From assembly GCA_002841625.1 (NCBI GenBank), contig PHAG01000008.1:1-64000 (forward strand): a stretch of 64,000 bases of DNA, in the 5' to 3' direction. A model generated the notes under the pieces. That model worked only from the letters and a program-made list of their open reading frames with translations. It made no database searches and was not told the DNA's origin. Numbering within the stretch: position 1 is the stretch's first letter; each line of letters begins with the position of its first letter. Made by a program: the position numbers and the translations under genes. Shown piece by piece: positions 1 to 64,000 of the stretch. Origin of the DNA: Firmicutes bacterium HGW-Firmicutes-1. Lineage in GTDB: Bacteria; Bacillota; Clostridia; Lachnospirales; Vallitaleaceae.

Positions 1-41
1 TGTTCAGCTGATTAGTACTAATAGGTCGAGGGCTTGACCAA
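1..41 (+). rRNA. 23S rRNA, 3' end (partial)
   Basis: The first bases match the universally conserved 3' tail of bacterial 23S rRNA: the GTACTAATAGGTCGAGGGCTTGACC-like block that ends helix 1, given here only in part. The rest of the gene lies upstream of the window. The exact 3' end is set by comparison with the known end a few bases after CTTGACC, so it may be off by a few bases. The gene is transcribed rightwards, toward the terminator at 207-246. Confidence 0.93.
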
Positions 42-206
42 GATGATTCACTAACATTGTTTGTTATTTGAATAGGTAAGGGTTAAAATATATAAGTGTG
101 TAAAATATAATTAAACTTAAGTTTTTCTCTATCACTATTTCAAAACATTATAAATTTAATAATGTTGGAAGACTAATTGAAGGGTTATTAACCAGTCATA
201 TGTAAG

Positions 207-246
207 CCAAGATTTACTCTAAACATGAGTAGATTTTGGTTTTTTT
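207..246 (+). terminator. rRNA operon terminator
   Basis: A 13-base arm (CCAAGATTTACTC) pairs with GAGTAGATTTTGG across a 7-base loop, with G-U wobbles, and is followed by seven T residues. Its place about 165 bases after 23S makes it the likely end of the rRNA transcript. Confidence 0.85.
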
Positions 247-350
247 ATATGGATTATTACTACTAAATGGGTTATTCAATAAATGAATAAAAAAACTACG
301 TTTTGTTGCCGCAAAATTGTTTTACAATCCATTGGTAGAATAATAAAACG

Positions 351-397
351 AAAAAGGCTATGAAGAATAATTCCCCAAATTATTTCATAGCCTTTTT
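351..397 (+). terminator. Second terminator (bidirectional form)
   Basis: AAAGGCTATGAA pairs with TTCATAGCCTTT, extended inward by ATAATT/AATTAT with a bulged G. The stem is flanked by A-runs on the left and T-runs on the right, so it could stop transcripts in either direction. It insulates the next gene from the rRNA operon. Confidence 0.8.
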
Positions 398-557
398 TAA
401 TGTTGAAATAAGTAAAAGCGAGATTAGATACCAGGGTAATCGGGTAAATGTTGGCTTTTCCTATATTTGTATTGCAATATGCTTAAATATAGACTATTCT
501 GAACTAAAGTTTATATGACAGAATACGACATAATATATGTTCTAAAGGAGACCTCCA

Positions 558-3467
558 ATGAGTATGACTAAACATGTAACAAAAGATAACATTGTAAACA
601 AATATAGGCTTATTATAATACCATTAATCATTACTATGATATCAATTTTGAGTGTCAGTATAATAAGCTATAATGTAAGCAAAAATATGCTATTAGAACA
701 AATGAAAGAAGATGGAGTAAGTCTTTCGAAACTAGCGACAAGACAAATCGCAGTTAATGCAAGCTCCTTAGAAGTAATCAATGATATGCTAGAAGAAAAA
801 ATTAGAATAGCAGGCAATGCGGTAATTGAAAATAGGCAAAATTTAAGTAATGAATATTTACAACAATTGCAGGAAGCACTGAGCATTGATGAACTTCACT
901 GGATGAATGAAAAAGGCAGAATTATATACACAACTATTAATGAATATATGGGCTGGGAACCTTTTAACGGACATCCCCTATACGATTTTATTCTTAATGA
1001 TGATAAAGAATTGATGGAAGAAATCCGACCGGATGCTGAGTTTGGAATTCTCCTTAAATATGGATCCATTAAAGCAGATGATGGTAGCTTTGTTCAAGTA
1101 GGTATTCTAGCTGATCATGTAAATACCTTAACAGAAAGGTTTAGCTATCAAAGAATTGTTGAAGATTTGTCAGATGAAAATAGTATAGCATATGCTATGT
1201 ATATAGATCAAAGCTTAGTTGCAGTTGCTGATTCAAACAAAGAAGGTATTGGAAAATATCACAACAACAATGAGTTTAAAGAGGCATTGAATGGAAAAAT
1301 CTCCACGAAAGAATTATTTGTTCATGAATTAGACTCAAACGTTTTAGAGATTGCTGTTCCAGTAACCAATAAAGATCAAACCATGGGTATACTAGTAATT
1401 GGTCTTTCCATGGAAGGTGTATATACTTCTATCAACACTATTTTTATAAATTCATTGATGATTACTCTATTTATGATATTAACATTTTTATGGGTTCAAA
1501 ATAGAAATGTAATTAAGCCAGTTATTAGGCTAGATAAAAATATTCATGAGATAGATATCGAAAACAATATAGAATATAGACTTCCAATAAGGAATAACGA
1601 TACCTTTTTAGGACTGGACTTATCTATTAATAAAATATTAGATAAAACACATACTTATTTCTATCAGCTTAAGGAGAACAAAGAGGAACTAAAAGCCTAT
1701 AACAAAGAAATATCTGTTGCATATGATCAACTATCAAGTACTGAAGAAGAATTAAGAGTTCGATATGATGAAATACAAAGCTATGCACAGAAGCTAGAAA
1801 GCCTCAAGCAGAAATATGAAATTGCAATTAATGGTACGAATAGTGCGGTATGGGAAATTAATTTAGAAGATGAGACCATTTATATTTCCCAAGAATTTAA
1901 AAATATCATAGAGGTGCCATTTGAAGAAAAGGAGACTGTAACAATATTTTTTGAAGAATATGTGGAATTAGAAGATAAAAAGCAATTGATAAAGGATTAT
2001 GAAAAAATTAGAAATGGTGAAATAGACGAGATTTATAGTCAAATAAGAATTAGAAGCAAAAATGATAAGTTAAAGTGGCTTTTATTTCATGGTAAAGGAA
2101 TCAGTGATGCAAATGGAAAAACTAGCTATATCAGTGGTATTTTCCTAGATATTCAGAAGCTAAAAGAACAGGAAGAATATATTGAATTTCTAGCTTATCA
2201 TGACGCCTTAACAGGTCTCCCAAATAGAAGAAGCTTTATGTCAAAGCTACTTAGCGAAATGAGTAATAAGATACCAGGTGCTGTTATGCTTCTTGACCTT
2301 GATAATTTCAAAGGAATCAATGATATGTTAGGGCATGTATTTGGAGATATGGTCTTGAAAAAAGTATCACAAATGCTTATGGATATAGCCAATGATAAAA
2401 TATTTGTATCTAGATTTGGTGGTGATGAATTTCTTATTCTAATTACCGGTGAAGAGGATTACTATAAAATTGAGGAATACGCAAAAAAAATCATTGGTCT
2501 ATTTAAAAGCAAATTATTAGTTGAAAATGATGAGGTATATCTTAGCTGTAGCTTGGGAATTACAACATATCCAGTTGATAGTAGCGATATGAATCAGTTG
2601 ATTATGAATGCTGATATGTCTATGTACAAGGTAAAACATTTAGGAAAGAATAATTATATGTTTTTTGACAAAAGCATGACTGAAGACCTGAGAAAACATA
2701 CAGAGATAGAGAAAATTCTAAGAGAGGCCATTAAGAGTGAAGGCTTTAAACTTGTATATCAACCACAAATAAGTACAACTACTGGTAAGATCATAGCATT
2801 CGAAGCTCTTTTGCGGCTTAAGAATCATAATATATCTCCAGGAATTTTTATACCAGTTGCAGAGGAAACAGGGATGATTATTGAAATTGGAAGATGGGTA
2901 ACAAGGCAAGCAATTATTCAATTAGCCAAATGGAGGGAAACTGGCTTTGAGCAAAAGCCAGTTGCAATAAATTTTTCTGCCAAACAGTTAAATGATGAGG
3001 ATTTCATTGGGTTCTTACAAGAAACTTTGCAAGAGTTCGACATATCCCCAATTTATTTAGAACTTGAAATTACTGAAAGTATCTTGGTAGAAAAAACAGA
3101 TGAAATTATGGAGTTTTTACATAACATAAAGAATCTTGGAATGCAAATAGCGTTAGATGATTTTGGTACAGGATATTCATCTATTAGCTACTTAACCTTT
3201 GTTCCAGTAGACAAAATTAAGCTTGACAAATCTTTAAATGATAGATTCTTAGAAATTGAGAACATTAAAGTTATGGATAGTATTATATCACTTGCTCATA
3301 GTTTGAATTTGGAAGTTATTGCAGAAGGGATAGAATACTTAGAACAATATAAACGGTTACGTGTTGGAGGCTGCGATTACATTCAAGGCTACCTATTTAG
3401 TAAGCCTTTAAATGTAGAAGATATTGATGAGATTTACGATTGTAATTTCACTGAAAAAATCATGTAA
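558..3467 (+). CDS. Membrane-bound PAS-GGDEF-EAL c-di-GMP signalling protein
   Basis: A 969-residue dual-domain enzyme of cyclic di-GMP turnover. One membrane segment lies near residues 17-39 and a second near 292-314. They bracket an extracytoplasmic region of Cache-like size. A coiled segment (about 370-425) and a PAS-like region (about 425-540) follow. The GGDEF domain (about 541-715) carries an intact GGDEF at about 620-624, but no RxxD inhibitory site precedes it. The EAL domain (about 725-965) keeps EALLR (about 748), the ITE, DDFGTG (about 866), KLD and AEGIE motifs and the final QGY, so it should be catalytically competent. Both diguanylate cyclase and phosphodiesterase activities are therefore possible, switched by the external sensor. 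The start follows AAAGGAG with about 8 bases spacing. Confidence 0.93.
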   Translation: MSMTKHVTKDNIVNKYRLIIIPLIITMISILSVSIISYNVSKNMLLEQMKEDGVSLSKLATRQIAVNASSLEVINDMLEEKIRIAGNAVIENRQNLSNEYLQQLQEALSIDELHWMNEKGRIIYTTINEYMGWEPFNGHPLYDFILNDDKELMEEIRPDAEFGILLKYGSIKADDGSFVQVGILADHVNTLTERFSYQRIVEDLSDENSIAYAMYIDQSLVAVADSNKEGIGKYHNNNEFKEALNGKISTKELFVHELDSNVLEIAVPVTNKDQTMGILVIGLSMEGVYTSINTIFINSLMITLFMILTFLWVQNRNVIKPVIRLDKNIHEIDIENNIEYRLPIRNNDTFLGLDLSINKILDKTHTYFYQLKENKEELKAYNKEISVAYDQLSSTEEELRVRYDEIQSYAQKLESLKQKYEIAINGTNSAVWEINLEDETIYISQEFKNIIEVPFEEKETVTIFFEEYVELEDKKQLIKDYEKIRNGEIDEIYSQIRIRSKNDKLKWLLFHGKGISDANGKTSYISGIFLDIQKLKEQEEYIEFLAYHDALTGLPNRRSFMSKLLSEMSNKIPGAVMLLDLDNFKGINDMLGHVFGDMVLKKVSQMLMDIANDKIFVSRFGGDEFLILITGEEDYYKIEEYAKKIIGLFKSKLLVENDEVYLSCSLGITTYPVDSSDMNQLIMNADMSMYKVKHLGKNNYMFFDKSMTEDLRKHTEIEKILREAIKSEGFKLVYQPQISTTTGKIIAFEALLRLKNHNISPGIFIPVAEETGMIIEIGRWVTRQAIIQLAKWRETGFEQKPVAINFSAKQLNDEDFIGFLQETLQEFDISPIYLELEITESILVEKTDEIMEFLHNIKNLGMQIALDDFGTGYSSISYLTFVPVDKIKLDKSLNDRFLEIENIKVMDSIISLAHSLNLEVIAEGIEYLEQYKRLRVGGCDYIQGYLFSKPLNVEDIDEIYDCNFTEKIM

Positions 3468-3573
3468 TTAGGTACCTATTTATACGTAGATTATTATGAT
3501 GCAAAATAAGGTAGCTACATTTGTTTTACAATGACTTTACACGAAACTTTCTTTATCTTAATATGTCCATGAT

Positions 3574-5481
3574 ATGATGGTCATATTAAATGAAAAGGAA
3601 GTGTTTATCATTAACCGAGTTGAAGAATTTGACTTGATATTGAAAAATAAAAGTATAACTATTGTTTATCAACCGATTATTTCCTTGCAAAATGGCGACA
3701 TTTTAGGATATGAGGCTTTAATGAGAGGTCCTGAAGATTCATTTATTAGGTCCCCACTTGAATTAATTGAAGTTGCAAAAGAGAACAATCGAATCTTTGA
3801 ATTGGAAATGCTTAGTAGAGAAAAGGCTATTTCAGGTGCAAAAGAATTAAATAAAAACATGCAATTATTCATTAATATAGAGCCAGATATATTAAAAGAT
3901 ATTCATTATAAAATGGGACATACCAAGGCATTATTAGAACAAAATGGCTTGAGCGAGAACAACATTGTATTGGAAATTACAGAACGTACTGCAATAGCTG
4001 ATTATGGAAAGTACATTGATTTAATAGATAACTATAAAAAACAGGGTTACAAAATTGCTATTGACGATGTTGGAAGTGGATATTCGGGGCTAGCAAGAAT
4101 TAACAACACGAAACCGGAATATATCAAAATAGACATGGATTTAATTAGAGGTATAGATAAAGACTCTTTTAAGCAATCATTATTAACAGCATTGGTTAAG
4201 TTTGCTTCAATGACGGGTATGCGTACGATAGCAGAGGGTATTGAGACAAAGGAAGAGCTTGAAACCATTATTCGACTAGGTGTTCATTATGGACAAGGTT
4301 ATTTTATTGCGCGTCCCAATGCAAAAATAATAAAAAAAATGGATGATATTAAGGATTTGATTTTAGATACTGTTTATAAAAGGGACAAACTTACTGCATA
4401 TGATATTTATACTTGTAAAATTGGTGCAATTGCAGAAACTGGTCATTCCAAGCATTCTTATGATTTGTGTTATATGATTAAAGAATATATGTATAAGAAA
4501 CAATGTGAGGGGGTAGCGATAGTTAATGAATATAAAGAACCTATTGGATTGATCATGAAAACGGATTTAGATGCTAAAATGGCTACGCAATATGGATATT
4601 CTATTTATGCTAAACGACAAGTCCTTCTTCTAATGGATCATTATCCAATTATTGTAGATTATAATATACCGATTAAAAGAGTATCAGAAATCGTAACATT
4701 AAGAGAAGTTGACAAAGTATATGACAATATTATTGTCACACAAAATGGTGAGTATTACGGGATTGTTTCTGTAAGAAATTTATTGCAACAAATTACCAAT
4801 ATTGAAACCAATTATGCAAGACATCTAAACCCTCTTACTTTACTACCAGGTAATAAAATCATCAACAGTATTATTTCGAAAAACATTTCTTTAAATAAAA
4901 AAGTAGCTATTTGTTACTTGGATTTAGATAATTTTAAAGTCTATAATGATACCTATGGCTTCGAAAATGGGGATAAAATTATTAAAATGACAGCTAGAAT
5001 TATTGAAAAACATGTTCAAAATTATTTTCCTTTTGATAGTTTTATTGGACACATTGGTGGAGATGATTTTGTGTTTATTATTCAGAATAATCTAGACAAT
5101 CTGAACGAAGCGCTGATTCGTATATTAGATGAATTTGACCAATCTATAAAACAATTTTTTAGTCAAGATGACTTAATAAAAGGGAAAATATACGCATATG
5201 ATAGAAACAAAAGTCTTAAAGAATTTGATATTACGTCTGCATCAATTGGTGTGTATTCGGGAGGACTACAAGGTTTTCAGTGCGTAGAAAAATTTGGTGA
5301 ATACATAGGTGGAATCAAGAAAAAAGCCAAAGAAACAACAGGAAATTGTTACGTAATCTATGATGAAAATAATAGGATGGTTAACCATTATTGTAGCAAT
5401 AAAATTGATGTGATAGAAGAAAGGGAACAAATTGAACTCCAAGTAGTACGAGGAGTAAAAGATTTGCAAGCTACTCAGTGA
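3574..5481 (+). CDS. EAL-CBS-GGDEF cytoplasmic c-di-GMP protein
   Basis: A 635-residue soluble protein with an N-terminal EAL domain (about 27-265). All the catalytic landmarks are visible: EAL at 47-49, INIEPD, EITERT, DDVGSG, YIKID, AEGIE and GQGY. A central region of about 270-415 looks like paired CBS modules. The C-terminal GGDEF domain has the diverged signature GGDDF (495-499) and no RxxD site. The phosphodiesterase half is probably active and the GGDEF half may only bind GTP; this is inference from motifs. The start is uncertain. No ribosome binding site precedes ATG 3574 or 3577. An AAGGAAG (3594-3600) points instead to GTG 3601 (too close) or a rare ATT at 3610. Confidence 0.9.
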   Translation: MMVILNEKEVFIINRVEEFDLILKNKSITIVYQPIISLQNGDILGYEALMRGPEDSFIRSPLELIEVAKENNRIFELEMLSREKAISGAKELNKNMQLFINIEPDILKDIHYKMGHTKALLEQNGLSENNIVLEITERTAIADYGKYIDLIDNYKKQGYKIAIDDVGSGYSGLARINNTKPEYIKIDMDLIRGIDKDSFKQSLLTALVKFASMTGMRTIAEGIETKEELETIIRLGVHYGQGYFIARPNAKIIKKMDDIKDLILDTVYKRDKLTAYDIYTCKIGAIAETGHSKHSYDLCYMIKEYMYKKQCEGVAIVNEYKEPIGLIMKTDLDAKMATQYGYSIYAKRQVLLLMDHYPIIVDYNIPIKRVSEIVTLREVDKVYDNIIVTQNGEYYGIVSVRNLLQQITNIETNYARHLNPLTLLPGNKIINSIISKNISLNKKVAICYLDLDNFKVYNDTYGFENGDKIIKMTARIIEKHVQNYFPFDSFIGHIGGDDFVFIIQNNLDNLNEALIRILDEFDQSIKQFFSQDDLIKGKIYAYDRNKSLKEFDITSASIGVYSGGLQGFQCVEKFGEYIGGIKKKAKETTGNCYVIYDENNRMVNHYCSNKIDVIEEREQIELQVVRGVKDLQATQ

Positions 5482-5524
5482 AACAATTGCCTACTTCAAC
5501 TAGATATACCCCTGTCGTTCCCAT

Positions 5525-5553
5525 TTGACATATTCTCAGGGGAACAGTATAAT
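5525..5553 (+). promoter_or_regulatory. Perfect consensus sigma-A promoter
   Basis: TTGACA (5525-5530), a 17-base spacer and TATAAT (5548-5553) match the consensus exactly. An inverted repeat GTTCCC (5517-5522) and GGGAAC (5540-5545) straddles the -35 box and could be an operator. A second pair, CCCCTG/CAGGGG, overlaps it. The promoter drives the lysozyme-like gene at 5634. Confidence 0.8.
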
Positions 5554-5633
5554 AATGAAAGAGAGTAACTGTGTTGATAGGCCATTAAAAGGGCATTCAT
5601 AACTAGAATTAGGTGAAAAAGGAGATAATAATT

Positions 5634-6989
5634 ATGGCATTGTCATCATCATCATCATTAATAGCTTCTTTGAGGGCAAAGTCCCTGACAAACTTATCCA
5701 AAACTAGTATATCAGCGTTATCAAATGCTTCAAATAAATTTTCCTTACCAACAATAGAAAACGATCATAAGGATGCCTCACCCAGAGAACGATATGTTCC
5801 TAACACACCATATTCTAGAGAACATTACATACCTATGGCACCATTAGCCCGAGAGCGTTATAATTCAAGTACAACATCGATCCATGAGCAATTCTTATCC
5901 AATAGAGAAGGACAAGATGGAAATATATTCGAGAGTTATAATCCCTCTGGAAATATTGATTGGACAAGCATAATGGATAATTCATCTTTGAATCCAATTA
6001 CTTTAAATGCATTAGAGCTAAGGAATTCGCTAGTTAGTATTGGGGATAGTCAAATACCTGATACTAGTGATGCTATGAATACGAACGCCTCTAAGAAAAT
6101 GAATAATTTGAAGAAAGCTTATGGATCATTACCAGTTACAGGAAACACCTTATTGGATAAAGCAAAGGGAATTGCAAAAAGAATCACATCGTTATACGAG
6201 GGTGGAGAGGTTACTGGAAACTTTGATGGACAAGGGATGTCTGTTGGATATCTTCAATGGAACATGGGATCTGGTACGTTGCAACCTCTTTTAAAGGAAA
6301 TGGCGAACTCATCAGCAACACAAGCTGAATTTAATGAAATATTTAAGGATACTGTCTATATAAAGGATAAGAATGGAAATAAAACGAAGATGACTATGGC
6401 AGATGCACTTCGTAATGTTCTTGGTAAAAGTAAGTCTGAGCAACTTACTTTTGCAAGATCACTAAACGATCATAAGAATCGCATCGTAGAACCTTGGAAA
6501 TCAGCTTTTAATTCTTTAATTAAAAATACTAAATTCATTCAAATAGAAGATAAGCACGCAAAACCATATTTGAATACGGCATCTAATATTATTAACAATT
6601 CAGATTTTGGTGTTAAGACTGTTCGTGGTTATGCGTTAGCCTTTGACATTGCGGTTCAAAATGGTTCCATTAAATCATCAGCAAAAACATTAATTCAAGA
6701 TGCTTTAGCCGGCAAGAGTAATAAGCTGACTAATTATAACAATGAATCCCTAAGTAGAAATCAAAAAGTGGTTATCAAAGACTTAAATGAACGATTAAAA
6801 GGCGAAACAGACCCTGAACTTAAAAAGTTATATTACACAGCAGCTGCAGTTGCAATATCTTCAAACGATAGGTTTGTTAAAGATGTTTGGGCTAGAAAGT
6901 CTGCAATTATTGCTGGAACTGGAAAGGTACATGGCAGCAACTTCAACTTTAATGACAGTGTTGGTTTGAGTGATAATGCAGTGGTATAA
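5634..6989 (+). CDS. Lysozyme-like protein of unknown role
   Basis: A 451-residue protein whose ATG follows AAAGGAG at about 5618-5624. A GTG 21 bases upstream extends the frame but has no site of its own. The N-terminus is serine-rich and has neither a signal peptide nor a membrane segment. Residues about 45-85 carry three degenerate copies of an RE(R/H)Y-P motif. From about residue 175 there is a block with Glu189 followed by FDGQGMSVGYLQWN and GTLQPLL. This resembles lysozyme/chitosanase-fold glycosidases in which the Glu is catalytic; that reading is by eye only. No phage genes surround it. It stands alone between its own perfect promoter and a terminator. Peptidoglycan hydrolase, spore or stress protein are open alternatives. 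Confidence 0.7.
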   Translation: MALSSSSSLIASLRAKSLTNLSKTSISALSNASNKFSLPTIENDHKDASPRERYVPNTPYSREHYIPMAPLARERYNSSTTSIHEQFLSNREGQDGNIFESYNPSGNIDWTSIMDNSSLNPITLNALELRNSLVSIGDSQIPDTSDAMNTNASKKMNNLKKAYGSLPVTGNTLLDKAKGIAKRITSLYEGGEVTGNFDGQGMSVGYLQWNMGSGTLQPLLKEMANSSATQAEFNEIFKDTVYIKDKNGNKTKMTMADALRNVLGKSKSEQLTFARSLNDHKNRIVEPWKSAFNSLIKNTKFIQIEDKHAKPYLNTASNIINNSDFGVKTVRGYALAFDIAVQNGSIKSSAKTLIQDALAGKSNKLTNYNNESLSRNQKVVIKDLNERLKGETDPELKKLYYTAAAVAISSNDRFVKDVWARKSAIIAGTGKVHGSNFNFNDSVGLSDNAVV

Positions 6990-7011
6990 TAAATGAATAT
7001 GAATTTATGAT

Positions 7012-7043
7012 AAAACCCTATAACAAAAGTTATTGGGTTTTTA
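7012..7043 (+). terminator. Terminator of lysozyme-like gene
   Basis: AAACCCTATAAC pairs with GTTATTGGGTTT (one mismatch) over an AAAA loop, followed by a T-rich tract. It separates the gene from the MarR operon promoter. Confidence 0.8.
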
Positions 7044-7051
7044 TTTATCTA

Positions 7052-7094
7052 TTGACAATTACCTATATATGTAATATATTACATATATAGGTAA
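7052..7094 (+). promoter_or_regulatory. MarR operon promoter inside a 36-bp perfect palindrome
   Basis: TTGACA (7052-7057) and TATATT (7075-7080) are spaced by 17 bases. Bases 7059-7094 form a perfect inverted repeat with 17-base arms (TTACCTATATATGTAAT) and a two-base centre. It fills the whole spacer and the -10 box. MarR dimers bind such palindromes, so this is almost certainly the autoregulatory operator of the next gene. Confidence 0.85.
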
Positions 7095-7122
7095 TACATT
7101 ACATAGTTGAGAGGTGTATCAC

Positions 7123-7638
7123 ATGGATCAAACAGATAAATTAGATAAAATCAAATTCATTTTTGGGAGTTTGTTTATTCTAGCAAATAAACTTCAGGTT
7201 CTAGGAGACAATTTTCTAGATGAGATAACCACAAAACAGTGGTTTCTACTAGTTATGGTTGGCCAATTTAAAGATCATTATCCCACACTTAGCCAAGTAG
7301 CATCATTAATGGGAAGCTCACATCAGAATGCTAAGCAAATAGCGTTAAAGTTAGAAAAGAAAGGACTTATATGCATTGAAAAGGATACAAAGGACAGTAG
7401 AGCAATTAGATTAAAATTAACTCCAGCATGTTATGAATATTTTGAAGGAAGACAAGGAAAAGACAACGAATTTTTGGAGGAACTATTTAAAGACTTAAAT
7501 GAAATGGAAATAAACACATTGGCAGTTGGTATTCATAAAATAACGGAACGAACTGGAAAAATAGATCCAACGTTGACAACAGAAAAACAAGGATGGATAA
7601 CAAATATGTTTCATAACAAAGGGGAGGAATTAAAATGA
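7123..7638 (+). CDS. MarR-family transcriptional regulator
   Basis: A 171-residue winged-helix regulator. The body has the MarR pattern: a helical dimerisation N-terminus, then SQVASLMGSSHQNAKQIALKLEKKGLI (given in part as recognition helix SSHQNAKQIAL) and the wing with KDTKDSRAIRLKLT. The ATG at 7123 follows GAGAGGTG with proper spacing; the in-frame GTG at 7114 lies within that site. It overlaps the next gene by 4 bases (ATGA), so it is co-translated with two flavoprotein genes. The palindromic promoter in front suggests self-repression relieved by a small ligand or oxidant. The ligand cannot be told from sequence. Confidence 0.92.
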   Translation: MDQTDKLDKIKFIFGSLFILANKLQVLGDNFLDEITTKQWFLLVMVGQFKDHYPTLSQVASLMGSSHQNAKQIALKLEKKGLICIEKDTKDSRAIRLKLTPACYEYFEGRQGKDNEFLEELFKDLNEMEINTLAVGIHKITERTGKIDPTLTTEKQGWITNMFHNKGEELK

Positions 7639-8195
7639 AGATAGTAGTACTTGATGGTATGGAACAAAAAAACCCATTGTCAAATCCATTAATGAGATCT
7701 TTAGAGGATAACAATACGGATTATTCTTATTTTAAGTTAATGGATATGGATATCAAACCTTGTAGATCTTGTGGTGTCTGTGGACTCGTTACCCCGGGAA
7801 AATGTAGTATCAAAGATGATATTGAAATTATTATGAGTGCTGTAGCTAAAAGCACGATGCTCATTTTCCTTACTCCAATCAGATTTGGAGGATATTCCTC
7901 GGAGCTTAAAAAAATTATTGATCGATTTATGTTGCTGGGATTACCACTTTATATTGTTAGAAAGGGACATTTGCTGCATCCATCACGCTATAATACGATT
8001 AAATGGCTTTTTGTAATTGGACTATCAGAAAATAAAAGCTTAGTGCAGGAAGAAAGCTTAAGAAAGCTAGTGAAAAATAACGCTTTAAACATGAGGGTAT
8101 CACAAAAGGCTCTCATTTTCAAACCAACAGAGGACGGACTTTCAATAAAAACTCGAATTGATTATATTCTAGAGGGGGTTGGGATGAATGCTTAA
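7635..8195 (+). CDS. Flavodoxin-fold NAD(P)H reductase with Isf-type cysteine cluster
   Basis: A 186-residue protein of the flavodoxin-like NAD(P)H-dependent reductase group. Near residues 46-60 it has CRSCGVCGLVTPGKC, a C-x2-C-x2-C-x7-C arrangement. This fits the compact motif that binds a 4Fe-4S cluster in iron-sulfur flavoproteins, although many relatives keep only some of these cysteines. The following FLTPIRFGGYSSELKKIIDR segment is the usual FMN-fold helix. Overlaps with both neighbours make this the middle gene of a MarR-controlled redox operon. A role in quinone, nitro-compound or oxidant detoxification is inference. Confidence 0.85.
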   Translation: MKIVVLDGMEQKNPLSNPLMRSLEDNNTDYSYFKLMDMDIKPCRSCGVCGLVTPGKCSIKDDIEIIMSAVAKSTMLIFLTPIRFGGYSSELKKIIDRFMLLGLPLYIVRKGHLLHPSRYNTIKWLFVIGLSENKSLVQEESLRKLVKNNALNMRVSQKALIFKPTEDGLSIKTRIDYILEGVGMNA

Positions 8196-8850
8196 ATATC
8201 TTTTAATAAATGGAAGTCCAAGAAAAACAGGAACCTCGTATAGTTTTGCAAGAACAATTAAGATGCTCATTGAAAAAGAAGGTAATAACGCAGAAATCAT
8301 TCATGTTTACGACTATTTTGATGGTAAAGAAAGCATTCATAATTTGAAAACTATTATTCCTGAGTATGATACATTAGCGCTCATCGCACCACTCTATGTA
8401 GATACGCTTCCTTATCCAGATATATGGTTTTTAGAAGAAATGTTGAAAGATTGTAAAGATGAGCTTAATACAAAAGGGCTGTTTGCAATAGGTCAATGTG
8501 GGTTTCCTGATATTACAAGATGTGAGCCTTTATTAGATGTATGTAAATTTTTTGCCGAAGAAACAAAAATGAATTGGCTCGGTGGACTAGCATATGGTGG
8601 TGGTGCAATATTAAATGGTGCATTGCTAGAAAATTTAGGTAAAAAAGGAGAAACAATAACAGCTGCATTCAAGTGTGCATTAGATAGTATTCACCAAAAC
8701 AAACCAATTTCCCAAAAGGCTCAAGCATTGATTACTTTAAAAATACCTAAACTTCTTTATCGTCCATTAGCAGTATTTTTAAATAACAATGCTAGAAAGA
8801 CCGCGAAAAAGAATGGAATATGTCTTGAAAGAAAATTTTATCTCGAATAG
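8188..8850 (+). CDS. NAD(P)H-dependent FMN reductase-like flavoprotein
   Basis: A 220-residue flavodoxin-fold protein. It opens with LLINGSPRKTGTS, the phosphate-binding loop for FMN in this family. The middle, TLALIAPLYVDTLPYP, is the second flavin-contact loop. Unlike its upstream partner it has no clustered cysteines. The start codon overlaps the previous gene by 8 bases, so the pair is translationally coupled and may form a two-component flavoprotein. It is the last gene of the MarR operon; I see no clear terminator before the next gene. Confidence 0.82.
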   Translation: MLKYLLINGSPRKTGTSYSFARTIKMLIEKEGNNAEIIHVYDYFDGKESIHNLKTIIPEYDTLALIAPLYVDTLPYPDIWFLEEMLKDCKDELNTKGLFAIGQCGFPDITRCEPLLDVCKFFAEETKMNWLGGLAYGGGAILNGALLENLGKKGETITAAFKCALDSIHQNKPISQKAQALITLKIPKLLYRPLAVFLNNNARKTAKKNGICLERKFYLE

Positions 8851-8938
8851 AATACCAATAAAAATAAATATATCTTCTTCCTTTTCAATTATTATGGTAG
8901 AATAGTTTATAAGATATATCATAGGAGGGAGGTCAAGA

Positions 8939-10648
8939 ATGAAGTATAGCGTAGCCTTTGAACCTATTCCTTTCGAGTTGAAAAACGGTGTTAAAACACA
9001 AGAAACAGTTATAATAACCTTTTTTGATGATAAAGGTCTACAAACGGAAATAAAAGAATATGGATATTTAGACAATCATGCATTAAGAGATCTAAAAATG
9101 GCATCTCCTTCCTTTCAACTTAAAGAGTTATACTTTAAGGATTTTTCTATACAGGATAATCATGATATATATGAATGGGATGATAATAAAACGGTACATA
9201 GCTTTCATGCAGAAAAGTGTTTTTTTGATGGAGATGTTAACTTTAGTGGTGTAACTTTTGGTAAAGGCGGCTTTAGTTTGGCTCATTCTTGTTTCGGGAA
9301 TGGTACAATAGATTTTCATAAGACGGTTTTTTTGTCGGATACAGTACAGCTTAGTGGTATAAAATTTGGTACAGGTGAGAAAATATTTACATCAACTAAG
9401 TTTAATGGTAAAATCATAAATTTCTTCAGCACTGATTTCGGTAATGGAGATGTTAATTTTAAGTGCAGTAGCTTAATCAATGCACACTTGAATTTTAGTG
9501 GTGCTATTTTTGGCGATGGTGATGTTGATTTTGATTTTACAACATTTGGAGTAGGGGGCGTAGATTTTTCAGGTGTTAATTTTGGAAAAGGACAAATTTC
9601 CTTTAGAAATGCCCAGTTTAATAATGGTGATGTTATGTTTTTTGGCTCTAGCTTTGGAGCAGGAAAAGTTACTTTTAGTGACGCTGTTTTTGGAAATGGA
9701 AATGTAGATTATAGTTTTTGTAAATTTGAAAAATGTATTGTTCATTTTAAATATGCGAAGCTAGGCATTGGAAAGTTTAATATGAGCAATATAAACCTAA
9801 TAGATGGGTATATATTGTTCAAATCTGTCCGGTTTAAGAGTCGAAGTATTTATTTCTCAGAAAGCATAATTGATAAGCTGATTTTTCTAAACTCGTTATT
9901 TATTGAACATGCAGAAATGAGCCTAGAACAATGTCATGAGTTAGTAGTTGAGAATTGTATTATTGAAAAAACTTTTGATTTAATTGCTACGAGCAAAAAA
10001 AAGGTTAACATAGATTGTCTCAATTTGATCAATACAAAAAACCTTGGTCAGATTTACATTGATTGGGGCACAAATGATGTGAAAAAAGCAATTTATTCGC
10101 AAGGAATTTCGACAACTTATCGTGAAAAAGCTGATCAGTTTCGCTTGCTAAAAGAGAATTTTCATAAAATAGGACACTATGACGATGAAGATTATTCCTA
10201 TGTTGAGTATAAAAGATGCATGAGTATGTCTGAACTTAATGGAGAGGACTTATTTAACCATAAATATAAAAAAATTATAATTATAAATAGACGTATTGTA
10301 TATCCATTTAAATGGTTTGTACTTGACTTTGTAGGAAACTATGCTACAAATCCTTTTAGAATACTTAGTTCAATGTTCATGACAGCGATTATCTTTACTA
10401 TCTTATATACATTGCCGTTTATTCAATTAAATGGTGATAAAGGATATGCAAAAGCCTTAAATAATCCGTTACTGGACTTGTATTCAAATGCGCTATATCA
10501 TAGTGTAGCTACGCTTTTTACAATTGGATACGGTGATGTTAACCCTGGGAATATTTATGCTATGATTCTATCTGGTTTGGAAGGTTTTACTGGGTTATTT
10601 TTGATGTCATATTTTACAGTTGCATTTGTACGTAAAATATTAAGATAA
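8939..10648 (+). CDS. Two-TM potassium channel with N-terminal pentapeptide-like beta-helix
   Basis: A 569-residue fusion. Residues about 85-320 repeat an F-x-x-A/G-x-F-G-x-G-x-V-D-F-S pattern about every 20 residues, as in pentapeptide-repeat right-handed beta-helices. The C-terminus is a minimal ion channel: a membrane helix near 478-500, the selectivity filter TIGYGD at 527-532, and a second helix near 540-566. It should be a tetrameric K+ channel with a large cytoplasmic repeat domain placed before the pore. The ATG follows a strong GGAGGGAGG (8924-8932). An extended -10 (TGGTAGAAT, 8895-8903) may be its promoter. The ligand sensed by the repeat domain is unknown. Confidence 0.88.
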   Translation: MKYSVAFEPIPFELKNGVKTQETVIITFFDDKGLQTEIKEYGYLDNHALRDLKMASPSFQLKELYFKDFSIQDNHDIYEWDDNKTVHSFHAEKCFFDGDVNFSGVTFGKGGFSLAHSCFGNGTIDFHKTVFLSDTVQLSGIKFGTGEKIFTSTKFNGKIINFFSTDFGNGDVNFKCSSLINAHLNFSGAIFGDGDVDFDFTTFGVGGVDFSGVNFGKGQISFRNAQFNNGDVMFFGSSFGAGKVTFSDAVFGNGNVDYSFCKFEKCIVHFKYAKLGIGKFNMSNINLIDGYILFKSVRFKSRSIYFSESIIDKLIFLNSLFIEHAEMSLEQCHELVVENCIIEKTFDLIATSKKKVNIDCLNLINTKNLGQIYIDWGTNDVKKAIYSQGISTTYREKADQFRLLKENFHKIGHYDDEDYSYVEYKRCMSMSELNGEDLFNHKYKKIIIINRRIVYPFKWFVLDFVGNYATNPFRILSSMFMTAIIFTILYTLPFIQLNGDKGYAKALNNPLLDLYSNALYHSVATLFTIGYGDVNPGNIYAMILSGLEGFTGLFLMSYFTVAFVRKILR

Positions 10649-10669
10649 TTTAGCAAAGAATCTAATAAC

Positions 10670-10699
10670 TTGATAAGTGCATATATTCTGTGATATTAT
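10670..10699 (+). promoter_or_regulatory. Promoter of PAS-GGDEF/cheX operon
   Basis: TTGATA (10670-10675), an 18-base spacer and TATTAT (10694-10699) preceded by TG form an extended -10 promoter. It lies 40 bases before the next start. Confidence 0.65.
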
Positions 10700-10738
10700 A
10701 TAGTAACAAAGTATGTCATATTATTTAGGAGGATTGTT

Positions 10739-11710
10739 ATGGATGATTCTAAAAAGCGTTATGATAATACAAAATCAAGTCTTGATGAAGGCCTTATTAT
10801 AAATACTATTATGAACAATTCTCATGATACTATTTATTTCAAAGACATCAAATCAATTTTTCTTTTAAGTAGTAAAGCTCACGCTATGCAATTCGGTTTT
10901 GAAAATCCGTTAGATATTGTAGGGAAAAGTGATTTTGATTTTTTTCCAGACTCATTTGCTCGTCAAGCATATGAAGATGAACAAAACATTATTTTTTCGG
11001 GGGAACCGTTGATTGGAAGGGTTGAAAAGTGGGAAAAGCCTGATGGTACCACCACATGGCTTTCAGCATCAAAGCATCCTTTATTCGACTATGATGGAAA
11101 GATCATCGGTACGTGGGGAACTTCTAGGGACATAACACCGCTGAAAAGAGCAGAAGAAGAATTGGCTAAAGTAAATCAGAAACTTGTTAAAGTGAATAGG
11201 AAGCTAGAAGAATTATCGGTTATTGACAGTCTTTCAGGACTTTATAATCATAGACATTTTTACGAGGAACTAAAAAAGACCTTCGATTTATATATAAGAC
11301 AGAAGCAAAAAGGAAATACCAATAGTTTTTCTGTAGCATTTTTAGATATTGACAATTTTAAAAGTATAAATGATACATATGGTCACTTAGTAGGGGATTT
11401 AGCAATTAAGCATATTGCAGATATTATGATTAAACATACACGTTCTATTGATGGGTGCTTTCGATATGGTGGTGATGAATTTGCAATTATTCTATCTGAT
11501 ACCAACCTTGAAGTTGCTAAGGGAATTGCAGAAAAATTGCGGAAAATAATTGAAAGTTCACCAGTGTTCTTAGAAGATATGACTGTATTGATAACAGTTA
11601 GTATTGGCGTAGCATGTTATAGTGAATCTGATAGTATGAAGGACTTGATTCAAAAAACTGACGACAAGCTCTATCAATCAAAAAATGAAGGTAGAAATAA
11701 AGTCAGTTAA
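10739..11710 (+). CDS. PAS-GGDEF diguanylate cyclase
   Basis: A 323-residue soluble protein with a PAS domain (about 20-135) ending in the typical GTSRDITPLKRAEEEL linker. A coiled linker and a GGDEF domain (about 160-320) follow. The signature is canonical GGDEF (244-248), with an RSID (RxxD) inhibitory site five residues before it, so an active, product-inhibited cyclase making c-di-GMP is expected. It starts after TTAGGAGG. CheX follows 21 bases downstream and a methyltransferase after that, forming an apparent operon that links c-di-GMP and chemotaxis. Confidence 0.93.
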   Translation: MDDSKKRYDNTKSSLDEGLIINTIMNNSHDTIYFKDIKSIFLLSSKAHAMQFGFENPLDIVGKSDFDFFPDSFARQAYEDEQNIIFSGEPLIGRVEKWEKPDGTTTWLSASKHPLFDYDGKIIGTWGTSRDITPLKRAEEELAKVNQKLVKVNRKLEELSVIDSLSGLYNHRHFYEELKKTFDLYIRQKQKGNTNSFSVAFLDIDNFKSINDTYGHLVGDLAIKHIADIMIKHTRSIDGCFRYGGDEFAIILSDTNLEVAKGIAEKLRKIIESSPVFLEDMTVLITVSIGVACYSESDSMKDLIQKTDDKLYQSKNEGRNKVS

Positions 11711-11731
11711 TTTTACAAAAGAGGTGATACT

Positions 11732-12205
11732 ATGAACGTTGAATATTTAAATCCGGTAGTGAGTGCTGCAACATATGTATTAAAGGAAGCGTGTGGTTTG
11801 GATATAAGCACAGGGAATCCATATTTGACACAGGCAGTATACGATGAGAGGATTTTCATAGTAATGATTGGCATTACAGGTCAGCTTCATGGACAAGTTA
11901 TATTAAGCATGAATGAAAAAGTTGCCTGTATGGTTGCTTCAAAAATGATGATGGGAATGCCAGTAAATGAATTAAATGATATTGCAAGGAGTGCCCTAGG
12001 TGAGCTAATGAATATGACTATGGGAAATGCTGTTACAATGTTTTTTAACAAAGGGATAACCTTAGATATAACACCTCCAACAATATTTTTAAGTAATACG
12101 TTGACAATGAACGTAGGTGACGCAAAAATGATTTGCATACCAATAACCTTCGATGGAGATTTGTTAATCGAATTAAATATTGCTATTAAGGAAAATAAGA
12201 GCTAA
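11732..12205 (+). CDS. cheX: CheX-family CheY-P phosphatase
   Basis: A 157-residue protein that keeps the CheC/CheX/FliY catalytic signature E-x-x-N, here Glu91 and Asn94 in GELMNMTMGN, followed by the GN turn. The length and single motif copy fit CheX, which removes the phosphoryl group from CheY to end a chemotactic signal. It starts with RBS GAGGTG. The stop overlaps the start of the methyltransferase by one base (TAATG). It is found away from the main chemotaxis operon and next to a diguanylate cyclase, which may give it a specialised partner. Confidence 0.88.
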   Translation: MNVEYLNPVVSAATYVLKEACGLDISTGNPYLTQAVYDERIFIVMIGITGQLHGQVILSMNEKVACMVASKMMMGMPVNELNDIARSALGELMNMTMGNAVTMFFNKGITLDITPPTIFLSNTLTMNVGDAKMICIPITFDGDLLIELNIAIKENKS

Positions 12206-12969
12206 TGCAGAAAATTAACGCAGAATTTGTTAGACATGCCTTTGCGAGTAAGGATTCGTTAAGGGAATATAGTATTGCTGCTATGGAAATAGAGTTATGG
12301 GAATCTGAAAAAATTATATTCGAAAAATATTTTAATAAAGAAGATAGAATCCTTGATATTGGATGCGGAACAGGCAGAGTTACGTTTGGACTTCACAATT
12401 TTGGATATAATAGCCTTATTGGGGTTGATGTATCAAAAGAAATGCTTAAGGAAGCAATTCGCATTAATAATATAAGGAATGCTACCATTGAATTTAGACT
12501 TGGAGATGCTACTAAGCTAGACTTAGGAGATAAGATATTTGATGGGGCTATTTTTGCGTATAATGGATTAATGCAAATACCTTGGTTGGAAAACAGAATG
12601 AAGGCATTTAAAGAAATAAATAGAATCCTTAAGTTAGGTGCCATATTTATTTTTACTACGCATGATCTGAAGACTAAGGACGTAAATGTTCAAAGGTATT
12701 GGAAAGAAGAAATGGAATTATGGAGCAAAGGAAAGCAAGATCCAAGGCTTCCTGAGTTTGGAGATCTACTATATAAAAGTTTTGATAGGCAAATGTATAT
12801 GCATGTTCCAAGTAGAGAAGAAATAGTGAATTGTTTAAGCGCAACTGGTTTTGAAATTGTCGAGGACTTATATAGACCAGAGATCATTGAGGAATCAGAA
12901 GAAGTGCAGTGCTTTTCGGATGATTGTAGATTCTGGATTGTTAGAAAAACAATAGACGTATCCCTTTAA
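12205..12969 (+). CDS. Class I SAM-dependent methyltransferase
   Basis: A 254-residue protein with the class I Rossmann motif I ILDIGCGTGRVTFGL at about residues 50-64. Acidic motif II (GVDVSKEML) and the later LGDATKLD and FDGAIFAYNGLMQI motifs follow. The substrate cannot be inferred. Its start overlaps the cheX stop (TAATG), which implies translational coupling. A link to chemoreceptor methylation is not supported, because it lacks CheR features. A terminator follows at once. Confidence 0.87.
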   Translation: MQKINAEFVRHAFASKDSLREYSIAAMEIELWESEKIIFEKYFNKEDRILDIGCGTGRVTFGLHNFGYNSLIGVDVSKEMLKEAIRINNIRNATIEFRLGDATKLDLGDKIFDGAIFAYNGLMQIPWLENRMKAFKEINRILKLGAIFIFTTHDLKTKDVNVQRYWKEEMELWSKGKQDPRLPEFGDLLYKSFDRQMYMHVPSREEIVNCLSATGFEIVEDLYRPEIIEESEEVQCFSDDCRFWIVRKTIDVSL

Positions 12970-12980
12970 TCAAGCATATC

Positions 12981-13006
12981 AACCACCCTAAATGGGGTGG
13001 TTTTAT
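12981..13006 (+). terminator. Terminator after methyltransferase gene
   Basis: AACCACCC pairs with GGGGTGGTT across a short loop, followed by TTTTAT. It ends the diguanylate cyclase-cheX-methyltransferase operon, although the next gene starts only 18 bases later and could be reached by read-through. Confidence 0.8.
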
Positions 13007-13024
13007 ATATAAAGGAGAACTAAA

Positions 13025-13552
13025 ATGAGAGCATTCTATGGAATAGTTTTTGATGATGAAACTAAGAATAAGATTTATGGTATTCAAAGTGAAGTTAAGA
13101 AGTATACAAGTAGAGGTAAGTTTGTGCCGTTAGCTAATTTTCACATAACACTAAAATTTTTAGGTGATATCGACCCAAAAGAATTTGATGATTATTGTGA
13201 TTTACTTGAAAGTGCGGTCGGGGGCTTTAATGCCTTTCAAATCGTTACGAAAGGAATAGGTGAATTTACCAAGGCGAACAAGGCAATGCCATATATAGGA
13301 ATTAAAGAGAGTAAAGCACTTATTGCCATGAATAATAATATTCAACAAATGGTAAATAGAAGTTATTTGTTAAGACATGAAAACTTCACGCCACATATTA
13401 CCTTAGCCAGACAGGTTGAAACCAAAGAGCGGCTAAGTGATATAGAAATTACGAACTTTAATATTGAAGTAAATAAAATTGCTTTATTTGAAAGTAAGAA
13501 TGAGAAAAATAAACTTGTATATGAAGAGAGAGCAATTATTAGACTTGTTTAA
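13025..13552 (+). CDS. thpR: RNA 2',3'-cyclic phosphodiesterase (ThpR/LigT)
   Basis: A 175-residue member of the 2H phosphoesterase superfamily. It has two H-x-T-L motifs, HITL at His40 and HITL at His124, which together form the active site. The family opens 2',3'-cyclic phosphates at RNA ends and was first described as a 2'-5' RNA ligase. The length is typical. The RBS AAAGGAG precedes the ATG. It sits alone between the methyltransferase terminator and the gap promoter region. Confidence 0.92.
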   Translation: MRAFYGIVFDDETKNKIYGIQSEVKKYTSRGKFVPLANFHITLKFLGDIDPKEFDDYCDLLESAVGGFNAFQIVTKGIGEFTKANKAMPYIGIKESKALIAMNNNIQQMVNRSYLLRHENFTPHITLARQVETKERLSDIEITNFNIEVNKIALFESKNEKNKLVYEERAIIRLV

Positions 13553-13655
13553 TTGTAATAAGAATGTTCTGCGAAAACTATTTACTGTTTTATTAATTTG
13601 TGATAAAATTAACAGTGTAATAGATTTACCATTCATTGCTAATTGTATTTCATAA

Positions 13656-13682
13656 TTGACAATGACAATATTATGATATAAA
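13656..13682 (+). promoter_or_regulatory. Possible gap promoter
   Basis: TTGACA (13656-13661) and TATAAA (13677-13682) are spaced by 15 bases, which is short of the optimum. It is the best match in the 266-base region before gap. Confidence 0.4.
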
Positions 13683-13752
13683 CTAAAATTGGGATATTTT
13701 AACATACTTATTCTTAATAAGAAGGCTTAGGTTTTCTTATTGTAATAAATAA

Positions 13753-14829
<1,077 letters not shown>

Positions 14830-14858
14830 TAAGTGGTTATAAAATAACTATACATTTT

Positions 14859-14898
14859 AAAAATGTTTCGATTGCAGTTGCAGTCGAAACATTTTTTT
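14859..14898 (+). terminator. gap terminator
   Basis: A 17-base arm (AAAAATGTTTCGATTGC) pairs with its complement across an AGTT loop and ends in seven T residues. It is one of the strongest terminators in the window. Confidence 0.92.
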
Positions 14899-14905
14899 AT
14901 TCATT

Positions 14906-15008
14906 AAGAAGGTTCTGTATATGCAATTGAAAAACAGATAGGTAACGAGGATTTTAACTCGGCGTATAAATAACAAAGATATTTAACGCTGCGCAGCCGA
15001 TTTTCTTG
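14906..15008 (+). repeat. Family A dispersed hairpin repeat, copy 1 (with insert)
   Basis: The copy begins AAGAAGGTTCTG, then has TGCAATTG, AGATAGGTAACGAG and ACTCGGCG, and ends GCAGCCGATTTTCTTG. It shares these blocks in the same order with the copies at 20608, 27254 and 55594. It carries about 25 extra bases after CGGCG. CGAG/CTCG can close an inner hairpin. It lies between the convergent ends of gap and the gene at 15029. Confidence 0.75.
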
Positions 15009-15028
15009 TAATTCACTTTGAAGTAGAA

Positions 15029-17575
15029 CTATGGATTTACAAAAACGCACATGGCTTTTTGTGAAGGCATATCGGACATTAAAAGCATTTCTCTATCAAA
15101 GGTTGCAACGTGAATCGCATAATCCAGTACTTTGCCTGAAATTAGTGTGGACAGCTGATTAGGATGTGAAAGTAATAAATCTTTATTAAAGGAGTTCGAC
15201 ATTTCTGGGAAGAAAGAAGCATAGAAAATATTGCTTTCAACCAAATCTTGGAAGAAATGACTTCCGAAAGAAAGTTCTGGAATCATTCCTCCTTTTGGAT
15301 ATGATTCTTCACAGATTGCAGTAAATTTATTAATTTCTGCAAACATTACAGGAACTCCGAGTGAAGCCATAGTCGAGCCACATCTTCCTGGTACAACGAG
15401 CATAATATCATCAGACTCATCAAAGACAGCATTAAGCTTTCCAATTGTTCTGGCAACTTCATGGCGATCTTGTTCTGATAATAAAATATATTGTTCAGGT
15501 ATTACGTAAACTACTGTTTTGATTACTCTAGCTTCGCCACCGCCTACAAAGCCACCATTAAGTGAGAATAATTTATAATGATCAGGAAGGTTTTCAGGTA
15601 ATTTGATAGTACTTCCTGCTTTGAAGGTTTGCAAAGGCCTACATTGGACAAAATCAATAATGATATTATCTTTTGATTTATTCATTGTAAACTCTACATC
15701 TACAGGGCATTCATAAACTTTTTCGAGGAGTGCTAGAGAGTCTCTCATTTTATTTAGAAAATCAGTGGTTTCGAATAATTGTTTGAAATCAGTTCTTATC
15801 ACCTTTAAATGATTCATGCCAATGTCTCGTGCTCTTTTTTCGGCAGCTAAATCGCGGCTTATAATCCAATTGGTCTCTACTTCTGTTAGATTATCAATCG
15901 CTTCTTGAACTGATATCGTACAGGAGGTATTGTTTTCAATATCCAATACATCCATATAACATTGGGAATTGTTTTCACCATGGTGATCAGTTGGTAAGGT
16001 ATTAGGCATATCTAAAGAAACAATGCTCGTATAGTCACCATCAGTTCGATCAACTGCTCTTGTGCCAAGCCCCATTACGATTCGAATCATACCAGCCTCA
16101 GGATTCATATTTAAATGCCATACATAAGAGCTATAGGATAGACCTACGCCAGCAACCAATGGATAGAAGTAATTTCCATGATAAGAGCCCGACACCCTTT
16201 GAACCAATACAGACATTTGTTCTCCAAGATTATTCAGTCCTCGTTTCTTGCGATATATTAATGCAGGTAATTCAACAGTACTAGCATATACGTTGCGAAT
16301 TGCACTAATGAAGGATTCCATACGTTCTTGTGTATCGCCTTGATTTGCGCAAAATACACTATGGTATTTGCCAGCAAATGCATTGCCATATCCATCCTCA
16401 AGTAAGCTACTAGAGCGAACTATAATTGGAGTTCTTCCTAAAGCATCTAAAGCTTGCTCAAATTGACTCATAATAATACTTGGAAAGCTACCTGCAAGTA
16501 TTTTTGCATGTAGTTCCTTGGCAACGGTAAAGTAACCTTCTGTTGAACGTTGTTGCATATGTAATAGCCATAAGCCATTATGGATTAAGAAGGACTGCCA
16601 TACATCAGAACCAATGTATAAAGAATCTTTTTGTAAATGTGCAGCTGCTTTCTCACCCTTGGTATGACCGCATAAGATACGCCTAGCAAGCAACATTCCA
16701 ACTGATTTTCCACCTATATATCCAGTGCCAATCATGCGATTCCGAATACCCAATAAGTCATCTAAAGTAAAATGATTTTTAGCAAGAGCTAATATTTTTT
16801 CGTCTTTTCCAAGTAAAAGGGTACATAGTCTATGTATCATTCTATCTATTTCTTCTTTATCAGGACTAGACCATCTAAGTGATTCTGCTTTAATAAATAG
16901 CTGTTCCCAATAATCTAGTTTATGAATGATAGGATATGGAAGACGTAATATATGATGCAATCCATCTGTTTGAGGAATTAACTTATTATCCGACCAAATA
17001 TGAGGCATGAACATAGTAGGTGAATCTCTATTCCAAACCTTTTTTGGTTGTACTACTTGGCCATCATCGGACGTATTTAAATCTATCATAATTTGTGTTG
17101 TATCTAATATTCTAGAAACTGTAGCCCAATCATGGTGCTTACGCATGATACAGAAATAAGCAACAGTATCTAACAAAAATAAATAGGGGCAAGTAACAGC
17201 AAAAAAATTGCCAATCATCAAATCGGTTGCCCAGGTTTGTTGTAGTGATGAAAGTGAATCAAAAATGTAATAGGCTCCTAAACCAGCCTCAGTTATAATG
17301 TTATAAATCTCAAAAGAAAAATGCTGAAACCCCAACGAAGAATCTAATATATATACCTCAACACCTTCTGTATCTTCAATAATCGGAGGATGTGAAGCAA
17401 ATCTAATATATAGAATTTTTCTGCCTTCTTTTCTTGCATTTGAAGCAAACGCACGAGCATATTGCATATAATCTTCTAAACTATCTACCTTCCAAACTAC
17501 ATTATCTCCTAGCCAAATATGATCAATGATCTCATCAAGTGCAGGTACTCCAGAATGAATTCTCTTATCAGACAT
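15029..17575 (-). CDS. KaiC-like / PEP-pyruvate-binding (PPDK N-domain) fusion protein
   Basis: An 848-residue protein. The first about 250 residues resemble a RecA/KaiC-type fold, opening with GVPALDEIIDHIWLGDNVVW, but I see no intact Walker A loop. From about residue 270 it matches the ATP-grasp domain of pyruvate phosphate dikinase and PEP synthase: GGKSVGMLLARR, the PIIVRSSSLLEDGYGNAFAGKY block, and the closing DFVQCRPL (QxRP). The swivelling phosphohistidine domain and PEP-binding barrel of true PPDK are absent. It is therefore not a complete dikinase; a regulatory or partner-dependent phosphotransfer role is inference. The start ATG follows AAAGGAG on the minus strand. Confidence 0.85.
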   Translation of the reverse strand: MSDKRIHSGVPALDEIIDHIWLGDNVVWKVDSLEDYMQYARAFASNARKEGRKILYIRFASHPPIIEDTEGVEVYILDSSLGFQHFSFEIYNIITEAGLGAYYIFDSLSSLQQTWATDLMIGNFFAVTCPYLFLLDTVAYFCIMRKHHDWATVSRILDTTQIMIDLNTSDDGQVVQPKKVWNRDSPTMFMPHIWSDNKLIPQTDGLHHILRLPYPIIHKLDYWEQLFIKAESLRWSSPDKEEIDRMIHRLCTLLLGKDEKILALAKNHFTLDDLLGIRNRMIGTGYIGGKSVGMLLARRILCGHTKGEKAAAHLQKDSLYIGSDVWQSFLIHNGLWLLHMQQRSTEGYFTVAKELHAKILAGSFPSIIMSQFEQALDALGRTPIIVRSSSLLEDGYGNAFAGKYHSVFCANQGDTQERMESFISAIRNVYASTVELPALIYRKKRGLNNLGEQMSVLVQRVSGSYHGNYFYPLVAGVGLSYSSYVWHLNMNPEAGMIRIVMGLGTRAVDRTDGDYTSIVSLDMPNTLPTDHHGENNSQCYMDVLDIENNTSCTISVQEAIDNLTEVETNWIISRDLAAEKRARDIGMNHLKVIRTDFKQLFETTDFLNKMRDSLALLEKVYECPVDVEFTMNKSKDNIIIDFVQCRPLQTFKAGSTIKLPENLPDHYKLFSLNGGFVGGGEARVIKTVVYVIPEQYILLSEQDRHEVARTIGKLNAVFDESDDIMLVVPGRCGSTMASLGVPVMFAEINKFTAICEESYPKGGMIPELSFGSHFFQDLVESNIFYASFFPEMSNSFNKDLLLSHPNQLSTLISGKVLDYAIHVATFDREMLLMSDMPSQKAMCVFVNP

Positions 17576-17875
17576 TTAGTCAACTCCTTTGATATCTGTA
17601 TCTATTTCATAGGGTTATATTCATTTATAATACTAAATTATAAGAAAACATACAAGAGTATTGTGATTTAAGCTTGCATTTGGTTACGAAACCGTAGCGA
17701 ATGCAGAGGTTTTGTAGATTGACTGCCAAGAATTTAACCTAAAAAAAAGAAAACTCCCTAGGAACAATGTTGACACCTATGTGCAAACAACCCAAGAGTT
17801 TTTCTTCTAATATTGAATATATAATAGAAATAACTGTTTTGTCGATAGCTTAAATCAGTAAGAAATGAACTAAAA
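17576..17875. other. Intergenic region with minus-strand terminator
   Basis: This 300-base gap holds the upstream region of the gene ending at 15029. It also holds the terminator of the histidine kinase gene (17744-17806) and a weak imperfect palindrome near 17674-17705 (GCATT...AATGC). I see no further gene. Confidence 0.6.
17744..17806 (-). terminator. Terminator of two-component operon
   Basis: Read on the minus strand, AGAAAAACTCTTGGG pairs imperfectly with CCTAGGGAGTTTTCT, and a run of T residues follows. It lies about 70 bases beyond the kinase stop codon. Confidence 0.65.
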
Positions 17876-19903
17876 TTACTCTTTATTTTCCACTTCAATA
17901 TCTGTTAATTGCGGATGCCACAATGGTAATGCAACAATCGCTTTATATAAATCCCCATCAATCTCTATCTTAAACGTACCACCTTGAAGGGTAGTTAAGC
18001 TTTGAGCTATAGATAGCCCTAAGCCAGAGCCTTCAGTAGTTCTTGATACTTCACCACGCACAAACCTTTCTGTCAATTGTTCAGGGGAAATATCAAGGGG
18101 CATAGCCGAAATGTTTTTTACTGTTAACTGACCGTGTGTAGCCGTTTGAATGATATCAATATATACTCTGGAACTCTTAAGCGAGTACTTTATTACATTT
18201 GACATTAAATTTTCGACGATTCGCCACATATACTTCCCATCCGCACTTACAAGGGTAGAAAGATCTGAATTTATTCGAATATCTAATTCAGAAGCTTTAA
18301 TTAGTTCTTCATATTCACCACATGCTTGTAACATCAGCTCATGTAAATCTACTTTTTCAGCAGTAACTATAAGATTTCCACTTGATGCTTTGCTCGCTTC
18401 AACCAAATCTTCGACCAGATTTTTTAATCTATTTGATTTTTCTTCTAGTATTTCTACATATCCATTGGCTATCTCATTTTTTAATTCTTCTTTTTTCAGA
18501 AGGTCTACATATGTGATAATAGAGGTCAAAGGAGTTTTTAAATCATGAGAAACATTTGTAATAAGATCTGTTTTCATTCGCTCACCTTTAACGGCCTCTA
18601 TAACTGCTTTTTTAAGTCCAATCTGTAAACTTTGAACGTCTTCCGCAAAGCTTGAGAATGCAACGGATATTTTAGAAGAATCTATTTTGTAGTCTAAGTT
18701 GCCTTTTGATATCTCTTTTGTTGCTTCCATTATTTTGGATAGGGAAACAAGTGACTTGCCTAAAAATATTAAAACAACAGTATTAAAACCAATTAAGAAA
18801 ATTGTACCAAAGAAAAATGATGTATAGCCACCTAAAATTGACAAAGCAAATACAATACTATTTATACCGCCATAGGCTAAAAGTAAGAGCATGAGCCATA
18901 CCTTGAATACCTTGCCGTTAAAGCACATTTTAATAAAGTTTCTGAATGCTTTTAATATAACATAAAATAAGGAATTCGTTATTAACTGCTTGTTTTTAAT
19001 TTGTCTTATCATTGAAAGTAAGTAACTTAGGCCAATCATAAAATCAATTGAGAGCACCATTGATGTGATTATAATGAGTTCAAGATCATCACCATAATAT
19101 GAAAATTGACCTACAAAACCAACTGAGATAATTGCGGCTAATAGAACCAACAAAGAATGCATATCGGTATATATTTTATCAATAAAGATTAAGTGAATAT
19201 GTCCACCCTTTTCTCTTCTTCCTGCAACACAAAAGAGATAAATCATTAAACCAAGTAAAGTAACAAATGAAACAATACCAATGATCATAATATTTTTAAT
19301 ATTATCTTTAATTTTGTTATAGGTCACATAGGAATCATAAAATATATCTCCAGGTTGTAGTGGTTCTTGAATAGATGCATATATTTCATAATTTGTTTGA
19401 GCTAGCATAGAATTAAAATCAAAATAATATTGATATCTATAGTTTTTTGTAGTGGTATAATTTGATTCGAGTTCATTAAAATAAACGCTCATTGGCATAT
19501 TTTGAATGAATTTTACTTTATCTGGGGCCGTTACATTTGTCATTTGATCATTGGTTTTCGTATTTTGAATTAAAAAGAAGAAGTTTTTGGTACCAGAGAT
19601 ATTATTTTCAATAGTCTTTAAGCGCTTCAAATTATCTTGAATCATATATAATTCATTGTTTGATGCTTTGATGGTTTCTTCATCAATGAGCACAGTTTTT
19701 AATTCAATAATATTATGTAAAAGATCTGTGAATTCACGTTGAAAGTTGGAGGTTTCAAGGTAACTTTTAGTAATGACTTCTTCATGATGATACAATAAAT
19801 AAATACCGCTTCCAGTAGCCCCAATAAAACAAATCAAAGCTAAAACAGTAGCTATTATTTTTGAACCTAACGCATATTTAATATTTTTCAATTTTGTATC
19901 CAA
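17876..19903 (-). CDS. Multi-TM sensor histidine kinase
   Basis: A 675-residue membrane kinase. One N-terminal helix (about 14-36) is followed by an extracytoplasmic stretch. A cluster of hydrophobic helices spans about 205-395, then a HAMP-like linker. The phospho-acceptor is His453 in NVSHDLKTPLTS. The N box (NLMSNVIKYS) and G box (GSGLGLSIAQSL) are intact. The layout resembles VanS-like kinases with an enlarged membrane module. The gene overlaps its response regulator by 26 bases, so the pair is cotranscribed and coupled. The signal is not evident; large membrane sensors of this kind often monitor the envelope, which is inference. Confidence 0.92.
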   Translation of the reverse strand: MDTKLKNIKYALGSKIIATVLALICFIGATGSGIYLLYHHEEVITKSYLETSNFQREFTDLLHNIIELKTVLIDEETIKASNNELYMIQDNLKRLKTIENNISGTKNFFFLIQNTKTNDQMTNVTAPDKVKFIQNMPMSVYFNELESNYTTTKNYRYQYYFDFNSMLAQTNYEIYASIQEPLQPGDIFYDSYVTYNKIKDNIKNIMIIGIVSFVTLLGLMIYLFCVAGRREKGGHIHLIFIDKIYTDMHSLLVLLAAIISVGFVGQFSYYGDDLELIIITSMVLSIDFMIGLSYLLSMIRQIKNKQLITNSLFYVILKAFRNFIKMCFNGKVFKVWLMLLLLAYGGINSIVFALSILGGYTSFFFGTIFLIGFNTVVLIFLGKSLVSLSKIMEATKEISKGNLDYKIDSSKISVAFSSFAEDVQSLQIGLKKAVIEAVKGERMKTDLITNVSHDLKTPLTSIITYVDLLKKEELKNEIANGYVEILEEKSNRLKNLVEDLVEASKASSGNLIVTAEKVDLHELMLQACGEYEELIKASELDIRINSDLSTLVSADGKYMWRIVENLMSNVIKYSLKSSRVYIDIIQTATHGQLTVKNISAMPLDISPEQLTERFVRGEVSRTTEGSGLGLSIAQSLTTLQGGTFKIEIDGDLYKAIVALPLWHPQLTDIEVENKE

Positions 19904-20573
19904 TGCCCCACACCACCTTTAAGTATTTCGGATCCTTGGAATTAATTTCTATCTTTTCTCTAATACGTCTTATGTGTACAGCAACGGTATTTTCAGCAGA
20001 AAAAGAGGGTTCATTCCAGACCCGTTCATAAATTTGATTAATAGAAAAAACTTTCCCTAAATTTTCCATGAGAAGCTTAACAATGCCATATTCAGTAGCA
20101 GTAAGTTTAATCGTTTCGGAATCTAAGTGCAGTTCTTTGGTGTCTTGATCGAGCTCAAGTGCACCAGTTTTTAATACATTTGCTTTTTGAGCGATACTTC
20201 CGAGTGCAGTATAGCGACGCATTTGAGACTTCACTCTTGCAAGGAGCTCTAAAGGATTGAAGGGTTTGGTAACATAATCATCTGCTCCGAAGTTAAGCCC
20301 TATTATCTTATCTGTATCCTCAGATTTTGCTGACAAAAGAATGATTGGTATATTTTGAGTTTCTCTTATTTTAAGAGTTGTTGTTAGTCCGTCTAACTCG
20401 GGCATCATAATATCCAATATGATCAAATGGATTTCGTTTTCTGATAATGCCTTTAGAGCCTGTGTACCAGTATAAGCTTTTATTACTCCATAATTTTCTT
20501 GCTTAAGGTAGATTTCAAGAGCATCTACAATTGCAATTTCATCGTCACATACTAGGATATTTAGTGAATTCAT
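19878..20573 (-). CDS. OmpR/PhoB-family response regulator
   Basis: A 231-residue regulator. The receiver domain has the acidic pair Asp10-Asp11, the phosphorylation site Asp54 in LIILDIMMPELDG, and the conserved KPF lysine near 104. The C-terminal winged helix (about 130-228) carries the TEYGIVKLLMENLGKVFS and VAVHIRRIREKI segments of OmpR-type DNA binding. It is the first gene of a minus-strand operon with the kinase and starts after GGAGGT. A 9-base inverted repeat at 20601-20627 lies just upstream and may be its operator. Confidence 0.94.
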   Translation of the reverse strand: MNSLNILVCDDEIAIVDALEIYLKQENYGVIKAYTGTQALKALSENEIHLIILDIMMPELDGLTTTLKIRETQNIPIILLSAKSEDTDKIIGLNFGADDYVTKPFNPLELLARVKSQMRRYTALGSIAQKANVLKTGALELDQDTKELHLDSETIKLTATEYGIVKLLMENLGKVFSINQIYERVWNEPSFSAENTVAVHIRRIREKIEINSKDPKYLKVVWGIGYKIEKY

Positions 20574-20600
20574 TTAAAGAACCTCCATTGTTTTTATTCA

Positions 20601-20627
20601 TTGATTATGAACGTTCCACATAATCAA
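20601..20627. promoter_or_regulatory. Inverted repeat upstream of response regulator
   Basis: TTGATTATG (20601-20609) and CATAATCAA (20619-20627) are perfect inverted repeats around a 9-base centre. They lie 28 bases before the response-regulator start and overlap the first bases of a family A repeat. The element could be an autoregulatory site or part of the repeat's fold. Confidence 0.45.
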
Positions 20628-20684
20628 TTGGAAAAGCGGCAGATAGCTAACACTGATTTTAGCACGTCATAGCCGATTTTCTTG
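20608..20684 (+). repeat. Family A dispersed hairpin repeat, copy 2
   Basis: This 77-base copy has the blocks CAATTGGAAAAGCGGC, AGATAGCTAAC and AGCCGATTTTCTTG in the same order as the other copies. GAAAAGCGGC can pair with GCCGATTTTC, with one mismatch, to form the outer stem. Confidence 0.75.
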
Positions 20685-20992
20685 TCCAGTAGGAAAGTTC
20701 TACTTTCCACGAAGCATAGAACAAAGTGTTAGATAGCATAAATTATTACGTAACGCGCTGACAAGCGCTTTGTTCTAGTATCACCTGCCTTTTGTACTAT
20801 AATAGCAAGTAATATTTACAAAACCCTTTATATAAATCTTACATTATTCTTAATAAAATTGCCTTTCAATATATAGCCAATATACACTATTATACTGAAG
20901 GAAGCAACGAATTCTGAGGCTTTTGTTGCCTTAAGTTATGATTTGCTATATACTTTAACCAAAGAACATTACTGTGATGGAGGTATTATTTG
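20685..20992. repeat. Hairpin cluster between two-component operon and dehydrogenase
   Basis: GGAAAG...CTTTCC forms a small hairpin (20691-20708). TAGAACAAAG (20717-20726) and CTTTGTTCTA (20768-20777) form a longer one, which encloses AGATAG and GTAACG blocks like those of family A and a nested GCGC/GCGC stem. From 20778 to the RBS GGAGGT (20979-20984) I see nothing except possible promoter sequence. Confidence 0.55.
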
Positions 20993-21865
20993 ATGATGAT
21001 TGGGTTTATTGGAACAGGCGTAATGGGTAGAAGCATGGCGTTACATTTAATAGAGAACGGCTATAACTTGATTGTATATAATAGAACGAAAGCAAGAGCT
21101 GAGGATTTACTAGAAATGGGCGCCATATGGAAGGACACTGTTGGTGAGGTTGCTAGGGAAGCAGATGTCATTATTACAATGGTAGGATACCCAAAGGATG
21201 TCGAAGAGATATATTTGAGTGAAAATGGAATTATTCAATGTGCAAAGCCGGGAAGTACAATGATTGACATGACGACCTCCAAGCCTTCTTTGGCAAAACA
21301 AATTCATGAAATAGCTAAGACCAAAGGTCTGCATGCATTAGATGCTCCTGTTTCCGGTGGTGATATTGGTGCTAAAAACGCTACTCTAGCAATTATGGTA
21401 GGTGGAGATTTAAAGGTATTTGAGGAAATGAAAACTATATTTGAATGTATGGGTAAAAATATTGTATGGCAGGGAGAAGCAGGAGCGGGACAACATACAA
21501 AAATGTGCAATCAAATAGCGATTGCATCAAATATGATAGGTGTATGTGAAGCAATGGTATATGCAAAAAAAGCTGGACTTGATCCGGAAATTGTTTTGAA
21601 AAGTATCGGAGCTGGTGCGGCGGGTAGCTGGTCATTGAGTAATTTGGCTCCGAGAATGATTAAGGGTGACTTTGCACCAGGGTTTTATGTTAAGCATTTT
21701 ATTAAAGATATGAGTATAGCATTGACTGAAGCAAAGGAAATGGGGTTTAGTGCACCGGGATTAGAGTTATCAAAAAGTTTATATGATCTGATTGCAAGTG
21801 ATGGAAAGGAAGATCATGGCACACAGGTTTTATTCCAATTATTGAATAATCAAAAGTTACTTTAA
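20993..21865 (+). CDS. NAD-binding beta-hydroxyacid dehydrogenase (HIBADH/GlxR family)
   Basis: A 290-residue dehydrogenase of the 3-hydroxyisobutyrate / tartronate-semialdehyde reductase family. The NAD loop IGFIGTGVMGRSMA opens the protein. The substrate motif DAPVSGGDIGAKNATLAIMVGG lies near residues 115-138. The catalytic lysine lies in GAGQHTKMCNQI (about residue 170). The precise substrate cannot be assigned from sequence. GGAGGT with 8-base spacing favours ATG 20993 over TTG 20990. It appears monocistronic, with no clear metabolic partner adjacent. Confidence 0.9.
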   Translation: MMIGFIGTGVMGRSMALHLIENGYNLIVYNRTKARAEDLLEMGAIWKDTVGEVAREADVIITMVGYPKDVEEIYLSENGIIQCAKPGSTMIDMTTSKPSLAKQIHEIAKTKGLHALDAPVSGGDIGAKNATLAIMVGGDLKVFEEMKTIFECMGKNIVWQGEAGAGQHTKMCNQIAIASNMIGVCEAMVYAKKAGLDPEIVLKSIGAGAAGSWSLSNLAPRMIKGDFAPGFYVKHFIKDMSIALTEAKEMGFSAPGLELSKSLYDLIASDGKEDHGTQVLFQLLNNQKLL

Positions 21866-22010
21866 TGGAATGTGCAAGACCGATAGAAGGTTATAATGAA
21901 AGAAATACAATGTGATAGGAATATATAAAAAACTTTATTTATGAAGAGCTTAAGTGTATAATTATATATATATAATTGCTACTATATGTAGAATAACTTG
22001 AGGTGGTATT

Positions 22011-23093
22011 ATGCAGGTTAAAGAGATTAAAAAATTATTTTATACAAATGATGTAAAAGAAGATCAATATCGTGCATATACAATTATATTCATGGCATCA
22101 GCACTTGGGCTTTTGCTACACTTATCCTTTGCGATTATATTTCATCTATTGGATATTCATATTTTGGCTAGAATTAATTATGTTAGCATATTCATCTATA
22201 GCTTTTGTGTATTCATTAATCGAAAGGCTTACCACAATCTAGCATTACTCACAGCTTTGTTTGAGGTTGTGGTACATTCGGTCATAGCTACATTGCTATT
22301 GGGGTGGAGTGTGGGATTTCATTACTACATTTTGTGTATTGGTTCACTTTCTTTTTATGCAACAACAATAAAGATTCATTTGAAAATTGCGGTTTCAGTT
22401 TTTTTGCTGATTACATATATTTTATTAAGCTATTTAACAGACGGGATAGCAGGTCCTTATACATTAAATGTAACGCATAGCGCTTTATTTAATTACTTTA
22501 ATATTATTTGTTCTTTTTCCGTATTCACCTTTATGGCATATTTATATAGTCATTCAGTTGGAAAGGTTGAGTATGCTTTGCGAAAAGAAAACGTAGTTTT
22601 AGGAGTAGATGCAAATACGGATGTTTTAACTGGAATACTTAACCGGAGATATATCATGAAGGTAATTGAAGAAAGAATTAGGGACTATCAAAAAAACAAT
22701 GAATCATTTGTGCTGGTTATGTCGGACATCGATGACTTTAAGAGTTTAAATGATAAGTATGGACATGAGTGTGGTGACATCGTTTTAAGTGCCGTAGCAG
22801 CCTTTTTTTTAAAAAATTTAAGGAAAGATGACTTGATAAGTCGATGGGGTGGCGAGGAATTTCTAATACTACTCCCTAAGACTACTATTTCTGAGGGTGA
22901 AGCTGTTGTTGAGAAAATTAGAGAGAGGTTATCAAATCATACGATATTATACCAAAGAGAAGAAATAAGAATTACGATGACCTTTGGGATATGTGAGTTT
23001 TATGAAAATATGAGTTTTTCTGACTTAATAAATATTGCGGATCAGCGATTATATAAAGGGAAGAATCAAGGTAAGAATTGTGTTGTTTCTTAA
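22011..23093 (+). CDS. Membrane diguanylate cyclase (multi-TM GGDEF)
   Basis: A 360-residue protein. About six hydrophobic helices fill residues 25-185. A GGDEF domain (about 198-358) follows, with the active variant GGEEF (280-284) and an RKDD (RxxD) inhibitory site five residues before it. It should synthesise c-di-GMP under control of a membrane-embedded sensor. The start follows TGAGGTGG. It is the fourth c-di-GMP protein in the first 23 kb. A family B hairpin element and a terminator lie immediately after the stop. Confidence 0.92.
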   Translation: MQVKEIKKLFYTNDVKEDQYRAYTIIFMASALGLLLHLSFAIIFHLLDIHILARINYVSIFIYSFCVFINRKAYHNLALLTALFEVVVHSVIATLLLGWSVGFHYYILCIGSLSFYATTIKIHLKIAVSVFLLITYILLSYLTDGIAGPYTLNVTHSALFNYFNIICSFSVFTFMAYLYSHSVGKVEYALRKENVVLGVDANTDVLTGILNRRYIMKVIEERIRDYQKNNESFVLVMSDIDDFKSLNDKYGHECGDIVLSAVAAFFLKNLRKDDLISRWGGEEFLILLPKTTISEGEAVVEKIRERLSNHTILYQREEIRITMTFGICEFYENMSFSDLINIADQRLYKGKNQGKNCVVS

Positions 23094-23123
23094 GATGAGA
23101 AATAAATAAACATATAGCTGACT

Positions 23124-23284
23124 TCAGGTTGTCGATAAAAGCATTTTTTCTGATAAGTGTATTCATTATTGGAAGTAAGTGTTCATTTTTCTGGCCTTAC
23201 CCTTCGGCCGGTCAGGCGAAAAATGAACACTTACTTCCTTAGTATGAATCTAGAAGAAAAAATGCTTTTATCTCTGTTTCGATA
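23124..23284 (+). repeat. Family B long inverted-repeat element, copy 1
   Basis: The flanks are TTCAGGTTGTCGA (left) and TCTCTGTTTCGA (right). Inside, an 18-base arm at 23135-23152 (GATAAAAGCATTTTTTCT) is perfectly repeated inverted at 23256-23273. A 20-base arm (GGAAGTAAGTGTTCATTTTT, 23172-23191) is perfectly inverted at 23220-23239. The centre holds GGCC...GGCC. It has no reading frame. The same flanks bound a different hairpin at 47397. Confidence 0.8.
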
Positions 23285-23312
23285 AGATCAAGTAAATTGT
23301 CAACATTTTGTA

Positions 23313-23338
23313 GCCTCTTTAGGAGGTTTTGTTTTTTA
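23313..23338 (+). terminator. Terminator after membrane GGDEF gene
   Basis: AGCCTC pairs with GAGGTT around a short loop and is followed by a T-rich tract (TTTTGTTTTTT). It overlaps the last codon of the small minus-strand gene. Confidence 0.65.
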
Positions 23339-23524
23339 TTCGTGAAAAATTTTTTTGAGCCATATTAGGGCGAAAGTAATAATTCCGTAGAACATTAATA
23401 CAATCATCAGGGTGTAAAGTCTTTCCATATTGGTACCATCAGCCATTAAAACAGGACCTAGACCAAAAAAGGTAACTAAAAGGTATAGAATAATAAATAG
23501 GAAGTAGATTATTATTTTTTTCAT
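23336..23524 (-). CDS. Small two-TM membrane protein
   Basis: A 62-residue hydrophobic protein with two membrane helices, about 4-25 and 36-56, joined by a short polar loop with GTNMERL. The start ATG on the minus strand follows AAAGGAG with about 8 bases spacing, which supports real translation. I do not recognise a family. It stands alone between a convergent GGDEF gene and the divergent chemoreceptor gene. Confidence 0.65.
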   Translation of the reverse strand: MKKIIIYFLFIILYLLVTFFGLGPVLMADGTNMERLYTLMIVLMFYGIITFALIWLKKIFHE

Positions 23525-23766
23525 CCAAATACTCCTTTACATAAATTATATTATATTAATTTTAATCAATTTTAATACTATAGCAAAAGTGTTATTTCTT
23601 CAATTATTAACCATTATCAAAATCATAAATATCTTTATTTCTCAAGAGAAAAAGTGTATAATTAATCTTATATATTGACTTTTTTTGCACGGGATCATCT
23701 TTGAATAGGAACAGCTTTGCACTAGTAACTAAAAATTTTCATAAAAAAGACATCAGGAGGATAAGA

Positions 23767-25470
23767 ATGAGTATTAAGCTAAAAAACATAATCATAGTTG
23801 AGGTATTGGTATTTTTGACTGTATTAATTATTTCTACATACTTTTATAATGTTACGAGGGAACAATATTTTGATTCAATTCAGGGGAAACTACAAGCAAT
23901 CGTTTCGACAGTTGCTCAAAACATCGACACTCAAACGCATGAAGAAATTTTTCAAGGCAAAGAAAAGACGGAAGCCTATATGGATATCTTTAATAATTTA
24001 TCCAAGGTGGTTGAACAAAATGAGTTAGAATTTATTTACACAATGAAAATAGTCGATGATTCTATTTTGTTTGTAATAGATAGTGATCCAGAAAGTGATA
24101 CTCAAGTTGGTGAGATATATATGCCTTTAACTGAGAGTACTGAAGCATTGAAAAAAACAATAGATGGGACAATAAGTGTAGAAGAGGAATTCTATACAGA
24201 TGGATATGGAACGTTTTTATCAGCCTATGCCCCTATCATTGATAGCAATGGAGATATAGTTGCAATTGTTGGTGCAGATATAGAGGCAAGTGAGATCATA
24301 TCAAATTTACGAGAACTAACTATAAAAATACTTGCATTTGGATTCATCATTTTATTAGTTGTGCTAGTTGTAATATATTTTGTTTTTGATAAAATGACCA
24401 AGCCACTTCTAGTAATTAATAAAAAGGTGCATGACCTTTCGACAAGCAATGGAGATTTAACGCAGCGTCTGGAGGTACTATCCAATGATGAACTTGGTAA
24501 TTTAGCTAAAAGCACCAATGCATTATTAGAGTTTTTGAACGGGGTCATTAGCAATATTAATAAAGATACAATTATTTTAAATAAGAGTATTGATCGTATC
24601 AATGATAAAATCAATCATTTTGATTCTGATACAAATATTATGCTAGGGCAGAGCCAGAAATTAGCTCAGGATGCGCATAATACGAAAGATAATTTGGATG
24701 ATAGCAATTTACATATTAACGAATTATTAGATTCTATAAATGAAGTTAAGGGTACTATGGAGGGATGTAAGAGCCACCTTGCCACAGCTACTAAGATGAT
24801 TAGTAAGAACAAAGAAAATATTACGAACGAAAAAGAAACCATAAGTAAACTGAGTACTGCAAGTGAAAAGACCAGTACTGCTGTTACTAGGCTTATGAAT
24901 GTATCTAGTAATATTGGAGATATACTAAAGATTGTAATGCAAATATCTGAACAAACAAACCTTTTGGCTTTAAATGCAGCTATAGAAGCAGCTAGAGCAG
25001 GGGAATCAGGCAAGGGCTTTTCTGTAGTAGCAGATGAGATTAGAAAATTGGCAGAGCAATCTGCTCAATCCACTTCAAAAATTGGAGGACTACTAACAGA
25101 AGTCCAAAAGGAAATCGGAAATATTAAAGACGAAAAAGACAATATGGATGTTGAGTATGAACATACGATTGATTTATTCCAAGCTAGTAGCCAAGAGCTA
25201 GACCAGGTATTTGAATTAATAGAAGTAATTAGTGAAGCGATTGAAAACAGTCAACAAGAAATTAATGTACTGGCTAGTATGAAGAGTGGTATTGAAAAGA
25301 ATCTTAATTCCATTCAAGATATTGCATTGACAACAAATGAGAGTGCAAGTAGCATTGAGGATAGTTTAAGAAGGCAAAGAAGTACTGTAAAAGAAATAAC
25401 TAGTTCTATGAATGAAGTGGTTAATATCTCTACTAGTTTGAATAAAGAAGTACATCGATTTAAAATATAA
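23767..25470 (+). CDS. Methyl-accepting chemotaxis protein
   Basis: A 567-residue chemoreceptor. TM1 spans about 6-28. A Cache-type extracytoplasmic sensor spans about 30-185, with [10 protein letters not shown] at its end. TM2 is near 195-217, followed by a HAMP domain (about 215-270). The signalling hairpin tip [20 protein letters not shown] lies near residue 400, followed by [16 protein letters not shown]. It should bind a small ligand outside and control CheA inside. The frame is open from TTG 23701, but AGGAGG (23756-23760) marks ATG 23767 as the start. It is an orphan receptor near cheX-containing and c-di-GMP loci. Confidence 0.94.
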
Positions 25471-25484
25471 CCTAGGAGAAGGAA

Positions 25485-25949
25485 ATGAACCCTTACGAAG
25501 AAAAATTAAGAAATTATATAGAACAGAGCAACATTGAGGCTGAACAATTGATATTTCAAGAATCTTGTCATTCTGTAGCAGAAGCAGCGCTTGCACTAGG
25601 AGTTCCTGAAGACGAAATTGTCAAAAATATTTGTCTAATCGATGTTAAAGATAATTTGATTTTAGTAACTGTGAAGGGTGAAGACAGGGTAAGTACCTCA
25701 AGGGTTGCTAAGGTATTAAATGTTGATGGGGTTAGAGTAGCAACTGAAGAAGAGATCCGTGATAAAACAGGTTATTTATGTGGAGGAGTACCCTCTTTTG
25801 GTTTTGAGGCTACCTATATTATTGATCCTAGGGTGATGGAAAAAGAATTTGTATATACAGGTGGAGGTTCTGAAAATGCTTTGCTGAAAATTTCAACAAG
25901 GGATTTGCAGGGAGCAAGTAATGGAATGGTTTTACGGGTAAGAAGGTAG
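25485..25949 (+). CDS. YbaK/EbsC-type aminoacyl-tRNA deacylase
   Basis: A 154-residue single-domain protein of the YbaK / prolyl-tRNA-editing family. It has the conserved EIVKNICL segment with the editing-site lysine, and CGGVPSFGF, which corresponds to the glycine-rich GG-x-P substrate loop. Members hydrolyse mischarged Cys- or Ala-tRNA-Pro; the specificity here is not resolved. The ATG follows CTAGGAGAAGG. It is 14 bases after the chemoreceptor and may be cotranscribed with it. A strong bidirectional terminator follows. Confidence 0.88.
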   Translation: MNPYEEKLRNYIEQSNIEAEQLIFQESCHSVAEAALALGVPEDEIVKNICLIDVKDNLILVTVKGEDRVSTSRVAKVLNVDGVRVATEEEIRDKTGYLCGGVPSFGFEATYIIDPRVMEKEFVYTGGGSENALLKISTRDLQGASNGMVLRVRR

Positions 25950-25989
25950 AAAGAGAAACAATCATTTGTGAGCGAGAAAAGATATAAAT

Positions 25990-26058
25990 AAGGCTACTAG
26001 TTGATAAATATACCCTTTGAATCAAGTATATTTATTAACTAGTAGCCTTATGTTTTTT
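25990..26058. terminator. Bidirectional terminator between convergent genes
   Basis: A stem of more than 20 base pairs (AAGGCTACTAGTT... with ...AACTAGTAGCCTT, plus inner ATAAATATAC/GTATATTTAT) is followed by seven T residues on the plus strand. It ends the MCP-ybaK unit and probably also the convergent minus-strand gene. Confidence 0.9.
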
Positions 26059-26061
26059 TGT

Positions 26062-27123
26062 TTATACGGTTTGTAATTCTAGCATGAGCCCTGCAATGAT
26101 GTCTTTTACGGATTCGATTTTAGTACATTTATAAACGTTGCTTCCAACAAACATTAGACCATCTTGAACATTTCCTTTAACCGAAGTAACAAGTGCTTTG
26201 GTTATACAATATGGTGTTTGTGTGGGATCACATTTGTTGAGGCAGGCATAGCATTTAGTAATTGCTTCTCTTTTTGTGATATCACGTTTTTTTAGAAAGT
26301 TATTATACAGTGCCCTACCAGGTAGACCTACAGGACTGTTGGTAATGACGATATCTTCTTCCTTTGCATCTAAATATGCCTTTTTGAATTCATCGCTTGC
26401 ATCACATTCAGGAGTTGTTACGAATCTAGTTGCCATTTGAACTCCAGATGCACCTAATTTTAAGAACTTACCAATATCCGCACCACTAAAAATACCACCA
26501 GCGGCAATAACTGGAATCTCTATGTTAGAATCCTTAAGATATTCAAGCACCTCAACCACTATAGTCTCAAGGGTTTGTGTCGTATGTTCAATTAACTCAT
26601 TATACTTAAATCCAAGATGTCCACCTGCTTCAGGACCTTCAATGATGATTGCATCTGCTTCTCGGTTGTAATTCTTTCGCCAAGAGGTTGTAATGATTCT
26701 TGCAGCTTTTAGGGAAGATACAATAGGTATAATTTTGACCTTTGTATTATCAACAAGTGCAGGTAAGTCAAGAGGAAGACCGGCACCAGAAATAATAACG
26801 TCTACTTTTGCTTCTACAGCAGCTTTAACCATTTCTGCATAATTTTTCATGGCAACCATTAAATTTATGCCAATGAAACCATCAGGGCTCTTTTCTTTTG
26901 CCTTTGTTATTTCACTTTTAATAGTTCTTATATTGGCTTCCTTGGAATTTGTTTCAAAGTCTAATTCTTCATAACCAATCTGTGCACCGGATATGACACC
27001 TAAACCACCTTCATTTGCAACAGCGGAGGCTAAAGAAGAACGAGATACTCCAATTCCCATACCACCTTGTATAATAGGTATCTTAAATGTAAGATCACCA
27101 ATTTTCATTTTAGGTATATTCAT
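26062..27123 (-). CDS. Nitronate monooxygenase family FMN protein
   Basis: A 353-residue TIM-barrel flavoprotein of the nitronate monooxygenase / FabK group. It has IPIIQGGMGIGVS at the start, the VIISGAGLP and EGPEAGGHLGF phosphate-binding region, and AAGGIFSGADIGKFLKLGASGVQMATRF. A cysteine-rich tail (CYACLNKCDPTQTPYC, about residues 302-317) is typical of the clostridial subgroup. No fatty-acid genes are near, so a FabK enoyl reductase role is less likely. The minus-strand RBS TAAGGAG selects ATG 27123 over a start 60 bases further out. Confidence 0.9.
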   Translation of the reverse strand: MNIPKMKIGDLTFKIPIIQGGMGIGVSRSSLASAVANEGGLGVISGAQIGYEELDFETNSKEANIRTIKSEITKAKEKSPDGFIGINLMVAMKNYAEMVKAAVEAKVDVIISGAGLPLDLPALVDNTKVKIIPIVSSLKAARIITTSWRKNYNREADAIIIEGPEAGGHLGFKYNELIEHTTQTLETIVVEVLEYLKDSNIEIPVIAAGGIFSGADIGKFLKLGASGVQMATRFVTTPECDASDEFKKAYLDAKEEDIVITNSPVGLPGRALYNNFLKKRDITKREAITKCYACLNKCDPTQTPYCITKALVTSVKGNVQDGLMFVGSNVYKCTKIESVKDIIAGLMLELQTV

Positions 27124-27253
27124 TTCATTACTCCTTATAATTAGTTTGACTATCAAAGCAATTGCAATATTAGAATACCACATATTACAAGTATTAACAA
27201 TATAAAAGTTCAGTAATCGTTAAAATTTACATGGTAGAACTTTTTTGATAAAT

Positions 27254-27331
27254 AAGAAAGTGCTGCAAATGCAATTTGAAAAGCGGCATATAGGTAATGA
27301 GGTTTTTATCTCGGCGCAGCCGATTTTCTTG
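27254..27331 (+). repeat. Family A dispersed hairpin repeat, copy 3
   Basis: This 78-base copy has the blocks AAGAAAGTGCTGCA, GCAATTTGAAAAGCGGC, ATATAGGTAATGAG, CTCGGCGCAGCCG and ATTTTCTTG. TGAG pairs with CTCG-type bases inside, and GAAAAGCGGC with GCCGATTTTC outside. It lies between two minus-strand units. Confidence 0.8.
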
Positions 27332-27378
27332 ATGAATAGATACTAGATAAAAATATGTCGTGAACGTATTTTGAGAAA

Positions 27379-27409
27379 CAAAAAAAGCATTTATCGAAAA
27401 TGCTTTTTC
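27379..27409 (-). terminator. Terminator of YdcZ operon
   Basis: AAAAAGCATTT and AAATGCTTTTT pair around ATCGA. On the minus strand the stem is followed by a T-run. It lies just after the stop of the gene ending at 27415. Confidence 0.8.
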
Positions 27410-27414
27410 ATTCA

Positions 27415-27864
27415 CTAGGAAACCGAGACATCAATTTTTGCTGTATCTAAGTCAGGTATTCTACTGTTATAAAGCAAACCTATTAATACAACAATTCCTC
27501 CAATAAAATCACCAGTGGAGAACTTGTTGAATCTAAAATAATCAATAATCATACCAGCGGCTAATTGGCCAATGAATACTAGCATTGTAGTATATACAGC
27601 AGGTATTTTATTAATAATCGTTCCATTTAGCATCGTTATAGCAATTACTACCACTGAGCCAGAGTAGAGATAAATAGGAACATCTTTAAGGATTTCTATA
27701 TTAAACTCATGTATAAATAAGAGAATAAGGATAGAGCCTATAGTTCCGGCAGAAAAGTTGACGAGAGTAGTTGGCATTAAACCAACCTTTTTATTAATAC
27801 TGCCAAGCATGATTATACTAATAAGTACTGTGAAACCAGAGAAAATAGTTAAAGGAATATACAT
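27415..27864 (-). CDS. YdcZ/DUF606-type small DMT transporter subunit 2
   Basis: A 149-residue integral membrane protein with about five hydrophobic helices, from IPLTIFSGFTVLISI through GGIVVLIGLLYNSRI. Its size and pattern match the DUF606 (YdcZ) half-size members of the drug/metabolite transporter superfamily. These usually occur as adjacent pairs and probably act as heterodimers. AGGAGG precedes the ATG. It follows its partner by 14 bases. The substrate is unknown. Confidence 0.85.
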   Translation of the reverse strand: MYIPLTIFSGFTVLISIIMLGSINKKVGLMPTTLVNFSAGTIGSILILLFIHEFNIEILKDVPIYLYSGSVVVIAITMLNGTIINKIPAVYTTMLVFIGQLAAGMIIDYFRFNKFSTGDFIGGIVVLIGLLYNSRIPDLDTAKIDVSVS

Positions 27865-27878
27865 AAAGGACCTCCTAT

Positions 27879-28301
27879 TTAATATAAAATCATAATTAGA
27901 ATACCTAGAGACATGATGATGATCCCTATTAATTTCTTGGGACGAAAGGGTTGCTTAGCAAGTCCGAACAACCCGCCAAAGTCAACGATAACTGAAGCGA
28001 GTAGTTGTCCATATAATACGAGTCCCATCGTTAAGGTAGCGCCTAAATTGATAAAGCTTATATTGTTTAAGGTGATGTTAACGAGACCAATCACACCAAC
28101 AAAATATAAGTATTTTGGAAGAAAAAGGACATCTTTAATAGGGATTTTTTTGATTACTATAATAAGGATTACTATGATTAAGCAAAGACTATTGATTATG
28201 AATAAAGAAAAATATAAGCCAGTAGCTGTTGCGAGTGTTCCGTTTAGAAGCACCATGATGGAGATAAGCAAGCCATTTAGTATTGCAAGATATTTATACA
28301 T
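27879..28301 (-). CDS. YdcZ/DUF606-type small DMT transporter subunit 1
   Basis: A 140-residue membrane protein with about five helices and the family features NGTLATATGLYFSLF and GQLLASVIVDFGGLFG. The latter is the conserved GQ-x(5)-D-x-FG block also seen as GQLAAGMIIDYFRF in its partner. The minus-strand AAGGGAG before ATG 28301 fixes the start; the frame is open upstream but has no site. It is divergent from a Crp/Fnr regulator, which probably controls the pair. Confidence 0.85.
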   Translation of the reverse strand: MYKYLAILNGLLISIMVLLNGTLATATGLYFSLFIINSLCLIIVILIIVIKKIPIKDVLFLPKYLYFVGVIGLVNITLNNISFINLGATLTMGLVLYGQLLASVIVDFGGLFGLAKQPFRPKKLIGIIIMSLGILIMILY

Positions 28302-28350
28302 GTTGTCTCCCTTATAATGTAATAAATTGTGTGGTTGCATAGTTATTAAA

Positions 28351-28365
28351 TCATTGTTACAATGA
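28351..28365. promoter_or_regulatory. Candidate operator in divergent region
   Basis: TCATTGT-T-ACAATGA is a perfect 7-base inverted repeat in the 100-base gap between the YdcZ pair and the Crp-type gene. A second palindrome, GACATATGTC, lies at 28375-28384. Crp/Fnr dimers bind such sites, so autoregulation and control of the transporter are likely. Confidence 0.5.
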
Positions 28366-28401
28366 AATAAATAGGACATATGTCAGGTTGAGGAGCTTCT
28401 T

Positions 28402-29085
28402 ATGAAAAATATTGAGGATAAAAATAAAATTAAGCATTACATACAGGAATATGATTTGGATAAGGTAATAGGAAAAGAGCTTTTCAGTTATTGTGAACTG
28501 CACACCTTTGATAAAGGAGAATATATTTGCCAAACAGAGCAGGAGGTAAACTATTTTTATTTTTTTGTTGAAGGTAAGGCTAAAATATATACCTTATTAG
28601 AGAATGGTAAGAAGTCACTTCTTAGGTTCTATCAACCACTAAATGTGCTGGGAGATGTTGAGGTATTTCATTATAATCAATATAGAGTATTTGTTGAAGC
28701 ATTAGAGGCTTGTACCTGTATTGGAATACCAATTAAGCTTGTTAGAAAACATGGCATTCATAACGCTAATTTTTTAAGGTTTCTTGGTACTCACTTAGCA
28801 AAAAAGCTTGACTCCATTACATTTAAATCATCGATGAGTTTGTATCCTCTAGAGGCTAGGTTAGCTAATTATATTCTTGAGAACAATCAAAAAGAAAATA
28901 ACATTTGTTTAATAGAATCAAATTATGTTGATTTAGCTGAATTACTTGGAAGTAGCTATCGGCATCTCAATAGAATCATCATTAAACTGATTGGAGATAG
29001 AATAATTGATAAAAAGGGTAAAACAATCATAATAATCAACCTGGAAGCATTGAAAGCCCTTTCGGGAGATTGTTACGATAGTTAA
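28402..29085 (+). CDS. Crp/Fnr-family transcriptional regulator
   Basis: A 227-residue regulator. A cyclic-nucleotide-binding-like beta-barrel (about 25-125) has FFVEGKAKIYTLLENGKKSLLRFY and GDVEVF. A long dimer helix and a winged helix-turn-helix (about 150-215) with VDLAELLGSSYRHLNRIIIKL follow. The effector pocket lacks the full cAMP-binding signature and there is no cysteine cluster of the Fnr type, so the ligand is unknown. It most resembles YeiL-like members. GAGGAG precedes the ATG. It is divergent from the YdcZ pair. Confidence 0.88.
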   Translation: MKNIEDKNKIKHYIQEYDLDKVIGKELFSYCELHTFDKGEYICQTEQEVNYFYFFVEGKAKIYTLLENGKKSLLRFYQPLNVLGDVEVFHYNQYRVFVEALEACTCIGIPIKLVRKHGIHNANFLRFLGTHLAKKLDSITFKSSMSLYPLEARLANYILENNQKENNICLIESNYVDLAELLGSSYRHLNRIIIKLIGDRIIDKKGKTIIIINLEALKALSGDCYDS

Positions 29086-29120
29086 TGCAATATCAATCAT
29101 TGTTATATAGGTAGAAGTCG

Positions 29121-29149
29121 TTGACAATTGGGTTGGAATAGCCTATTAT
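29121..29149 (+). promoter_or_regulatory. Strong promoter before the MFS-LuxR gene
   Basis: TTGACA (29121-29126), a 17-base spacer and TATTAT (29144-29149) differ from consensus by one base. Transcription would start near 29156 and almost immediately meet the terminator at 29167-29204. Confidence 0.75.
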
Positions 29150-29166
29150 TTAAAGTGTAATATTTT

Positions 29167-29204
29167 CCCGCCTACAAGAGCTAAACAAAAAGGTGGGGTT
29201 TTTT
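29167..29204 (+). terminator. Leader or read-through terminator
   Basis: CCCGCCT pairs with AGGTGGG (one G-U) and is followed by TTTTTT. It may end the Crp-type transcript, or attenuate the transcript from the promoter just upstream. Confidence 0.7.
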
Positions 29205-29235
29205 ATTCGTGGTTGACTAGATTGGAGCATTAAAA

Positions 29236-30660
29236 ATGGGGATTACAACATTGAATTTGAGATTAGATCAAAGAAAATTTGCTGTTATTTGTTTTTCATT
29301 CTTTTTTGCATGGATATTAGCGGTTCCTTTTGAAGGACAAGTACTATATGCATTGACTGAAAAAGCAAATGTGGATCCATCGAAGTATATTTTTATTTCA
29401 ATACTTGCTAATTTTATTGGACTAATTAGCTGTGGTTTTATTGTAAGAAAACAAATCTCCGCCAAAATAGTAATGATCATATCAATACTGATATGTGTGT
29501 CGGGTAGCATGGTTTTTTTTCTGGAATTTTCGATGCTGTGGTATATTGCACTCATTATCGCTTCCTTTTTTGCAGGCTTATTTGTAGCAAGTTTTGGCTT
29601 TTATGTTAAGAATTATGCTGCATCTGATCAACGTTATAAAATGGCAGCGGATGTGTTGATTTATTCAAATATCATTATGATTATTATCAATGTCATCACA
29701 GTAAATTTGTCTGTTCAATTAGGATTGATGATTTCTATCGCCGTATTATTAGTTGCTTTGGTTGCTGTTTATAAATTAGAGGCTTATCCAGATCATAAGA
29801 ATACAATTCATAGATCAAAGCTAGAAGAACATAAACAACTCCCAAGTGTTTTGAAGCCATTTCTTATTTTGTGTCTATTCATAACAATCATCACCATTAA
29901 TTCTGGCTTAATGTATCAAGTTGTTACACCTGCCTATGGTCATTTTGAGGTGTTAGCTAGTTACTATTGGGCAGTTCCGTATATTCTAGCACTCATTATT
30001 CTTAGAAACTTACCAAAGCAAAAAAATCAAGCATATATTTTATATATTGCAATGGCAATGATAGGATTATCATATATTGCATTTATGTGGTTAGATCCTT
30101 CCATTTCAAGTTATTTGTTGATTGATACACTAATGTTAGGTGCCTTTGGGGTTTGTGATTTGTTCTGGTGGAGTATTCTAGTAAGATTTTTTGATTATTC
30201 AGATAATCCAGCTCGGATTTTAGGTATTGGGTCATCGATGAATGTTTTAGGGATATTGATCGGTGGGTTTTTGGGAAATAAATTCTTGTATACTGAAGGA
30301 GATCATACAAATGCTTCGGTCATCGCATTAATTATTATATTTATTGTTTTAATTATGTTACCGGTCTTAAATGTTCAACTAACGAGACTCTTTAAGAACC
30401 ATATCTTTTTAGTAAAGTTTGCTAAAATGGACGAAAATGAGCAAGTGAAAACGGTGCAAGAATTTAAATACAGTGATTATTTGACAGAGAAGGAAAGCGA
30501 AGTTGTTAAGCTATTACTTAAAGGGTATACATATAAAGGTGTTGCAGATAGCTTGTTTGTTACTGAAAATACAATGAAGTACCACATAAAAAATATTTAT
30601 CAGAAGTTGAATATTAACAGTAAAATGGAATTAATTAAGTTGTTTTCAGACAAAGAATAA
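29236..30660 (+). CDS. 12-TM MFS-like membrane protein with C-terminal LuxR DNA-binding domain
   Basis: A 474-residue protein. About twelve hydrophobic helices occupy residues 12-385, in a major-facilitator-like pattern. A linker is followed by a LuxR/GerE helix-turn-helix (about 410-470): LTEKESEVVKLLLKGYTYKG, VADSLFVTENTMKYHIKNIYQKL. Membrane-anchored LuxR regulators of this MFS-like type are known, mainly in Coriobacteriia and Clostridia. They presumably sense a substrate with the transporter fold. GGAG at 29224 precedes the ATG. Its target genes are unknown; the adjacent LemA-type cluster is one possibility, by position only. Confidence 0.87.
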   Translation: MGITTLNLRLDQRKFAVICFSFFFAWILAVPFEGQVLYALTEKANVDPSKYIFISILANFIGLISCGFIVRKQISAKIVMIISILICVSGSMVFFLEFSMLWYIALIIASFFAGLFVASFGFYVKNYAASDQRYKMAADVLIYSNIIMIIINVITVNLSVQLGLMISIAVLLVALVAVYKLEAYPDHKNTIHRSKLEEHKQLPSVLKPFLILCLFITIITINSGLMYQVVTPAYGHFEVLASYYWAVPYILALIILRNLPKQKNQAYILYIAMAMIGLSYIAFMWLDPSISSYLLIDTLMLGAFGVCDLFWWSILVRFFDYSDNPARILGIGSSMNVLGILIGGFLGNKFLYTEGDHTNASVIALIIIFIVLIMLPVLNVQLTRLFKNHIFLVKFAKMDENEQVKTVQEFKYSDYLTEKESEVVKLLLKGYTYKGVADSLFVTENTMKYHIKNIYQKLNINSKMELIKLFSDKE

Positions 30661-30683
30661 TAAGTTCATTAGCGAAAAAGATC

Positions 30684-30716
30684 AACACCCACACGATTAG
30701 TGTGGGTGTTTTTTTA
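30684..30716 (+). terminator. Terminator of MFS-LuxR gene
   Basis: AACACCCACAC pairs perfectly with GTGTGGGTGTT across GATTA, followed by six T residues. Confidence 0.93.
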
Positions 30717-30863
30717 CATACCACCCATTTAATGTGTTTTTGTAGAATTATAATTTTGGTATGTTTATAGGTGGGTGGAAGAGTTATTGCATAAGAGGTA
30801 CGGTTAACGTTGAAACGGTACCCCAATATAAATCAAATAGAATCAAAGTTAGGAGGAATATCA

Positions 30864-31391
30864 TTGTCATACATCATTGGAGTAATCATTTCATTGCTTT
30901 TATTCATTACAATCGGTCTCGTTTTCTTTTACATTCAAATGATTCAAGAAAGCCGGATTGTAAAAAGAAATTGGGAGGAAATAGAAGAGTCATTTTATAT
31001 TTGTAAAACACTGCTTGTAAAATTTCTAGTACATAGTAGAAACCATTTCGGATATGATGAGGAGTCTCTTAATCATATTGAAAGAAGGATCTCAAAATTA
31101 ATAATATTACTAGAAACTGAAGTAGTTGCCAATAGCTTAAAACAACTCCAAGAGACTTTAGAAAGAACTTTGGTAGAGTTAAGCATATATGCTGATCAGA
31201 AACTTGATGAAGACTTAAAACTACTAGTAAATCAGCTTTATGATATAGAAAATAAAATAGTATTATGTTTACATGATTACAATGCTGCTATAACCATTTT
31301 CAACCAGTGGTTAACAACGTTTCCAAACAGCATTTCAGCTAATATTATCGGAGTAGAGCCACTACCATACTTGCTGATGGAAGAAGAATAA
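30864..31391 (+). CDS. Diverged LemA-like membrane protein
   Basis: A 175-residue protein with one N-terminal helix (about 2-25) and a long helical body. It ends in YNAAITIFNQWLTTFPNSIS and the motif IGVEPLPY. This matches the C-terminal LemA pattern YN-x(5)-N-x(5)-FP-x(8)-G-x-x-P, while the middle has diverged from the canonical LRADLIPNLVE-type block. It starts at TTG 30864, preceded by AGGAGG (30851-30856) at 7-base spacing; the frame is open upstream. It is the first gene of a six-gene cluster with a DUF2207 gene 16 bases away. LemA-type proteins have no settled biochemical role. Confidence 0.78.
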   Translation: MSYIIGVIISLLLFITIGLVFFYIQMIQESRIVKRNWEEIEESFYICKTLLVKFLVHSRNHFGYDEESLNHIERRISKLIILLETEVVANSLKQLQETLERTLVELSIYADQKLDEDLKLLVNQLYDIENKIVLCLHDYNAAITIFNQWLTTFPNSISANIIGVEPLPYLLMEEE

Positions 31392-31407
31392 CGAAAGGTG
31401 GGATAAG

Positions 31408-33300
31408 ATGTTTAAAAAAATTATTATTACAATAATTGCAGTGTTTATTTTGTTTTTGATGGGAACGGGTATATATGAGAAACAAATGGGAATTTTGTAT
31501 TCTGATGGAAGGAAGTCTATATTGCAAGACTTGAAATACGAGGTGACTATTCTTTCCGATGGGAGTGCTATCGTTAATGAAGTTAGAGAATACAAATTTC
31601 TAAAAGGTGATTTTAGTAGAGGATACATAGAAGTGGAAGGTTTTGTAGATCAAGTAGCTGTATTTGAAGAAAATGAGTCTTATGAGCAAATGGAGGCCTT
31701 TGATAATAATAGGCCGGGTGGTTTTTATGCGGTAGAACCGACTGGATCCAAAACAAGAATTGAGTGGTACTATAATGTCAAAGAAAAAGAAACGAAAACT
31801 TTTGAGATACAATATAGAGTTTCCAACGCGGCAAGGCTTTATAATGATTGCGTTGATTATTTTCAAAAGTATGTTGGGAGTGACAATCAATATAAAATAA
31901 AAAATCTAGAAGTCCAAGTTCATTTGCCAGAGGGCGCCAATAGCGATAATACAAAAATTTGGGCTCATGGGCCTTCGGGCGGTGAAATTATCTTTAAAAA
32001 TGACACAACGGTAGAGCTGTTTATGAAAAATGTTCCACCTAAGGTATACGTTGAAGCAAGGTTTTTGATGCCAACAAAGGTTATGCCGCCAACAGATGAA
32101 AAAATAAGCGTTGATAGATATGACGAGCTATATGAAATGGAAAATAAGGCAGCTAATGAAGGCGATAAAGAAAAGGTAAAGAATGGTGCTATCAACATCC
32201 TTACACTATTCATATCTATAATCATTATTCTTCTTCCTATGATTTCCTCAATAAAATATAAAGCTAAAGTAAAAAGACTTAAACCAGAGCTTGAGCCCGA
32301 CTACTATAGGGATTTGCCTTCAAACATATATCCAGCTGAGTTAGATTATTTGATGAATCATTATACCGGTAAATATGATCCATCCGTTCAAATCTCTGCA
32401 ACACTACTAGATTTAATTCATAAAGGTGTTGTATATGGGGAGGCGAAAGATAAAAGTGGAATTAAGAAAAAAGATACGGAATTTATGAATCTTTCTGCGA
32501 ATTGGAGTAAATTATCAGGGCATGAAAAAGCATTATTGGATTTTCTTTTTGTAAAAATTGGTGGAGGAACTGGAAGAGTATCGCTAAAGGAAATTAAAAA
32601 GTTCTGTTCAAACAAGAAAACAGGAAAAGAAGCATATAGCTTTTATCAAGACTTTAATAATAAAGTTCATAATATTGTCAGTAAAAAAGGGTATTTTGAA
32701 ACGAAAAGAAATGCGCTACCTAAGAGCACGAACCGTTATATTATTTTATATTTGTTTTTAATGGTTTTACCAATGATTATGATGAACAAAATAGAAGTAT
32801 TTGCAACATCAACCATTTTTTATATTTCTATAGCAGGTTTTGTAGGTTTTATGATTGTTGCTTTCTTTGGAGGTAAGGTAAAGCCGCTACTTACTCAAAC
32901 TGGAGAAAACCAAATGGCACTTTGGAAGGCATTTCAAAGCTTTTTGAATGATTTTACAACCTTCGATAAAAAAGAGTTGCCAGAGCTATTTATGTGGGAA
33001 AAATATTTGGTTTATGCAACTGTTCTAGGAGTTGCAGGAAAACTTTTGAAGCAGCTCTATGCTAAATATCCGGAGCTTGTTGATATGGATCAAAATTCAA
33101 GATTGTTTTATTTAATCAATAACGGAAATTATCAAAGTTCATACCAATATTTAGGAGATATAGGAAATGCGATATCTGAAGCAATGAGGGATTCTATTCA
33201 TATTACTTCAAAGGCATCCAAGGGCGATGGTGGAGGTTTCTCTTCAGGTGGTAGTGATTCAGGTGGTGGAGCAGGAGGTTCTAGCGGCGGTGTTGATTAG
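31408..33300 (+). CDS. DUF2207 membrane protein with Gly/Ser-rich tail
   Basis: A 630-residue protein. An N-terminal helix (about 3-22) and an extracytoplasmic beta-rich DUF2207 domain (about 30-235) come first. A helix near 265-285 follows. Then there is a cytoplasmic part with the family block YPAELDYLMNHYTGKYDPS, two close helices near 450-490, and a tail of GGGFSSGGSDSGGG type. DUF2207 proteins very often neighbour LemA genes, as here on both sides. The function is unknown; envelope maintenance is suggested by location only. Confidence 0.88.
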   Translation: MFKKIIITIIAVFILFLMGTGIYEKQMGILYSDGRKSILQDLKYEVTILSDGSAIVNEVREYKFLKGDFSRGYIEVEGFVDQVAVFEENESYEQMEAFDNNRPGGFYAVEPTGSKTRIEWYYNVKEKETKTFEIQYRVSNAARLYNDCVDYFQKYVGSDNQYKIKNLEVQVHLPEGANSDNTKIWAHGPSGGEIIFKNDTTVELFMKNVPPKVYVEARFLMPTKVMPPTDEKISVDRYDELYEMENKAANEGDKEKVKNGAINILTLFISIIIILLPMISSIKYKAKVKRLKPELEPDYYRDLPSNIYPAELDYLMNHYTGKYDPSVQISATLLDLIHKGVVYGEAKDKSGIKKKDTEFMNLSANWSKLSGHEKALLDFLFVKIGGGTGRVSLKEIKKFCSNKKTGKEAYSFYQDFNNKVHNIVSKKGYFETKRNALPKSTNRYIILYLFLMVLPMIMMNKIEVFATSTIFYISIAGFVGFMIVAFFGGKVKPLLTQTGENQMALWKAFQSFLNDFTTFDKKELPELFMWEKYLVYATVLGVAGKLLKQLYAKYPELVDMDQNSRLFYLINNGNYQSSYQYLGDIGNAISEAMRDSIHITSKASKGDGGGFSSGGSDSGGGAGGSSGGVD

Positions 33301-33357
33301 GAATATCCATGCACACCGATTTTCCGACGAAAACAATGAAATAATGGAGGGAAAGCT

Positions 33358-36249
33358 ATGTATTGTAAGTATTGTGGAACAAAAATACAAGATAATGAAA
33401 TGAACTGCAGTCAATGCAACCATCAAGTAAACAGGGGCACTCAAATCACCCCAGTTCATACAGAGGAACTTAAGCCAGTTATGCCTGTACATAGAGTAGA
33501 GCAAAGTTCTATTACGCCTGTAAATGTGACAGAACAAAAAAGCGATGCTCCGATAAATAGGGCAGATCAAAAGCCTGTAAAGTGGGAAATGGATTCACCC
33601 TATGGAGAAATAAAAGATAACAGAGCGATTAAGACAACACAAAAACATTCCAGAAGAAGTGTGGGTATCGGACTTGCAACAATAGCTTTGATTGTAGTTT
33701 TTGTACTTCTCATTAATTCACTAAGTGGGGTAAAAGAAATCATAATGAGTAAAAAAGACACATCTATGGTTGGCGGCGTGAGTATAGACAGACCAAATCT
33801 TGAAACCATGCTGACGGCATCACCGTTTTATGCTCCTGACTTAGTACTGCCTTCAAAGGTAGGTAAAGAACATAGAGAAAATGTAAAAAATAAGATCGAA
33901 GAAATCTTACGTGTTACGGATGAAATGATGATAAGTTATGCAGGGATGAAACAAGAAGTATTTGATAACATTATTAGAATCCAAGTTATATTAGCTAAAA
34001 TCGATGAAGTTCATGGCACGAACTATCTTGAAAATAGTCAAGTGCTAAAAGAGCTAGAGCAATTGGTTGCTGAATTTGAATTGCAGGAACTAAAGTATTA
34101 TGGGCTTGATATTGACGAAACAAAGGAAGCTCTATATGATAGTGACATTGCATTTGCAAGAGTTGCGGCTGCAATGACGTCGTGTGAGAAGGTAACAGAG
34201 GCATACCAGTTACTCATAAATTATTCAGCAAATATTTTTATAGCATATGAAGCTGATACAGACCCAAATATTCAAATATTTATAAATATGCTTGAAGATG
34301 TAAACGTTGAAGATCCAGAAAAGGAATATGCCCCAACGCTTATGGCTGGTGTAGACACAGTAAACCAATTGTTATTAGAGTTGGACGCTGCAAATGCTTA
34401 TTTAGCACTGAGCAATCTTGAATATATGGGAAATGAATTAGACCAAGTTAAGGATGATATTGAAGAGATGAAAGATTCGGATTTAGTAGATGATGAATTT
34501 ATTGAATTGTCAGAGCTAATGGTTGAAGAATATGAAGAGATGCAAGCAGCATTGACCCAAGAACTTGAGTGGTATGTAGGTAGTTTGGATTTAGACATGG
34601 CATACTACGAGAATACAGAATCAAAGTTTAGGTTCTTCAATCCGATTATCGCGGAGGCTTCTTCTGATAAATATAGTTATGGAGCAGGCTACGATGTGCA
34701 AATGCTTCAGAAAAAGGGGCAGGAATATATGCAAGCCCAAAGAAAAGAATATCAAGAAAAGTATAAGGATGAATCCTACTGGCAAACTACAGTAAGAACT
34801 GCAAAAGAGGTACGTAAGGGCACTCAAGATATCGTTGAAGGTTGGGATGCTGCAACCTTTGAGTTAATGAGATCAGCAGCAGGAAGATTTACACCAAGTT
34901 TAGGGAATAAAGAAGAAGACGCATATAAAGATATTCAAGACAGATACGCACTTGCAAAAAAAAGAAAAGAGGAAGGCAAAGGCGGTCAGGATGTATTTAA
35001 AGTAGCAGTGAAAGGCTTTCAAGCGACTCAGGACATGGCAGGGGAAGGCTGGTACAATATAGCAGCTTTTTGGGAGGATGAATTAGGCTTGCCAGAAGAT
35101 AGTGTAGCTCAAGTTGCTAGCGGAATGGGAAATTTAGCAGCAGAGAGCTTTACCCAGTTTGGTCAAGGGCTTGCAAGAATTCTTGATCCAGACGCTAAGG
35201 ATTCAGATATTGCAAAAGGTTGTTTAGAAGTTGCAACATCAATGGTAGGAGGAAGCAGTAATATATTTTCTGCCACAAAAAATGGTGGAAAGGTTCTTGT
35301 GAAAATGGGAGAAATCATAGCCAATCCGAAGATCAGTGCAAAAGGAGTCATAGATGCAGTAAAGGCGATAAAGAACATAGGATTGCCACAGCTAGGCTCT
35401 TTGAAATATAAGGATGCGGCTATAAAGGGTACTATGGCTGCGCTTAAAAAAACAAAACAAGTTGCAGGAAGCATGATAGATAAGCTCGATGAGACCTTTA
35501 CTAAAGAGATATCAGGTATATTTACACAAAATTGGAAGGAAAGTCTTGCAGGGCTTAGAGACTATGCAAATAAAGTAGGTTCTAATGTTGACGATTCAGC
35601 TGTTAAGCTAATAGATGAATTTGTGAATGGATATATTGATAACAAAGTTACAGAGTTGGCCTCTCATCCATGGCTCTGGGACCCTGATATAAGTGAAGAG
35701 GAAAAGGAAGCTAAGCTAGGTGAGGAAATAGATAAGATGAATGAAGAGGTTGAACAGGGGCTTAGTGATATTGAAACAAATATTGAGGAAAGTATTTTAA
35801 ATGGAAAGTATACAGGCAGTTGGAGTATATTAACAATTGAGTATTATGATGGAATAGAAGATCCAGAGGAATGGTTGCCAATACTTGAACTTTATCAGGA
35901 AAGCATAGGAGTAGAATACCCATGCACATTTAATATAATGGGTGGGGAAATGCAAATGGATATGTCTCTAGATAAGGAACTATTAATGAATCCAAATTCA
36001 ACAGATAAAAATGATGTTATAAGAAAGAAAATTGAGATTGACACAAAAAAAGGTGAAATACTTGGATATAGAGTACCGCCTAATAATGATGTATCAATAA
36101 CCTCAAAAGCAACAAAGGAAAAAACAGTTATTGAGGGAACGTATTATTATACAGTATCATTTTCTGACGAATATTCACCTAATTTCAAAGTATCAAAAAG
36201 TGACCCATATGTTGTAACCATCAGTTTTAGAGTTGAAAAATATAATTAA
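33358..36249 (+). CDS. Zinc-ribbon, single-TM large protein of unknown function
   Basis: A 963-residue protein. It begins with a zinc ribbon (Cys3, Cys6, Cys17, Cys20). A proline/valine-rich linker with imperfect repeats (TPV-x(4)-E-x-x, PV-x-V, about 33-75) follows, and then one membrane helix near 102-122. The remaining about 840 residues should lie outside the membrane. They are mostly acidic and helical, with a glycine-rich stretch near 560-700 and a final beta-rich region (about 805-960). I recognise no enzyme motif. It sits between DUF2207 and lemA genes in a tight operon, so a shared envelope role is inferred. Confidence 0.8.
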   Translation: MYCKYCGTKIQDNEMNCSQCNHQVNRGTQITPVHTEELKPVMPVHRVEQSSITPVNVTEQKSDAPINRADQKPVKWEMDSPYGEIKDNRAIKTTQKHSRRSVGIGLATIALIVVFVLLINSLSGVKEIIMSKKDTSMVGGVSIDRPNLETMLTASPFYAPDLVLPSKVGKEHRENVKNKIEEILRVTDEMMISYAGMKQEVFDNIIRIQVILAKIDEVHGTNYLENSQVLKELEQLVAEFELQELKYYGLDIDETKEALYDSDIAFARVAAAMTSCEKVTEAYQLLINYSANIFIAYEADTDPNIQIFINMLEDVNVEDPEKEYAPTLMAGVDTVNQLLLELDAANAYLALSNLEYMGNELDQVKDDIEEMKDSDLVDDEFIELSELMVEEYEEMQAALTQELEWYVGSLDLDMAYYENTESKFRFFNPIIAEASSDKYSYGAGYDVQMLQKKGQEYMQAQRKEYQEKYKDESYWQTTVRTAKEVRKGTQDIVEGWDAATFELMRSAAGRFTPSLGNKEEDAYKDIQDRYALAKKRKEEGKGGQDVFKVAVKGFQATQDMAGEGWYNIAAFWEDELGLPEDSVAQVASGMGNLAAESFTQFGQGLARILDPDAKDSDIAKGCLEVATSMVGGSSNIFSATKNGGKVLVKMGEIIANPKISAKGVIDAVKAIKNIGLPQLGSLKYKDAAIKGTMAALKKTKQVAGSMIDKLDETFTKEISGIFTQNWKESLAGLRDYANKVGSNVDDSAVKLIDEFVNGYIDNKVTELASHPWLWDPDISEEEKEAKLGEEIDKMNEEVEQGLSDIETNIEESILNGKYTGSWSILTIEYYDGIEDPEEWLPILELYQESIGVEYPCTFNIMGGEMQMDMSLDKELLMNPNSTDKNDVIRKKIEIDTKKGEILGYRVPPNNDVSITSKATKEKTVIEGTYYYTVSFSDEYSPNFKVSKSDPYVVTISFRVEKYN

Positions 36250-36269
36250 AGCAACTAGGAGGAAATAGT

Positions 36270-36830
36270 ATGCAATACATAATAATAGGAATTGTAGCGG
36301 CACTTAGTTTATTTGGAATGAGACTTATATTATTTTATAATAAGATGATCAAGAAAAAAGCAAAGGTAGATAACAGCTGGGGACAAATTAATGTGCAATT
36401 AAAAATGAGGGCAGATTTGATACCTAATTTAGTTGAAACGGTAGGAGCCTATGCCATCCACGAACAAGAAACATTGGCGAAGGTAACGCAAGCAAGAAAT
36501 AACTATTTAAATGCCCAATCTACAGGAGCAGCAATTCAGTCATCCGATGCAATTACAGGAGTATTAGGTAAGTTATTTGCAATATCAGAACAATATCCAG
36601 ACTTAAAAGCAAACCAAGGCTTTTTGGATTTACAGGCGCAATTGAGGGAACTAGAACAAAAAATTGCCATGTATAGACAGTTTTACAATGATACAGTTTT
36701 GATGTTTAATCAATTTGTAATTTCTTTCCCAAATAATTTTTTTGCAGCTATTTTTGGTGCTAGGGAACTGCCGTTCTTCCAAATAGATGCTTCAGAAAGA
36801 TCAGCACCTACAGTTCAGTTTAAGAGATAA
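36270..36830 (+). CDS. lemA: LemA family protein
   Basis: A 186-residue canonical LemA. It has an N-terminal helix (about 2-22), then VDNSWGQINVQLKMRADLIPNLVETV, the family hallmark, then the long helices and the closing YNDTVLMFNQFVISFPNN-x-FAAIFG. It should be anchored with its helical bundle on one membrane face. AGGAGG precedes the start. It is the second LemA-type gene in the same cluster, 20 bases after the zinc-ribbon gene and 14 bases before the secreted HExxH gene. Confidence 0.93.
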   Translation: MQYIIIGIVAALSLFGMRLILFYNKMIKKKAKVDNSWGQINVQLKMRADLIPNLVETVGAYAIHEQETLAKVTQARNNYLNAQSTGAAIQSSDAITGVLGKLFAISEQYPDLKANQGFLDLQAQLRELEQKIAMYRQFYNDTVLMFNQFVISFPNNFFAAIFGARELPFFQIDASERSAPTVQFKR

Positions 36831-36844
36831 AAGGAGAGAGGAAA

Positions 36845-39800
36845 ATGAGAAGGAAAATTGCTATTTTTATAACTTTAATGATTCTATTAACGAGCTTACC
36901 TGTGAATTCCTTTGGTAGTAGCAATATTATTAATGATTGGAATCAGGATACAGATTATGGAACAAATCCTACGGTAAAGACTTTTGTAACCTTTGAAAAC
37001 AATAGCATCATTGATATGGTTAGAGTTTATCATAAAAATCCAAAAGGAAATATTTCTATTACTTTAAAAAACAGTACGAATACCTATACAATTAATAACC
37101 TTATAAATACTGAATCTTTTGGTGGTAGCAAGGAATATAAAATATATAGAGTGGATAATCCATATACCTATGTGAAGGCTGGAACTTATGAGGTTATTTC
37201 CTCAGAACCAAGTACTTGGATACATAATAGTGCAACAGGAAGAAGAGGCTTTTTAGTTATAAATGCGAGCGCAATTTATATTTCAGATGCATCTGATATT
37301 GAAGGAATCATAAGCATTGAAGATGAAGATCCAATGATTATTGAACCAGAAGCTGAAACTCCAATTATTGTAAAACCAGAAGTGAAAGCTCCAAGTTCAA
37401 AGGACGATAGTGCAGTCGTATTTTTAAAAATTGGCAATCCTTCCATGTATATAAATCAAGTTGAAAAAGAAATTGATCCGGGAAGGAATACCGTGCCAAC
37501 GTTAAAAGACGGTAGAACGCTTCTTCCAATTAAAGCTTTAATTGAAGGTTTAGGTGGAACGGTAGAGTGGTATGGAAATGAAAGAAAGGTTTCAATTAAG
37601 TTGAACAATAATCATATTGAAACTTGGATTGGAAGTAAGACGTATAAAATCAATGGTGTTAGCAAAACAATGGATGTAGCACCAGTAATCATTAATTCAA
37701 GAACTATGGTTCCGTTAAGATTTGTTGCACAAAACCTCAATGCAACGGTTCATTGGGAAGGAACCCAAAAAGTTGTAATGGTTGCCTATTACGGCTCAAC
37801 AGCAACCGTTCAAACGATCAATGCAGATAACAATTCCTATTACATTGGAGATATTAGTAAGGCATATCTGATTAATTACGAAGACAAGGTAAATGTATAT
37901 ATTCCAAAGAATACATTAAGCAAGCCAGATGAAATTACAATTACACCACTCAGCTTAAAGGGAGTAGATACTTCAATCGCAAAGGTATTGTATTCCTATG
38001 ATATATCAATTGGGAATCAACATGAGTTTAAGAATGATTTAACCATTAGATTTCCATATGATAAAAGCAAAATGGATAAAAATTATTCGGATGAGCTTCA
38101 ATTATTTGCTGTAACGCATAATGAAACCACTAAGAAACTTGAAAATGTTCCATTTGAGGTTGTTTCCTCAACAGGACTATTTTTCATTGAAACAAATCAC
38201 TTATCAGCAAAAACTGTTTTTACAATGGATACGAAGGGACAGTACTTTGTAACTACTGTACAAAATAATAACTTAACTAAGACGGATAAGCCAGAAGATA
38301 GCAGTGGTTATTTTCAATCCTTTGTTACAGCACTCAATGAGAATGTAATTACCCCTATCAGCAATCAAGTTGCAAAGACTACGAAACCTGCAGTTGATTT
38401 CGTTACAGATTTTATTGATTCAACACTGTCTGCAACAAGGGGTTGGACTACGGCAATCAAATTAGGGCTAAACCAGCAAGATTATATTATTTATGTAGCT
38501 GGTAAGTTTGCAATTGTGTATGATGATGATACCGATTACGAGGATATTGAAGATGCTTTTGGGTATTTGAAAAAAAACTATGCGAACTACGTTTCTAGCT
38601 TTGGCAGTTCCTTAATCGATAATCCAACTTATGCACAGGTATTAAATTATAAAAAAGATGGAGAAGTAATTAGTGTTCCTGAAAATAAAATATCTAAAGT
38701 TGTTCCAGATCCAATAAAAGACTTAGCCTATGCGTTAAATGAATATGAAAAACGTTTAGCTGCTATAGGAATAGAAGTAAAAAGTTCTACAGAAGGGTAT
38801 GTCCCTATTTATGTGCTTCCAACCTATAGGCAAGCTTTTGATGAAACAGTAAATGCCATATATTCAGGTATGCATATTAGTGAAGCTTCCTATTCTTGTA
38901 CTGAAACCATCGTTCAAAATGTTACCCATGAATTATTTCATTATATTCAATATAATAAATATTACGGGAAGAATAATCTAGCAAGTGCTTTGGCGAGTAT
39001 GGCTGGGAATGATTGGATTAATGAGGCGACTGCGGAATATGTATCAGTAGTGAAAGGCTTAAATAAAAGTTTAATCAAAAATCCAAATAATCGGAACATG
39101 AAAGATGCTTTTTATTCTGAAGAAATATCAAAATCATCTGACCCACATTACTACCAATCTGCTTATTTTATCGAGTATCTGGTAGATAAAGAAGGATTGA
39201 ATCTCAATGATTTTATGACTTTTTATGCGAAACAATCCAATACAACTCAATCTTTGTATCCAGAAGAAATCATTCAAGACTATTTTGCAGAAGAACTCCG
39301 AAATGAAGATGATACAACAGATTTATATGCAAAGTTTCTTGCATATATGCTGCTTACGAATGAGGGACCAAACAAAACGAGTGAAATACATAAAACAAAA
39401 ATTAATCAAGCAACAGAATCTCTTTTCGTTGCTACGAAAAACAAATGGGAGCAGTCCTTGGCTTCTGCTGCATATACGCCGAAAATATTAGCAGTTGAAT
39501 TGCCAAAGGCAGGTGCATATTCATCAACCTATATGGCAACCGTTCCTTGCTCAAAGAATCAAGTGATTTATGTGTATTCCTTAGATAATAATAAAAAGGT
39601 AGTAAATCCAGTTCCAATCAAAGTATTTAAAGGCTACAGTGACAATAACTTATCTATTACAGTGCCTGCCAATACGACAAAAACGATATATTTTATTTCC
39701 ATATCTAGTGAAGAAGTTAGCCCACTCAACAAAATTTTAATGATGGAAAGCGAAAACATTACGACAGTGAAGCAAGAGCTTTATGTGGAAAGAGGCATGA

Positions 39801-40129
39801 TTACTGATCCAGATACAAATGAGTCTTATGAAGGCGTTGTATATTGTGAGGGCAATGTAGAATTAGAGTTAGAAGGTTTTGATAGTGTAAAAAACTTAGT
39901 ATACGAATGGAATTTGGGAGATGGTAATACGACTACAACCAATAATAACAAGCTTAGCTATACGTATAAGGATTTGACGGAAGCCTATAGAAAGAGCTTG
40001 AGTAACCCATTTCTACAAGTAGGATTTTATGATGTATCAGTAACGGTTTATAGACGTGTAGATGGTGATCTTGAGTACTGGTTTACTGCACTTGGAGCTG
40101 TAAATCTTTCGGGATTTTCTTTACAATAA
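36845..40129 (+). CDS. Secreted protein with copper-amine-oxidase-N-like stalk, HExxH metallopeptidase-like and PKD-like domains
   Basis: A 1094-residue exported protein. The signal peptide spans about 1-24. Residues about 195-320 match the stalk domain often called copper amine oxidase N-terminal-like: GRTLLPIKALIEGLGGTVEW and SRTMVPLRFVAQNLNATVHW. A linker has acidic repeats. Near the middle, HELFH (695-699) is followed by Glu727 in WINEATAEY, the spacing of a gluzincin-type zinc site (HExxH plus downstream Glu). A PKD-like segment (about 1030-1080) has GDGNTTT and YTYKD. It is probably a cell-wall-associated metallopeptidase. It lies in the LemA cluster after lemA. Confidence 0.82.
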   Translation: MRRKIAIFITLMILLTSLPVNSFGSSNIINDWNQDTDYGTNPTVKTFVTFENNSIIDMVRVYHKNPKGNISITLKNSTNTYTINNLINTESFGGSKEYKIYRVDNPYTYVKAGTYEVISSEPSTWIHNSATGRRGFLVINASAIYISDASDIEGIISIEDEDPMIIEPEAETPIIVKPEVKAPSSKDDSAVVFLKIGNPSMYINQVEKEIDPGRNTVPTLKDGRTLLPIKALIEGLGGTVEWYGNERKVSIKLNNNHIETWIGSKTYKINGVSKTMDVAPVIINSRTMVPLRFVAQNLNATVHWEGTQKVVMVAYYGSTATVQTINADNNSYYIGDISKAYLINYEDKVNVYIPKNTLSKPDEITITPLSLKGVDTSIAKVLYSYDISIGNQHEFKNDLTIRFPYDKSKMDKNYSDELQLFAVTHNETTKKLENVPFEVVSSTGLFFIETNHLSAKTVFTMDTKGQYFVTTVQNNNLTKTDKPEDSSGYFQSFVTALNENVITPISNQVAKTTKPAVDFVTDFIDSTLSATRGWTTAIKLGLNQQDYIIYVAGKFAIVYDDDTDYEDIEDAFGYLKKNYANYVSSFGSSLIDNPTYAQVLNYKKDGEVISVPENKISKVVPDPIKDLAYALNEYEKRLAAIGIEVKSSTEGYVPIYVLPTYRQAFDETVNAIYSGMHISEASYSCTETIVQNVTHELFHYIQYNKYYGKNNLASALASMAGNDWINEATAEYVSVVKGLNKSLIKNPNNRNMKDAFYSEEISKSSDPHYYQSAYFIEYLVDKEGLNLNDFMTFYAKQSNTTQSLYPEEIIQDYFAEELRNEDDTTDLYAKFLAYMLLTNEGPNKTSEIHKTKINQATESLFVATKNKWEQSLASAAYTPKILAVELPKAGAYSSTYMATVPCSKNQVIYVYSLDNNKKVVNPVPIKVFKGYSDNNLSITVPANTTKTIYFISISSEEVSPLNKILMMESENITTVKQELYVERGMITDPDTNESYEGVVYCEGNVELELEGFDSVKNLVYEWNLGDGNTTTTNNNKLSYTYKDLTEAYRKSLSNPFLQVGFYDVSVTVYRRVDGDLEYWFTALGAVNLSGFSLQ

Positions 40130-40158
40130 GTATTTATTGAGGTAATAAAGGAGCAAAA

Positions 40159-40878
40159 ATGAAAAATACACAAATAAATGCATTGATTTCCTGCGTTATC
40201 ATATTCATTAGTTCAATTGTTACAACCATAATAGCCATGGATCATGGCTATTATGGAATCGTTCTTTTAAGCGTATTTTTAGCGATATCTAGTTTTGTCA
40301 TATTTTTTCTTTTTGCAGGAAGAGCTAGTTGTATGGGTAAAATGCTCAATGGCAGTGAATTGATTGCATCGTGGCAATACTCAGATATAGAGACAATTAA
40401 AAATATCAAAGAAATGAAGGAAGAAAACAAAGGGTTGTTTGTTATGGCTTTTCCCTTTTTTTCTCTTGTAATGATTATCGTAGCAGTAACTGTAGGGGTT
40501 GCATCTGAGAATATAGCTACAGGGCTATTCATTTCTCTCATTGTAATAATAATCAATATTTTATTTTTTAAATTTATTATGGTAATCGACATCAAAGAAA
40601 AAGAAATAAAGATGACAGCTTCAAATGACAATAAGAGGTATGTATATATTTCTCAATCAGGAATATATGCTCACGGAATGTTAAATGTATGGAAGGGATG
40701 GGGATCAAGCTTGAAGTCGGTTCATTATGACAAAACAACTCAAACCTTAGACTTTATATATTCATACCTTAGGCCCTATGGTTTTGGAAGGTATACTGTC
40801 AACGTGAAAGTGCAAGATGATAAATTATATGTAATAGATGACTTAAGAAATGCTTTTTTGACTTATTGGCAAGAATAG
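40159..40878 (+). CDS. Four-TM membrane protein of unknown function
   Basis: A 239-residue protein. Two helices lie near 8-55 and two near 92-140. A C-terminal beta-rich region (about 140-235) follows, with KEIKMT, GIYAHGMLNVWKGWGSSL and TLDFIYSY, which resembles a bacterial PH-like or YcxB-type tail. I do not assign a family. It is the last gene of the LemA cluster, 29 bases after the HExxH gene, with RBS AAAGGAG. A weak terminator follows. Confidence 0.75.
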   Translation: MKNTQINALISCVIIFISSIVTTIIAMDHGYYGIVLLSVFLAISSFVIFFLFAGRASCMGKMLNGSELIASWQYSDIETIKNIKEMKEENKGLFVMAFPFFSLVMIIVAVTVGVASENIATGLFISLIVIIINILFFKFIMVIDIKEKEIKMTASNDNKRYVYISQSGIYAHGMLNVWKGWGSSLKSVHYDKTTQTLDFIYSYLRPYGFGRYTVNVKVQDDKLYVIDDLRNAFLTYWQE

Positions 40879-40925
40879 GAGTTAAGCTACATAAAAAACA
40901 TCAGATTTTGTTTGAAAATGTTAAG

Positions 40926-40953
40926 AAAAAAGCTTGATTTTATATGCTTTTTG
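40926..40953 (+). terminator. Weak terminator of LemA cluster
   Basis: AAAAAGC and GCTTTTT form a 7-pair stem around a 12-base loop, followed by a short T tract. Confidence 0.45.
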
Positions 40954-41018
40954 TATTAAAATGCAGAAGTAGTACTTTGCATAAATTTGCTTTACTACCA
41001 ATTTTAATAAAACAAATA

Positions 41019-41092
41019 ATACTCGTATAAATTTGAAAATATGGTTCAAATGTTTCTACAAACTACCTCAAATAGTTATAGGCTACGAGTTC
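41019..41092 (+). promoter_or_regulatory. Guanine riboswitch aptamer
   Basis: P1 is ACTCGTA/TACGAGT (41021-41027 and 41084-41090). P2 is ATTTGAA/TTCAAAT around AATATGG, P3 is AACTA/TAGTT, and the invariant GTTTCTAC joins P2 and P3. The J3/1 base in GGCTACGAG is a C at the discriminator position, which reads guanine (or hypoxanthine) rather than adenine. It precedes xpt, the classical target. Confidence 0.92.
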
Positions 41093-41172
41093 AAGCAAAA
41101 TTTGTATACTTTATTTTAGTGTCCTTTCGTAATTTGAAAGGGGTTTCTATTTATTGGTACTAGTTTTGTTAG

Positions 41173-41197
41173 AACTCTGCTTGCGCAGAGTTTTTTT
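41173..41197 (+). terminator. Riboswitch-controlled terminator
   Basis: AACTCTGC pairs with GCAGAGTT over TTGC and is followed by seven T residues. The P1 3' strand GAGTTC (41087-41092) can instead pair with GAACTC (41172-41177), giving the antiterminator. Guanine binding should therefore switch transcription off. Confidence 0.88.
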
Positions 41198-41233
41198 ATT
41201 GACAGGAAAGTATTGCATAAGGGAGAAATATTA

Positions 41234-41806
41234 ATGGAGTCTTTGAAAAAGAGAATACTAGAAGAAGGAAGAGTCGTATCAGAAGAAGTTCTTAAGGTTG
41301 ATTCCTTCTTAAACCATCAGCTTGATATCGAACTATTTGAAGAAATTGGACAAGAGTTCTATAGAAGATTTGCTGATAAAAACATTACAAGGATACTTAC
41401 TATCGAAGCATCAGGTATAGCAATAGCATCTATTGCTGCACTTTATTTCAAAGTTCCAGTTGTATTTGCAAAAAAGAGTGAATCTAGAAATCTTGATGCA
41501 GACACGTACAAAAGTCAGGTGTACTCTTTTACAAAGCAAAAAACCTACGATATTCAAGTCTCTAAACGTTATATTCATGAAGGAGATAGAGTGTTGATTT
41601 TGGATGACTTTTTGGCAAACGGGAAAGCTGCACTAGCTTTAACCGATATTGTACAACAAGCCGGTGCAACAGTTGAAGGCATAGGTATTGTTATTGAAAA
41701 AGGCTTCCAAGCTGGAGGTAAATTGTTAAGGGAACAAAATGTACAACTCGAATCATTAGTAATTGTTGATCGTTTTATAAACGGTCAAGTCACCTTTATG
41801 AACTAA
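41234..41806 (+). CDS. xpt: Xanthine phosphoribosyltransferase
   Basis: A 190-residue type I phosphoribosyltransferase that converts xanthine and PRPP to XMP. The PRPP loop is VLILDDFLANGKAA (about 118-131). The N-terminal ILEEGRVVSEEVLKVDSFLNHQ is typical of Xpt. GGGAG (41221-41225) selects ATG 41234; the frame extends upstream to a TTG without a site. It is governed by the guanine riboswitch. A nucleoside-type ABC transporter follows, so the unit appears devoted to purine salvage. Confidence 0.95.
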   Translation: MESLKKRILEEGRVVSEEVLKVDSFLNHQLDIELFEEIGQEFYRRFADKNITRILTIEASGIAIASIAALYFKVPVVFAKKSESRNLDADTYKSQVYSFTKQKTYDIQVSKRYIHEGDRVLILDDFLANGKAALALTDIVQQAGATVEGIGIVIEKGFQAGGKLLREQNVQLESLVIVDRFINGQVTFMN

Positions 41807-41883
41807 CTAACCCATTAACCCGACCTTAGCTCACTGATAAATGAGATAAGGATCCAAATCTTTCAATTTTCAGGAGGGAAACA

Positions 41884-43020
41884 ATGAAAAAACTAATTTC
41901 GTTATTATTGGCGCTTACCTTAATGGTATCACTAGCTGGATGTGGTAAAAAAGTAGAAACAGAAGAACCAAAAGAAACACCAGAGGCAAATGAAGGAACA
42001 GAAGCTACAACAATTGCAGCAGAAGATATGATAGTAGGCTTTATCTATGTTGGACCAATTGGTGATGGTGGATATACTTTTGCACATGATCAAGGAAGAT
42101 TATATTTAGAAGAACAACTAGGTGTTAAAACAATATATAAAGAGTCTGTACCAGAAACGCAAGAAGTTGAACAAGAAATTAGAAACATGATTGACCAAGG
42201 TGCTAAAGCAATTTTTGCAACAAGCTTTGGTTACATGGAATATGTTGAAAAAATTTCAAAAGAATATCCAGAAGTAAAGTTTTTCCATTGTTCAGGGTAT
42301 TTATCTACAGATAATATGGCAAACTATTTTGGTAGAATATATCAAACTAGATACTTATCAGGTATCGTTGCTGGTTTAAAAACAGAAACGAACCAAATCG
42401 GATATGTAGCTGCATTCCCAATTCCAGAAGTTGTTCGTGGTATCAATGCATTTACATTAGGAGCACAATCTGTTAACCCTGATGTTGTTGTTAAAGTAAC
42501 CTGGACATCAACTTGGTATGATCCTGCTAAAGAAAAAGAAGCTGCAATTGCATTATTAGATGGTGGCGTAGATATTATTGCACAACATCAAGATACAACA
42601 GGACCACAACAAGCTGCGGAAGAAAGAGGCGCTTTTTCAATCGGTTATAACACTGATATGAGTGCAATGGCACCAAAAGCATACATGACAGCTCCAATTT
42701 GGAACTGGGGACCATACTACGCGGCTCAAACGCAAGCAGTTATGGATGGAACCTTTGCTTCTCATGCATATTGGGAAGGTATGTCAGAAGATATCGTACG
42801 TTTAGCACCACTTACAGCCAATGCACCTGAAGGCGCGCAAGCAGCAGTAGATGCAGCTACAGCACAAATTCTTGATGGAACAGAATACATTTTTGAAGGA
42901 CCAATTTACGACCAAGCTGGCGAAATAAAAGTAGCTGAAGGCGTTAAGATGACAGATCAAGAAATGTTAAGTTTTGATTGGTTTGTTAAAGGCGTAGAAG
43001 GAAAAATAGAAAAACAATAG
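41884..43020 (+). CDS. BMP-family nucleoside ABC transporter substrate-binding lipoprotein
   Basis: A 378-residue lipoprotein with lipobox LAGC, so Cys20 is the lipidated residue. An acidic Thr/Glu linker follows. The basic-membrane-protein (PnrA/BmpA) fold follows, with VGFIYVGPIGDGGYTFAHDQG and IFATSFGYMEY. Family members bind purine and pyrimidine nucleosides outside the cell. Codon use is smooth, suggesting high expression. The RBS is AGGAGG. It forms an operon with the ATPase and two permeases, downstream of the riboswitch-controlled xpt. Confidence 0.94.
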   Translation: MKKLISLLLALTLMVSLAGCGKKVETEEPKETPEANEGTEATTIAAEDMIVGFIYVGPIGDGGYTFAHDQGRLYLEEQLGVKTIYKESVPETQEVEQEIRNMIDQGAKAIFATSFGYMEYVEKISKEYPEVKFFHCSGYLSTDNMANYFGRIYQTRYLSGIVAGLKTETNQIGYVAAFPIPEVVRGINAFTLGAQSVNPDVVVKVTWTSTWYDPAKEKEAAIALLDGGVDIIAQHQDTTGPQQAAEERGAFSIGYNTDMSAMAPKAYMTAPIWNWGPYYAAQTQAVMDGTFASHAYWEGMSEDIVRLAPLTANAPEGAQAAVDAATAQILDGTEYIFEGPIYDQAGEIKVAEGVKMTDQEMLSFDWFVKGVEGKIEKQ

Positions 43021-43032
43021 GAGTTTTGCCAT

Positions 43033-44559
43033 ATGAATCAAAATGTTTTTGTAAAAATGGAAGATATATGCAAAACCTTTGGTACAGTTAAGGCAAATGA
43101 TCATATTAATTTTGAAGTAAATAAAGGTGAGATTCATGCACTTCTAGGTGAAAATGGTGCAGGGAAAAGCACATTAATGAACATGCTGTCAGGTATTTAT
43201 AAACCTGACAGCGGTTCTATTTATATCCATGGGAACGAAGTGAAGATCAACTCGCCTAAGGATTCTATTCAAAAAGGCATTGGTATGATTCATCAGCATT
43301 ATAAATTGGTAGAGGTTCAAACAGCAAAAGAAAATGTAATCATGGGACAAAGTGGTAATTTTTTTACAAATGATAAAAAATTAACGGAGCAAATTAAAAA
43401 GATTGCTGAACAATTTGGATTAGCGGTAGATCCAAATAAAAAAATATATGACATGTCCATTGGTGAAAAACAAGCTGTTGAAATTCTCAAGGTATTGTAT
43501 CAAGGTGCAGATATTTTAATTATGGATGAACCTACTGCAGTGCTTACCCCTCAAGAAACAAAAAAGCTATTTAAAATTATTAGGAATATGGCTAAAGAAG
43601 GGTGTGCAATTATTATCATTACCCATAAGCTTCATGAGGTTATGGAGGTTTCTGATAGAGTAACGGTTCTAAGAAAAGGAACTACAGTTGGAACATTGAA
43701 TACAAAGGAGACTTCACCAAAAGCACTTACAGATTTAATGGTAGGTAAAGCAGTGGATTTATCCATAGAACGTCCTTTAGTACAAAGAGGACATGCAGTT
43801 CTTAAAATCAAAGACTTAGAAGCAACAGACATTGATCGGGTTAGAGTACTCAAAGCCTTGACCTTTGATTTGTATGCTGGTGAAATATTAGGTGTTGCAG
43901 GTGTTGCTGGAAGTGGTCAAAAGGAACTATGCGAAAGCATAGCAGGACTTTATCCTATTGATAGTGGTGAAATTCTTTATGAAGAAGAAAATCTTGTCGG
44001 AAAGTCACCGCGGGATATTATTAAAAAGGGTATCAGCATGAGCTTTATTCCAGAAGATCGACTAGGGATGGGTCTTGTTGCATCCATGGATATGGTGGAT
44101 AATTTCTTGTTAAAGGAGCACCATAATCAAAAAGGGCTCTTTATTAAACGCAAGCCAATTATGAAAAAATGCGTAGAGATGATTGAAAGACTTGAGATTA
44201 AAACTCCGGGTATTCATCATCCAGTGAAGCAACTATCTGGTGGGAATATTCAAAAGGTATTGATTGGTCGTGAAATAGAAACAAACCCACATGTATTGAT
44301 AACCGCCTATGCAGTTCGTGGATTAGATATAGGTGCATCACATACAATATATGATTTAATCAATGAGCAAAAGCAGAAAGAAGTTGCCATTCTTTTTATT
44401 GGAGAAGATTTGGACGTTCTTTTAGAGCTGTGTGATAGAATCATGGTCCTTTGTGATGGAGAAATCACAGGAATTGTATCTGCCAAAGATGTGACAAAAG
44501 AACAGCTTGGTTTCATGATGGCTGGAGAAAAGGGCCCAATGGAGGTGGATATCATATGA
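43033..44559 (+). CDS. Nucleoside/sugar ABC transporter ATP-binding protein (two NBDs)
   Basis: A 508-residue protein with two fused nucleotide-binding domains. The first has Walker A GENGAGKST (39-47), signature MSIGEKQ and Walker B ILIMDEP. The second has a degenerate Walker A (GVAGSGQKE), signature LSGGNIQK and a Walker B region replaced by VLITAYAVRGLDIG. This asymmetry is normal for the BMP/ribose-type ATPases. It energises nucleoside uptake through the two permeases that follow. It overlaps the next gene by 4 bases. Confidence 0.94.
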   Translation: MNQNVFVKMEDICKTFGTVKANDHINFEVNKGEIHALLGENGAGKSTLMNMLSGIYKPDSGSIYIHGNEVKINSPKDSIQKGIGMIHQHYKLVEVQTAKENVIMGQSGNFFTNDKKLTEQIKKIAEQFGLAVDPNKKIYDMSIGEKQAVEILKVLYQGADILIMDEPTAVLTPQETKKLFKIIRNMAKEGCAIIIITHKLHEVMEVSDRVTVLRKGTTVGTLNTKETSPKALTDLMVGKAVDLSIERPLVQRGHAVLKIKDLEATDIDRVRVLKALTFDLYAGEILGVAGVAGSGQKELCESIAGLYPIDSGEILYEEENLVGKSPRDIIKKGISMSFIPEDRLGMGLVASMDMVDNFLLKEHHNQKGLFIKRKPIMKKCVEMIERLEIKTPGIHHPVKQLSGGNIQKVLIGREIETNPHVLITAYAVRGLDIGASHTIYDLINEQKQKEVAILFIGEDLDVLLELCDRIMVLCDGEITGIVSAKDVTKEQLGFMMAGEKGPMEVDII

Positions 44560-45629
44560 GGATGACAAAAAGAACGGATATGACGACTAAGAAAGCTGTA
44601 TTTATTAGAACGTCAGCGATCATATTATCTCTTATTGTTTCTGCAGTATTTATTTTACTGTTAGGTCACAATCCGATTGATGTTTACTTATCAATGATAG
44701 AGGGAGCTTTTGGTTCTGCATATAGAATAAAAGATACGCTTACAATATCTATTCCTCTGATCGTAACATCTGTAGGTATTTTAATTGCTTTTAAGATGAA
44801 GTTTTGGAATATCGGAGCAGAAGGTCAAATATTGATGGGTGCATTTGTAGCAAGCTTCATTGCCCTCAACTTTTTAGAGCTACCTAAGTTATTGTTATTA
44901 CCCTTTATGTTTGTAGGGGGATTTATTGGAGGAGGCCTATGGGCACTTATCCCTGCGCTTCTAAAGGTACGCTTTGACACGAACGAGACGATTATTACGT
45001 TAATGATGAATTATATAGCAATCAAATGGATTACTTATTTACAATATGGACCCTGGAGAGATCCAAAGTCTATGGGATTTCCTAAAATAGCAAATTTTAC
45101 GGATAATGCCATTCTACCTAAGGTATTTGGCATTCATATTGGTTGGATCATTGCGATTGTGATTGTAATTATTGTAGCTATTTTTATGAATCGTACGAAG
45201 AGAGGCTATGAAATAGCTGTAGTTGGTGAAAGCATCGATACTGCAAGATATGCAGGAATGAATGTAAAGAAGATTATTGTTACTTCACTTTTTATTAGTG
45301 GAGGCATCTGTGGAATTGTTGGTATGATGGAGGCTTCAGCAGTTAATCAAACGTTAACCTCTCAATTATCAGCAGGGTATGGATATACAGCAATTATTAC
45401 AACTTGGCTTTCAGGCTTAAAATCTGTGATTATAATACCTGTATCTATCCTTTTTGCGGGGATGATTAAAGGCGGTAGCTTTATCCAAACGGCGTATCAA
45501 ATTCCGCAATCTGCTGCAGAGGTTCTACAAAGTATGATTTTATTTTTTGTAATTGGTAGTGAGTTCTTTATTCAGTATAAAATTGTATTTTCAAGAATGA
45601 TGAATAAATCAGTGAAGGAGGCTAAATAA
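44556..45629 (+). CDS. Nucleoside ABC transporter permease 1
   Basis: A 357-residue permease of the BPD_transp_2 (branched-chain/ribose) type with about eight to ten helices. It carries the family block FKMKFWNIGAEGQILMGAF near residues 78-96, and RYAGMNVKKI in the cytoplasmic coupling region. GGAGGTGG precedes the start, which overlaps the ATPase stop (ATGA). Its stop overlaps the second permease start (TAATG). Confidence 0.93.
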   Translation: MRMTKRTDMTTKKAVFIRTSAIILSLIVSAVFILLLGHNPIDVYLSMIEGAFGSAYRIKDTLTISIPLIVTSVGILIAFKMKFWNIGAEGQILMGAFVASFIALNFLELPKLLLLPFMFVGGFIGGGLWALIPALLKVRFDTNETIITLMMNYIAIKWITYLQYGPWRDPKSMGFPKIANFTDNAILPKVFGIHIGWIIAIVIVIIVAIFMNRTKRGYEIAVVGESIDTARYAGMNVKKIIVTSLFISGGICGIVGMMEASAVNQTLTSQLSAGYGYTAIITTWLSGLKSVIIIPVSILFAGMIKGGSFIQTAYQIPQSAAEVLQSMILFFVIGSEFFIQYKIVFSRMMNKSVKEAK

Positions 45630-46615
45630 TGAAAAAATCCTATTTATGGGTTGCAACGATTGGACTCTTACTGATCTTTATTCAGATTTTTATGGGCACC
45701 TCTTTTTTAGTAGCTGTAATTATTGCAGGAACCCCATTATTATTTGCAACCTTAGGTGAACTCATCACTGAGAAAGCTGGTAACCTCAACCTTGGTGTTG
45801 AAGGTATGATGTTAATAGGTGCAGTAGCCGGTTTTGGCGCTGGGTTTATTACAAAAAACCCTGTTATGGCTATTGTTGGCGCTGTAATAGCAGGCGCATT
45901 GTCAGCTCTTATTTATGGATTTTTGACAATTACACTTAGAGCCAATCAAGTTGTCTCCGGTTTAGCGTTAACCATTTTTGGAGCAGGATTATCGAGCTAT
46001 TTAGGAACTAATTTTATAGGTCAGAAAATGCCTGAGAACATCATTACATTTTATGAGCCAATTAAAATACCATTGCTAAATAAAATACCAGTACTCGGAC
46101 AAATGTTTTTTTCACAAGATATTTTTGTTTACTTAGGCTATATCATGGCGATCGTTCTTGGGATATACTTATATCATACGAGAACTGGTCTAAATCTACG
46201 AGCAGTCGGTGAAAACCCTTCTGCTGCAGATTCATCCGGGATTAACATAAATTTATATAAATACATTCATATCCTTATTGGAGGAGCATTGTGTGGACTT
46301 GGTGGAGCTTATTTAGCAGTAGTTGAAGTGCCTCAATGGCAAGAAAACATTACAGCTGGACGAGGCTGGATTGCTATTGCTCTGGTTATTTTCTGCAAAT
46401 GGAATCCATATAAAGCAACAATTGGTGCCTACTTATTTGGTGGCTTAAGCATCATTGGATTTAGGTTACAGCACTTAAACATTTCGCAGAACTTACTTGA
46501 CATGCTGCCATACCTAATTACAATTATCGTACTAGTTATTAGCTCGATGAAAAAATCAAAAGAAAACTCCCCACCAAAAGGACTAAGTATTCCATATTTT
46601 AGAGAAGAACGATAA
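45629..46615 (+). CDS. Nucleoside ABC transporter permease 2
   Basis: A 328-residue permease, paralogous to the preceding one. It has ITEKAGNLNLGVEGMMLIGA and the coupling segment LRAVGENPSAADSSGIN. The two permeases should form the heterodimeric channel of the nucleoside importer. It is the last gene of the unit. The terminator at 46639 follows. Confidence 0.93.
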   Translation: MKKSYLWVATIGLLLIFIQIFMGTSFLVAVIIAGTPLLFATLGELITEKAGNLNLGVEGMMLIGAVAGFGAGFITKNPVMAIVGAVIAGALSALIYGFLTITLRANQVVSGLALTIFGAGLSSYLGTNFIGQKMPENIITFYEPIKIPLLNKIPVLGQMFFSQDIFVYLGYIMAIVLGIYLYHTRTGLNLRAVGENPSAADSSGININLYKYIHILIGGALCGLGGAYLAVVEVPQWQENITAGRGWIAIALVIFCKWNPYKATIGAYLFGGLSIIGFRLQHLNISQNLLDMLPYLITIIVLVISSMKKSKENSPPKGLSIPYFREER

Positions 46616-46638
46616 CGATAAGATAAACAAATAAAAAC

Positions 46639-46677
46639 AAAAAGAAAACATCTTACTAAAAGTTGTTTTCTTTTTTT
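46639..46677 (+). terminator. Terminator of nucleoside transporter operon
   Basis: AAAGAAAACA pairs with TGTTTTCTTT around a loop of about ten bases and is followed by seven T residues. Confidence 0.85.
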
Positions 46678-46805
46678 AGTTTCTTATATAAGAGAAGTCT
46701 TAAGCTGCTCCAGTTCGATTTGGAGACAACCAATTGAGAAAAACAAAGAAAAACAGAGCATACTTAAGAAATAAATAGATAATATAAATTAATTCCGAAT
46801 AATTG

Positions 46806-46832
46806 TTAGCACTCACACGTAATGAGTGCTAA
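46806..46832. promoter_or_regulatory. CIRCE element (HrcA operator)
   Basis: TTAGCACTC, a 9-base spacer and GAGTGCTAA form an exact match to the CIRCE consensus. It lies 93 bases before the Hsp20 gene. HrcA binds this site and represses heat-shock genes until stress. No confident promoter pair was seen in the AT-rich region around it. Confidence 0.96.
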
Positions 46833-46924
46833 CAGCATTTGAAAACACATGATGAATATGATAAAAATATAGTATAGAAAATAACAATCAATAACTAAGA
46901 ACATTCACTTTGGAGGTGTGATTT

Positions 46925-47371
46925 ATGTTTGGATTATCAACAATGAAAAGAAACGATTTAGCAAACAACAACAATTTTTGGGACATTGACAAATTTTTTG
47001 ACGGTTTTTTTGATGAACCATTTCTTCCATATCTGAATAGTAGATATGGTTCCATGCACATCGACATCAAAGAAGACCCAGATTCCTATTCTATAATTGC
47101 AGAAGTTCCTGGTATAAAAAAGGATGAACTTAAAATTGGAATAGATAGAGATGTGCTAACAATAGCAGTAGAAAGAAAAGAAGAAGTCAATGAAGAAAAC
47201 GAAAGTTTTGTAAGGAAAGAAAGAAGAGCAGTTAATATGCAAAGAAGTTTTAGACTGGATAATGTTAAGGCAGATGAAATTAATGCGAAGCTTGAGGAAG
47301 GAATCCTTACTTTAACATTACCAAAAGTACAACTTGTTCATTCAACAGTTAAAAACATTGAAATTCAATAA
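46925..47371 (+). CDS. Hsp20/alpha-crystallin small heat-shock protein
   Basis: A 148-residue ATP-independent holdase. The alpha-crystallin domain spans about 38-135, with DIKEDPDSYSIIAEVPGIKKDEL, the closing LEEGILTLTLPK, and the C-terminal IEIQ anchor motif. GGAGGTG precedes the ATG. Control by the CIRCE element upstream places it in the HrcA regulon, which usually contains groESL and dnaK. Neither of those is near, so this is a stand-alone HrcA target. Confidence 0.96.
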   Translation: MFGLSTMKRNDLANNNNFWDIDKFFDGFFDEPFLPYLNSRYGSMHIDIKEDPDSYSIIAEVPGIKKDELKIGIDRDVLTIAVERKEEVNEENESFVRKERRAVNMQRSFRLDNVKADEINAKLEEGILTLTLPKVQLVHSTVKNIEIQ

Positions 47372-47376
47372 ATAGT

Positions 47377-47400
47377 AAAGCGTTCTTTTGAACGCTTTCA
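47377..47400 (+). terminator. hsp20 terminator
   Basis: AAAGCGTTC pairs perfectly with GAACGCTTT around TTTT, but only a short T tract (CTTTCAG) follows. The same hairpin recurs at 47709. Confidence 0.7.
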
Positions 47401-47528
47401 GATTGTCGACAAAGAGGTTATACAATGTGTTCTTTTCCCTTAGACGCGCGTCCTGCGCGTAATTCGGGTCGCTTCGCATCCTGCTGCGCTAACGAACACA
47501 TCGTATAACCTCTTTGTCTCGGTTTCGA
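47397..47528 (+). repeat. Family B long inverted-repeat element, copy 2
   Basis: The flanks are TTCAGATTGTCGAC and TCTCGGTTTCGA, as in the copy at 23124. Inside, a 25-base arm (47408-47432, starting GACAAAGAGGTTATAC) is repeated inverted at 47494-47518 with one mismatch. The GC-rich centre (GACGCGCGTCCTGCGCG) can form further small stems. The arm sequence is unrelated to that of copy 1. Confidence 0.8.
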
Positions 47529-47708
47529 AAATTTTATCAAGAAAAACCGCACCAATTATGCTGTTTTCACTAGAAGAATTTGCAATGGGAGGCTGCAACT
47601 AACCCATTGCCAATTCTTTGGAATACACTTGAAGCCAAAACTATGACTGTGTTGCAAAAAAAAGAACATCTATATTGTTATATATAAATGTTCTTTCTCG
47701 ACAGTCTG
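47399..47708. mobile_element. MITE-like 310-bp segment with inverted ends, bounded by duplicated terminator
   Basis: The left end is CAGATTGTCGAC and the right end, read inverted, is CAGACTGTCGAG (10 of 12 identical). Outside both ends lies the same 21-base hairpin (AAGCGTTC-loop-GAACGCTT plus T), at 47378-47398 and 47709-47729, exactly abutting the ends. The interior has three hairpins: family B copy 2; an AGAATT-x-GCAATGGG/CCCATTGC-x-AATTCT stem (about 47575-47618); and a terminator-like stem (47661-47696). It contains no reading frame of note. Mobility is inference. Confidence 0.5.
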
Positions 47709-47710
47709 AA
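47656..47710 (-). repeat. Family B element, copy 3 (short)
   Basis: On the minus strand it reads TTCAGACTGTCGAG, then AAAGAACAT (47688-47696) pairing with ATGTTCTTT (47661-47669), then a run of eight T residues. The flank agrees with copies 1 and 2, but the arm is short and terminator-like. Confidence 0.55.
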
Positions 47711-47732
47711 GCGTTCTTTTGAACGCTTTTTC
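47709..47732 (+). terminator. Duplicate of the hsp20 terminator hairpin
   Basis: AAGCGTTC-TTTT-GAACGCTT followed by TTTTCC is identical over 21 bases to the hairpin at 47378. It lies about 95 bases before the peptidase start. Confidence 0.7.
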
Positions 47733-47826
47733 CTTGCTGAGTACAAATTTTCTAGTATTGAATTATAGAATAAATACAAATAGTAAATGCATATATTTTC
47801 TAGAGGTTCGCTGCTTTGGAGTTAGA

Positions 47827-48558
47827 ATGAGGAATTTAATAATCGTCATTCCAAAGAAAAAATTTAATACAGATGTATTTGTACGGCTGCTTTTAAAAAT
47901 AGCTGTAATTTATTTTATTTTAAGTTGTTTTATTTCTACGGATTTAATACTATTGGTTAGTAATTTTTCACCTAAAAATCCCATACAAAATGTACCCATT
48001 ATATATCAAAATCCAACACTTCCTACTGGTTGTGAAGCTGCAGCTGCAGCTATGTTACTACAGTGGGCTGGTTTTAACGTTACAATGGAGAATATTGCAG
48101 ATGCCCTTCCAAAAGGGAAATTACCTTATAAAAGTGGTAATAAATTAATGGGAGGTAACCCGGATTATGAATTTGTTGGAAGTCCTTATAAGAAATCTGG
48201 ATTTGGAGTTTTTCACAAGCCGATTGCTAATGCTATTGAAAAATATTCGCCCTGTGAAGATTTAACAGGCTGCTCCTTTGAGGAGTTGTTGATGCTTATT
48301 GATAACAATCGTCCAATAATCGTTTGGGCTACCATTAACATGAAAAAACCATCCATAAACTCGACCTGGTATGATGAAAGAGGAAATAAAGTAGTATGGA
48401 AGGTTCCAGAGCATGCTGTAGTTTTAATAGGGTATACGGATACACATGTCATTGTGAATGATTCATTAGCTGGAGGAAATGTAAAATACAATCGTATAGA
48501 TTTTATTAGAAACTGGGAATATATGGGCAAGCAAGCGGTTGCTCTTTTGGAAGAGTAA
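47827..48558 (+). CDS. Membrane-anchored C39-like cysteine peptidase family protein
   Basis: A 243-residue protein with one N-terminal helix (about 22-44), so the enzyme domain faces outward. The papain-like Peptidase_C39_2 landmarks are present. Cys69 lies in LPTGCEAAAAAMLLQWAG, His196 in PEHAVVLIGY, and Asp212 in VNDSLAGG. Relatives such as B. subtilis YvpB are uncharacterised. TTGGAG before ATG 47827 sets the start; the frame is open for 36 more codons upstream without a site and into the terminator region. It is convergent with the acyltransferase gene. Confidence 0.85.
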   Translation: MRNLIIVIPKKKFNTDVFVRLLLKIAVIYFILSCFISTDLILLVSNFSPKNPIQNVPIIYQNPTLPTGCEAAAAAMLLQWAGFNVTMENIADALPKGKLPYKSGNKLMGGNPDYEFVGSPYKKSGFGVFHKPIANAIEKYSPCEDLTGCSFEELLMLIDNNRPIIVWATINMKKPSINSTWYDERGNKVVWKVPEHAVVLIGYTDTHVIVNDSLAGGNVKYNRIDFIRNWEYMGKQAVALLEE

Positions 48559-48590
48559 CTATCGATTAAGTCCAATAATAATGATTCAGT

Positions 48591-49652
48591 TTATGTTATG
48601 ATTTTTTTTGAAGTTTTAAATCTTGCTATAAACTGATCTAATAGTATACTAAATAACCAAGAACCCATAAAGATACATATCAACTCAAGAACAAATGTTA
48701 AAGTAGGTTCTTGAGATTTTATTTTTTCAAACAAAGACAAGCTATGCAAAACTTTCATAAACATAGGATGGCTTAAGTAGATCGTAAAAGAATGCTTACT
48801 TATAGATTGAACGGCCCTACTACTGACAATTTTAAAATGATACTTATTAAGGACTGCAGCCATTGTATATAAAAACAAAATTGATATTAAACTAAAATAC
48901 CACCAACTATGTCTATAAAGTTCTTTTGATAAAAGCGGAACTTTAGCATTCACTTTATAAGTATCTAATATGTAATAACTTGTAATCAGAAAATAAAATA
49001 TACTGATTATGACTGGTACAATCTTATGAAATGATATAGCTCTTATTTTTAAGTCAGCAAGGAAAAAGCCCAGTACAAAAAACATGATATAATATGTAAA
49101 GAATCGATCACTAAATTCAAACTTGATAAAGCGAATAAAAAAACTATTGAATATAAAAAAGATTGCGGTGGCAAAAATTTTATTTTCTATGGATTGATAG
49201 ATTTTAAAAATGAGAGGAAATAAAATATATAGCTGAAGTATTAAACAGATGTAATACAAATGATAGTTGGCTTTTCCCAGTCCGAAGTAATAAATCAAAC
49301 TTTTCATATCTATCGGACGTGCATAAGCCAAATAATTGACGAAGATATATAAGATGCTCCATATTAGATAAGGTACTAAAACCTTAGAAATACGTTTCTT
49401 ATAAAAGGGTAAGGCCTCAACCTTTTTATTGTAATTGACATAGTATAAAACATAACCACTAATCAATACAAAGCTGGGCACTGCAAATTTAGAAAGTGTA
49501 TTTAGGACTATAACTGCTTTAAACTGGGGGCTACCTGTTGTAAAGGTATACCAAAAGGCAGCTGTCACATGAATAATAACAACGAGAAGGCAGCATATGG
49601 CCCTCATAAATTCTATTTCTGATAATCTGTTTTTTGTTTTGGATGATGTCAT
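48591..49652 (-). CDS. Acyltransferase-3 family membrane protein
   Basis: A 353-residue polytopic protein with about ten helices. It opens with IEFMRAICCLLVVIIHVTAAFW, the acyltransferase-3 (OafA/WecH-like) signature with the conserved Arg and the His in HVTA. Family members O-acetylate or O-acylate surface sugars or peptidoglycan. The substrate is not evident. No clear ribosome binding site is seen before the minus-strand ATG, so the start is moderately certain. It is followed upstream by the tRNA gene. Confidence 0.87.
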   Translation of the reverse strand: MTSSKTKNRLSEIEFMRAICCLLVVIIHVTAAFWYTFTTGSPQFKAVIVLNTLSKFAVPSFVLISGYVLYYVNYNKKVEALPFYKKRISKVLVPYLIWSILYIFVNYLAYARPIDMKSLIYYFGLGKANYHLYYICLILQLYILFPLIFKIYQSIENKIFATAIFFIFNSFFIRFIKFEFSDRFFTYYIMFFVLGFFLADLKIRAISFHKIVPVIISIFYFLITSYYILDTYKVNAKVPLLSKELYRHSWWYFSLISILFLYTMAAVLNKYHFKIVSSRAVQSISKHSFTIYLSHPMFMKVLHSLSLFEKIKSQEPTLTFVLELICIFMGSWLFSILLDQFIARFKTSKKIIT

Positions 49653-49709
49653 AGGATGATTAAGCCAAGAGGCTTATTTAACTCCCTTCAAGTTATCTGA
49701 ATTTACAAA

Positions 49710-49782
49710 CACAAGAGAAGGGACTCGAACCCTCGACCCCTAGACCCCCAGCCTAGTGCTCTACCAACTGAGCCACTCCTGT
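49710..49782 (-). tRNA. tRNA-Pro (anticodon GGG), atypical acceptor end
   Basis: Read on the minus strand, a full cloverleaf forms. The acceptor ACAGGAG pairs with CTCTTGT (one G-U). The D arm is GCTC/GAGC. The anticodon stem CTAGG/TCTAG (one G-U) encloses loop CTGGGGG. The variable loop has 5 bases. The T arm GAGGG/CCCTT encloses TTCGAGT. The anticodon GGG reads proline CCC/CCU. The acceptor begins A1:U72 with a G discriminator, unlike usual bacterial tRNA-Pro (G72, A73), and CCA is not encoded. The anticodon call is certain; the amino acid identity is less so. Confidence 0.85.
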
Positions 49783-49828
49783 ATAATTCTATGCAATTAT
49801 TAAACTAAATTATCAGCTACTTGTCAAG

Positions 49829-50017
49829 TTATTTAAATTGATTTAAATGAGGATCATATTCATAACCAATGGACTTAAGCTGCTTGTATAAGGCGACAAT
49901 ATCGAGATTATAGTAATTACATAACATATAGATATCCTTAAATTGGTTTCTAAGCTTCATATTAAGAGTGCTTAATAACATATATGGATCTTGGGGAAGT
50001 GAATCAGCGCTTTTCAC
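49829..50017 (-). CDS. DUF4250 small protein
   Basis: A 62-residue protein with the DUF4250 pattern LPQDPYMLLSTLNMKLRNQF and SIGYEYDPHLNQF. This family is common in Clostridia and has no known function. It starts at GTG 50017, preceded on the minus strand by AAGGAGGGT at good spacing. It is soluble and probably helical. It is divergent from the MFS gene. Confidence 0.88.
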   Translation of the reverse strand: MKSADSLPQDPYMLLSTLNMKLRNQFKDIYMLCNYYNLDIVALYKQLKSIGYEYDPHLNQFK

Positions 50018-50132
50018 GTTTATTACCCTCCTTATTGACTTAAGAGAATCAATGATTCCTTTATATTCGATAGTGTAACATAAATGGGATGAAAATGGTA
50101 TCTAAATTGATATTTCTCTTATGAATAAAGTA

Positions 50133-50141
50133 TGCTATAAT
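50133..50141 (+). promoter_or_regulatory. Extended -10 promoter of MFS gene
   Basis: TGCTATAAT is a perfect extended -10 box (TGnTATAAT). Transcription would begin near 50148, which rules out the upstream ATG at 50121 as the start of the next gene. Confidence 0.75.
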
Positions 50142-50189
50142 GATTGTCGAAATGAACATTCATTAGACAGCGTTGTTAGGAGAATAATA

Positions 50190-51338
50190 TTGAAAATAAG
50201 AAGTAATCGTTTGTTATGGGGTAATTTTTACGGCTTTATCATTATGGGTATGATTGTTCTTTTTTTAGGCTCAAATATGCCAAATATTAGTGAGCAATAT
50301 CACCTTTCCTATGTGCAAGGTGGGCTGATTTTATCTTTTTTTGCGGCTGGTAGCTTGATTTTTGGATTCATTTGTGGAATCATAGGCGACTTCATTGGTA
50401 TGAAACGAGTCTTGGTTTTTGCCCATGTATTAAATACAATTGGTCTTTTGGTGTTTGCACTTAGTAGCTCAGTTTTTGTTCTTTACATAGGTGTCTTTAT
50501 TATTGGTGCGGGTACAGGTGCTTTTAGCATCAGTGTAAACATGATTGTGAGTGATTTTGTACATGGTGATGGTAGAATAATGAGCTTACTACATATGAGC
50601 TTTGGAGTTGGTGCATTTATTATCCCAGTGATTTCAAATCATGCAGTACAATTAGGCTTTCAGTGGAGGAGTGTTCTAATATTACTCGTTATTCTTGAGA
50701 TAGTGAGTTTGATTTTATCCGTGAATATGAAAGTACACCTTCAACATCATACAGCTGAAGATAAGCCTTCTAATAAAAAAGTGCTTAAAAATTGGCGAAT
50801 ATATATATTTATGGCTATATTGTTTTTTTATGTTGGGGCAGAAAACTCAATCAATGGTTGGATTGTAACCTATTTAATTCATGGTCTTGAATTATCTAAA
50901 AGCTTTGCCAATAACACATTGTCGGTATTTTGGATCGTAATGATGTTGGGTAGGTTTATCAACAGCATCATTAGCCAAAAGCTTCATAAAGAAGATATCC
51001 TTTTATTTTCTAGCATGGGAGCCTTAGCAATGATTATCTTATTTATGAATGCTACTAATCCTGTTTTAATCGTAATTATAATTGCGCTACTTGCATTCAT
51101 GTTTTCGGGTATTTATCCTCTAACTTTTGCAAATGCCAATCCGATTATTAGAGGATCAGGATCAGCGGGTGCAATGATTACCTCTGGTGGCGCGTTAGGT
51201 TCTGTAACTATTCCGTATATGAGTGGTTTAGCTTCGGAATGGGTAGGGGTAAAAGGCGTGCTTATAACCGTTTTCATTGCGCTGATATTTATGACGATAT
51301 TCACCATTATAAACAAAAAAGCACAGGTTAAAAGTTAA
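50190..51338 (+). CDS. MFS transporter
   Basis: A 382-residue, about 12-helix major facilitator. GDFIGMKRVLVFAHV near residues 65-80 corresponds to the G-x(4)-D-x(2)-G-x-(R/K) loop 2-3 motif. IRGSGSAGAMITSGGALGSV in the second half resembles sugar-type MFS. The substrate is unknown. AGGAGA (50178-50183) selects TTG 50190, and the promoter position supports this. The stop is followed within about 25 bases by the Met-sulfoxide reductase gene, so 50190-53060 may be one operon of four genes. Confidence 0.87.
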   Translation: MKIRSNRLLWGNFYGFIIMGMIVLFLGSNMPNISEQYHLSYVQGGLILSFFAAGSLIFGFICGIIGDFIGMKRVLVFAHVLNTIGLLVFALSSSVFVLYIGVFIIGAGTGAFSISVNMIVSDFVHGDGRIMSLLHMSFGVGAFIIPVISNHAVQLGFQWRSVLILLVILEIVSLILSVNMKVHLQHHTAEDKPSNKKVLKNWRIYIFMAILFFYVGAENSINGWIVTYLIHGLELSKSFANNTLSVFWIVMMLGRFINSIISQKLHKEDILLFSSMGALAMIILFMNATNPVLIVIIIALLAFMFSGIYPLTFANANPIIRGSGSAGAMITSGGALGSVTIPYMSGLASEWVGVKGVLITVFIALIFMTIFTIINKKAQVKS

Positions 51339-51363
51339 CTTGGATATCAATAGGGAGGCAAGT

Positions 51364-51849
51364 ATGTTTCAATTATCAAATGAGAAGTTTCAAGAAAAAG
51401 AAGATATGTATAAACAACTATTGATGAGTGCAAAAGGCTTAATGGCAGGTGAAAGAGATATGATTGCAAATCTAGCGAATCTTTCCTCATTGATTTACCA
51501 TACTATGGAGGAGGTTAATTGGGCGGGGTTCTATCTTCATAAGACAAACCAATTGGTATTAGGTCCCTTTCACGGAAGGCCAGCTTGTATTCGAATTGAT
51601 TTGGGAAAAGGTGTATGTGGTAATGCGGCTAAAAATAGAGAGACCATAGTAGTTTATAATGTCCACAAATTTGAAGGACACATTGCTTGTGATGGGGAGA
51701 CACTTTCAGAAATCGTTGTACCCATGATTGCAAATGAAGAACTGATTGGGGTATTAGATATAGATAGTATTAGAATTGGAAAATTTGATGATGTTGATAA
51801 AAGGTTTTTAGAAGAATTGGTGAGTATATTCATCACAGAGTGTTTCTAG
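51364..51849 (+). CDS. Free methionine-(R)-sulfoxide reductase (GAF type)
   Basis: A 161-residue GAF-domain protein of the fRMsr (MsrC/YtsP) family. The three conserved cysteines are present: Cys75 (PACIRI), Cys85 (GKGVCGNA) and Cys109 (HIACDGET), followed by SEIVVP. It reduces free Met-R-sulfoxide using thioredoxin-type disulfide exchange. GGGAGG before ATG 51364 sets the start. It lies between an MFS gene and the split ThrE exporter; a shared link to amino-acid handling is inference. Confidence 0.93.
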   Translation: MFQLSNEKFQEKEDMYKQLLMSAKGLMAGERDMIANLANLSSLIYHTMEEVNWAGFYLHKTNQLVLGPFHGRPACIRIDLGKGVCGNAAKNRETIVVYNVHKFEGHIACDGETLSEIVVPMIANEELIGVLDIDSIRIGKFDDVDKRFLEELVSIFITECF

Positions 51850-51867
51850 ATGTAGATAGGAGAAGAC

Positions 51868-52644
51868 ATGGATCATAAAAAATTATTTGATTATGCAATT
51901 TTAACTGGCGAAATTATGTTGAAAAGTGGTGCAGAAACATCTAGAGTAGAAGATACAATAAATAGAATTCTAGCAACCACCAATTTTAGAACAGTAGAAT
52001 CTTTTGTTACGCCTACGGGCATTTTTGCTACTTTAGATGACCCTTCAATAGATATGATTACATTTGTGAAAAGGGTGCACAAAAGAGTGGTTCATTTAAA
52101 TCGAGTTGCTATGGCGAATGACCTATCTAGAAGATTTTGTTCTGGTGAGGTGGAACTAGAGGAGGCTTATAAGTTACTTGAAGTGATTAAAGAGGAGCCA
52201 CCTTACCCTAATTGGGTAATGATTTTAGCCAAAGGTATCGGTGCTGGAAGTTTTACTGTGGTTTTTGGTGGTGATGTTATAGATATGTGTGTAACTATGA
52301 TCATTGGATTTGTACTTACTATGATGCAAATAGTACTCAGGAAATTTGATACCTCAAAGTTTTTCGAGGATATCATAGGGGGTGCTCTAATTGCATCCTT
52401 GGCAATCGTGTTTTTTTATTATTTGAATATTGGCTCAAATTTTGATTTGATTGTTATTGGTGCGATTATGCCCTTAGTTCCAGGAGTGGCTATAACAAAT
52501 GCCATTAGAGAAATTATTCAAGGGGACTTCATTTCTGGTATTTCAAGAACAGCGGACGCCTTTATCATTGCTGCCTCTGTTGCAGTCGGTGTAGGAAGCA
52601 TTCTTAAATTTTTTTATATCTATTTAGGAGGTGCTTTTTTATGA
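51868..52644 (+). CDS. Threonine/serine exporter, large (DUF1212, YjjP-type) subunit
   Basis: A 258-residue protein. A soluble N-terminus has LTGEIMLKSGAETSRVEDTI, the ThrE family signature. About five helices follow, from residue 115 on. In this split arrangement it needs the small YjjB-type partner encoded next, with which it overlaps by 4 bases. The pair exports small amino acids or, in some bacteria, succinate. Export substrate here is unproven. Confidence 0.9.
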   Translation: MDHKKLFDYAILTGEIMLKSGAETSRVEDTINRILATTNFRTVESFVTPTGIFATLDDPSIDMITFVKRVHKRVVHLNRVAMANDLSRRFCSGEVELEEAYKLLEVIKEEPPYPNWVMILAKGIGAGSFTVVFGGDVIDMCVTMIIGFVLTMMQIVLRKFDTSKFFEDIIGGALIASLAIVFFYYLNIGSNFDLIVIGAIMPLVPGVAITNAIREIIQGDFISGISRTADAFIIAASVAVGVGSILKFFYIYLGGAFL

Positions 52645-53060
52645 TGATTGAGATATTTGCTGCTTTTGCTGGAACTTTCGCTTTTTCAGTTTTTTCAAAT
52701 GTATCCAAAAGAGAATTGCTTTTTTGTGGAACAGTTGGAGGGATCAGCTGGGCGGTTTACCTTCTTACCTATAACTTAATCCAAGAGAGTATCTTTTCTA
52801 GTTTTATTGCAGCAATCGTTATTAGTATTATTTCGCATATCCTCTCTAAGATGCGAAAGAACCCGGTAACAATTTATCAAATTAGTGGTATATTCCCATT
52901 AGTACCTGGTGCAGGAATGTACAAAACTCTTTATTATATCGTAAACGAGGATTATAACCTATCTACAATTTATTTATATGAAACCTTGCAAATTGCAGGA
53001 GGTATCGCTGTTGCCATGGTATTAATTGCATCAATTAATAATTTGATTATAAAAAGATAA
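52641..53060 (+). CDS. Threonine/serine exporter, small (DUF3815, YjjB-type) subunit
   Basis: A 139-residue membrane protein with about four helices and the conserved ISGIFPLVPGAGMYKTLY segment, which mirrors the IMPLVPGVAITNAI segment of its partner. The ATG overlaps the preceding stop (ATGA) and follows AGGAGG. Together they make up a complete ThrE. Its stop abuts the convergent exonuclease gene with no space for a terminator. Confidence 0.9.
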   Translation: MMIEIFAAFAGTFAFSVFSNVSKRELLFCGTVGGISWAVYLLTYNLIQESIFSSFIAAIVISIISHILSKMRKNPVTIYQISGIFPLVPGAGMYKTLYYIVNEDYNLSTIYLYETLQIAGGIAVAMVLIASINNLIIKR

Positions 53061-53822
53061 TCATTCTTGTTCAACTTCAAACTGACTAGTCTTGCCCATG
53101 ACGTAAGCTAATTTTATAATAGCTGTCTCTTCCAAAGTCATTTCACGTTCATACATTTTTTCAAATTGTTGGATTAACCTATCTGTTGCAGTGTATTTCT
53201 TCTTTGGCCGTATAATGATATTTGGATTATTGAAATTTGGAATATATGTTTCGTATAGCATAGTTTCAGAGTATATTTTTTTGAAAATTTCAGCGGTATA
53301 ATAAGCATCATTATAAGCATCATGCAAAGGCTGTTCAAACGGTATACTCAAGAAATCAATGCTATTACGAAGGCTTAAGTGAATGCCTTTTGGAAGGTCT
53401 AAAAAAACAGCAGTATGAGGCTGTAGGTTTATATAATTTCTTGGAATTTCAAGGTTATCGATCTCATGAAAATGAAGATTTCTAAACATCTCCTTCATAT
53501 CAGACATTCCCCAAATACATAAAATTGCATCATCGCTACCTATAAAATCAATAAAATCATGAACCACCTCATCAAAAGGTTGTTCCATTTCCAATTGCTC
53601 CATCGTAATTCGAGTAAGCTTAGATACGAAGGGATTCATTGTGGGATAGATACAAGGCTTAATCAAACGATTAAAGGTTGATATGGTTTCAAAAGAACTA
53701 TTGACCTTTACTGCACCAATTTGAATTATTTCAAAAGGACATTTTATAGAGTTTGCAGTGATTTCCTCTGTTTTTGGTGGACAAACTTGATTGAACTCTA
53801 GATCAAAAACAATATAATGCAT
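53061..53822 (-). CDS. DEDDh-family 3'-5' exonuclease
   Basis: A 253-residue exonuclease of the DnaQ/KapD/ERI-1 type. Motif ExoI is VFDLEFN (Asp7, Glu9) and ExoII lies around CIWGMSDMKEM. The ExoIII-epsilon H-D pair is in LHDAYNDAYYTAEIF. It should degrade RNA or DNA from the 3' end with two metal ions. GGGAG on the minus strand sets ATG 53822, five codons inside the longest frame. It is convergent with and abutting thrE. Confidence 0.9.
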   Translation of the reverse strand: MHYIVFDLEFNQVCPPKTEEITANSIKCPFEIIQIGAVKVNSSFETISTFNRLIKPCIYPTMNPFVSKLTRITMEQLEMEQPFDEVVHDFIDFIGSDDAILCIWGMSDMKEMFRNLHFHEIDNLEIPRNYINLQPHTAVFLDLPKGIHLSLRNSIDFLSIPFEQPLHDAYNDAYYTAEIFKKIYSETMLYETYIPNFNNPNIIIRPKKKYTATDRLIQQFEKMYEREMTLEETAIIKLAYVMGKTSQFEVEQE

Positions 53823-53910
53823 TGGAACATCTCCCATTTAAGTAAGTTAGTGTTAGTATAACACGAAATGCAGTACGATACACAACCTTATTGAGGTAAG
53901 ACAAAATGAA

Positions 53911-53940
53911 TTGACAAAGAACCATTGGCTGTTATATACT
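53911..53940 (+). promoter_or_regulatory. Promoter of leader peptide-MFS unit
   Basis: TTGACA (53911-53916), an 18-base spacer and TATACT (53935-53940) form a strong promoter about 44 bases before the leader peptide start. Confidence 0.8.
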
Positions 53941-53983
53941 AATAAATGGTAATAAAAAATAATAAGAAAGTGAGGTTATGAAT

Positions 53984-54061
53984 ATGAGATTAATGAAATT
54001 AAGCAACAGTAATACAACTACAAATTATCACGTGGAAGTAACCTATGATCTATTATTCTAA
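53984..54061 (+). CDS. Leader peptide upstream of MFS pump
   Basis: A 25-codon frame that starts MRLMKLSNSNTTT and ends YDLLF. GAGG (53972-53975) precedes ATG 53984 by 8 bases; an in-frame ATG at 53978 is too close to that site. The frame stops 18 bases before the first of two terminator hairpins. Short frames of this kind precede antibiotic-inducible resistance genes, where ribosome stalling shifts RNA folding. Its role as a sensor peptide is inference from architecture. Confidence 0.65.
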   Translation: MRLMKLSNSNTTTNYHVEVTYDLLF

Positions 54062-54079
54062 TTTTAGTCTAATCAATAT

Positions 54080-54109
54080 GCCATAGGATACATATCCTAT
54101 GGCTTTTAT
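54080..54109 (+). terminator. Attenuator hairpin 1 of MFS leader
   Basis: GCCATAGGATA pairs with TATCCTATGGC, followed by TTTTAT. Its 3' arm ATGGC (54099-54103) can alternatively pair with GCCAT (54135-54139) of the next hairpin. Confidence 0.75.
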
Positions 54110-54133
54110 AATGTTGGAAAAGAGTATTATGAG

Positions 54134-54168
54134 AGCCATTAGAACATGTAATGTTTATGGCTTTTTTT
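54134..54168 (+). terminator. Attenuator hairpin 2 of MFS leader
   Basis: AGCCAT/ATGGCT plus inner AACAT/ATGTT forms a stem followed by seven T residues, about 50 bases before the MFS start. Pairing between hairpins 1 and 2 would remove this terminator. Confidence 0.78.
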
Positions 54169-54216
54169 ATTGGAATGATTTAGGTAAAAGGATTGTAGGC
54201 TTTTAGGAGAGAAGAA

Positions 54217-55491
54217 ATGAAAAAGTTATTTAAGCCTTATTTAGGGCTAAAAAGAGAAATATATATTATATTTATTTCTAAAACGATTAATGCAATGGGA
54301 GCGCTTATTGGCCCATTTATGACACTATTACTCAGTAAAAAGATTGGGTTATCCAGTGCAGAAACAGGTTTTTATGTTGCTGTTTTAGGGTTTCTATTTG
54401 TCCCTTCTAGCTTGATAGGCGGGAAATTATCAGACACCTATGGTAGAAAAAGAGTATTGATTATCTTTGAATTGATTGCAGCGGTGGGTTATGTTGCATG
54501 TATATTCATTCAGCCTTCCATGAATTTGGTTTATGTATTAATGGCTACAACCTTTTGTTTTGGTGTAGCAGGACCATCTCATGATGCTATGACAGCAGAT
54601 TTAACTACCCCAGAGCAAAGACAGGGTGCATTTTCTTTGAATTATTTAGGTTTTAATTTTGGATTTGCAATTTCACAAATATTTGCTGGATTTTTATTTG
54701 AAAATCACTTCGTGTGGATGTTTATCATTGATGGGATAACAGCTTTAATTGGAATATTGCTCATAGCTGTTTTTGTTAAAGAGACGTCTACCAATACGAA
54801 GCATAGCGAGAGTAAGGATATTAAAATAAAGGAATTGAAGCAATCAGCTAAAAGTTCAACCATAGCTGTGTTATTTTCAAAACCAATATTAATGTACTTT
54901 GCCCTTGCTACAATTGGATACAGGTTTGTTTATTCACAATGGTCCTTTATGATACCTTTACATGCTGAAGCAAATTTTGTAAACGAAGGAGCAAAGCTAT
55001 ATGGTTTACTAGGAACCTTTAATGCTACCATAGTTGTAATCTGTACTCCATTAATTACATTGGCATTTGGTAAATTCACACATATTAGAAGAATATTCTA
55101 TTCGGGATTACTTTTTACCGTAGGTTTTGGCATGCTAGGATTTGTTTCTACCAAAACAGCATTTTTTACCTCGGTGTTCATTTTTACCTTAGGAGAAATC
55201 CTTGAAGCAATTAGCTCAGTACCATTTATAATGAGTCATGCACCAGCATCTCATCGAGCAAGAATTAGTTCTATTCTTTCATTATTAATAGGAACGGGAT
55301 ATACGATGGGCTCTTTGGTTATGGGATCGGTACTTGAAATTGCTTCATTTGAAGTATGTTGGAAGATATCTGCAACGGTTGTATTGATTGCAGCTATATT
55401 GATGAAATTATTGGAAAAATATGATAACAAAAACACCTGTAGAATTGAGATAGGCAATTATGTAGATACAAAAAATGTTTTATCACAATAA
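54217..55491 (+). CDS. MFS transporter, probable drug efflux pump
   Basis: A 424-residue, about 12-helix major facilitator. GGKLSDTYGRKRVLI near residues 68-82 is the canonical motif A, and the fifth helix region has GPSHDAMTADLTTPEQRQGAF. These point to drug:H+ antiporters of the multidrug type. It lies behind a promoter, a 25-residue leader peptide and two alternative hairpins. That is the layout of antibiotic-inducible resistance genes, which supports an efflux role. AGGAGAG precedes the ATG. A terminator follows at once. Confidence 0.9.
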   Translation: MKKLFKPYLGLKREIYIIFISKTINAMGALIGPFMTLLLSKKIGLSSAETGFYVAVLGFLFVPSSLIGGKLSDTYGRKRVLIIFELIAAVGYVACIFIQPSMNLVYVLMATTFCFGVAGPSHDAMTADLTTPEQRQGAFSLNYLGFNFGFAISQIFAGFLFENHFVWMFIIDGITALIGILLIAVFVKETSTNTKHSESKDIKIKELKQSAKSSTIAVLFSKPILMYFALATIGYRFVYSQWSFMIPLHAEANFVNEGAKLYGLLGTFNATIVVICTPLITLAFGKFTHIRRIFYSGLLFTVGFGMLGFVSTKTAFFTSVFIFTLGEILEAISSVPFIMSHAPASHRARISSILSLLIGTGYTMGSLVMGSVLEIASFEVCWKISATVVLIAAILMKLLEKYDNKNTCRIEIGNYVDTKNVLSQ

Positions 55492-55501
55492 GTAAAGAAA
55501 A

Positions 55502-55542
55502 TAAAAAAGCGGCTTTTCACTATGTGATTCGTCGCTTTTTTT
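55502..55542 (+). terminator. Terminator of MFS efflux gene
   Basis: AAAAAAGCGGC pairs with GTCGCTTTTTT (one G-U) across a loop of about 17 bases, followed by further T residues. Confidence 0.82.
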
Positions 55543-55546
55543 GTAT

Positions 55547-55586
55547 AAGAAAAGTTCTGCATAAGCAAGTATAAGTCGATTTTCTT
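55547..55586 (+). repeat. Family A repeat, internally deleted relic
   Basis: AAGAAAAGTTCTGCATAAGCAA matches the left end (given in part) and GTCGATTTTCTT the right end of family A, but the centre (AGCGGC to CTCG) is missing. It lies 8 bases before a full copy. Confidence 0.6.
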
Positions 55587-55593
55587 TTTTACT

Positions 55594-55672
55594 AGGAAAG
55601 TATTAAATAAGCAATTGGAAAAGCGGCAGATAGGTAACGAGAGCTTCAAACTCAATGCAGCCGATTTTCTTG
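55594..55672 (+). repeat. Family A dispersed hairpin repeat, copy 4
   Basis: This is a 79-base copy. It has AGGAAAGTATT, GCAATTGGAAAAGCGGC, AGATAGGTAACGAG, AACTCAATGCAGCCG and ATTTTCTTG. It ends 3 bases before the minus-strand kinase stop and may act as its transcription end. Confidence 0.8.
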
Positions 55673-55674
55673 TA

Positions 55675-56553
55675 TTATAGTTTGTTTAGTGCCTGCAATG
55701 CTAATGCCAATGCTCCATAGGTTCCTGCATTTTCACCAAGCTGTGGACTTACAATATACTGATCTATATCACCTTCAAGTTGGGGTACTTTTATATACTC
55801 CTTCAATAATTCTTGAACGTTTTTTCTGACCATATCTAGTAAGTGTTTTTGTCCCATTACACCACCACCAAGGATTATTCTTTCTGGTGATAAGATCATG
55901 ATATAAGTAAGAACACCTTGAGCTAAATAATATGCTTCCATTTCCCATGCAGGATGAGCTGCATCAAGGAGATAAGCTTTTTGCCCCCAACGCTTTTCAA
56001 TGGATGGACCAGAGGCCATGCCTTCTAAGCAATTTCCATGAAAAGGACAAACACCTTCAAATTGATCTTGGGGATGACGTGGGATAAGAAAATGGCCCAT
56101 TTCTGGATGGAGCAATCCATGGAGTAATTTTCCATTCACAAAAGCACCACCACCAATTCCTGTACCAACAGTAATATAAATACAGGAATTAACGTTTTGT
56201 GCAGCACCCCATTGATGTTCTGCTAGGGCAGCTCCGTTTACATCTGTATCAAAGTTCATTGGTATATCAAAATGCTCTTTTAATGCGCCTAGGAAGTTGA
56301 AATGAGCCCAAGGTAACTTGGGAGTATCTAATATATAACCAAAATTTGCAGCGTCAGGATTAACGCCAGCAGGACCAAAAGTGCCGATACCGATACTTTC
56401 AACTTGATTTTCCTTGAAATATTCAATAATTTTTGGCATAGTTACATCGGGAGTTAATGTATCAAGTCGTATAAGATTAAAAACCTCGCCTTGTTCATTT
56501 CCTACTGCACAAATAATCTTAGTTCCACCAGCTTCAATAGCACCGTATAGCAT
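55675..56553 (-). CDS. ROK family fructokinase-like sugar kinase
   Basis: A 292-residue ROK kinase. The ATP phosphate motif is GAIEAGGTKIICAVGN. The catalytic Asp lies in NFDTDVNGAALAE (about residue 105). The second phosphate motif is YITVGTGIGGGAFVNGKLLHG. A zinc site follows, with H-x(7)-C-x-F-H-x-N-C (CPFHGNCLEG). The sequence matches fructokinase-type ROK members such as B. subtilis GmuE/YdhR. AGAGGTG precedes the minus-strand ATG. No sugar transporter is adjacent. Confidence 0.92.
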   Translation of the reverse strand: MLYGAIEAGGTKIICAVGNEQGEVFNLIRLDTLTPDVTMPKIIEYFKENQVESIGIGTFGPAGVNPDAANFGYILDTPKLPWAHFNFLGALKEHFDIPMNFDTDVNGAALAEHQWGAAQNVNSCIYITVGTGIGGGAFVNGKLLHGLLHPEMGHFLIPRHPQDQFEGVCPFHGNCLEGMASGPSIEKRWGQKAYLLDAAHPAWEMEAYYLAQGVLTYIMILSPERIILGGGVMGQKHLLDMVRKNVQELLKEYIKVPQLEGDIDQYIVSPQLGENAGTYGALALALQALNKL

Positions 56554-56800
56554 AAATGCACCTCTTTCAATTTTGTATTCTTTTGTTTAAGATAACTATA
56601 CCAGTGACAATAGTATTAGACAATGGAGAATTTTATTGAAAAACTGTCTTTTTTTGTTTTATATATATGAAAATAGGTATTTGCATTGAGATGAGATGTC
56701 TTTTACTTGTAAATAACCTATGACTTGTTTTATAAAGCTAGGTTTAAGGGCAGGGAGAGAACAGAATGTAATATTGATGGTTTAAATAGACAAATATCAT
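56554..56800. other. Spacer between kinase and pyr promoter
   Basis: About 250 AT-rich bases between divergent units. I see no gene, terminator or repeat. It must hold the promoter of the minus-strand kinase, which I could not place with confidence. Confidence 0.5.
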
Positions 56801-56829
56801 TTGACACATGGTCTAATCTGTGATAAAAT
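56801..56829 (+). promoter_or_regulatory. Promoter of the pyr operon leader
   Basis: TTGACA (56801-56806), a 17-base spacer and TAAAAT (56824-56829) form a strong promoter, placing the transcript start near 56836 and giving a leader of about 350 bases before pyrB. Confidence 0.82.
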
Positions 56830-56910
56830 CATAACAATTTGAGCTACAATTTACGAACACATAGCGACCTTTAATTTGGTACCGAGAGACCAGCAAGGGA
56901 GGAAAAATGG

Positions 56911-57072
56911 ATGGGACACATTGATGCGTTCTTTTATAATGTAAAGAATCATTTTATGGATATAAAAAGTATAACAGGACTGATGTTGCAAAACCATCTG
57001 TCCCAGTTCGTCATTAATAAAAATATGGGTGTAAAATATAAAGCAATAGATGCAGTTGACTATTTCATTTAG
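56911..57072 (+). CDS. 53-residue leader reading frame of the pyr operon
   Basis: The ATG at 56911 follows AAGGGAGG (56895-56902) with 8 bases spacing, which is as good as any gene here. The frame reads MGHIDAFFYNVKNHF... and ends ...AIDAVDYFI with TAG at 57070-57072. No residue is strongly enriched, so it is not a histidine- or proline-type counting peptide. The stop codon lies exactly at the start of the 3' arm of the terminator hairpin, and the last 8-9 codons fill the 5' arm. A ribosome close behind the polymerase would block the terminator. I do not recognise a family. It may be a regulatory frame only, or also a small protein. Confidence 0.62.
   Translation: MGHIDAFFYNVKNHFMDIKSITGLMLQNHLSQFVINKNMGVKYKAIDAVDYFI
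56977..57003 (+). promoter_or_regulatory. Pause-like hairpin in pyr leader
   Basis: GGAC-T-GATG (56977-56985) pairs with CATC-T-GTCC (56995-57003) around a 9-base loop, with a T-T mismatch. No T-run follows, so it is not a terminator. It is placed about 37 bases before the attenuator, where a pause site would be expected. Confidence 0.5.
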
Positions 57073-57095
57073 TTAATGTATTTATTGCTTTTCTT
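57040..57095 (+). terminator. pyr operon attenuator
   Basis: The 5' arm 57043-57062 (GCAATAGATGCAGTTGACTA) pairs with 57070-57088 through 19 base pairs, with one bulged G and several G-U pairs, around loop TTTCATT. AAA before and TTT after extend it. TTTTCTT follows. It lies about 95 bases before pyrB and overlaps the end of the 53-codon frame. Confidence 0.82.
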
Positions 57096-57189
57096 ATTCC
57101 TGGGAGAAGTTCTGCAAAAGTTTAATAACTGTATAAATAATCAATAAATACATCAATACTAGTATAAGAATTAAATGGAGGGAAAAACA

Positions 57190-58125
57190 ATGTGGACAAG
57201 AAAAGACATGCTAGGACTTAATGATTTAACGAAGGAAGAGATACTTCAAATATTAACATTAGCAAAAGAAATGAAACCAATGATTGATGATAGATCTTTA
57301 AGCACGAACACTTTAAAGGATACAAGTATAGTATCCCTGTTTTATGAAAACTCAACAAGAACAAAAATGTCCTTTGCACTCGCAAGTAAGTATTTAGGCG
57401 CAACCTTTACTGATTTGGGTATTCATACAAGCAGTGTAACAAAAGGGGAAAGCTTAATTGATACAGGAATGACGATGGACCAAATGGGAACGGATATCAT
57501 TGTTATGAGACATGGCATGACAGGTGCACCCCACATATTAGCAAAAAATGTCAAAGCTTCAGTTGTAAGCGGTGGAGATGGAACGAATGAGCATCCAACG
57601 CAAGGCTTACTAGATTTATTCACAATTATGGAGAGTAAGAAAAGCTTTGAAGGCTTAAAGGTAGTCATTATTGGAGATATTATGCATAGCAGAGTTGCCA
57701 GAAGCAATATTTTTGGTCTTACTAAGCTTGGAGCTAAGGTTGTGCTTTCAGGACCAACGACCTTAGTATCAAAAGGCTTGCAGATTCTTGGAGCAGAGGT
57801 CAATCACAATGTAAGAGATGCAGTTAAGGATGCAGATGTAGTAATGGGTCTTAGAGTTCAGCTTGAAAGACAAAAGGGTGGCATGTTCCCTGATTTAAGA
57901 GAATATTCACAACTTTTTGGAGTAGATAAGGAAGTACTTGACCTTGCAAAAGAAGATGCATTGTTGATGCACCCCGGTCCAGTAAATAGAGGAGTGGAAT
58001 TGACCTCTGAAATTATAGATGGTAAACAATCAGCGATTAACATACAAGTTAAAAATGGTGTAGCAGTAAGAATGGCACTACTAACCTTACTTGCCCAGGC
58101 AAGGAAATCGGAAGCAATTCGCTAG
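57190..58125 (+). CDS. pyrB: Aspartate carbamoyltransferase catalytic subunit
   Basis: A 311-residue enzyme that joins carbamoyl phosphate and aspartate, the first committed pyrimidine step. The carbamoyl-phosphate loop is FYENSTRTKMSFALASK (about 48-64). EHPTQGLLDL (about 129-138) and the HPGPVNRG aspartate loop near 260 are intact. GGAGGGA (57177-57183) selects ATG 57190; the ATG at 57175 is part of the ribosome binding site. No pyrI gene follows, so a PyrI-free enzyme is likely unless pyrI is elsewhere. It is the first gene of the pyr operon, behind the attenuator. Confidence 0.96.
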   Translation: MWTRKDMLGLNDLTKEEILQILTLAKEMKPMIDDRSLSTNTLKDTSIVSLFYENSTRTKMSFALASKYLGATFTDLGIHTSSVTKGESLIDTGMTMDQMGTDIIVMRHGMTGAPHILAKNVKASVVSGGDGTNEHPTQGLLDLFTIMESKKSFEGLKVVIIGDIMHSRVARSNIFGLTKLGAKVVLSGPTTLVSKGLQILGAEVNHNVRDAVKDADVVMGLRVQLERQKGGMFPDLREYSQLFGVDKEVLDLAKEDALLMHPGPVNRGVELTSEIIDGKQSAINIQVKNGVAVRMALLTLLAQARKSEAIR

Positions 58126-58158
58126 CCCAGGCTTTGAATTGGAAGCAATTCGTTATAG
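58093..58158 (+). repeat. Imperfect tandem duplication at the pyrB 3' end
   Basis: GCCCAGGC-x(5-6)-GGAAGCAATTCG occurs at 58093-58125, covering the last codons of pyrB, and again at 58125-58158 after the stop, where the reading frame is not kept. The two units agree over most of 33 bases. It appears to be a recent duplication. Confidence 0.7.
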
Positions 58159-58214
58159 TAACTGGTGAAATATCTAGCATTAACATATATAACAATGATT
58201 AAGGAGAAATGAAG

Positions 58215-59489
58215 ATGAAGCTATTAATAAAAAACGGACGCATGATCAACCCAGCAACAAAAAAAGATCAAGTACAAGATCTGGTTGTTGAAGATGGTAT
58301 CATTATAGAAATAGGAGATAAAATCAATCTAAAAGATGCTGAAATCATCAATGCAAATAATTGTTGGGTAGTACCTGGATTAATAGATGTACATGTACAT
58401 TTAAGGGAGCCAGGTTATGAATATAAAGAGACCATAGAAACAGGTTCCATGAGTGCGGCAAAGGGTGGGTTTACTACAATATGCCCGATGCCAAACACGA
58501 ATCCAGTAGTTGATAACGAAATCCTAGTCGAATACATCAAGTTGAAAGCAGAAAAACAAGCGGTTGTAAATGTGTTGCCAGTTGGTGCGATTACCAAAGG
58601 ACAAAAAGGCGAGGAATTAGCTAATATTGGAAAAATGAAAGAGGCTGGAATTTGTGCCATAAGTGAAGATGGAAGATCCGTACTTAATGCAGGATTACTA
58701 AAAAAAGCCATGATTTATTCTAAAATGTTTGATCTTCCAATCCTATCTCATTGTGAAGACGATTCCCTTGCAGGGAGTGGCTGCATGAATGCAGGAGATA
58801 CAGCAACCATTCTTGGACTCAAAGGTATTCCAGATGAATCAGAGGAAATTATAGTTGCAAGAGATATTTTACTGGCTGAAAAAACAGGTGTTAAGCTTCA
58901 TATATGCCATGTTAGTACAGCTGGAAGTGTAGAAATCATTAAGAGAGCAAAGGAAAGAAATATAAGTGTAACTGCAGAAGTTACGCCTCACCATTTTACA
59001 CTAACAGAAGAAGCAGTTATGGGCTTTGATTCAAATACAAAGATGAACCCACCGCTTAGAACAAAAAAAGATGTCGAGATAATGAAAATTGCATTGAAAG
59101 ATGGTACAATAGATATCATTGCAACTGACCATGCACCACATCATATCGATGAAAAAAACTGCGAATTCGAAAAAGCTGCCAATGGTATAGTAGGTTTTGA
59201 AACAGCGGTGGCATTAACCATAACAGAGCTGGTAGATAAGGGTATTTTAACACCAATGGAAATGATTGAAAAAATGAGTTATAACCCAGCCAAATTACTC
59301 AATATAGATAAAGGGAATCTTGATATTGGTAAGATAGCAGATATCACTATTATTGATCCTGAGAAGGTCTATAAGGTAGATGCGAGTACATTTCTATCAA
59401 AGAGTAAAAACACTCCCTTTGACGGTAGAGAAGTAAAAGGTCAAGTAAAATATACAATTGTAAATGGTATTGTTAAATACCAGGCATAA
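58215..59489 (+). CDS. pyrC: Dihydroorotase
   Basis: A 424-residue zinc amidohydrolase that closes carbamoyl aspartate to dihydroorotate. The metal-binding DVHVHLREPG (about 58-67) and the later histidines in LSHCEDDSL and HICHVSTAGS are intact. So is the catalytic Asp in ATDHAPHH. The size fits the class I bacterial enzyme. AAGGAG (58201-58206) suits ATG 58215; the earlier ATG 58209 lies two bases from it. It follows pyrB by 89 bases, which include the tandem duplication. Confidence 0.95.
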   Translation: MKLLIKNGRMINPATKKDQVQDLVVEDGIIIEIGDKINLKDAEIINANNCWVVPGLIDVHVHLREPGYEYKETIETGSMSAAKGGFTTICPMPNTNPVVDNEILVEYIKLKAEKQAVVNVLPVGAITKGQKGEELANIGKMKEAGICAISEDGRSVLNAGLLKKAMIYSKMFDLPILSHCEDDSLAGSGCMNAGDTATILGLKGIPDESEEIIVARDILLAEKTGVKLHICHVSTAGSVEIIKRAKERNISVTAEVTPHHFTLTEEAVMGFDSNTKMNPPLRTKKDVEIMKIALKDGTIDIIATDHAPHHIDEKNCEFEKAANGIVGFETAVALTITELVDKGILTPMEMIEKMSYNPAKLLNIDKGNLDIGKIADITIIDPEKVYKVDASTFLSKSKNTPFDGREVKGQVKYTIVNGIVKYQA

Positions 59490-59515
59490 ATAAACATCAT
59501 TCAGGAGGAACTATT

Positions 59516-60448
59516 ATGATAGATTCACTAATCGGTAAAATAAAAGCAACTAGTAATCCAACAGTTGTAGGTCTGGATCCAAGATTGGATTTCGTACCTA
59601 GTCATATAAAGGAAGAAGCATATGATTTATATGGTAAAACCCTTGAAGGAGCATCAAAAGCATTTTTAGAATTTAACAAAGCGATCATTGATGCAACCTA
59701 TGATTTGATTCCAGCAGTTAAGCCACAAGTTGCAATGTACGAGCAATATGGAGCAGTAGGTATGCAAGCTTATATTGACACGATAGCATATGCAAAAGCA
59801 AAAGGACTCGTAATCATTGGAGATATTAAAAGAAGCGACATAGCCTCAACGGCAACATCTTACTCAGATGGTCATATTGGTAGAGTTGAAATTGAAGGTG
59901 AAAAATTAGAAGTGTACAAGGAAGACTTTGTAACACTGAATCCATACCTAGGATATGATTCGATTGAGCCTTATATGGACAATTGCAGGCTATATGATAA
60001 AGGCATGTTTGTACTTGTGAAAACTTCTAATCCAAATAGTGGTGAAGTTCAAGACATTACAGTTGGTGAGAATGGCGAAAGACTTTATGAATATATGGGC
60101 AAGCTTGTTGCAAAATGGGGCGACGAGGTTATGGGAAATGAAGGTTATAGTAGAATCGGTGCAGTCGTTGGAGCAACGCATAAAGAACAAGGTATAAGAC
60201 TGCGTGCGCTCATGCCTAAGACTTACTTCTTAGTTCCAGGTTATGGCGCTCAAGGAGCAACAGCAAGTGATCTTGCTGGCTGTTTTAACAAAGACGGTCT
60301 AGGAGCAATTGTAAACTCCTCTAGAGGTATTATTGCAGCCTATACACTGAAAGCCTATAAGGATAACTTTACTGAGAAAGAATTTGCACAGGCAGCAAGA
60401 CAAGCAGTAATTGATATGCGAGAAGATTTAACTAATTGCTTCAGATAG
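59516..60448 (+). CDS. pyrF: Orotidine-5'-phosphate decarboxylase (type 2)
   Basis: A 310-residue enzyme that decarboxylates OMP to UMP, the last step of the pathway. The active-site GDIKRSDIASTA (about 101-112), VGLDPRLD at the start and LVPGYGAQGA near the phosphate loop identify the longer type 2 (PyrF, about 300-residue) subfamily rather than the 230-residue type 1. AGGAGG precedes the ATG. Its presence before carA/carB means operon order does not follow pathway order. Confidence 0.95.
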   Translation: MIDSLIGKIKATSNPTVVGLDPRLDFVPSHIKEEAYDLYGKTLEGASKAFLEFNKAIIDATYDLIPAVKPQVAMYEQYGAVGMQAYIDTIAYAKAKGLVIIGDIKRSDIASTATSYSDGHIGRVEIEGEKLEVYKEDFVTLNPYLGYDSIEPYMDNCRLYDKGMFVLVKTSNPNSGEVQDITVGENGERLYEYMGKLVAKWGDEVMGNEGYSRIGAVVGATHKEQGIRLRALMPKTYFLVPGYGAQGATASDLAGCFNKDGLGAIVNSSRGIIAAYTLKAYKDNFTEKEFAQAARQAVIDMREDLTNCFR

Positions 60449-60492
60449 TTGCATATCAATCGATCAAATATTCAAATAGGAGGGCAATATAA

Positions 60493-61554
60493 ATGAAAGC
60501 GAAACTCATCCTTGAAAATGGAACAGTTTTTGAAGGTAAAGCTTTTGGACATCTGAAAGAAACAGTTGGAGAAGTAGTATTTAACACTGGTATGACAGGG
60601 TACCAAGAAGTGTTGACGGATCCATCATATTATGGACAAATAGTAACCATGACTTACCCACTAATCGGTAATTATGGAATTAATTTAGATGATTTAGAAT
60701 CAAGTGAAGCAAAGGTAAGAGGCTTCATCGTAAGAGAAAAATGTAACAACCCTAACAACTGGCGTTGTGAATTTGAACTAGAAGAATATTTAAAAAGAAA
60801 TAGGATTATTGGACTTGAAGGAATTGATACCAGAGCATTAACAAAAATAATCAGAAATTATGGTACGATGAGAGGGATCATCACAGTTAGGGATTTAACA
60901 GAAAGTCAAATAAAAAGCAAATTAGACAGCTTCAATAATACCTTTGCTGTAAAGGAAGTATCCACGAACGAGGTCAAGGTTTATGAAGGTGATGGACAAC
61001 ATATAGCAGTTATGGATTTTGGTATCAAAAATAATATTATCAGATCCTTTCAGAAAAGAGACTGCAAGATTACAGTTTTCCCAGCAATGACTACAGCAGA
61101 AGAAATACTAGCTTGTAATCCAGATGGGATTTTCCTTTCGAATGGACCAGGGGACCCTAAGGATCTTCAAGAAGTTGTAGATGAACTGAAAAAGTTAATT
61201 GGACAAAAGCCTATTACAGGAATATGTCTAGGTCATCAACTGTTAGCTCTTGCACTAGGTGGAGATACAGAAAAATTAAAATTCGGTCATAGAGGAACGA
61301 ATCATCCTGTAAAGGATCTGACAACGAATAGAGTTATGATTACATCACAAAACCATGGATATGTAGTAAAGGAAGAAGGGCTTCCAAAGGATATTGAAAT
61401 AACACATATTAATTTAAATGACAATACAGTTGAAGGTATGAGACACCATGGACATCGAATCTATAGTACTCAATTCCATCCAGAGGCTTGCCCTGGACCA
61501 CATGATACAGATGGGATTTTTGATGAGTTTGTTGAGGCAATGAAGCAGTTATAA
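60493..61554 (+). CDS. carA: Carbamoyl-phosphate synthase small subunit
   Basis: A 353-residue glutamine amidotransferase subunit. The N-terminal domain has [21 protein letters not shown]. The class I glutaminase has the nucleophile Cys245 in [15 protein letters not shown], and the His/Glu pair in [11 protein letters not shown]. It passes ammonia through a tunnel to the large subunit encoded next. AGGAGGG precedes the ATG. It is 45 bases from both neighbours, in the pyr operon, which favours a pyrimidine-dedicated enzyme. Confidence 0.96.
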
Positions 61555-61598
61555 AAGGTGAAATGAATAAAAGACCATTTGAAAGGAAAGGTGACATA

Positions 61599-64000
61599 AT
61601 GCCAAGAGATTATAGTATAAAAAAGGTTTTGGTTATTGGATCAGGACCGATTGTAATAGGACAAGCAGCAGAATTTGACTATTCTGGAACACAGTGTTGT
61701 CAAGCGTTAAAGGAAGAAGGCGTAGAAACAGTTCTGGTAAATAGCAATCCAGCAACCATTATGACAGATAAAGAAATCGCAGATCAAATCTACATTGAGC
61801 CATTGACATTAAAGTATTTAGAAAAGGTAATAGATAGGGAAAGACCAGATAGCTTAATAGCAGGAATGGGTGGACAAACAGGACTTAATTTAGCAGTTGA
61901 ACTACATGACGCAGGTATTTTAGAAAAATATGGTGTTAGAGTTATTGGAACTCAAATTGCTGCAATTAAGGAAGGGGAAGACCGAGAAGATTTCAAGAAA
62001 TTAATGGAAAAGATTGGTCAACCTGTTATAGAAAGTAAAATAGTAACAACTATGGAGGAAGGCGTAGACTTTGCTGCCCAGATCGGATATCCAGTAGTTG
62101 TAAGACCCGCCTATACACTTGGTGGTTCAGGCGGTGGAATCGCAGAAGACCGTGAAGAGCTCAAACAAATTCTAGCACAAGGCTTACAATTAAGCCGTGT
62201 TGGTCAAGTGTTATTAGAAAAATCAATTAAGGGCTGGAAAGAAATTGAATATGAAGTAATGAGAGACGGCTTTGGTAATTGTATTACAGTATGTAATATG
62301 GAAAATATAGACCCTGTAGGAGTTCATACTGGTGATAGTATCGTTGTAGCTCCATCTCAAACCCTTTCTGATGTAGAATATCAAATGCTTAGAAAAGCAT
62401 CAATTGACATTATAAATGCAATTAAAATTGAAGGAGGCTGTAATGTACAATTAGCACTGCATCCAGAATCTTTTGAATATGCAATCATCGAAATAAATCC
62501 TAGAGTAAGTAGGTCATCAGCACTTGCATCTAAGGCAACGGGATATCCAATAGCTAAGGTTGCAACGAAAATTGCACTAGGCTATGGACTTGATGAAATA
62601 CAAAATGCAGTAACGAAGAAAACAACGGCTTGCTTTGAGCCTACCTTAGATTATTGTGTAATTAAAATTCCAAAATGGCCTTTTGATAAATTTAGAAGAG
62701 CAAAGAAGACCCTTGGAACAAAAATGATGGCTACGGGTGAGGTAATGGCAATAGGAAACACCTTTGAAGCGGCTCTTCTAAAGGCAGTACGGTCCTTAGA
62801 AATAGGCCAATACTCATTACACCATCCCAAAGCTGCACTTAGAGATATGGACGAGTTAAAGAGACGTGTTCAAGTACCAGATGATGAAAGATTATTTGAC
62901 TTAGCAGAGCTTCTTAGAAGAAACTATAGAATTGATAAGGTATGTCGTATAACAGGTATGGATCCCTTCTTTGTGGATAAAATCAAAGGAATCGTTGATG
63001 AAGAGGAACGTTTAAGAGAAGTAACCATTACAGATATCGATAGGGACTGGATGAGAGACCTAAAAAAGAAAGGCTTCTCTGATAAAGCAATTGCTGATTT
63101 TGTTGGTTGTCCTCCAGTTGAAGTATACAATCTTAGAAGAGCTTTCCAAATTAACGCAGTCTTTAAAATGGTAGATACCTGTGGTGGAGAATTTGAAGCA
63201 GTTTCACCATATTATTACTCAACTTACGATGAATATGATGAAGTTGAAGTTACTGATAGAAAGAAAGTTATGGTTTTAGGTTCAGGACCAATTAGAATTG
63301 GACAAGGTATTGAGTTCGATTATTGCTCAGTGCATGGAATTATGGCACTGAAAAAAGCAGGTATTGAAACAATTATAGTGAATAACAATCCAGAAACTGT
63401 TAGTACAGATTTTGATATAGCAGATAAGCTTTACTTTGAACCTTTAACTGAAGAAGATGTCCTTAATATTATTGAAAAAGAGAAACCAAGTGGTGTAATC
63501 TTACAATTTGGGGGACAAACAGCCATTAAGTTAGCAAGTTTCTTAAGTGAAATGAATGTTCCAATACTTGGAACAAAACCAGAGCAAATAGATGAAGCAG
63601 AAGATAGAGAAAAGTTTGACGATCTTATGGAAAAATTAGATATTAAAAGACCAAAAGGGAAAGCTGTCTGGAAACTGAAAGAAGGCTTAGCAGAAGCTGA
63701 ATTGCTTGGTTATCCGGTACTTGTAAGGCCTTCCTATGTACTTGGTGGCCAGGGCATGGAAATCACTTACAATGAGATTGAGCTAGAAAGGTACTTGGTT
63801 CAAGCCTTTGAGAGAGATCATAAAAACCCAGTTCTAATAGACCGTTATTTAACTGGTAGAGAAATTGAAGTTGATGCAATCTGTGATGGGGAAAACATTC
63901 TTATTCCAGGAATCATGGAGCATTTGGAAAGAGCAGGCATTCACTCAGGTGATAGTATCTCCATTTATCCGCCTCAAAATATTTCTCAATCCATAAAGGA
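61599..64000 (+). CDS. carB: Carbamoyl-phosphate synthase large subunit (partial, runs off window)
   Basis: About 800 of an expected 1070 residues are present. The first synthase half begins [30 protein letters not shown] and has the ATP-grasp block [16 protein letters not shown]. The second half repeats this as [21 protein letters not shown] and [16 protein letters not shown]. The frame is open to the last base. An in-frame ATG at 61563 exists, but MPR at 61599 matches the family start and follows AAAGGTG. It makes carbamoyl phosphate from bicarbonate, ammonia and two ATP. Confidence 0.96.

Follow-up and report, generated by a model that had tools for sequence, protein, structure and literature searches.

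A probable six-gene operon in which a LemA–DUF2207 pair is joined by large exported proteins, one with a predicted ZU5/GAIN-type domain ahead of a putative zinc peptidase

LemA and DUF2207 proteins are widespread and almost uncharacterized. In the DNA analysed here (the window, 64,000 nucleotides of contig PHAG01000008.1 from Firmicutes bacterium HGW-Firmicutes-1), genes of both families lie in a row of six, which an earlier reading of the sequence alone had regarded as a candidate envelope system. The locus raises the question of whether the six genes constitute a conserved machine and what their giant exported products may do at the cell surface.

The Six Genes Probably Form One Operon

The genes, all on the forward strand, encode LemA1 (30864–31391, with a TTG start and the ribosome-binding site AGGAGG), a DUF2207 membrane protein with a Gly/Ser-rich C-terminal tail (31408–33300), P3 (33358–36249), LemA2 (36270–36830), P5 (36845–40129) and P6 (40159–40878). 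The genes, coordinates and 14–57-base spacing described in the sequence-only reading were confirmed; the intergenic gaps measure, in order, 16, 57, 20, 14 and 29 bases, and each of the six genes is preceded by a purine-rich ribosome-binding site. A strong terminator-like hairpin (30684–30710, forward strand) is located 3' of a LuxR-type gene and 5' of the cluster. Two more on the same strand, at 41171–41194 and, weaker, at 41122–41142, follow the last gene, and a hairpin scan detected no strong hairpin in the internal gaps. Separate promoters splitting the cluster had been named as the counter-case to a single operon. Promoter-like matches were no more frequent in the cluster than in shuffled sequence and therefore do not split it. 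Because terminator-like hairpins flank the genes with none of them strong inside, and because an upstream 22-base element is common to this locus and that of a congener, G001, the six genes are probably one operon, as had been proposed; the short gaps and ribosome-binding sites agree with this assignment.

A Membrane-Spanning LuxR-Type Regulator Is Encoded Upstream

The gene preceding the cluster (29236–30660, forward strand), which the sequence-only reading had passed over, encodes a LuxR-type protein with an MFS-like transmembrane (TM) region followed by a C-terminal GerE DNA-binding domain (Pfam, 56.5 bits, residues 415–469 of 474). A LuxR helix–turn–helix (HTH) placed after a multi-TM domain is the arrangement of transmembrane LuxR activators, and multi-TM hydropathy was seen in the orthologue. 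One orthologue lies directly upstream of the reduced G001 locus (E 5.6e-209) and another heads a ZU5/zinc-ribbon cluster in G057, a genome of another family (E 1.5e-124).

Between the LuxR gene and the operon, a candidate operator/promoter element of 22 bases, ACCACCCATTTAATGTGTTTTT (30720–30741, forward strand), is conserved with G001. The best 22-base match between the two LuxR–operon intergenic regions, offset by a few bases, had 19 of 22 positions in common, the maximum in 2000 Markov-shuffled pairs being 18, and the element has only one match within the window.

In Eggerthella lenta, LuxR proteins with 12 TM helices activate adjacent genes upon a small-molecule cue (PMC9734109). DadR, CadR and HcdR of that species share with the protein described here an N-terminal membrane domain, a C-terminal LuxR HTH and likely targets in adjacent genes. 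Unlike these activators, which are located beside catechol dehydroxylase, the LuxR protein of the window adjoins an envelope operon; the likeness described is one of architecture. Since orthologues precede the G001 and G057 loci, the upstream element is conserved and the Eggerthella lenta relatives activate their neighbours, the LuxR protein likely controls the operon, as judged from gene position and a single conserved element.

LemA1, LemA2, the DUF2207 Protein and P6

The description of one diverged and one canonical LemA was confirmed, both proteins scoring above the Pfam cut-off for the LemA family (PF04011, 26.2 bits). LemA1, with one TM helix, scored 44 bits over profile positions 55–139 only, corresponding to the C-terminal two thirds; the LIPNLV-type motif of the LemA N-terminus has been lost from it, a point that the earlier reading did not mention. 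LemA2 scored 180 bits over positions 1–149. In the LemA tree LemA1 forms a very long branch, so extreme in length that it could not be placed, and the tree and locus comparison identified LemA2 orthologues in G001, G006 and genus g8. LemA2 also has a match to PHROG 1383 (E 1.6e-14), labelled "virion structural protein"; some phages have LemA-like proteins with a structural annotation. The magnetosome protein MamQ (PMC4902198) belongs to the LemA family like LemA1 and LemA2, but the NCBIfam model of MamQ fell far below its cut-off here (80.6 versus 250 bits).

The identity of the DUF2207 protein likewise held, with both its N domain (PF09972, 80.9 bits) and its C domain (PF20990, 153.5 bits) above cut-off. 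The pairing with LemA was borne out by co-occurrence: LemA was present in 21 of 23 genomes with DUF2207 versus 48 of 146 overall (Fisher p 2.9e-10 over the 146 genomes, kinship ignored). The LemA–DUF2207 gene pair, noted previously (PMC12631010), was seen in many of the genomes sampled. As in the window, the pair (PF04011 with PF09972/PF20990) consists of adjacent genes for a single-TM LemA and a DUF2207 protein with an N-terminal exported part and a Gly-rich tail. Unlike the plain pair, the locus described here has two LemA genes together with P3, P5 and P6, a combination found, among the genomes sampled, in this one only. Loss of DUF2207 in S. mutans impairs stress tolerance and biofilm formation (PMC10457818), and LemA is a YidC partner in the same species (PMC8546722). 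The published LemA/DUF2207 data (PMC10457818, PMC4902198, PMC8546722) are compatible with an envelope role and do not fix a mechanism.

The four TM helices reported for P6 were reproduced by hydropathy, and no family was assigned to the protein. Its homologue in G001, 46% identical, is encoded directly after LemA2. P6 was present in 2 of 146 relatives; three matches reached E <= 0.001, the third being a frame with six stops. A perfect palindrome with a 14-bp stem, CCATAATAGCCATGGATCATGGCTATTATGG, was noticed close to the beginning of the P6 coding sequence (40226–40256).

P5 Carries a Predicted ZU5/GAIN-Type Domain Ahead of a Putative Zinc Peptidase

P5 is a 1094-residue secreted protein with an N-terminal signal peptide, in which a stalk, a ZU5/GAIN-like domain, a zinc metallopeptidase and a PKD-like C-terminus were distinguished. 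The stalk, already recognized in the earlier reading, is PF07833 (residues 217–312, 37493–37780, 108.4 bits). The main feature of the locus, which that reading overlooked, is the predicted ZU5/GAIN-type domain with an H-L-S motif (residues ~347–464, 37883–38236). In the AlphaFold model this region has a pLDDT of ~75–87 and a ZU5-like beta-sandwich fold. The best eight Foldseek matches were all ankyrin ZU5 structures (probability 1.00, E 1.1e-3 to 1.5e-2, the best E being borderline, just beyond the tool's 0.001 line), and the BAI3 GAIN domain was matched at a probability of 0.90; the Pfam ZU5 and GPS sequence profiles did not match the domain.

The domain ends with TNHLS (residues 450–454), containing the putative self-cleavage motif H452-L453-S454 (38198–38206) of the H-[FL]-[ST] type expected at the end of domains of this superfamily. 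The cleavage motif of GAIN/GPS domains has the form HL(S/T). In other members it is HFS (PIDD and Nup98) or SFS (FIIND), and ZU5-UPA proteins undergo autocleavage at F/S (PMC3210808). H-[LF]-[ST] was retained in all related domains found except one, the 880-aa ZU5 homologue from G057, which has lost the histidine; the ZU5 fold can therefore occur without cleavage. From the motif and the modelled fold, we infer that P5 cuts itself at H452-L453/S454. A second protein with a ZU5-like domain, carrying TNHFS, is encoded in the window's own genome (L153, G000:C2:500001-520000, ~10201–12018), unlinked to the operon.

The HExxH...E and PKD-like parts reported earlier were supported unevenly. The zinc-binding motif HELFH (residues 695–699, 38927–38941), with E727 (39023–39025) proposed as the third ligand 28 residues past it, is conserved in two distant ZU5-peptidase proteins, and HELFH and WxxEA align in P5, L154 and L155 in the manner of gluzincin-type peptidases (peptidase MA). 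The same region reached only 21.8 bits against the BSP peptidases (PF04450; 19 bits for the whole protein, cut-off 23.8), and the PKD-like part 17.9 versus 23.5 bits (PF00801). Structure prediction, which had been suggested for the HExxH domain, resolved the ZU5/GAIN-like domain and modelled the peptidase poorly, with low confidence, so that the assignment of a zinc peptidase is drawn from the motifs. Since the stalk domain swamped a search with whole P5, sub-regions were used against the relatives, and the peptidase part had no close relative among the 146. No match to P5 was found in plasmids, the PDB sequence search gave nothing useful, and the N-terminal part showed no identifiable anchor.

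A ZU5 domain followed by HELFH...WxxEA was found in two distant Clostridia, both proteins having anchor or adhesion domains at the N-terminus. In G274 the order is TM anchor, TIG, ZU5 with HLS, peptidase and PKD-like part; in G396 it is SLH (a cell-wall anchor), Ig, ZU5 with HLT and peptidase. P5 thus adds to the bacterial surface proteins in which a ZU5/GAIN-type domain precedes a metallopeptidase. Zhang et al. (2012) assigned the ZU5, GPS and Nup98 domains to a single autopeptidase superfamily, for which they proposed a wider role in bacterial surface enzymes (PMC3482391). Like those proteins, P5 is exported and has a ZU5/GAIN-like domain with H-x-S before an enzymatic domain. Most of the cases described there are RHS toxins, glycohydrolases or lipases, whereas P5 has a gluzincin-type peptidase and is encoded in a LemA–DUF2207 operon.

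P3 Is a Rare Protein with a Zinc Ribbon and a Single TM Helix

P3 comprises 963 residues, with a zinc ribbon, one TM helix, a mostly helical ectodomain of ~830 residues and a small C-terminal part. The single TM helix described earlier was confirmed. The ribbon stayed below the Pfam cut-off (17.9 versus 25 bits), with its four cysteines invariant relative to the sole homologue. This homologue (L005), from G019, a genome of another genus, is 48% identical overall and 63% over residues 444–811. The positive flank of the TM helix is on its N side, and the C-terminal ~830 residues are therefore probably outside. The suggested structure prediction of this ectodomain was run and could be read only as "helical", at low confidence (mean pLDDT 35).

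P3 was present in 2 of 146 relatives. Among 391 genomes of the class no further one was found, the weak matches being zinc ribbons only, and a scan of contigs with the P3 alignment returned one true homologue, its patterns landing on the zinc ribbon. Plasmids, phages and viral contigs gave no match and the PDB sequence search nothing useful. A relationship of P3 to the ZU5-helical proteins of G057 and G018 was rejected (hhalign probability 7).

The juxtamembrane segment of P3 (WEMDSPYGE...DNR), beside the cytosolic zinc ribbon, is conserved too. Ribbon and segment, together with the large ectodomain and a predicted exported protease in the same operon, would be consistent with transmembrane signalling, in which cleavage of the P3 ectodomain, or of another surface protein, by P5 is relayed through the P3 helix to the ribbon. 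This reading is considered quite unlikely, as G019 keeps P3 with no match to the P5 peptidase (on a short P3 contig) and neither a DNA-binding nor a sigma-factor partner turned up. Contact-dependent antagonism through P5 and P3 was also considered, ZU5 autopeptidase domains being found in polymorphic toxins (PMC3482391) and P3 being large and exported. It seems very improbable: neither a toxin domain nor an immunity-like gene was detected, nor any match in the defence library, the peptidase is in the middle of P5 and not at a variable C-terminus, and the core of P3 shows conservation across genera instead of polymorphism. A defence system was rejected, PADLOC giving no meaningful match.

Parts of the Locus Come and Go Separately

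The neighbourhood search for all six families, run as the sequence-only reading had advised, recovered the complete set in no other genome sampled. That reading had allowed that its proposal would fall if the giant genes were absent from all other LemA–DUF2207 loci, and this was nearly the outcome, P3 and P5 occurring at none of the others sampled. A conserved six-part system was thus not borne out, with P3 and P6 each in 2 of 146 relatives and the P5 peptidase having no close relative.

What remains of the locus in the congener G001 is the LuxR gene, 94 codons from the 3' end of DUF2207, LemA2 and P6; LemA1, P3, P5 and the greater part of DUF2207 are missing. The remnant (L122, 10560–10844, reverse strand), a pseudogene encoding the C-terminus and Gly-rich tail before LemA2 and P6, appears to record a deletion inside the locus. 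P6 is followed in G001 by an unrelated stalk protein, whose closest counterpart in the same genome lies elsewhere. In G019, P3 is followed directly by LemA2; the sole DUF2207 match is on a different contig, with neighbours as in the sister species. The contig with P3 is the same as in the HGW-Firmicutes-3 MAG record. Contamination is unlikely, since in the LemA tree the LemA2 of this contig falls among those of its genus and sister species; the P3 contig is therefore not foreign. As the loci of G001 and G019 keep different subsets, the parts come and go separately. By these sequence comparisons the operon is a rare, patchwork and lineage-specific extension of the known, poorly understood LemA–DUF2207 pair and not a conserved machine.

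Such a distribution also suits the possibility, somewhat less likely than the explanation given below, that P5 (perhaps also P3) is a lineage-specific surface enzyme that was inserted and is co-regulated with no physical or functional partnership, LemA–DUF2207 doing its own envelope or stress job. The other LemA–DUF2207 loci sampled have neither P3 nor P5, the P5-like ZU5-peptidases of G274 and G396 lie on short contigs where neither LemA nor DUF2207 was detected, and G001 retains LemA2 and P6 with no P3, P5 or intact DUF2207; this explanation stays strong because P5 and P3 were lost while LemA2 was kept. Against it, P3 and LemA2 are neighbours in a second genus too, and LemA/DUF2207 are repeatedly adjoined by zinc-ribbon genes. 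Six Zn_Ribbon_1 genes were observed no more than 3.5 kb from LemA or DUF2207 versus 0.54 expected (four versus 0.49 with G000, the window's own genome, and G019 left out), in genomes picked for carrying LemA/DUF2207 loci and with kinship ignored. Zinc-ribbon genes adjoin LemA–DUF2207 in G018, G004 and G068. The G068 cluster (L135, G068:C18, 6451–12722) also speaks against a mere passenger, as it places side by side a 178-aa TM protein, a zinc-ribbon TM protein, DUF2207, LemA (split in two by a broken reading frame) and a secreted protein of 714 residues whose ZU5-like match is borderline (E 0.006). In outline, this cluster resembles the operon of the window. Matches of the P5 N-terminus, the P3 C-terminus and P6 to G068 cluster proteins were convincing by eye but not significant by sequence.

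A Tentative Explanation of the Operon

Given the layout, operon-like signals, promoter element, domains, ZU5-like predicted fold, motifs and modular gain and loss established here, the locus is tentatively explained, with a likelihood put a little short of even, as an inducible LemA–DUF2207 operon extended by exported parts, including P5 as a tethered self-cleaving surface metalloprotease, under the control of the membrane LuxR protein. A small molecule would be the cue on which the regulator activates the operon. LemA2, LemA1, DUF2207 and P6 would form a membrane base, and P3 would extend its large helical ectodomain outward from the cytosolic zinc ribbon. P5 would be the effector, an exported zinc metalloprotease linked to the stalk via the ZU5/GAIN-type domain; the self-cut at H452-L453/S454 would leave the protease half held non-covalently, and this tethered half might then be set free or become exposed on the cell surface. 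For the self-cleavage, the protease activity, the physical complex and the inducer, we infer from sequence and models.

The inducible-operon explanation is supported by the P3–LemA2 adjacency in another genus and the LemA2–P6 adjacency in G001. Counting against it are the full six-gene set in a single sampled genome and the low confidence of the P3 and peptidase models, as well as the borderline Foldseek E, the N-terminal part of P5 with no identifiable anchor, the G057 homologue that has lost its histidine, and a link between regulator and operon drawn from position and one element. Because the congener keeps LemA2 and P6 with no P5, P5 need not act with them. Of the surface-assembly or quality-control machine suggested earlier, the placement in the envelope and the pairing of a secreted zinc protease with a membrane bundle were supported. 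Quality control found no specific support; the domains are better explained by a tethered protease that cleaves itself. An arrangement in which the LemA–DUF2207 base displays the GAIN-like self-cleaving tethered metalloprotease with a giant zinc-ribbon-anchored partner, and a ligand or force frees the protease, seems unlikely; such release would parallel the tethering of adhesion GPCRs. The operon ties LemA/DUF2207 to a testable enzyme, whose zinc site can be read from the sequence and whose self-cut is predicted between two named residues, as well as to a candidate inducible promoter, which gives a handle on the function of the pair.

A further cluster was observed in G057 (L150, G057:C1:2368001-2388000, 8859–19632). 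It encodes the LuxR-MFS protein, a 172-aa TM protein, two ZU5 lipoproteins, a DUF4352 lipoprotein, a 235-aa TM protein and an 880-aa zinc-ribbon/TM/ZU5 protein. LemA and DUF2207 are both absent from this cluster, which is possibly a related envelope system.

Follow-up and report, generated by a model that had tools for sequence, protein, structure and literature searches.

The pyr operon at the end of the DNA analysed here (the window, 64,000 nucleotides of Firmicutes bacterium HGW-Firmicutes-1, contig PHAG01000008.1) is preceded by a promoter, a short reading frame and a terminator, which raises the question of how transcription into the operon is controlled. The original prediction, made from the letters alone, was a translation-coupled attenuator working as in enterobacterial pyrBI, with UTP-sensitive pausing and without PyrR. 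The parts concerned are as follows:

56801..56829, + strand: sigma-70-type promoter, TTGACA-17-TAAAAT, from a promoter scan
56895..56903, + strand: AAGGGAGGA, the leader frame's Shine-Dalgarno sequence, which shares bases with the 3' arm of a predicted PyrR loop
56911..57072, + strand: leader frame of 53 codons (MGHIDAFFYN...DAVDYFI), from ORF reading, with its ATG at 56911 and its stop codon TAG at 57070-57072
57040..57091, + strand: intrinsic terminator hairpin of 22 bp with one bulge, then a U-rich imperfect tract; the 3' arm opens with the frame's stop codon
57190..58125, + strand: pyrB (aspartate carbamoyltransferase), heading pyrB-pyrC-pyrF-carA-carB
58209..63998, + strand: downstream operon genes, named by eye from their translations
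58209-59489, + strand: pyrC, named by eye
59516-60448, + strand: pyrF, named by eye
60493-61554, + strand: carA, named by eye
from 61563, + strand: carB, named by eye

The promoter is as strong as predicted, matching at 11 of 12 hexamer positions with a TG preceding the second hexamer, and the frame has the good ribosome-binding site ascribed to it, with the Shine-Dalgarno core GGAGG (56898-56902) 8 nt ahead of its start; a frame begun instead at the ATG at 56907 would have just 5 codons. The terminator also relates to the frame as described, the frame's closing stretch forming the 5' arm and its TAG opening the 3' arm, though the stem is 22 bp and not the 19 bp first given. The hairpin has a predicted stability of −22.6 kcal/mol (z = −8.0) that none of 200 shuffled sequences equalled. 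UUCUUAUU follows it directly, an imperfect U-tract, and a simple terminator scan does not call the window's hairpin; in the sister species the U-tract is clean. By RNA folding, the full leader is no more stable than shuffles (z = −0.5). A second hairpin, rich in A and T and formed by 57075-57090 with 57142-57157, was weighed as a possible antiterminator and dropped, as it is missing by eye in the sister species. The openness of the frame has by itself a chance probability of about 0.03, hence the case depends on comparison with relatives.

A comparison of the genus's two species shows differences at 48 of the 162 nucleotides of the leader frame, spread almost evenly over the codon positions (15/16/17), which corresponds to a dN/dS of about 0.83, and both frames have 53 codons with no insertion or deletion. 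Substitutions in pyrB of the same pair fall 25/4/111 over the codon positions. Random placement of 48 substitutions leaves the frame open in 11% of trials, so the pair taken alone is suggestive. All 21 compared terminator pairs are retained, with five altered on one side. This is the pattern that would be expected of a frame that needs to be translated and whose product is unimportant. An alignment in relatives had been proposed beforehand to see whether frame, stop position and terminator are kept while the peptide drifts, and they are; the conservation of frame, end point and terminator thus supports the translation-coupled attenuation that had been predicted.

The leader contains one further element, which the original prediction had overlooked together with its overlap with the Shine-Dalgarno sequence:

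56868..56898, + strand: predicted PyrR-binding loop CCUUUAAUUUGGUACCGAGAGACCAGCAAGG, whose 3' arm AAGG continues into the leader Shine-Dalgarno sequence (from a sub-threshold RF00515 match, the sister species and model R1)

The AAGG of this loop is the first half of AAGGGAGGA. Searched with Rfam at the gathering threshold, the window yields no PyrR site, a result that is misleading taken alone: the loop scores 24.9 bits with RF00515 against a threshold of 54 bits, and the loops of relatives likewise fall below it (best 51 bits), probably because the model expects a terminator beside the loop. The nearest relative, the sister species HGW-Firmicutes-7 (a MAG, PyrB 93% identical), carries CCUUUAAAUUGGUUCAGAGAGACCAGCAAGG at the equivalent place. 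Our own model, R1, built from 20 loops including that of the window, scores the window loop at 38.4 bits as the sole strong match in its genome. The loop has the features of RF00515, namely an apical CNGNGAG and a helix with a lower CCUU/AAGG stem; the apical motif is kept among the leaders, and helix pair 29-40 switches from G-C to A-U in three of them. At the closing pair the window loop departs from the consensus, with A instead of C (A x G).

The search for pyrR, a check proposed beforehand, found the gene on another contig of the same genome (G000:C2:353609-354130, 237 bits), and the solved chains nearest to its product in a PDB search are PyrR proteins. With pyrR in the genome and a predicted PyrR loop conserved in the leader, the latter named beforehand as a finding that would speak against the idea, PyrR-free control did not hold. 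In the motif GHRELP[IL]R, the PyrR of the window's genus carries T at a position that is R in the proteins of nine other relatives and in a solved PyrR, a residue implicated in RNA binding. The substitution is common to both species of the genus (L176, L001), and together with the off-consensus loop pair it could reflect altered specificity or a co-change.

Around the start codon, folding and motif searches gave three more features:

56855..56862, + strand: 5' arm of a closing helix, P1 (GAAC.CAU), pairing with 56924-56931 in the minimum free energy fold; provisional
56910..56922, + strand: P3 hairpin, GAUG-ggaca-CAUU, with the leader AUG paired to codons 3-4 in the minimum free energy fold
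56929..56934, + strand: TTCTTT, matching the NusG-type pause motif TTNTTT, 18 nt past the leader AUG

The AUG-CAU pairing occurs in all 13 aligned leaders, and pairing of the leader AUG with the CAU of codons 3-4 is found in families f1, f7, f8, f22 and f24, in many of whose folds P1 encloses the PyrR loop and P3. The predicted P1 helix is provisional, showing no compensatory change and being partly broken in the sister species, and the predicted P1/P3 junction is no more stable than shuffles (z = −0.46). Most leaders of f1, f8, f22 and f24 likewise carry TTNTTT 18 nt beyond their AUG; on the non-template strand, this motif marks NusG pause sites in B. subtilis (PMC9226507). We infer that a pause here would leave the polymerase just past the newly exposed Shine-Dalgarno sequence and AUG. 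The pause-like hairpin predicted earlier thus finds some support in the small start-codon hairpin and the TTCTTT after it.

To survey the order (Lachnospirales), 294 genomes were searched, of which 95 had a pyrB match at E ≤ 1e-90 and 54 had pyrR above the cut-off; weak pyrR matches (20-48 bits) in the remaining genomes were taken as other phosphoribosyltransferases. Among the 91 pyrB leaders examined, the loop is present in all 26 from genomes with pyrR and in one of the 65 from genomes lacking it, this one being a 92%-complete assembly. A match at −442 in L089, obtained with a looser pattern, was spurious and disappeared under a stricter one. In 21 of the 27 loop leaders, a frame that is led by a Shine-Dalgarno sequence and starts 7-20 nt past the AAGG stays open into the terminator. 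In dinucleotide shuffles, which covered the loop leaders only, the chance of such an open frame was 0.005-0.12 per leader, with related leaders not independent of each other. The frames vary between families in length (40-67 codons) and sequence, with unrelated C-termini, while their first ten residues are similar (M-R/G-x-I-x-A-F-F-Y), which is accounted for by the AUG-CAU pairing in the RNA and the TTNTTT motif. The six frame-lacking loop leaders all belong to family f2, where they make up 6 of 13. Three of the f2 leaders (L134, L136 and L137) closely resemble frame-bearing ones but have ATC, GTA or nothing in place of the start codon, which would fit a decay of leader translation or the use of an unusual start.

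From these parts, we consider it likely that the window leader is a PyrR-gated, translation-coupled transcription attenuator. The parts, their overlap and their conservation are read from the sequence; that PyrR binds, that polymerase pauses, that a ribosome is coupled to it and in which direction control runs we infer from them. The nascent leader RNA would form the PyrR-binding loop at 56868-56898. At high UMP, PyrR-UMP would occupy the loop, and the Shine-Dalgarno sequence in the loop arm and the AUG hairpin would keep ribosomes off the 53-codon frame; polymerase would arrive at 57091 with no trailing ribosome, the 22-bp hairpin would form and transcription would stop before pyrB. At low UMP, PyrR would release the loop and a ribosome would load, probably during the TTCTTT pause at 56929-56934. 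On reaching the stop codon at 57070-57072 this ribosome would cover the terminator's loop and the inner part of its stem, allowing readthrough into pyrB, and the sequence of the leader peptide itself would be irrelevant.

Several observations count against the PyrR-gated reading: the imperfect U-tract of the window, the lack of excess stability in the P1/P3 junction, the f2 loop leaders without a frame, the off-consensus closing pair with the T substitution in PyrR, and the uncoupling known from B. subtilis, where transcription outruns ribosomes (PMC7858274, PMC9226507). Runaway transcription in that species goes with terminators near stop codons (PMC7858274). In the window, only one of 10 gene-end terminators begins at most 12 nt from a stop codon; this small sample at least does not show the B. 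subtilis pattern, a point in favour of the PyrR-gated reading.

Of the alternatives, the one that survives best, though we think it unlikely, is classical PyrR attenuation, in which PyrR on an anti-antiterminator frees the terminator and the frame is incidental. Loop and terminator are both present, and some clostridial leaders are of this type (L018, L152, L154 and L156), but here the two lie about 140 nt apart, whereas in classical leaders they are close and share an antiterminator. Folding of the window leader predicts no alternative pairing between loop and terminator, and the frame, with the loop arm as its Shine-Dalgarno sequence, is conserved far beyond chance. A shade less probable again is that PyrR stabilises the P1-closed junction and UUCUUUU (56929-56935) pauses or terminates transcription, with the second terminator and the frame as a back-up. 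The P1-closed minimum free energy fold, found in the window and in most f22 and f24 leaders with the U-tract directly after it, speaks for this. However, the junction is weak in the sister species, whose minimum free energy fold pairs differently, its stability is no better than that of shuffles, and a frame staying open for 120 nt more into a strong terminator is left unexplained.

Control of the pyrBI type, independent of PyrR, in which UTP-sensitive pausing decides whether the ribosome keeps pace, is very improbable for the window. The frame does end inside the terminator, yet the leader has a PyrR loop and the genome has pyrR. Nor is there a U-run before the window terminator to match the predicted UTP-dependent pausing: U makes up 30% of the last 50 nt in the window leader, with a longest run of two, and 30% in the window's genus, against an average of 56% in f12, the largest of the families lacking pyrR. 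Of the pyrBI-like mechanism, translation coupling is supported for this leader, PyrR independence and UTP-sensitive pausing are not. The least credible proposal, that the frame's product is a small protein with a function of its own and that its position upstream of pyrB is chance, can point to the similar first ten residues and is contradicted by the dN/dS of about 0.83, the unrelated C-termini and the unequal frame lengths between families.

The pyrBI idea is better suited to relatives of the window that lack pyrR. Families f12 and f18 are without the loop and have retained the terminator, and in 47 of their 54 leaders with a candidate homologous terminator a frame led by a Shine-Dalgarno sequence ends in its 5' arm, beyond it or within 15 nt of it. 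By analogy, these leaders, U-rich in f12, resemble E. coli pyrBI, and the pyrBI-like version first predicted for the window thus appears to exist in the pyrR-less families of the order. Leaders of f24 combine the PyrR loop with a U-rich tract. We are evenly divided on a wider reading in which Clostridia use an attenuator family of interchangeable parts, with frame and terminator in common, a loop on the Shine-Dalgarno sequence where pyrR is kept and UTP-sensitive U-runs where it is lost. On this wider reading, these Firmicutes would make routine regulatory use of coupling between ribosome and polymerase, unlike B. subtilis. Leaders of the pyrBI-like kind, with a frame led by a Shine-Dalgarno sequence, often U-rich, and a stop in the terminator 5' arm before pyrB, include L007, L010, L067-L072, L079-L089, L117-L130 and others.

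Elsewhere in the class, model R1 matches 61 of 392 genomes. Of 29 leaders examined there, 10 show the same succession of loop, Shine-Dalgarno sequence, frame and terminator, upstream of carA or pyrC (L151, L160, L161, L162, L164, L166, L167, L170, L172 and L175). In 11 others the loop lies directly on the Shine-Dalgarno sequence of pyrB (L147-L149, L153, L155, L157, L158, L163, L168, L171 and L174), where a loop 3' arm serving as that sequence suggests direct translational repression. The remaining leaders of the 29 look classical or are unclear. Five loci from outside (Veillonella, Dehalococcoidia and Paenibacillus) have classical PyrR leaders without such a frame.

The nearest precedent is the pyr leader of Thermus ZO5, for which Van de Casteele et al. 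in 1997 reportedly proposed that PyrR blocks translation of a leader frame that otherwise prevents termination. PyrR control of leader-frame translation would be common to both, but Thermus belongs to another phylum, and here the Shine-Dalgarno sequence is the loop arm, the AUG lies in a hairpin, TTNTTT follows, and the design occurs in many clostridial families before different pyr operons.

Other known systems share parts of the PyrR-gated scheme. The B. subtilis PyrR attenuators (RF00515) have the PyrR protein and the loop in common with the window; in B. subtilis PyrR works through an anti-antiterminator and translation plays no part, whereas in the window a frame separates loop from terminator, and the RF00515 model misses leaders of the window type. 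In Mycobacterium smegmatis, for which PyrR-dependent translational repression is reported (Fields and Switzer 2007), a PyrR loop would likewise govern ribosome access, to a structural gene there and to a leader frame here; the 11 clostridial leaders with the loop on the pyrB Shine-Dalgarno sequence are closer to that direct arrangement. E. coli pyrBI (pyrL; PMC5021804) also has a leader frame running into a terminator and a coupled ribosome that prevents termination, but the sensor proposed here is PyrR-UMP at translation initiation and not UTP-limited pausing at a U-run. The B. subtilis vmlR leader (PMC9226507) shares the leader frame, the NusG TTNTTT pause and the intrinsic terminator, its signal being an antibiotic-stalled ribosome and not a metabolite-binding repressor.

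A literature search, covering mostly papers available without subscription, found no description of leader-frame control of clostridial pyr operons, and ribosome-dependent pyr control across Clostridia is unexpected. If the PyrR-gated reading is true, a decoy frame would be a third use of PyrR in Firmicutes, beside anti-antitermination and direct translational repression. It would need a ribosome close behind the polymerase; as B. subtilis transcription is held to outrun its ribosomes, these leaders lend themselves to testing whether the two are coupled in Clostridia. Relatives lacking pyrR form a natural comparison between repressor and UTP sensing on a common leader layout.

Downstream of pyrR lies another gene for aspartate carbamoyltransferase (L001:2120-2155, on C2 of the window's own genome, and L143). 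ACCGACCTAAGAGAGGTGTC, which is ACCGAACGAAGAGAGGTGCC in the sister species, overlies the Shine-Dalgarno sequence of this gene; it may represent a diverged PyrR loop with a direct effect on translation, and is not matched by model R1. No viral copy of pyrB turned up when one was looked for. At a distance from the pyr operon, the window also holds a purine riboswitch aptamer at 41003-41105 (Rfam RF00167, 65 bits).
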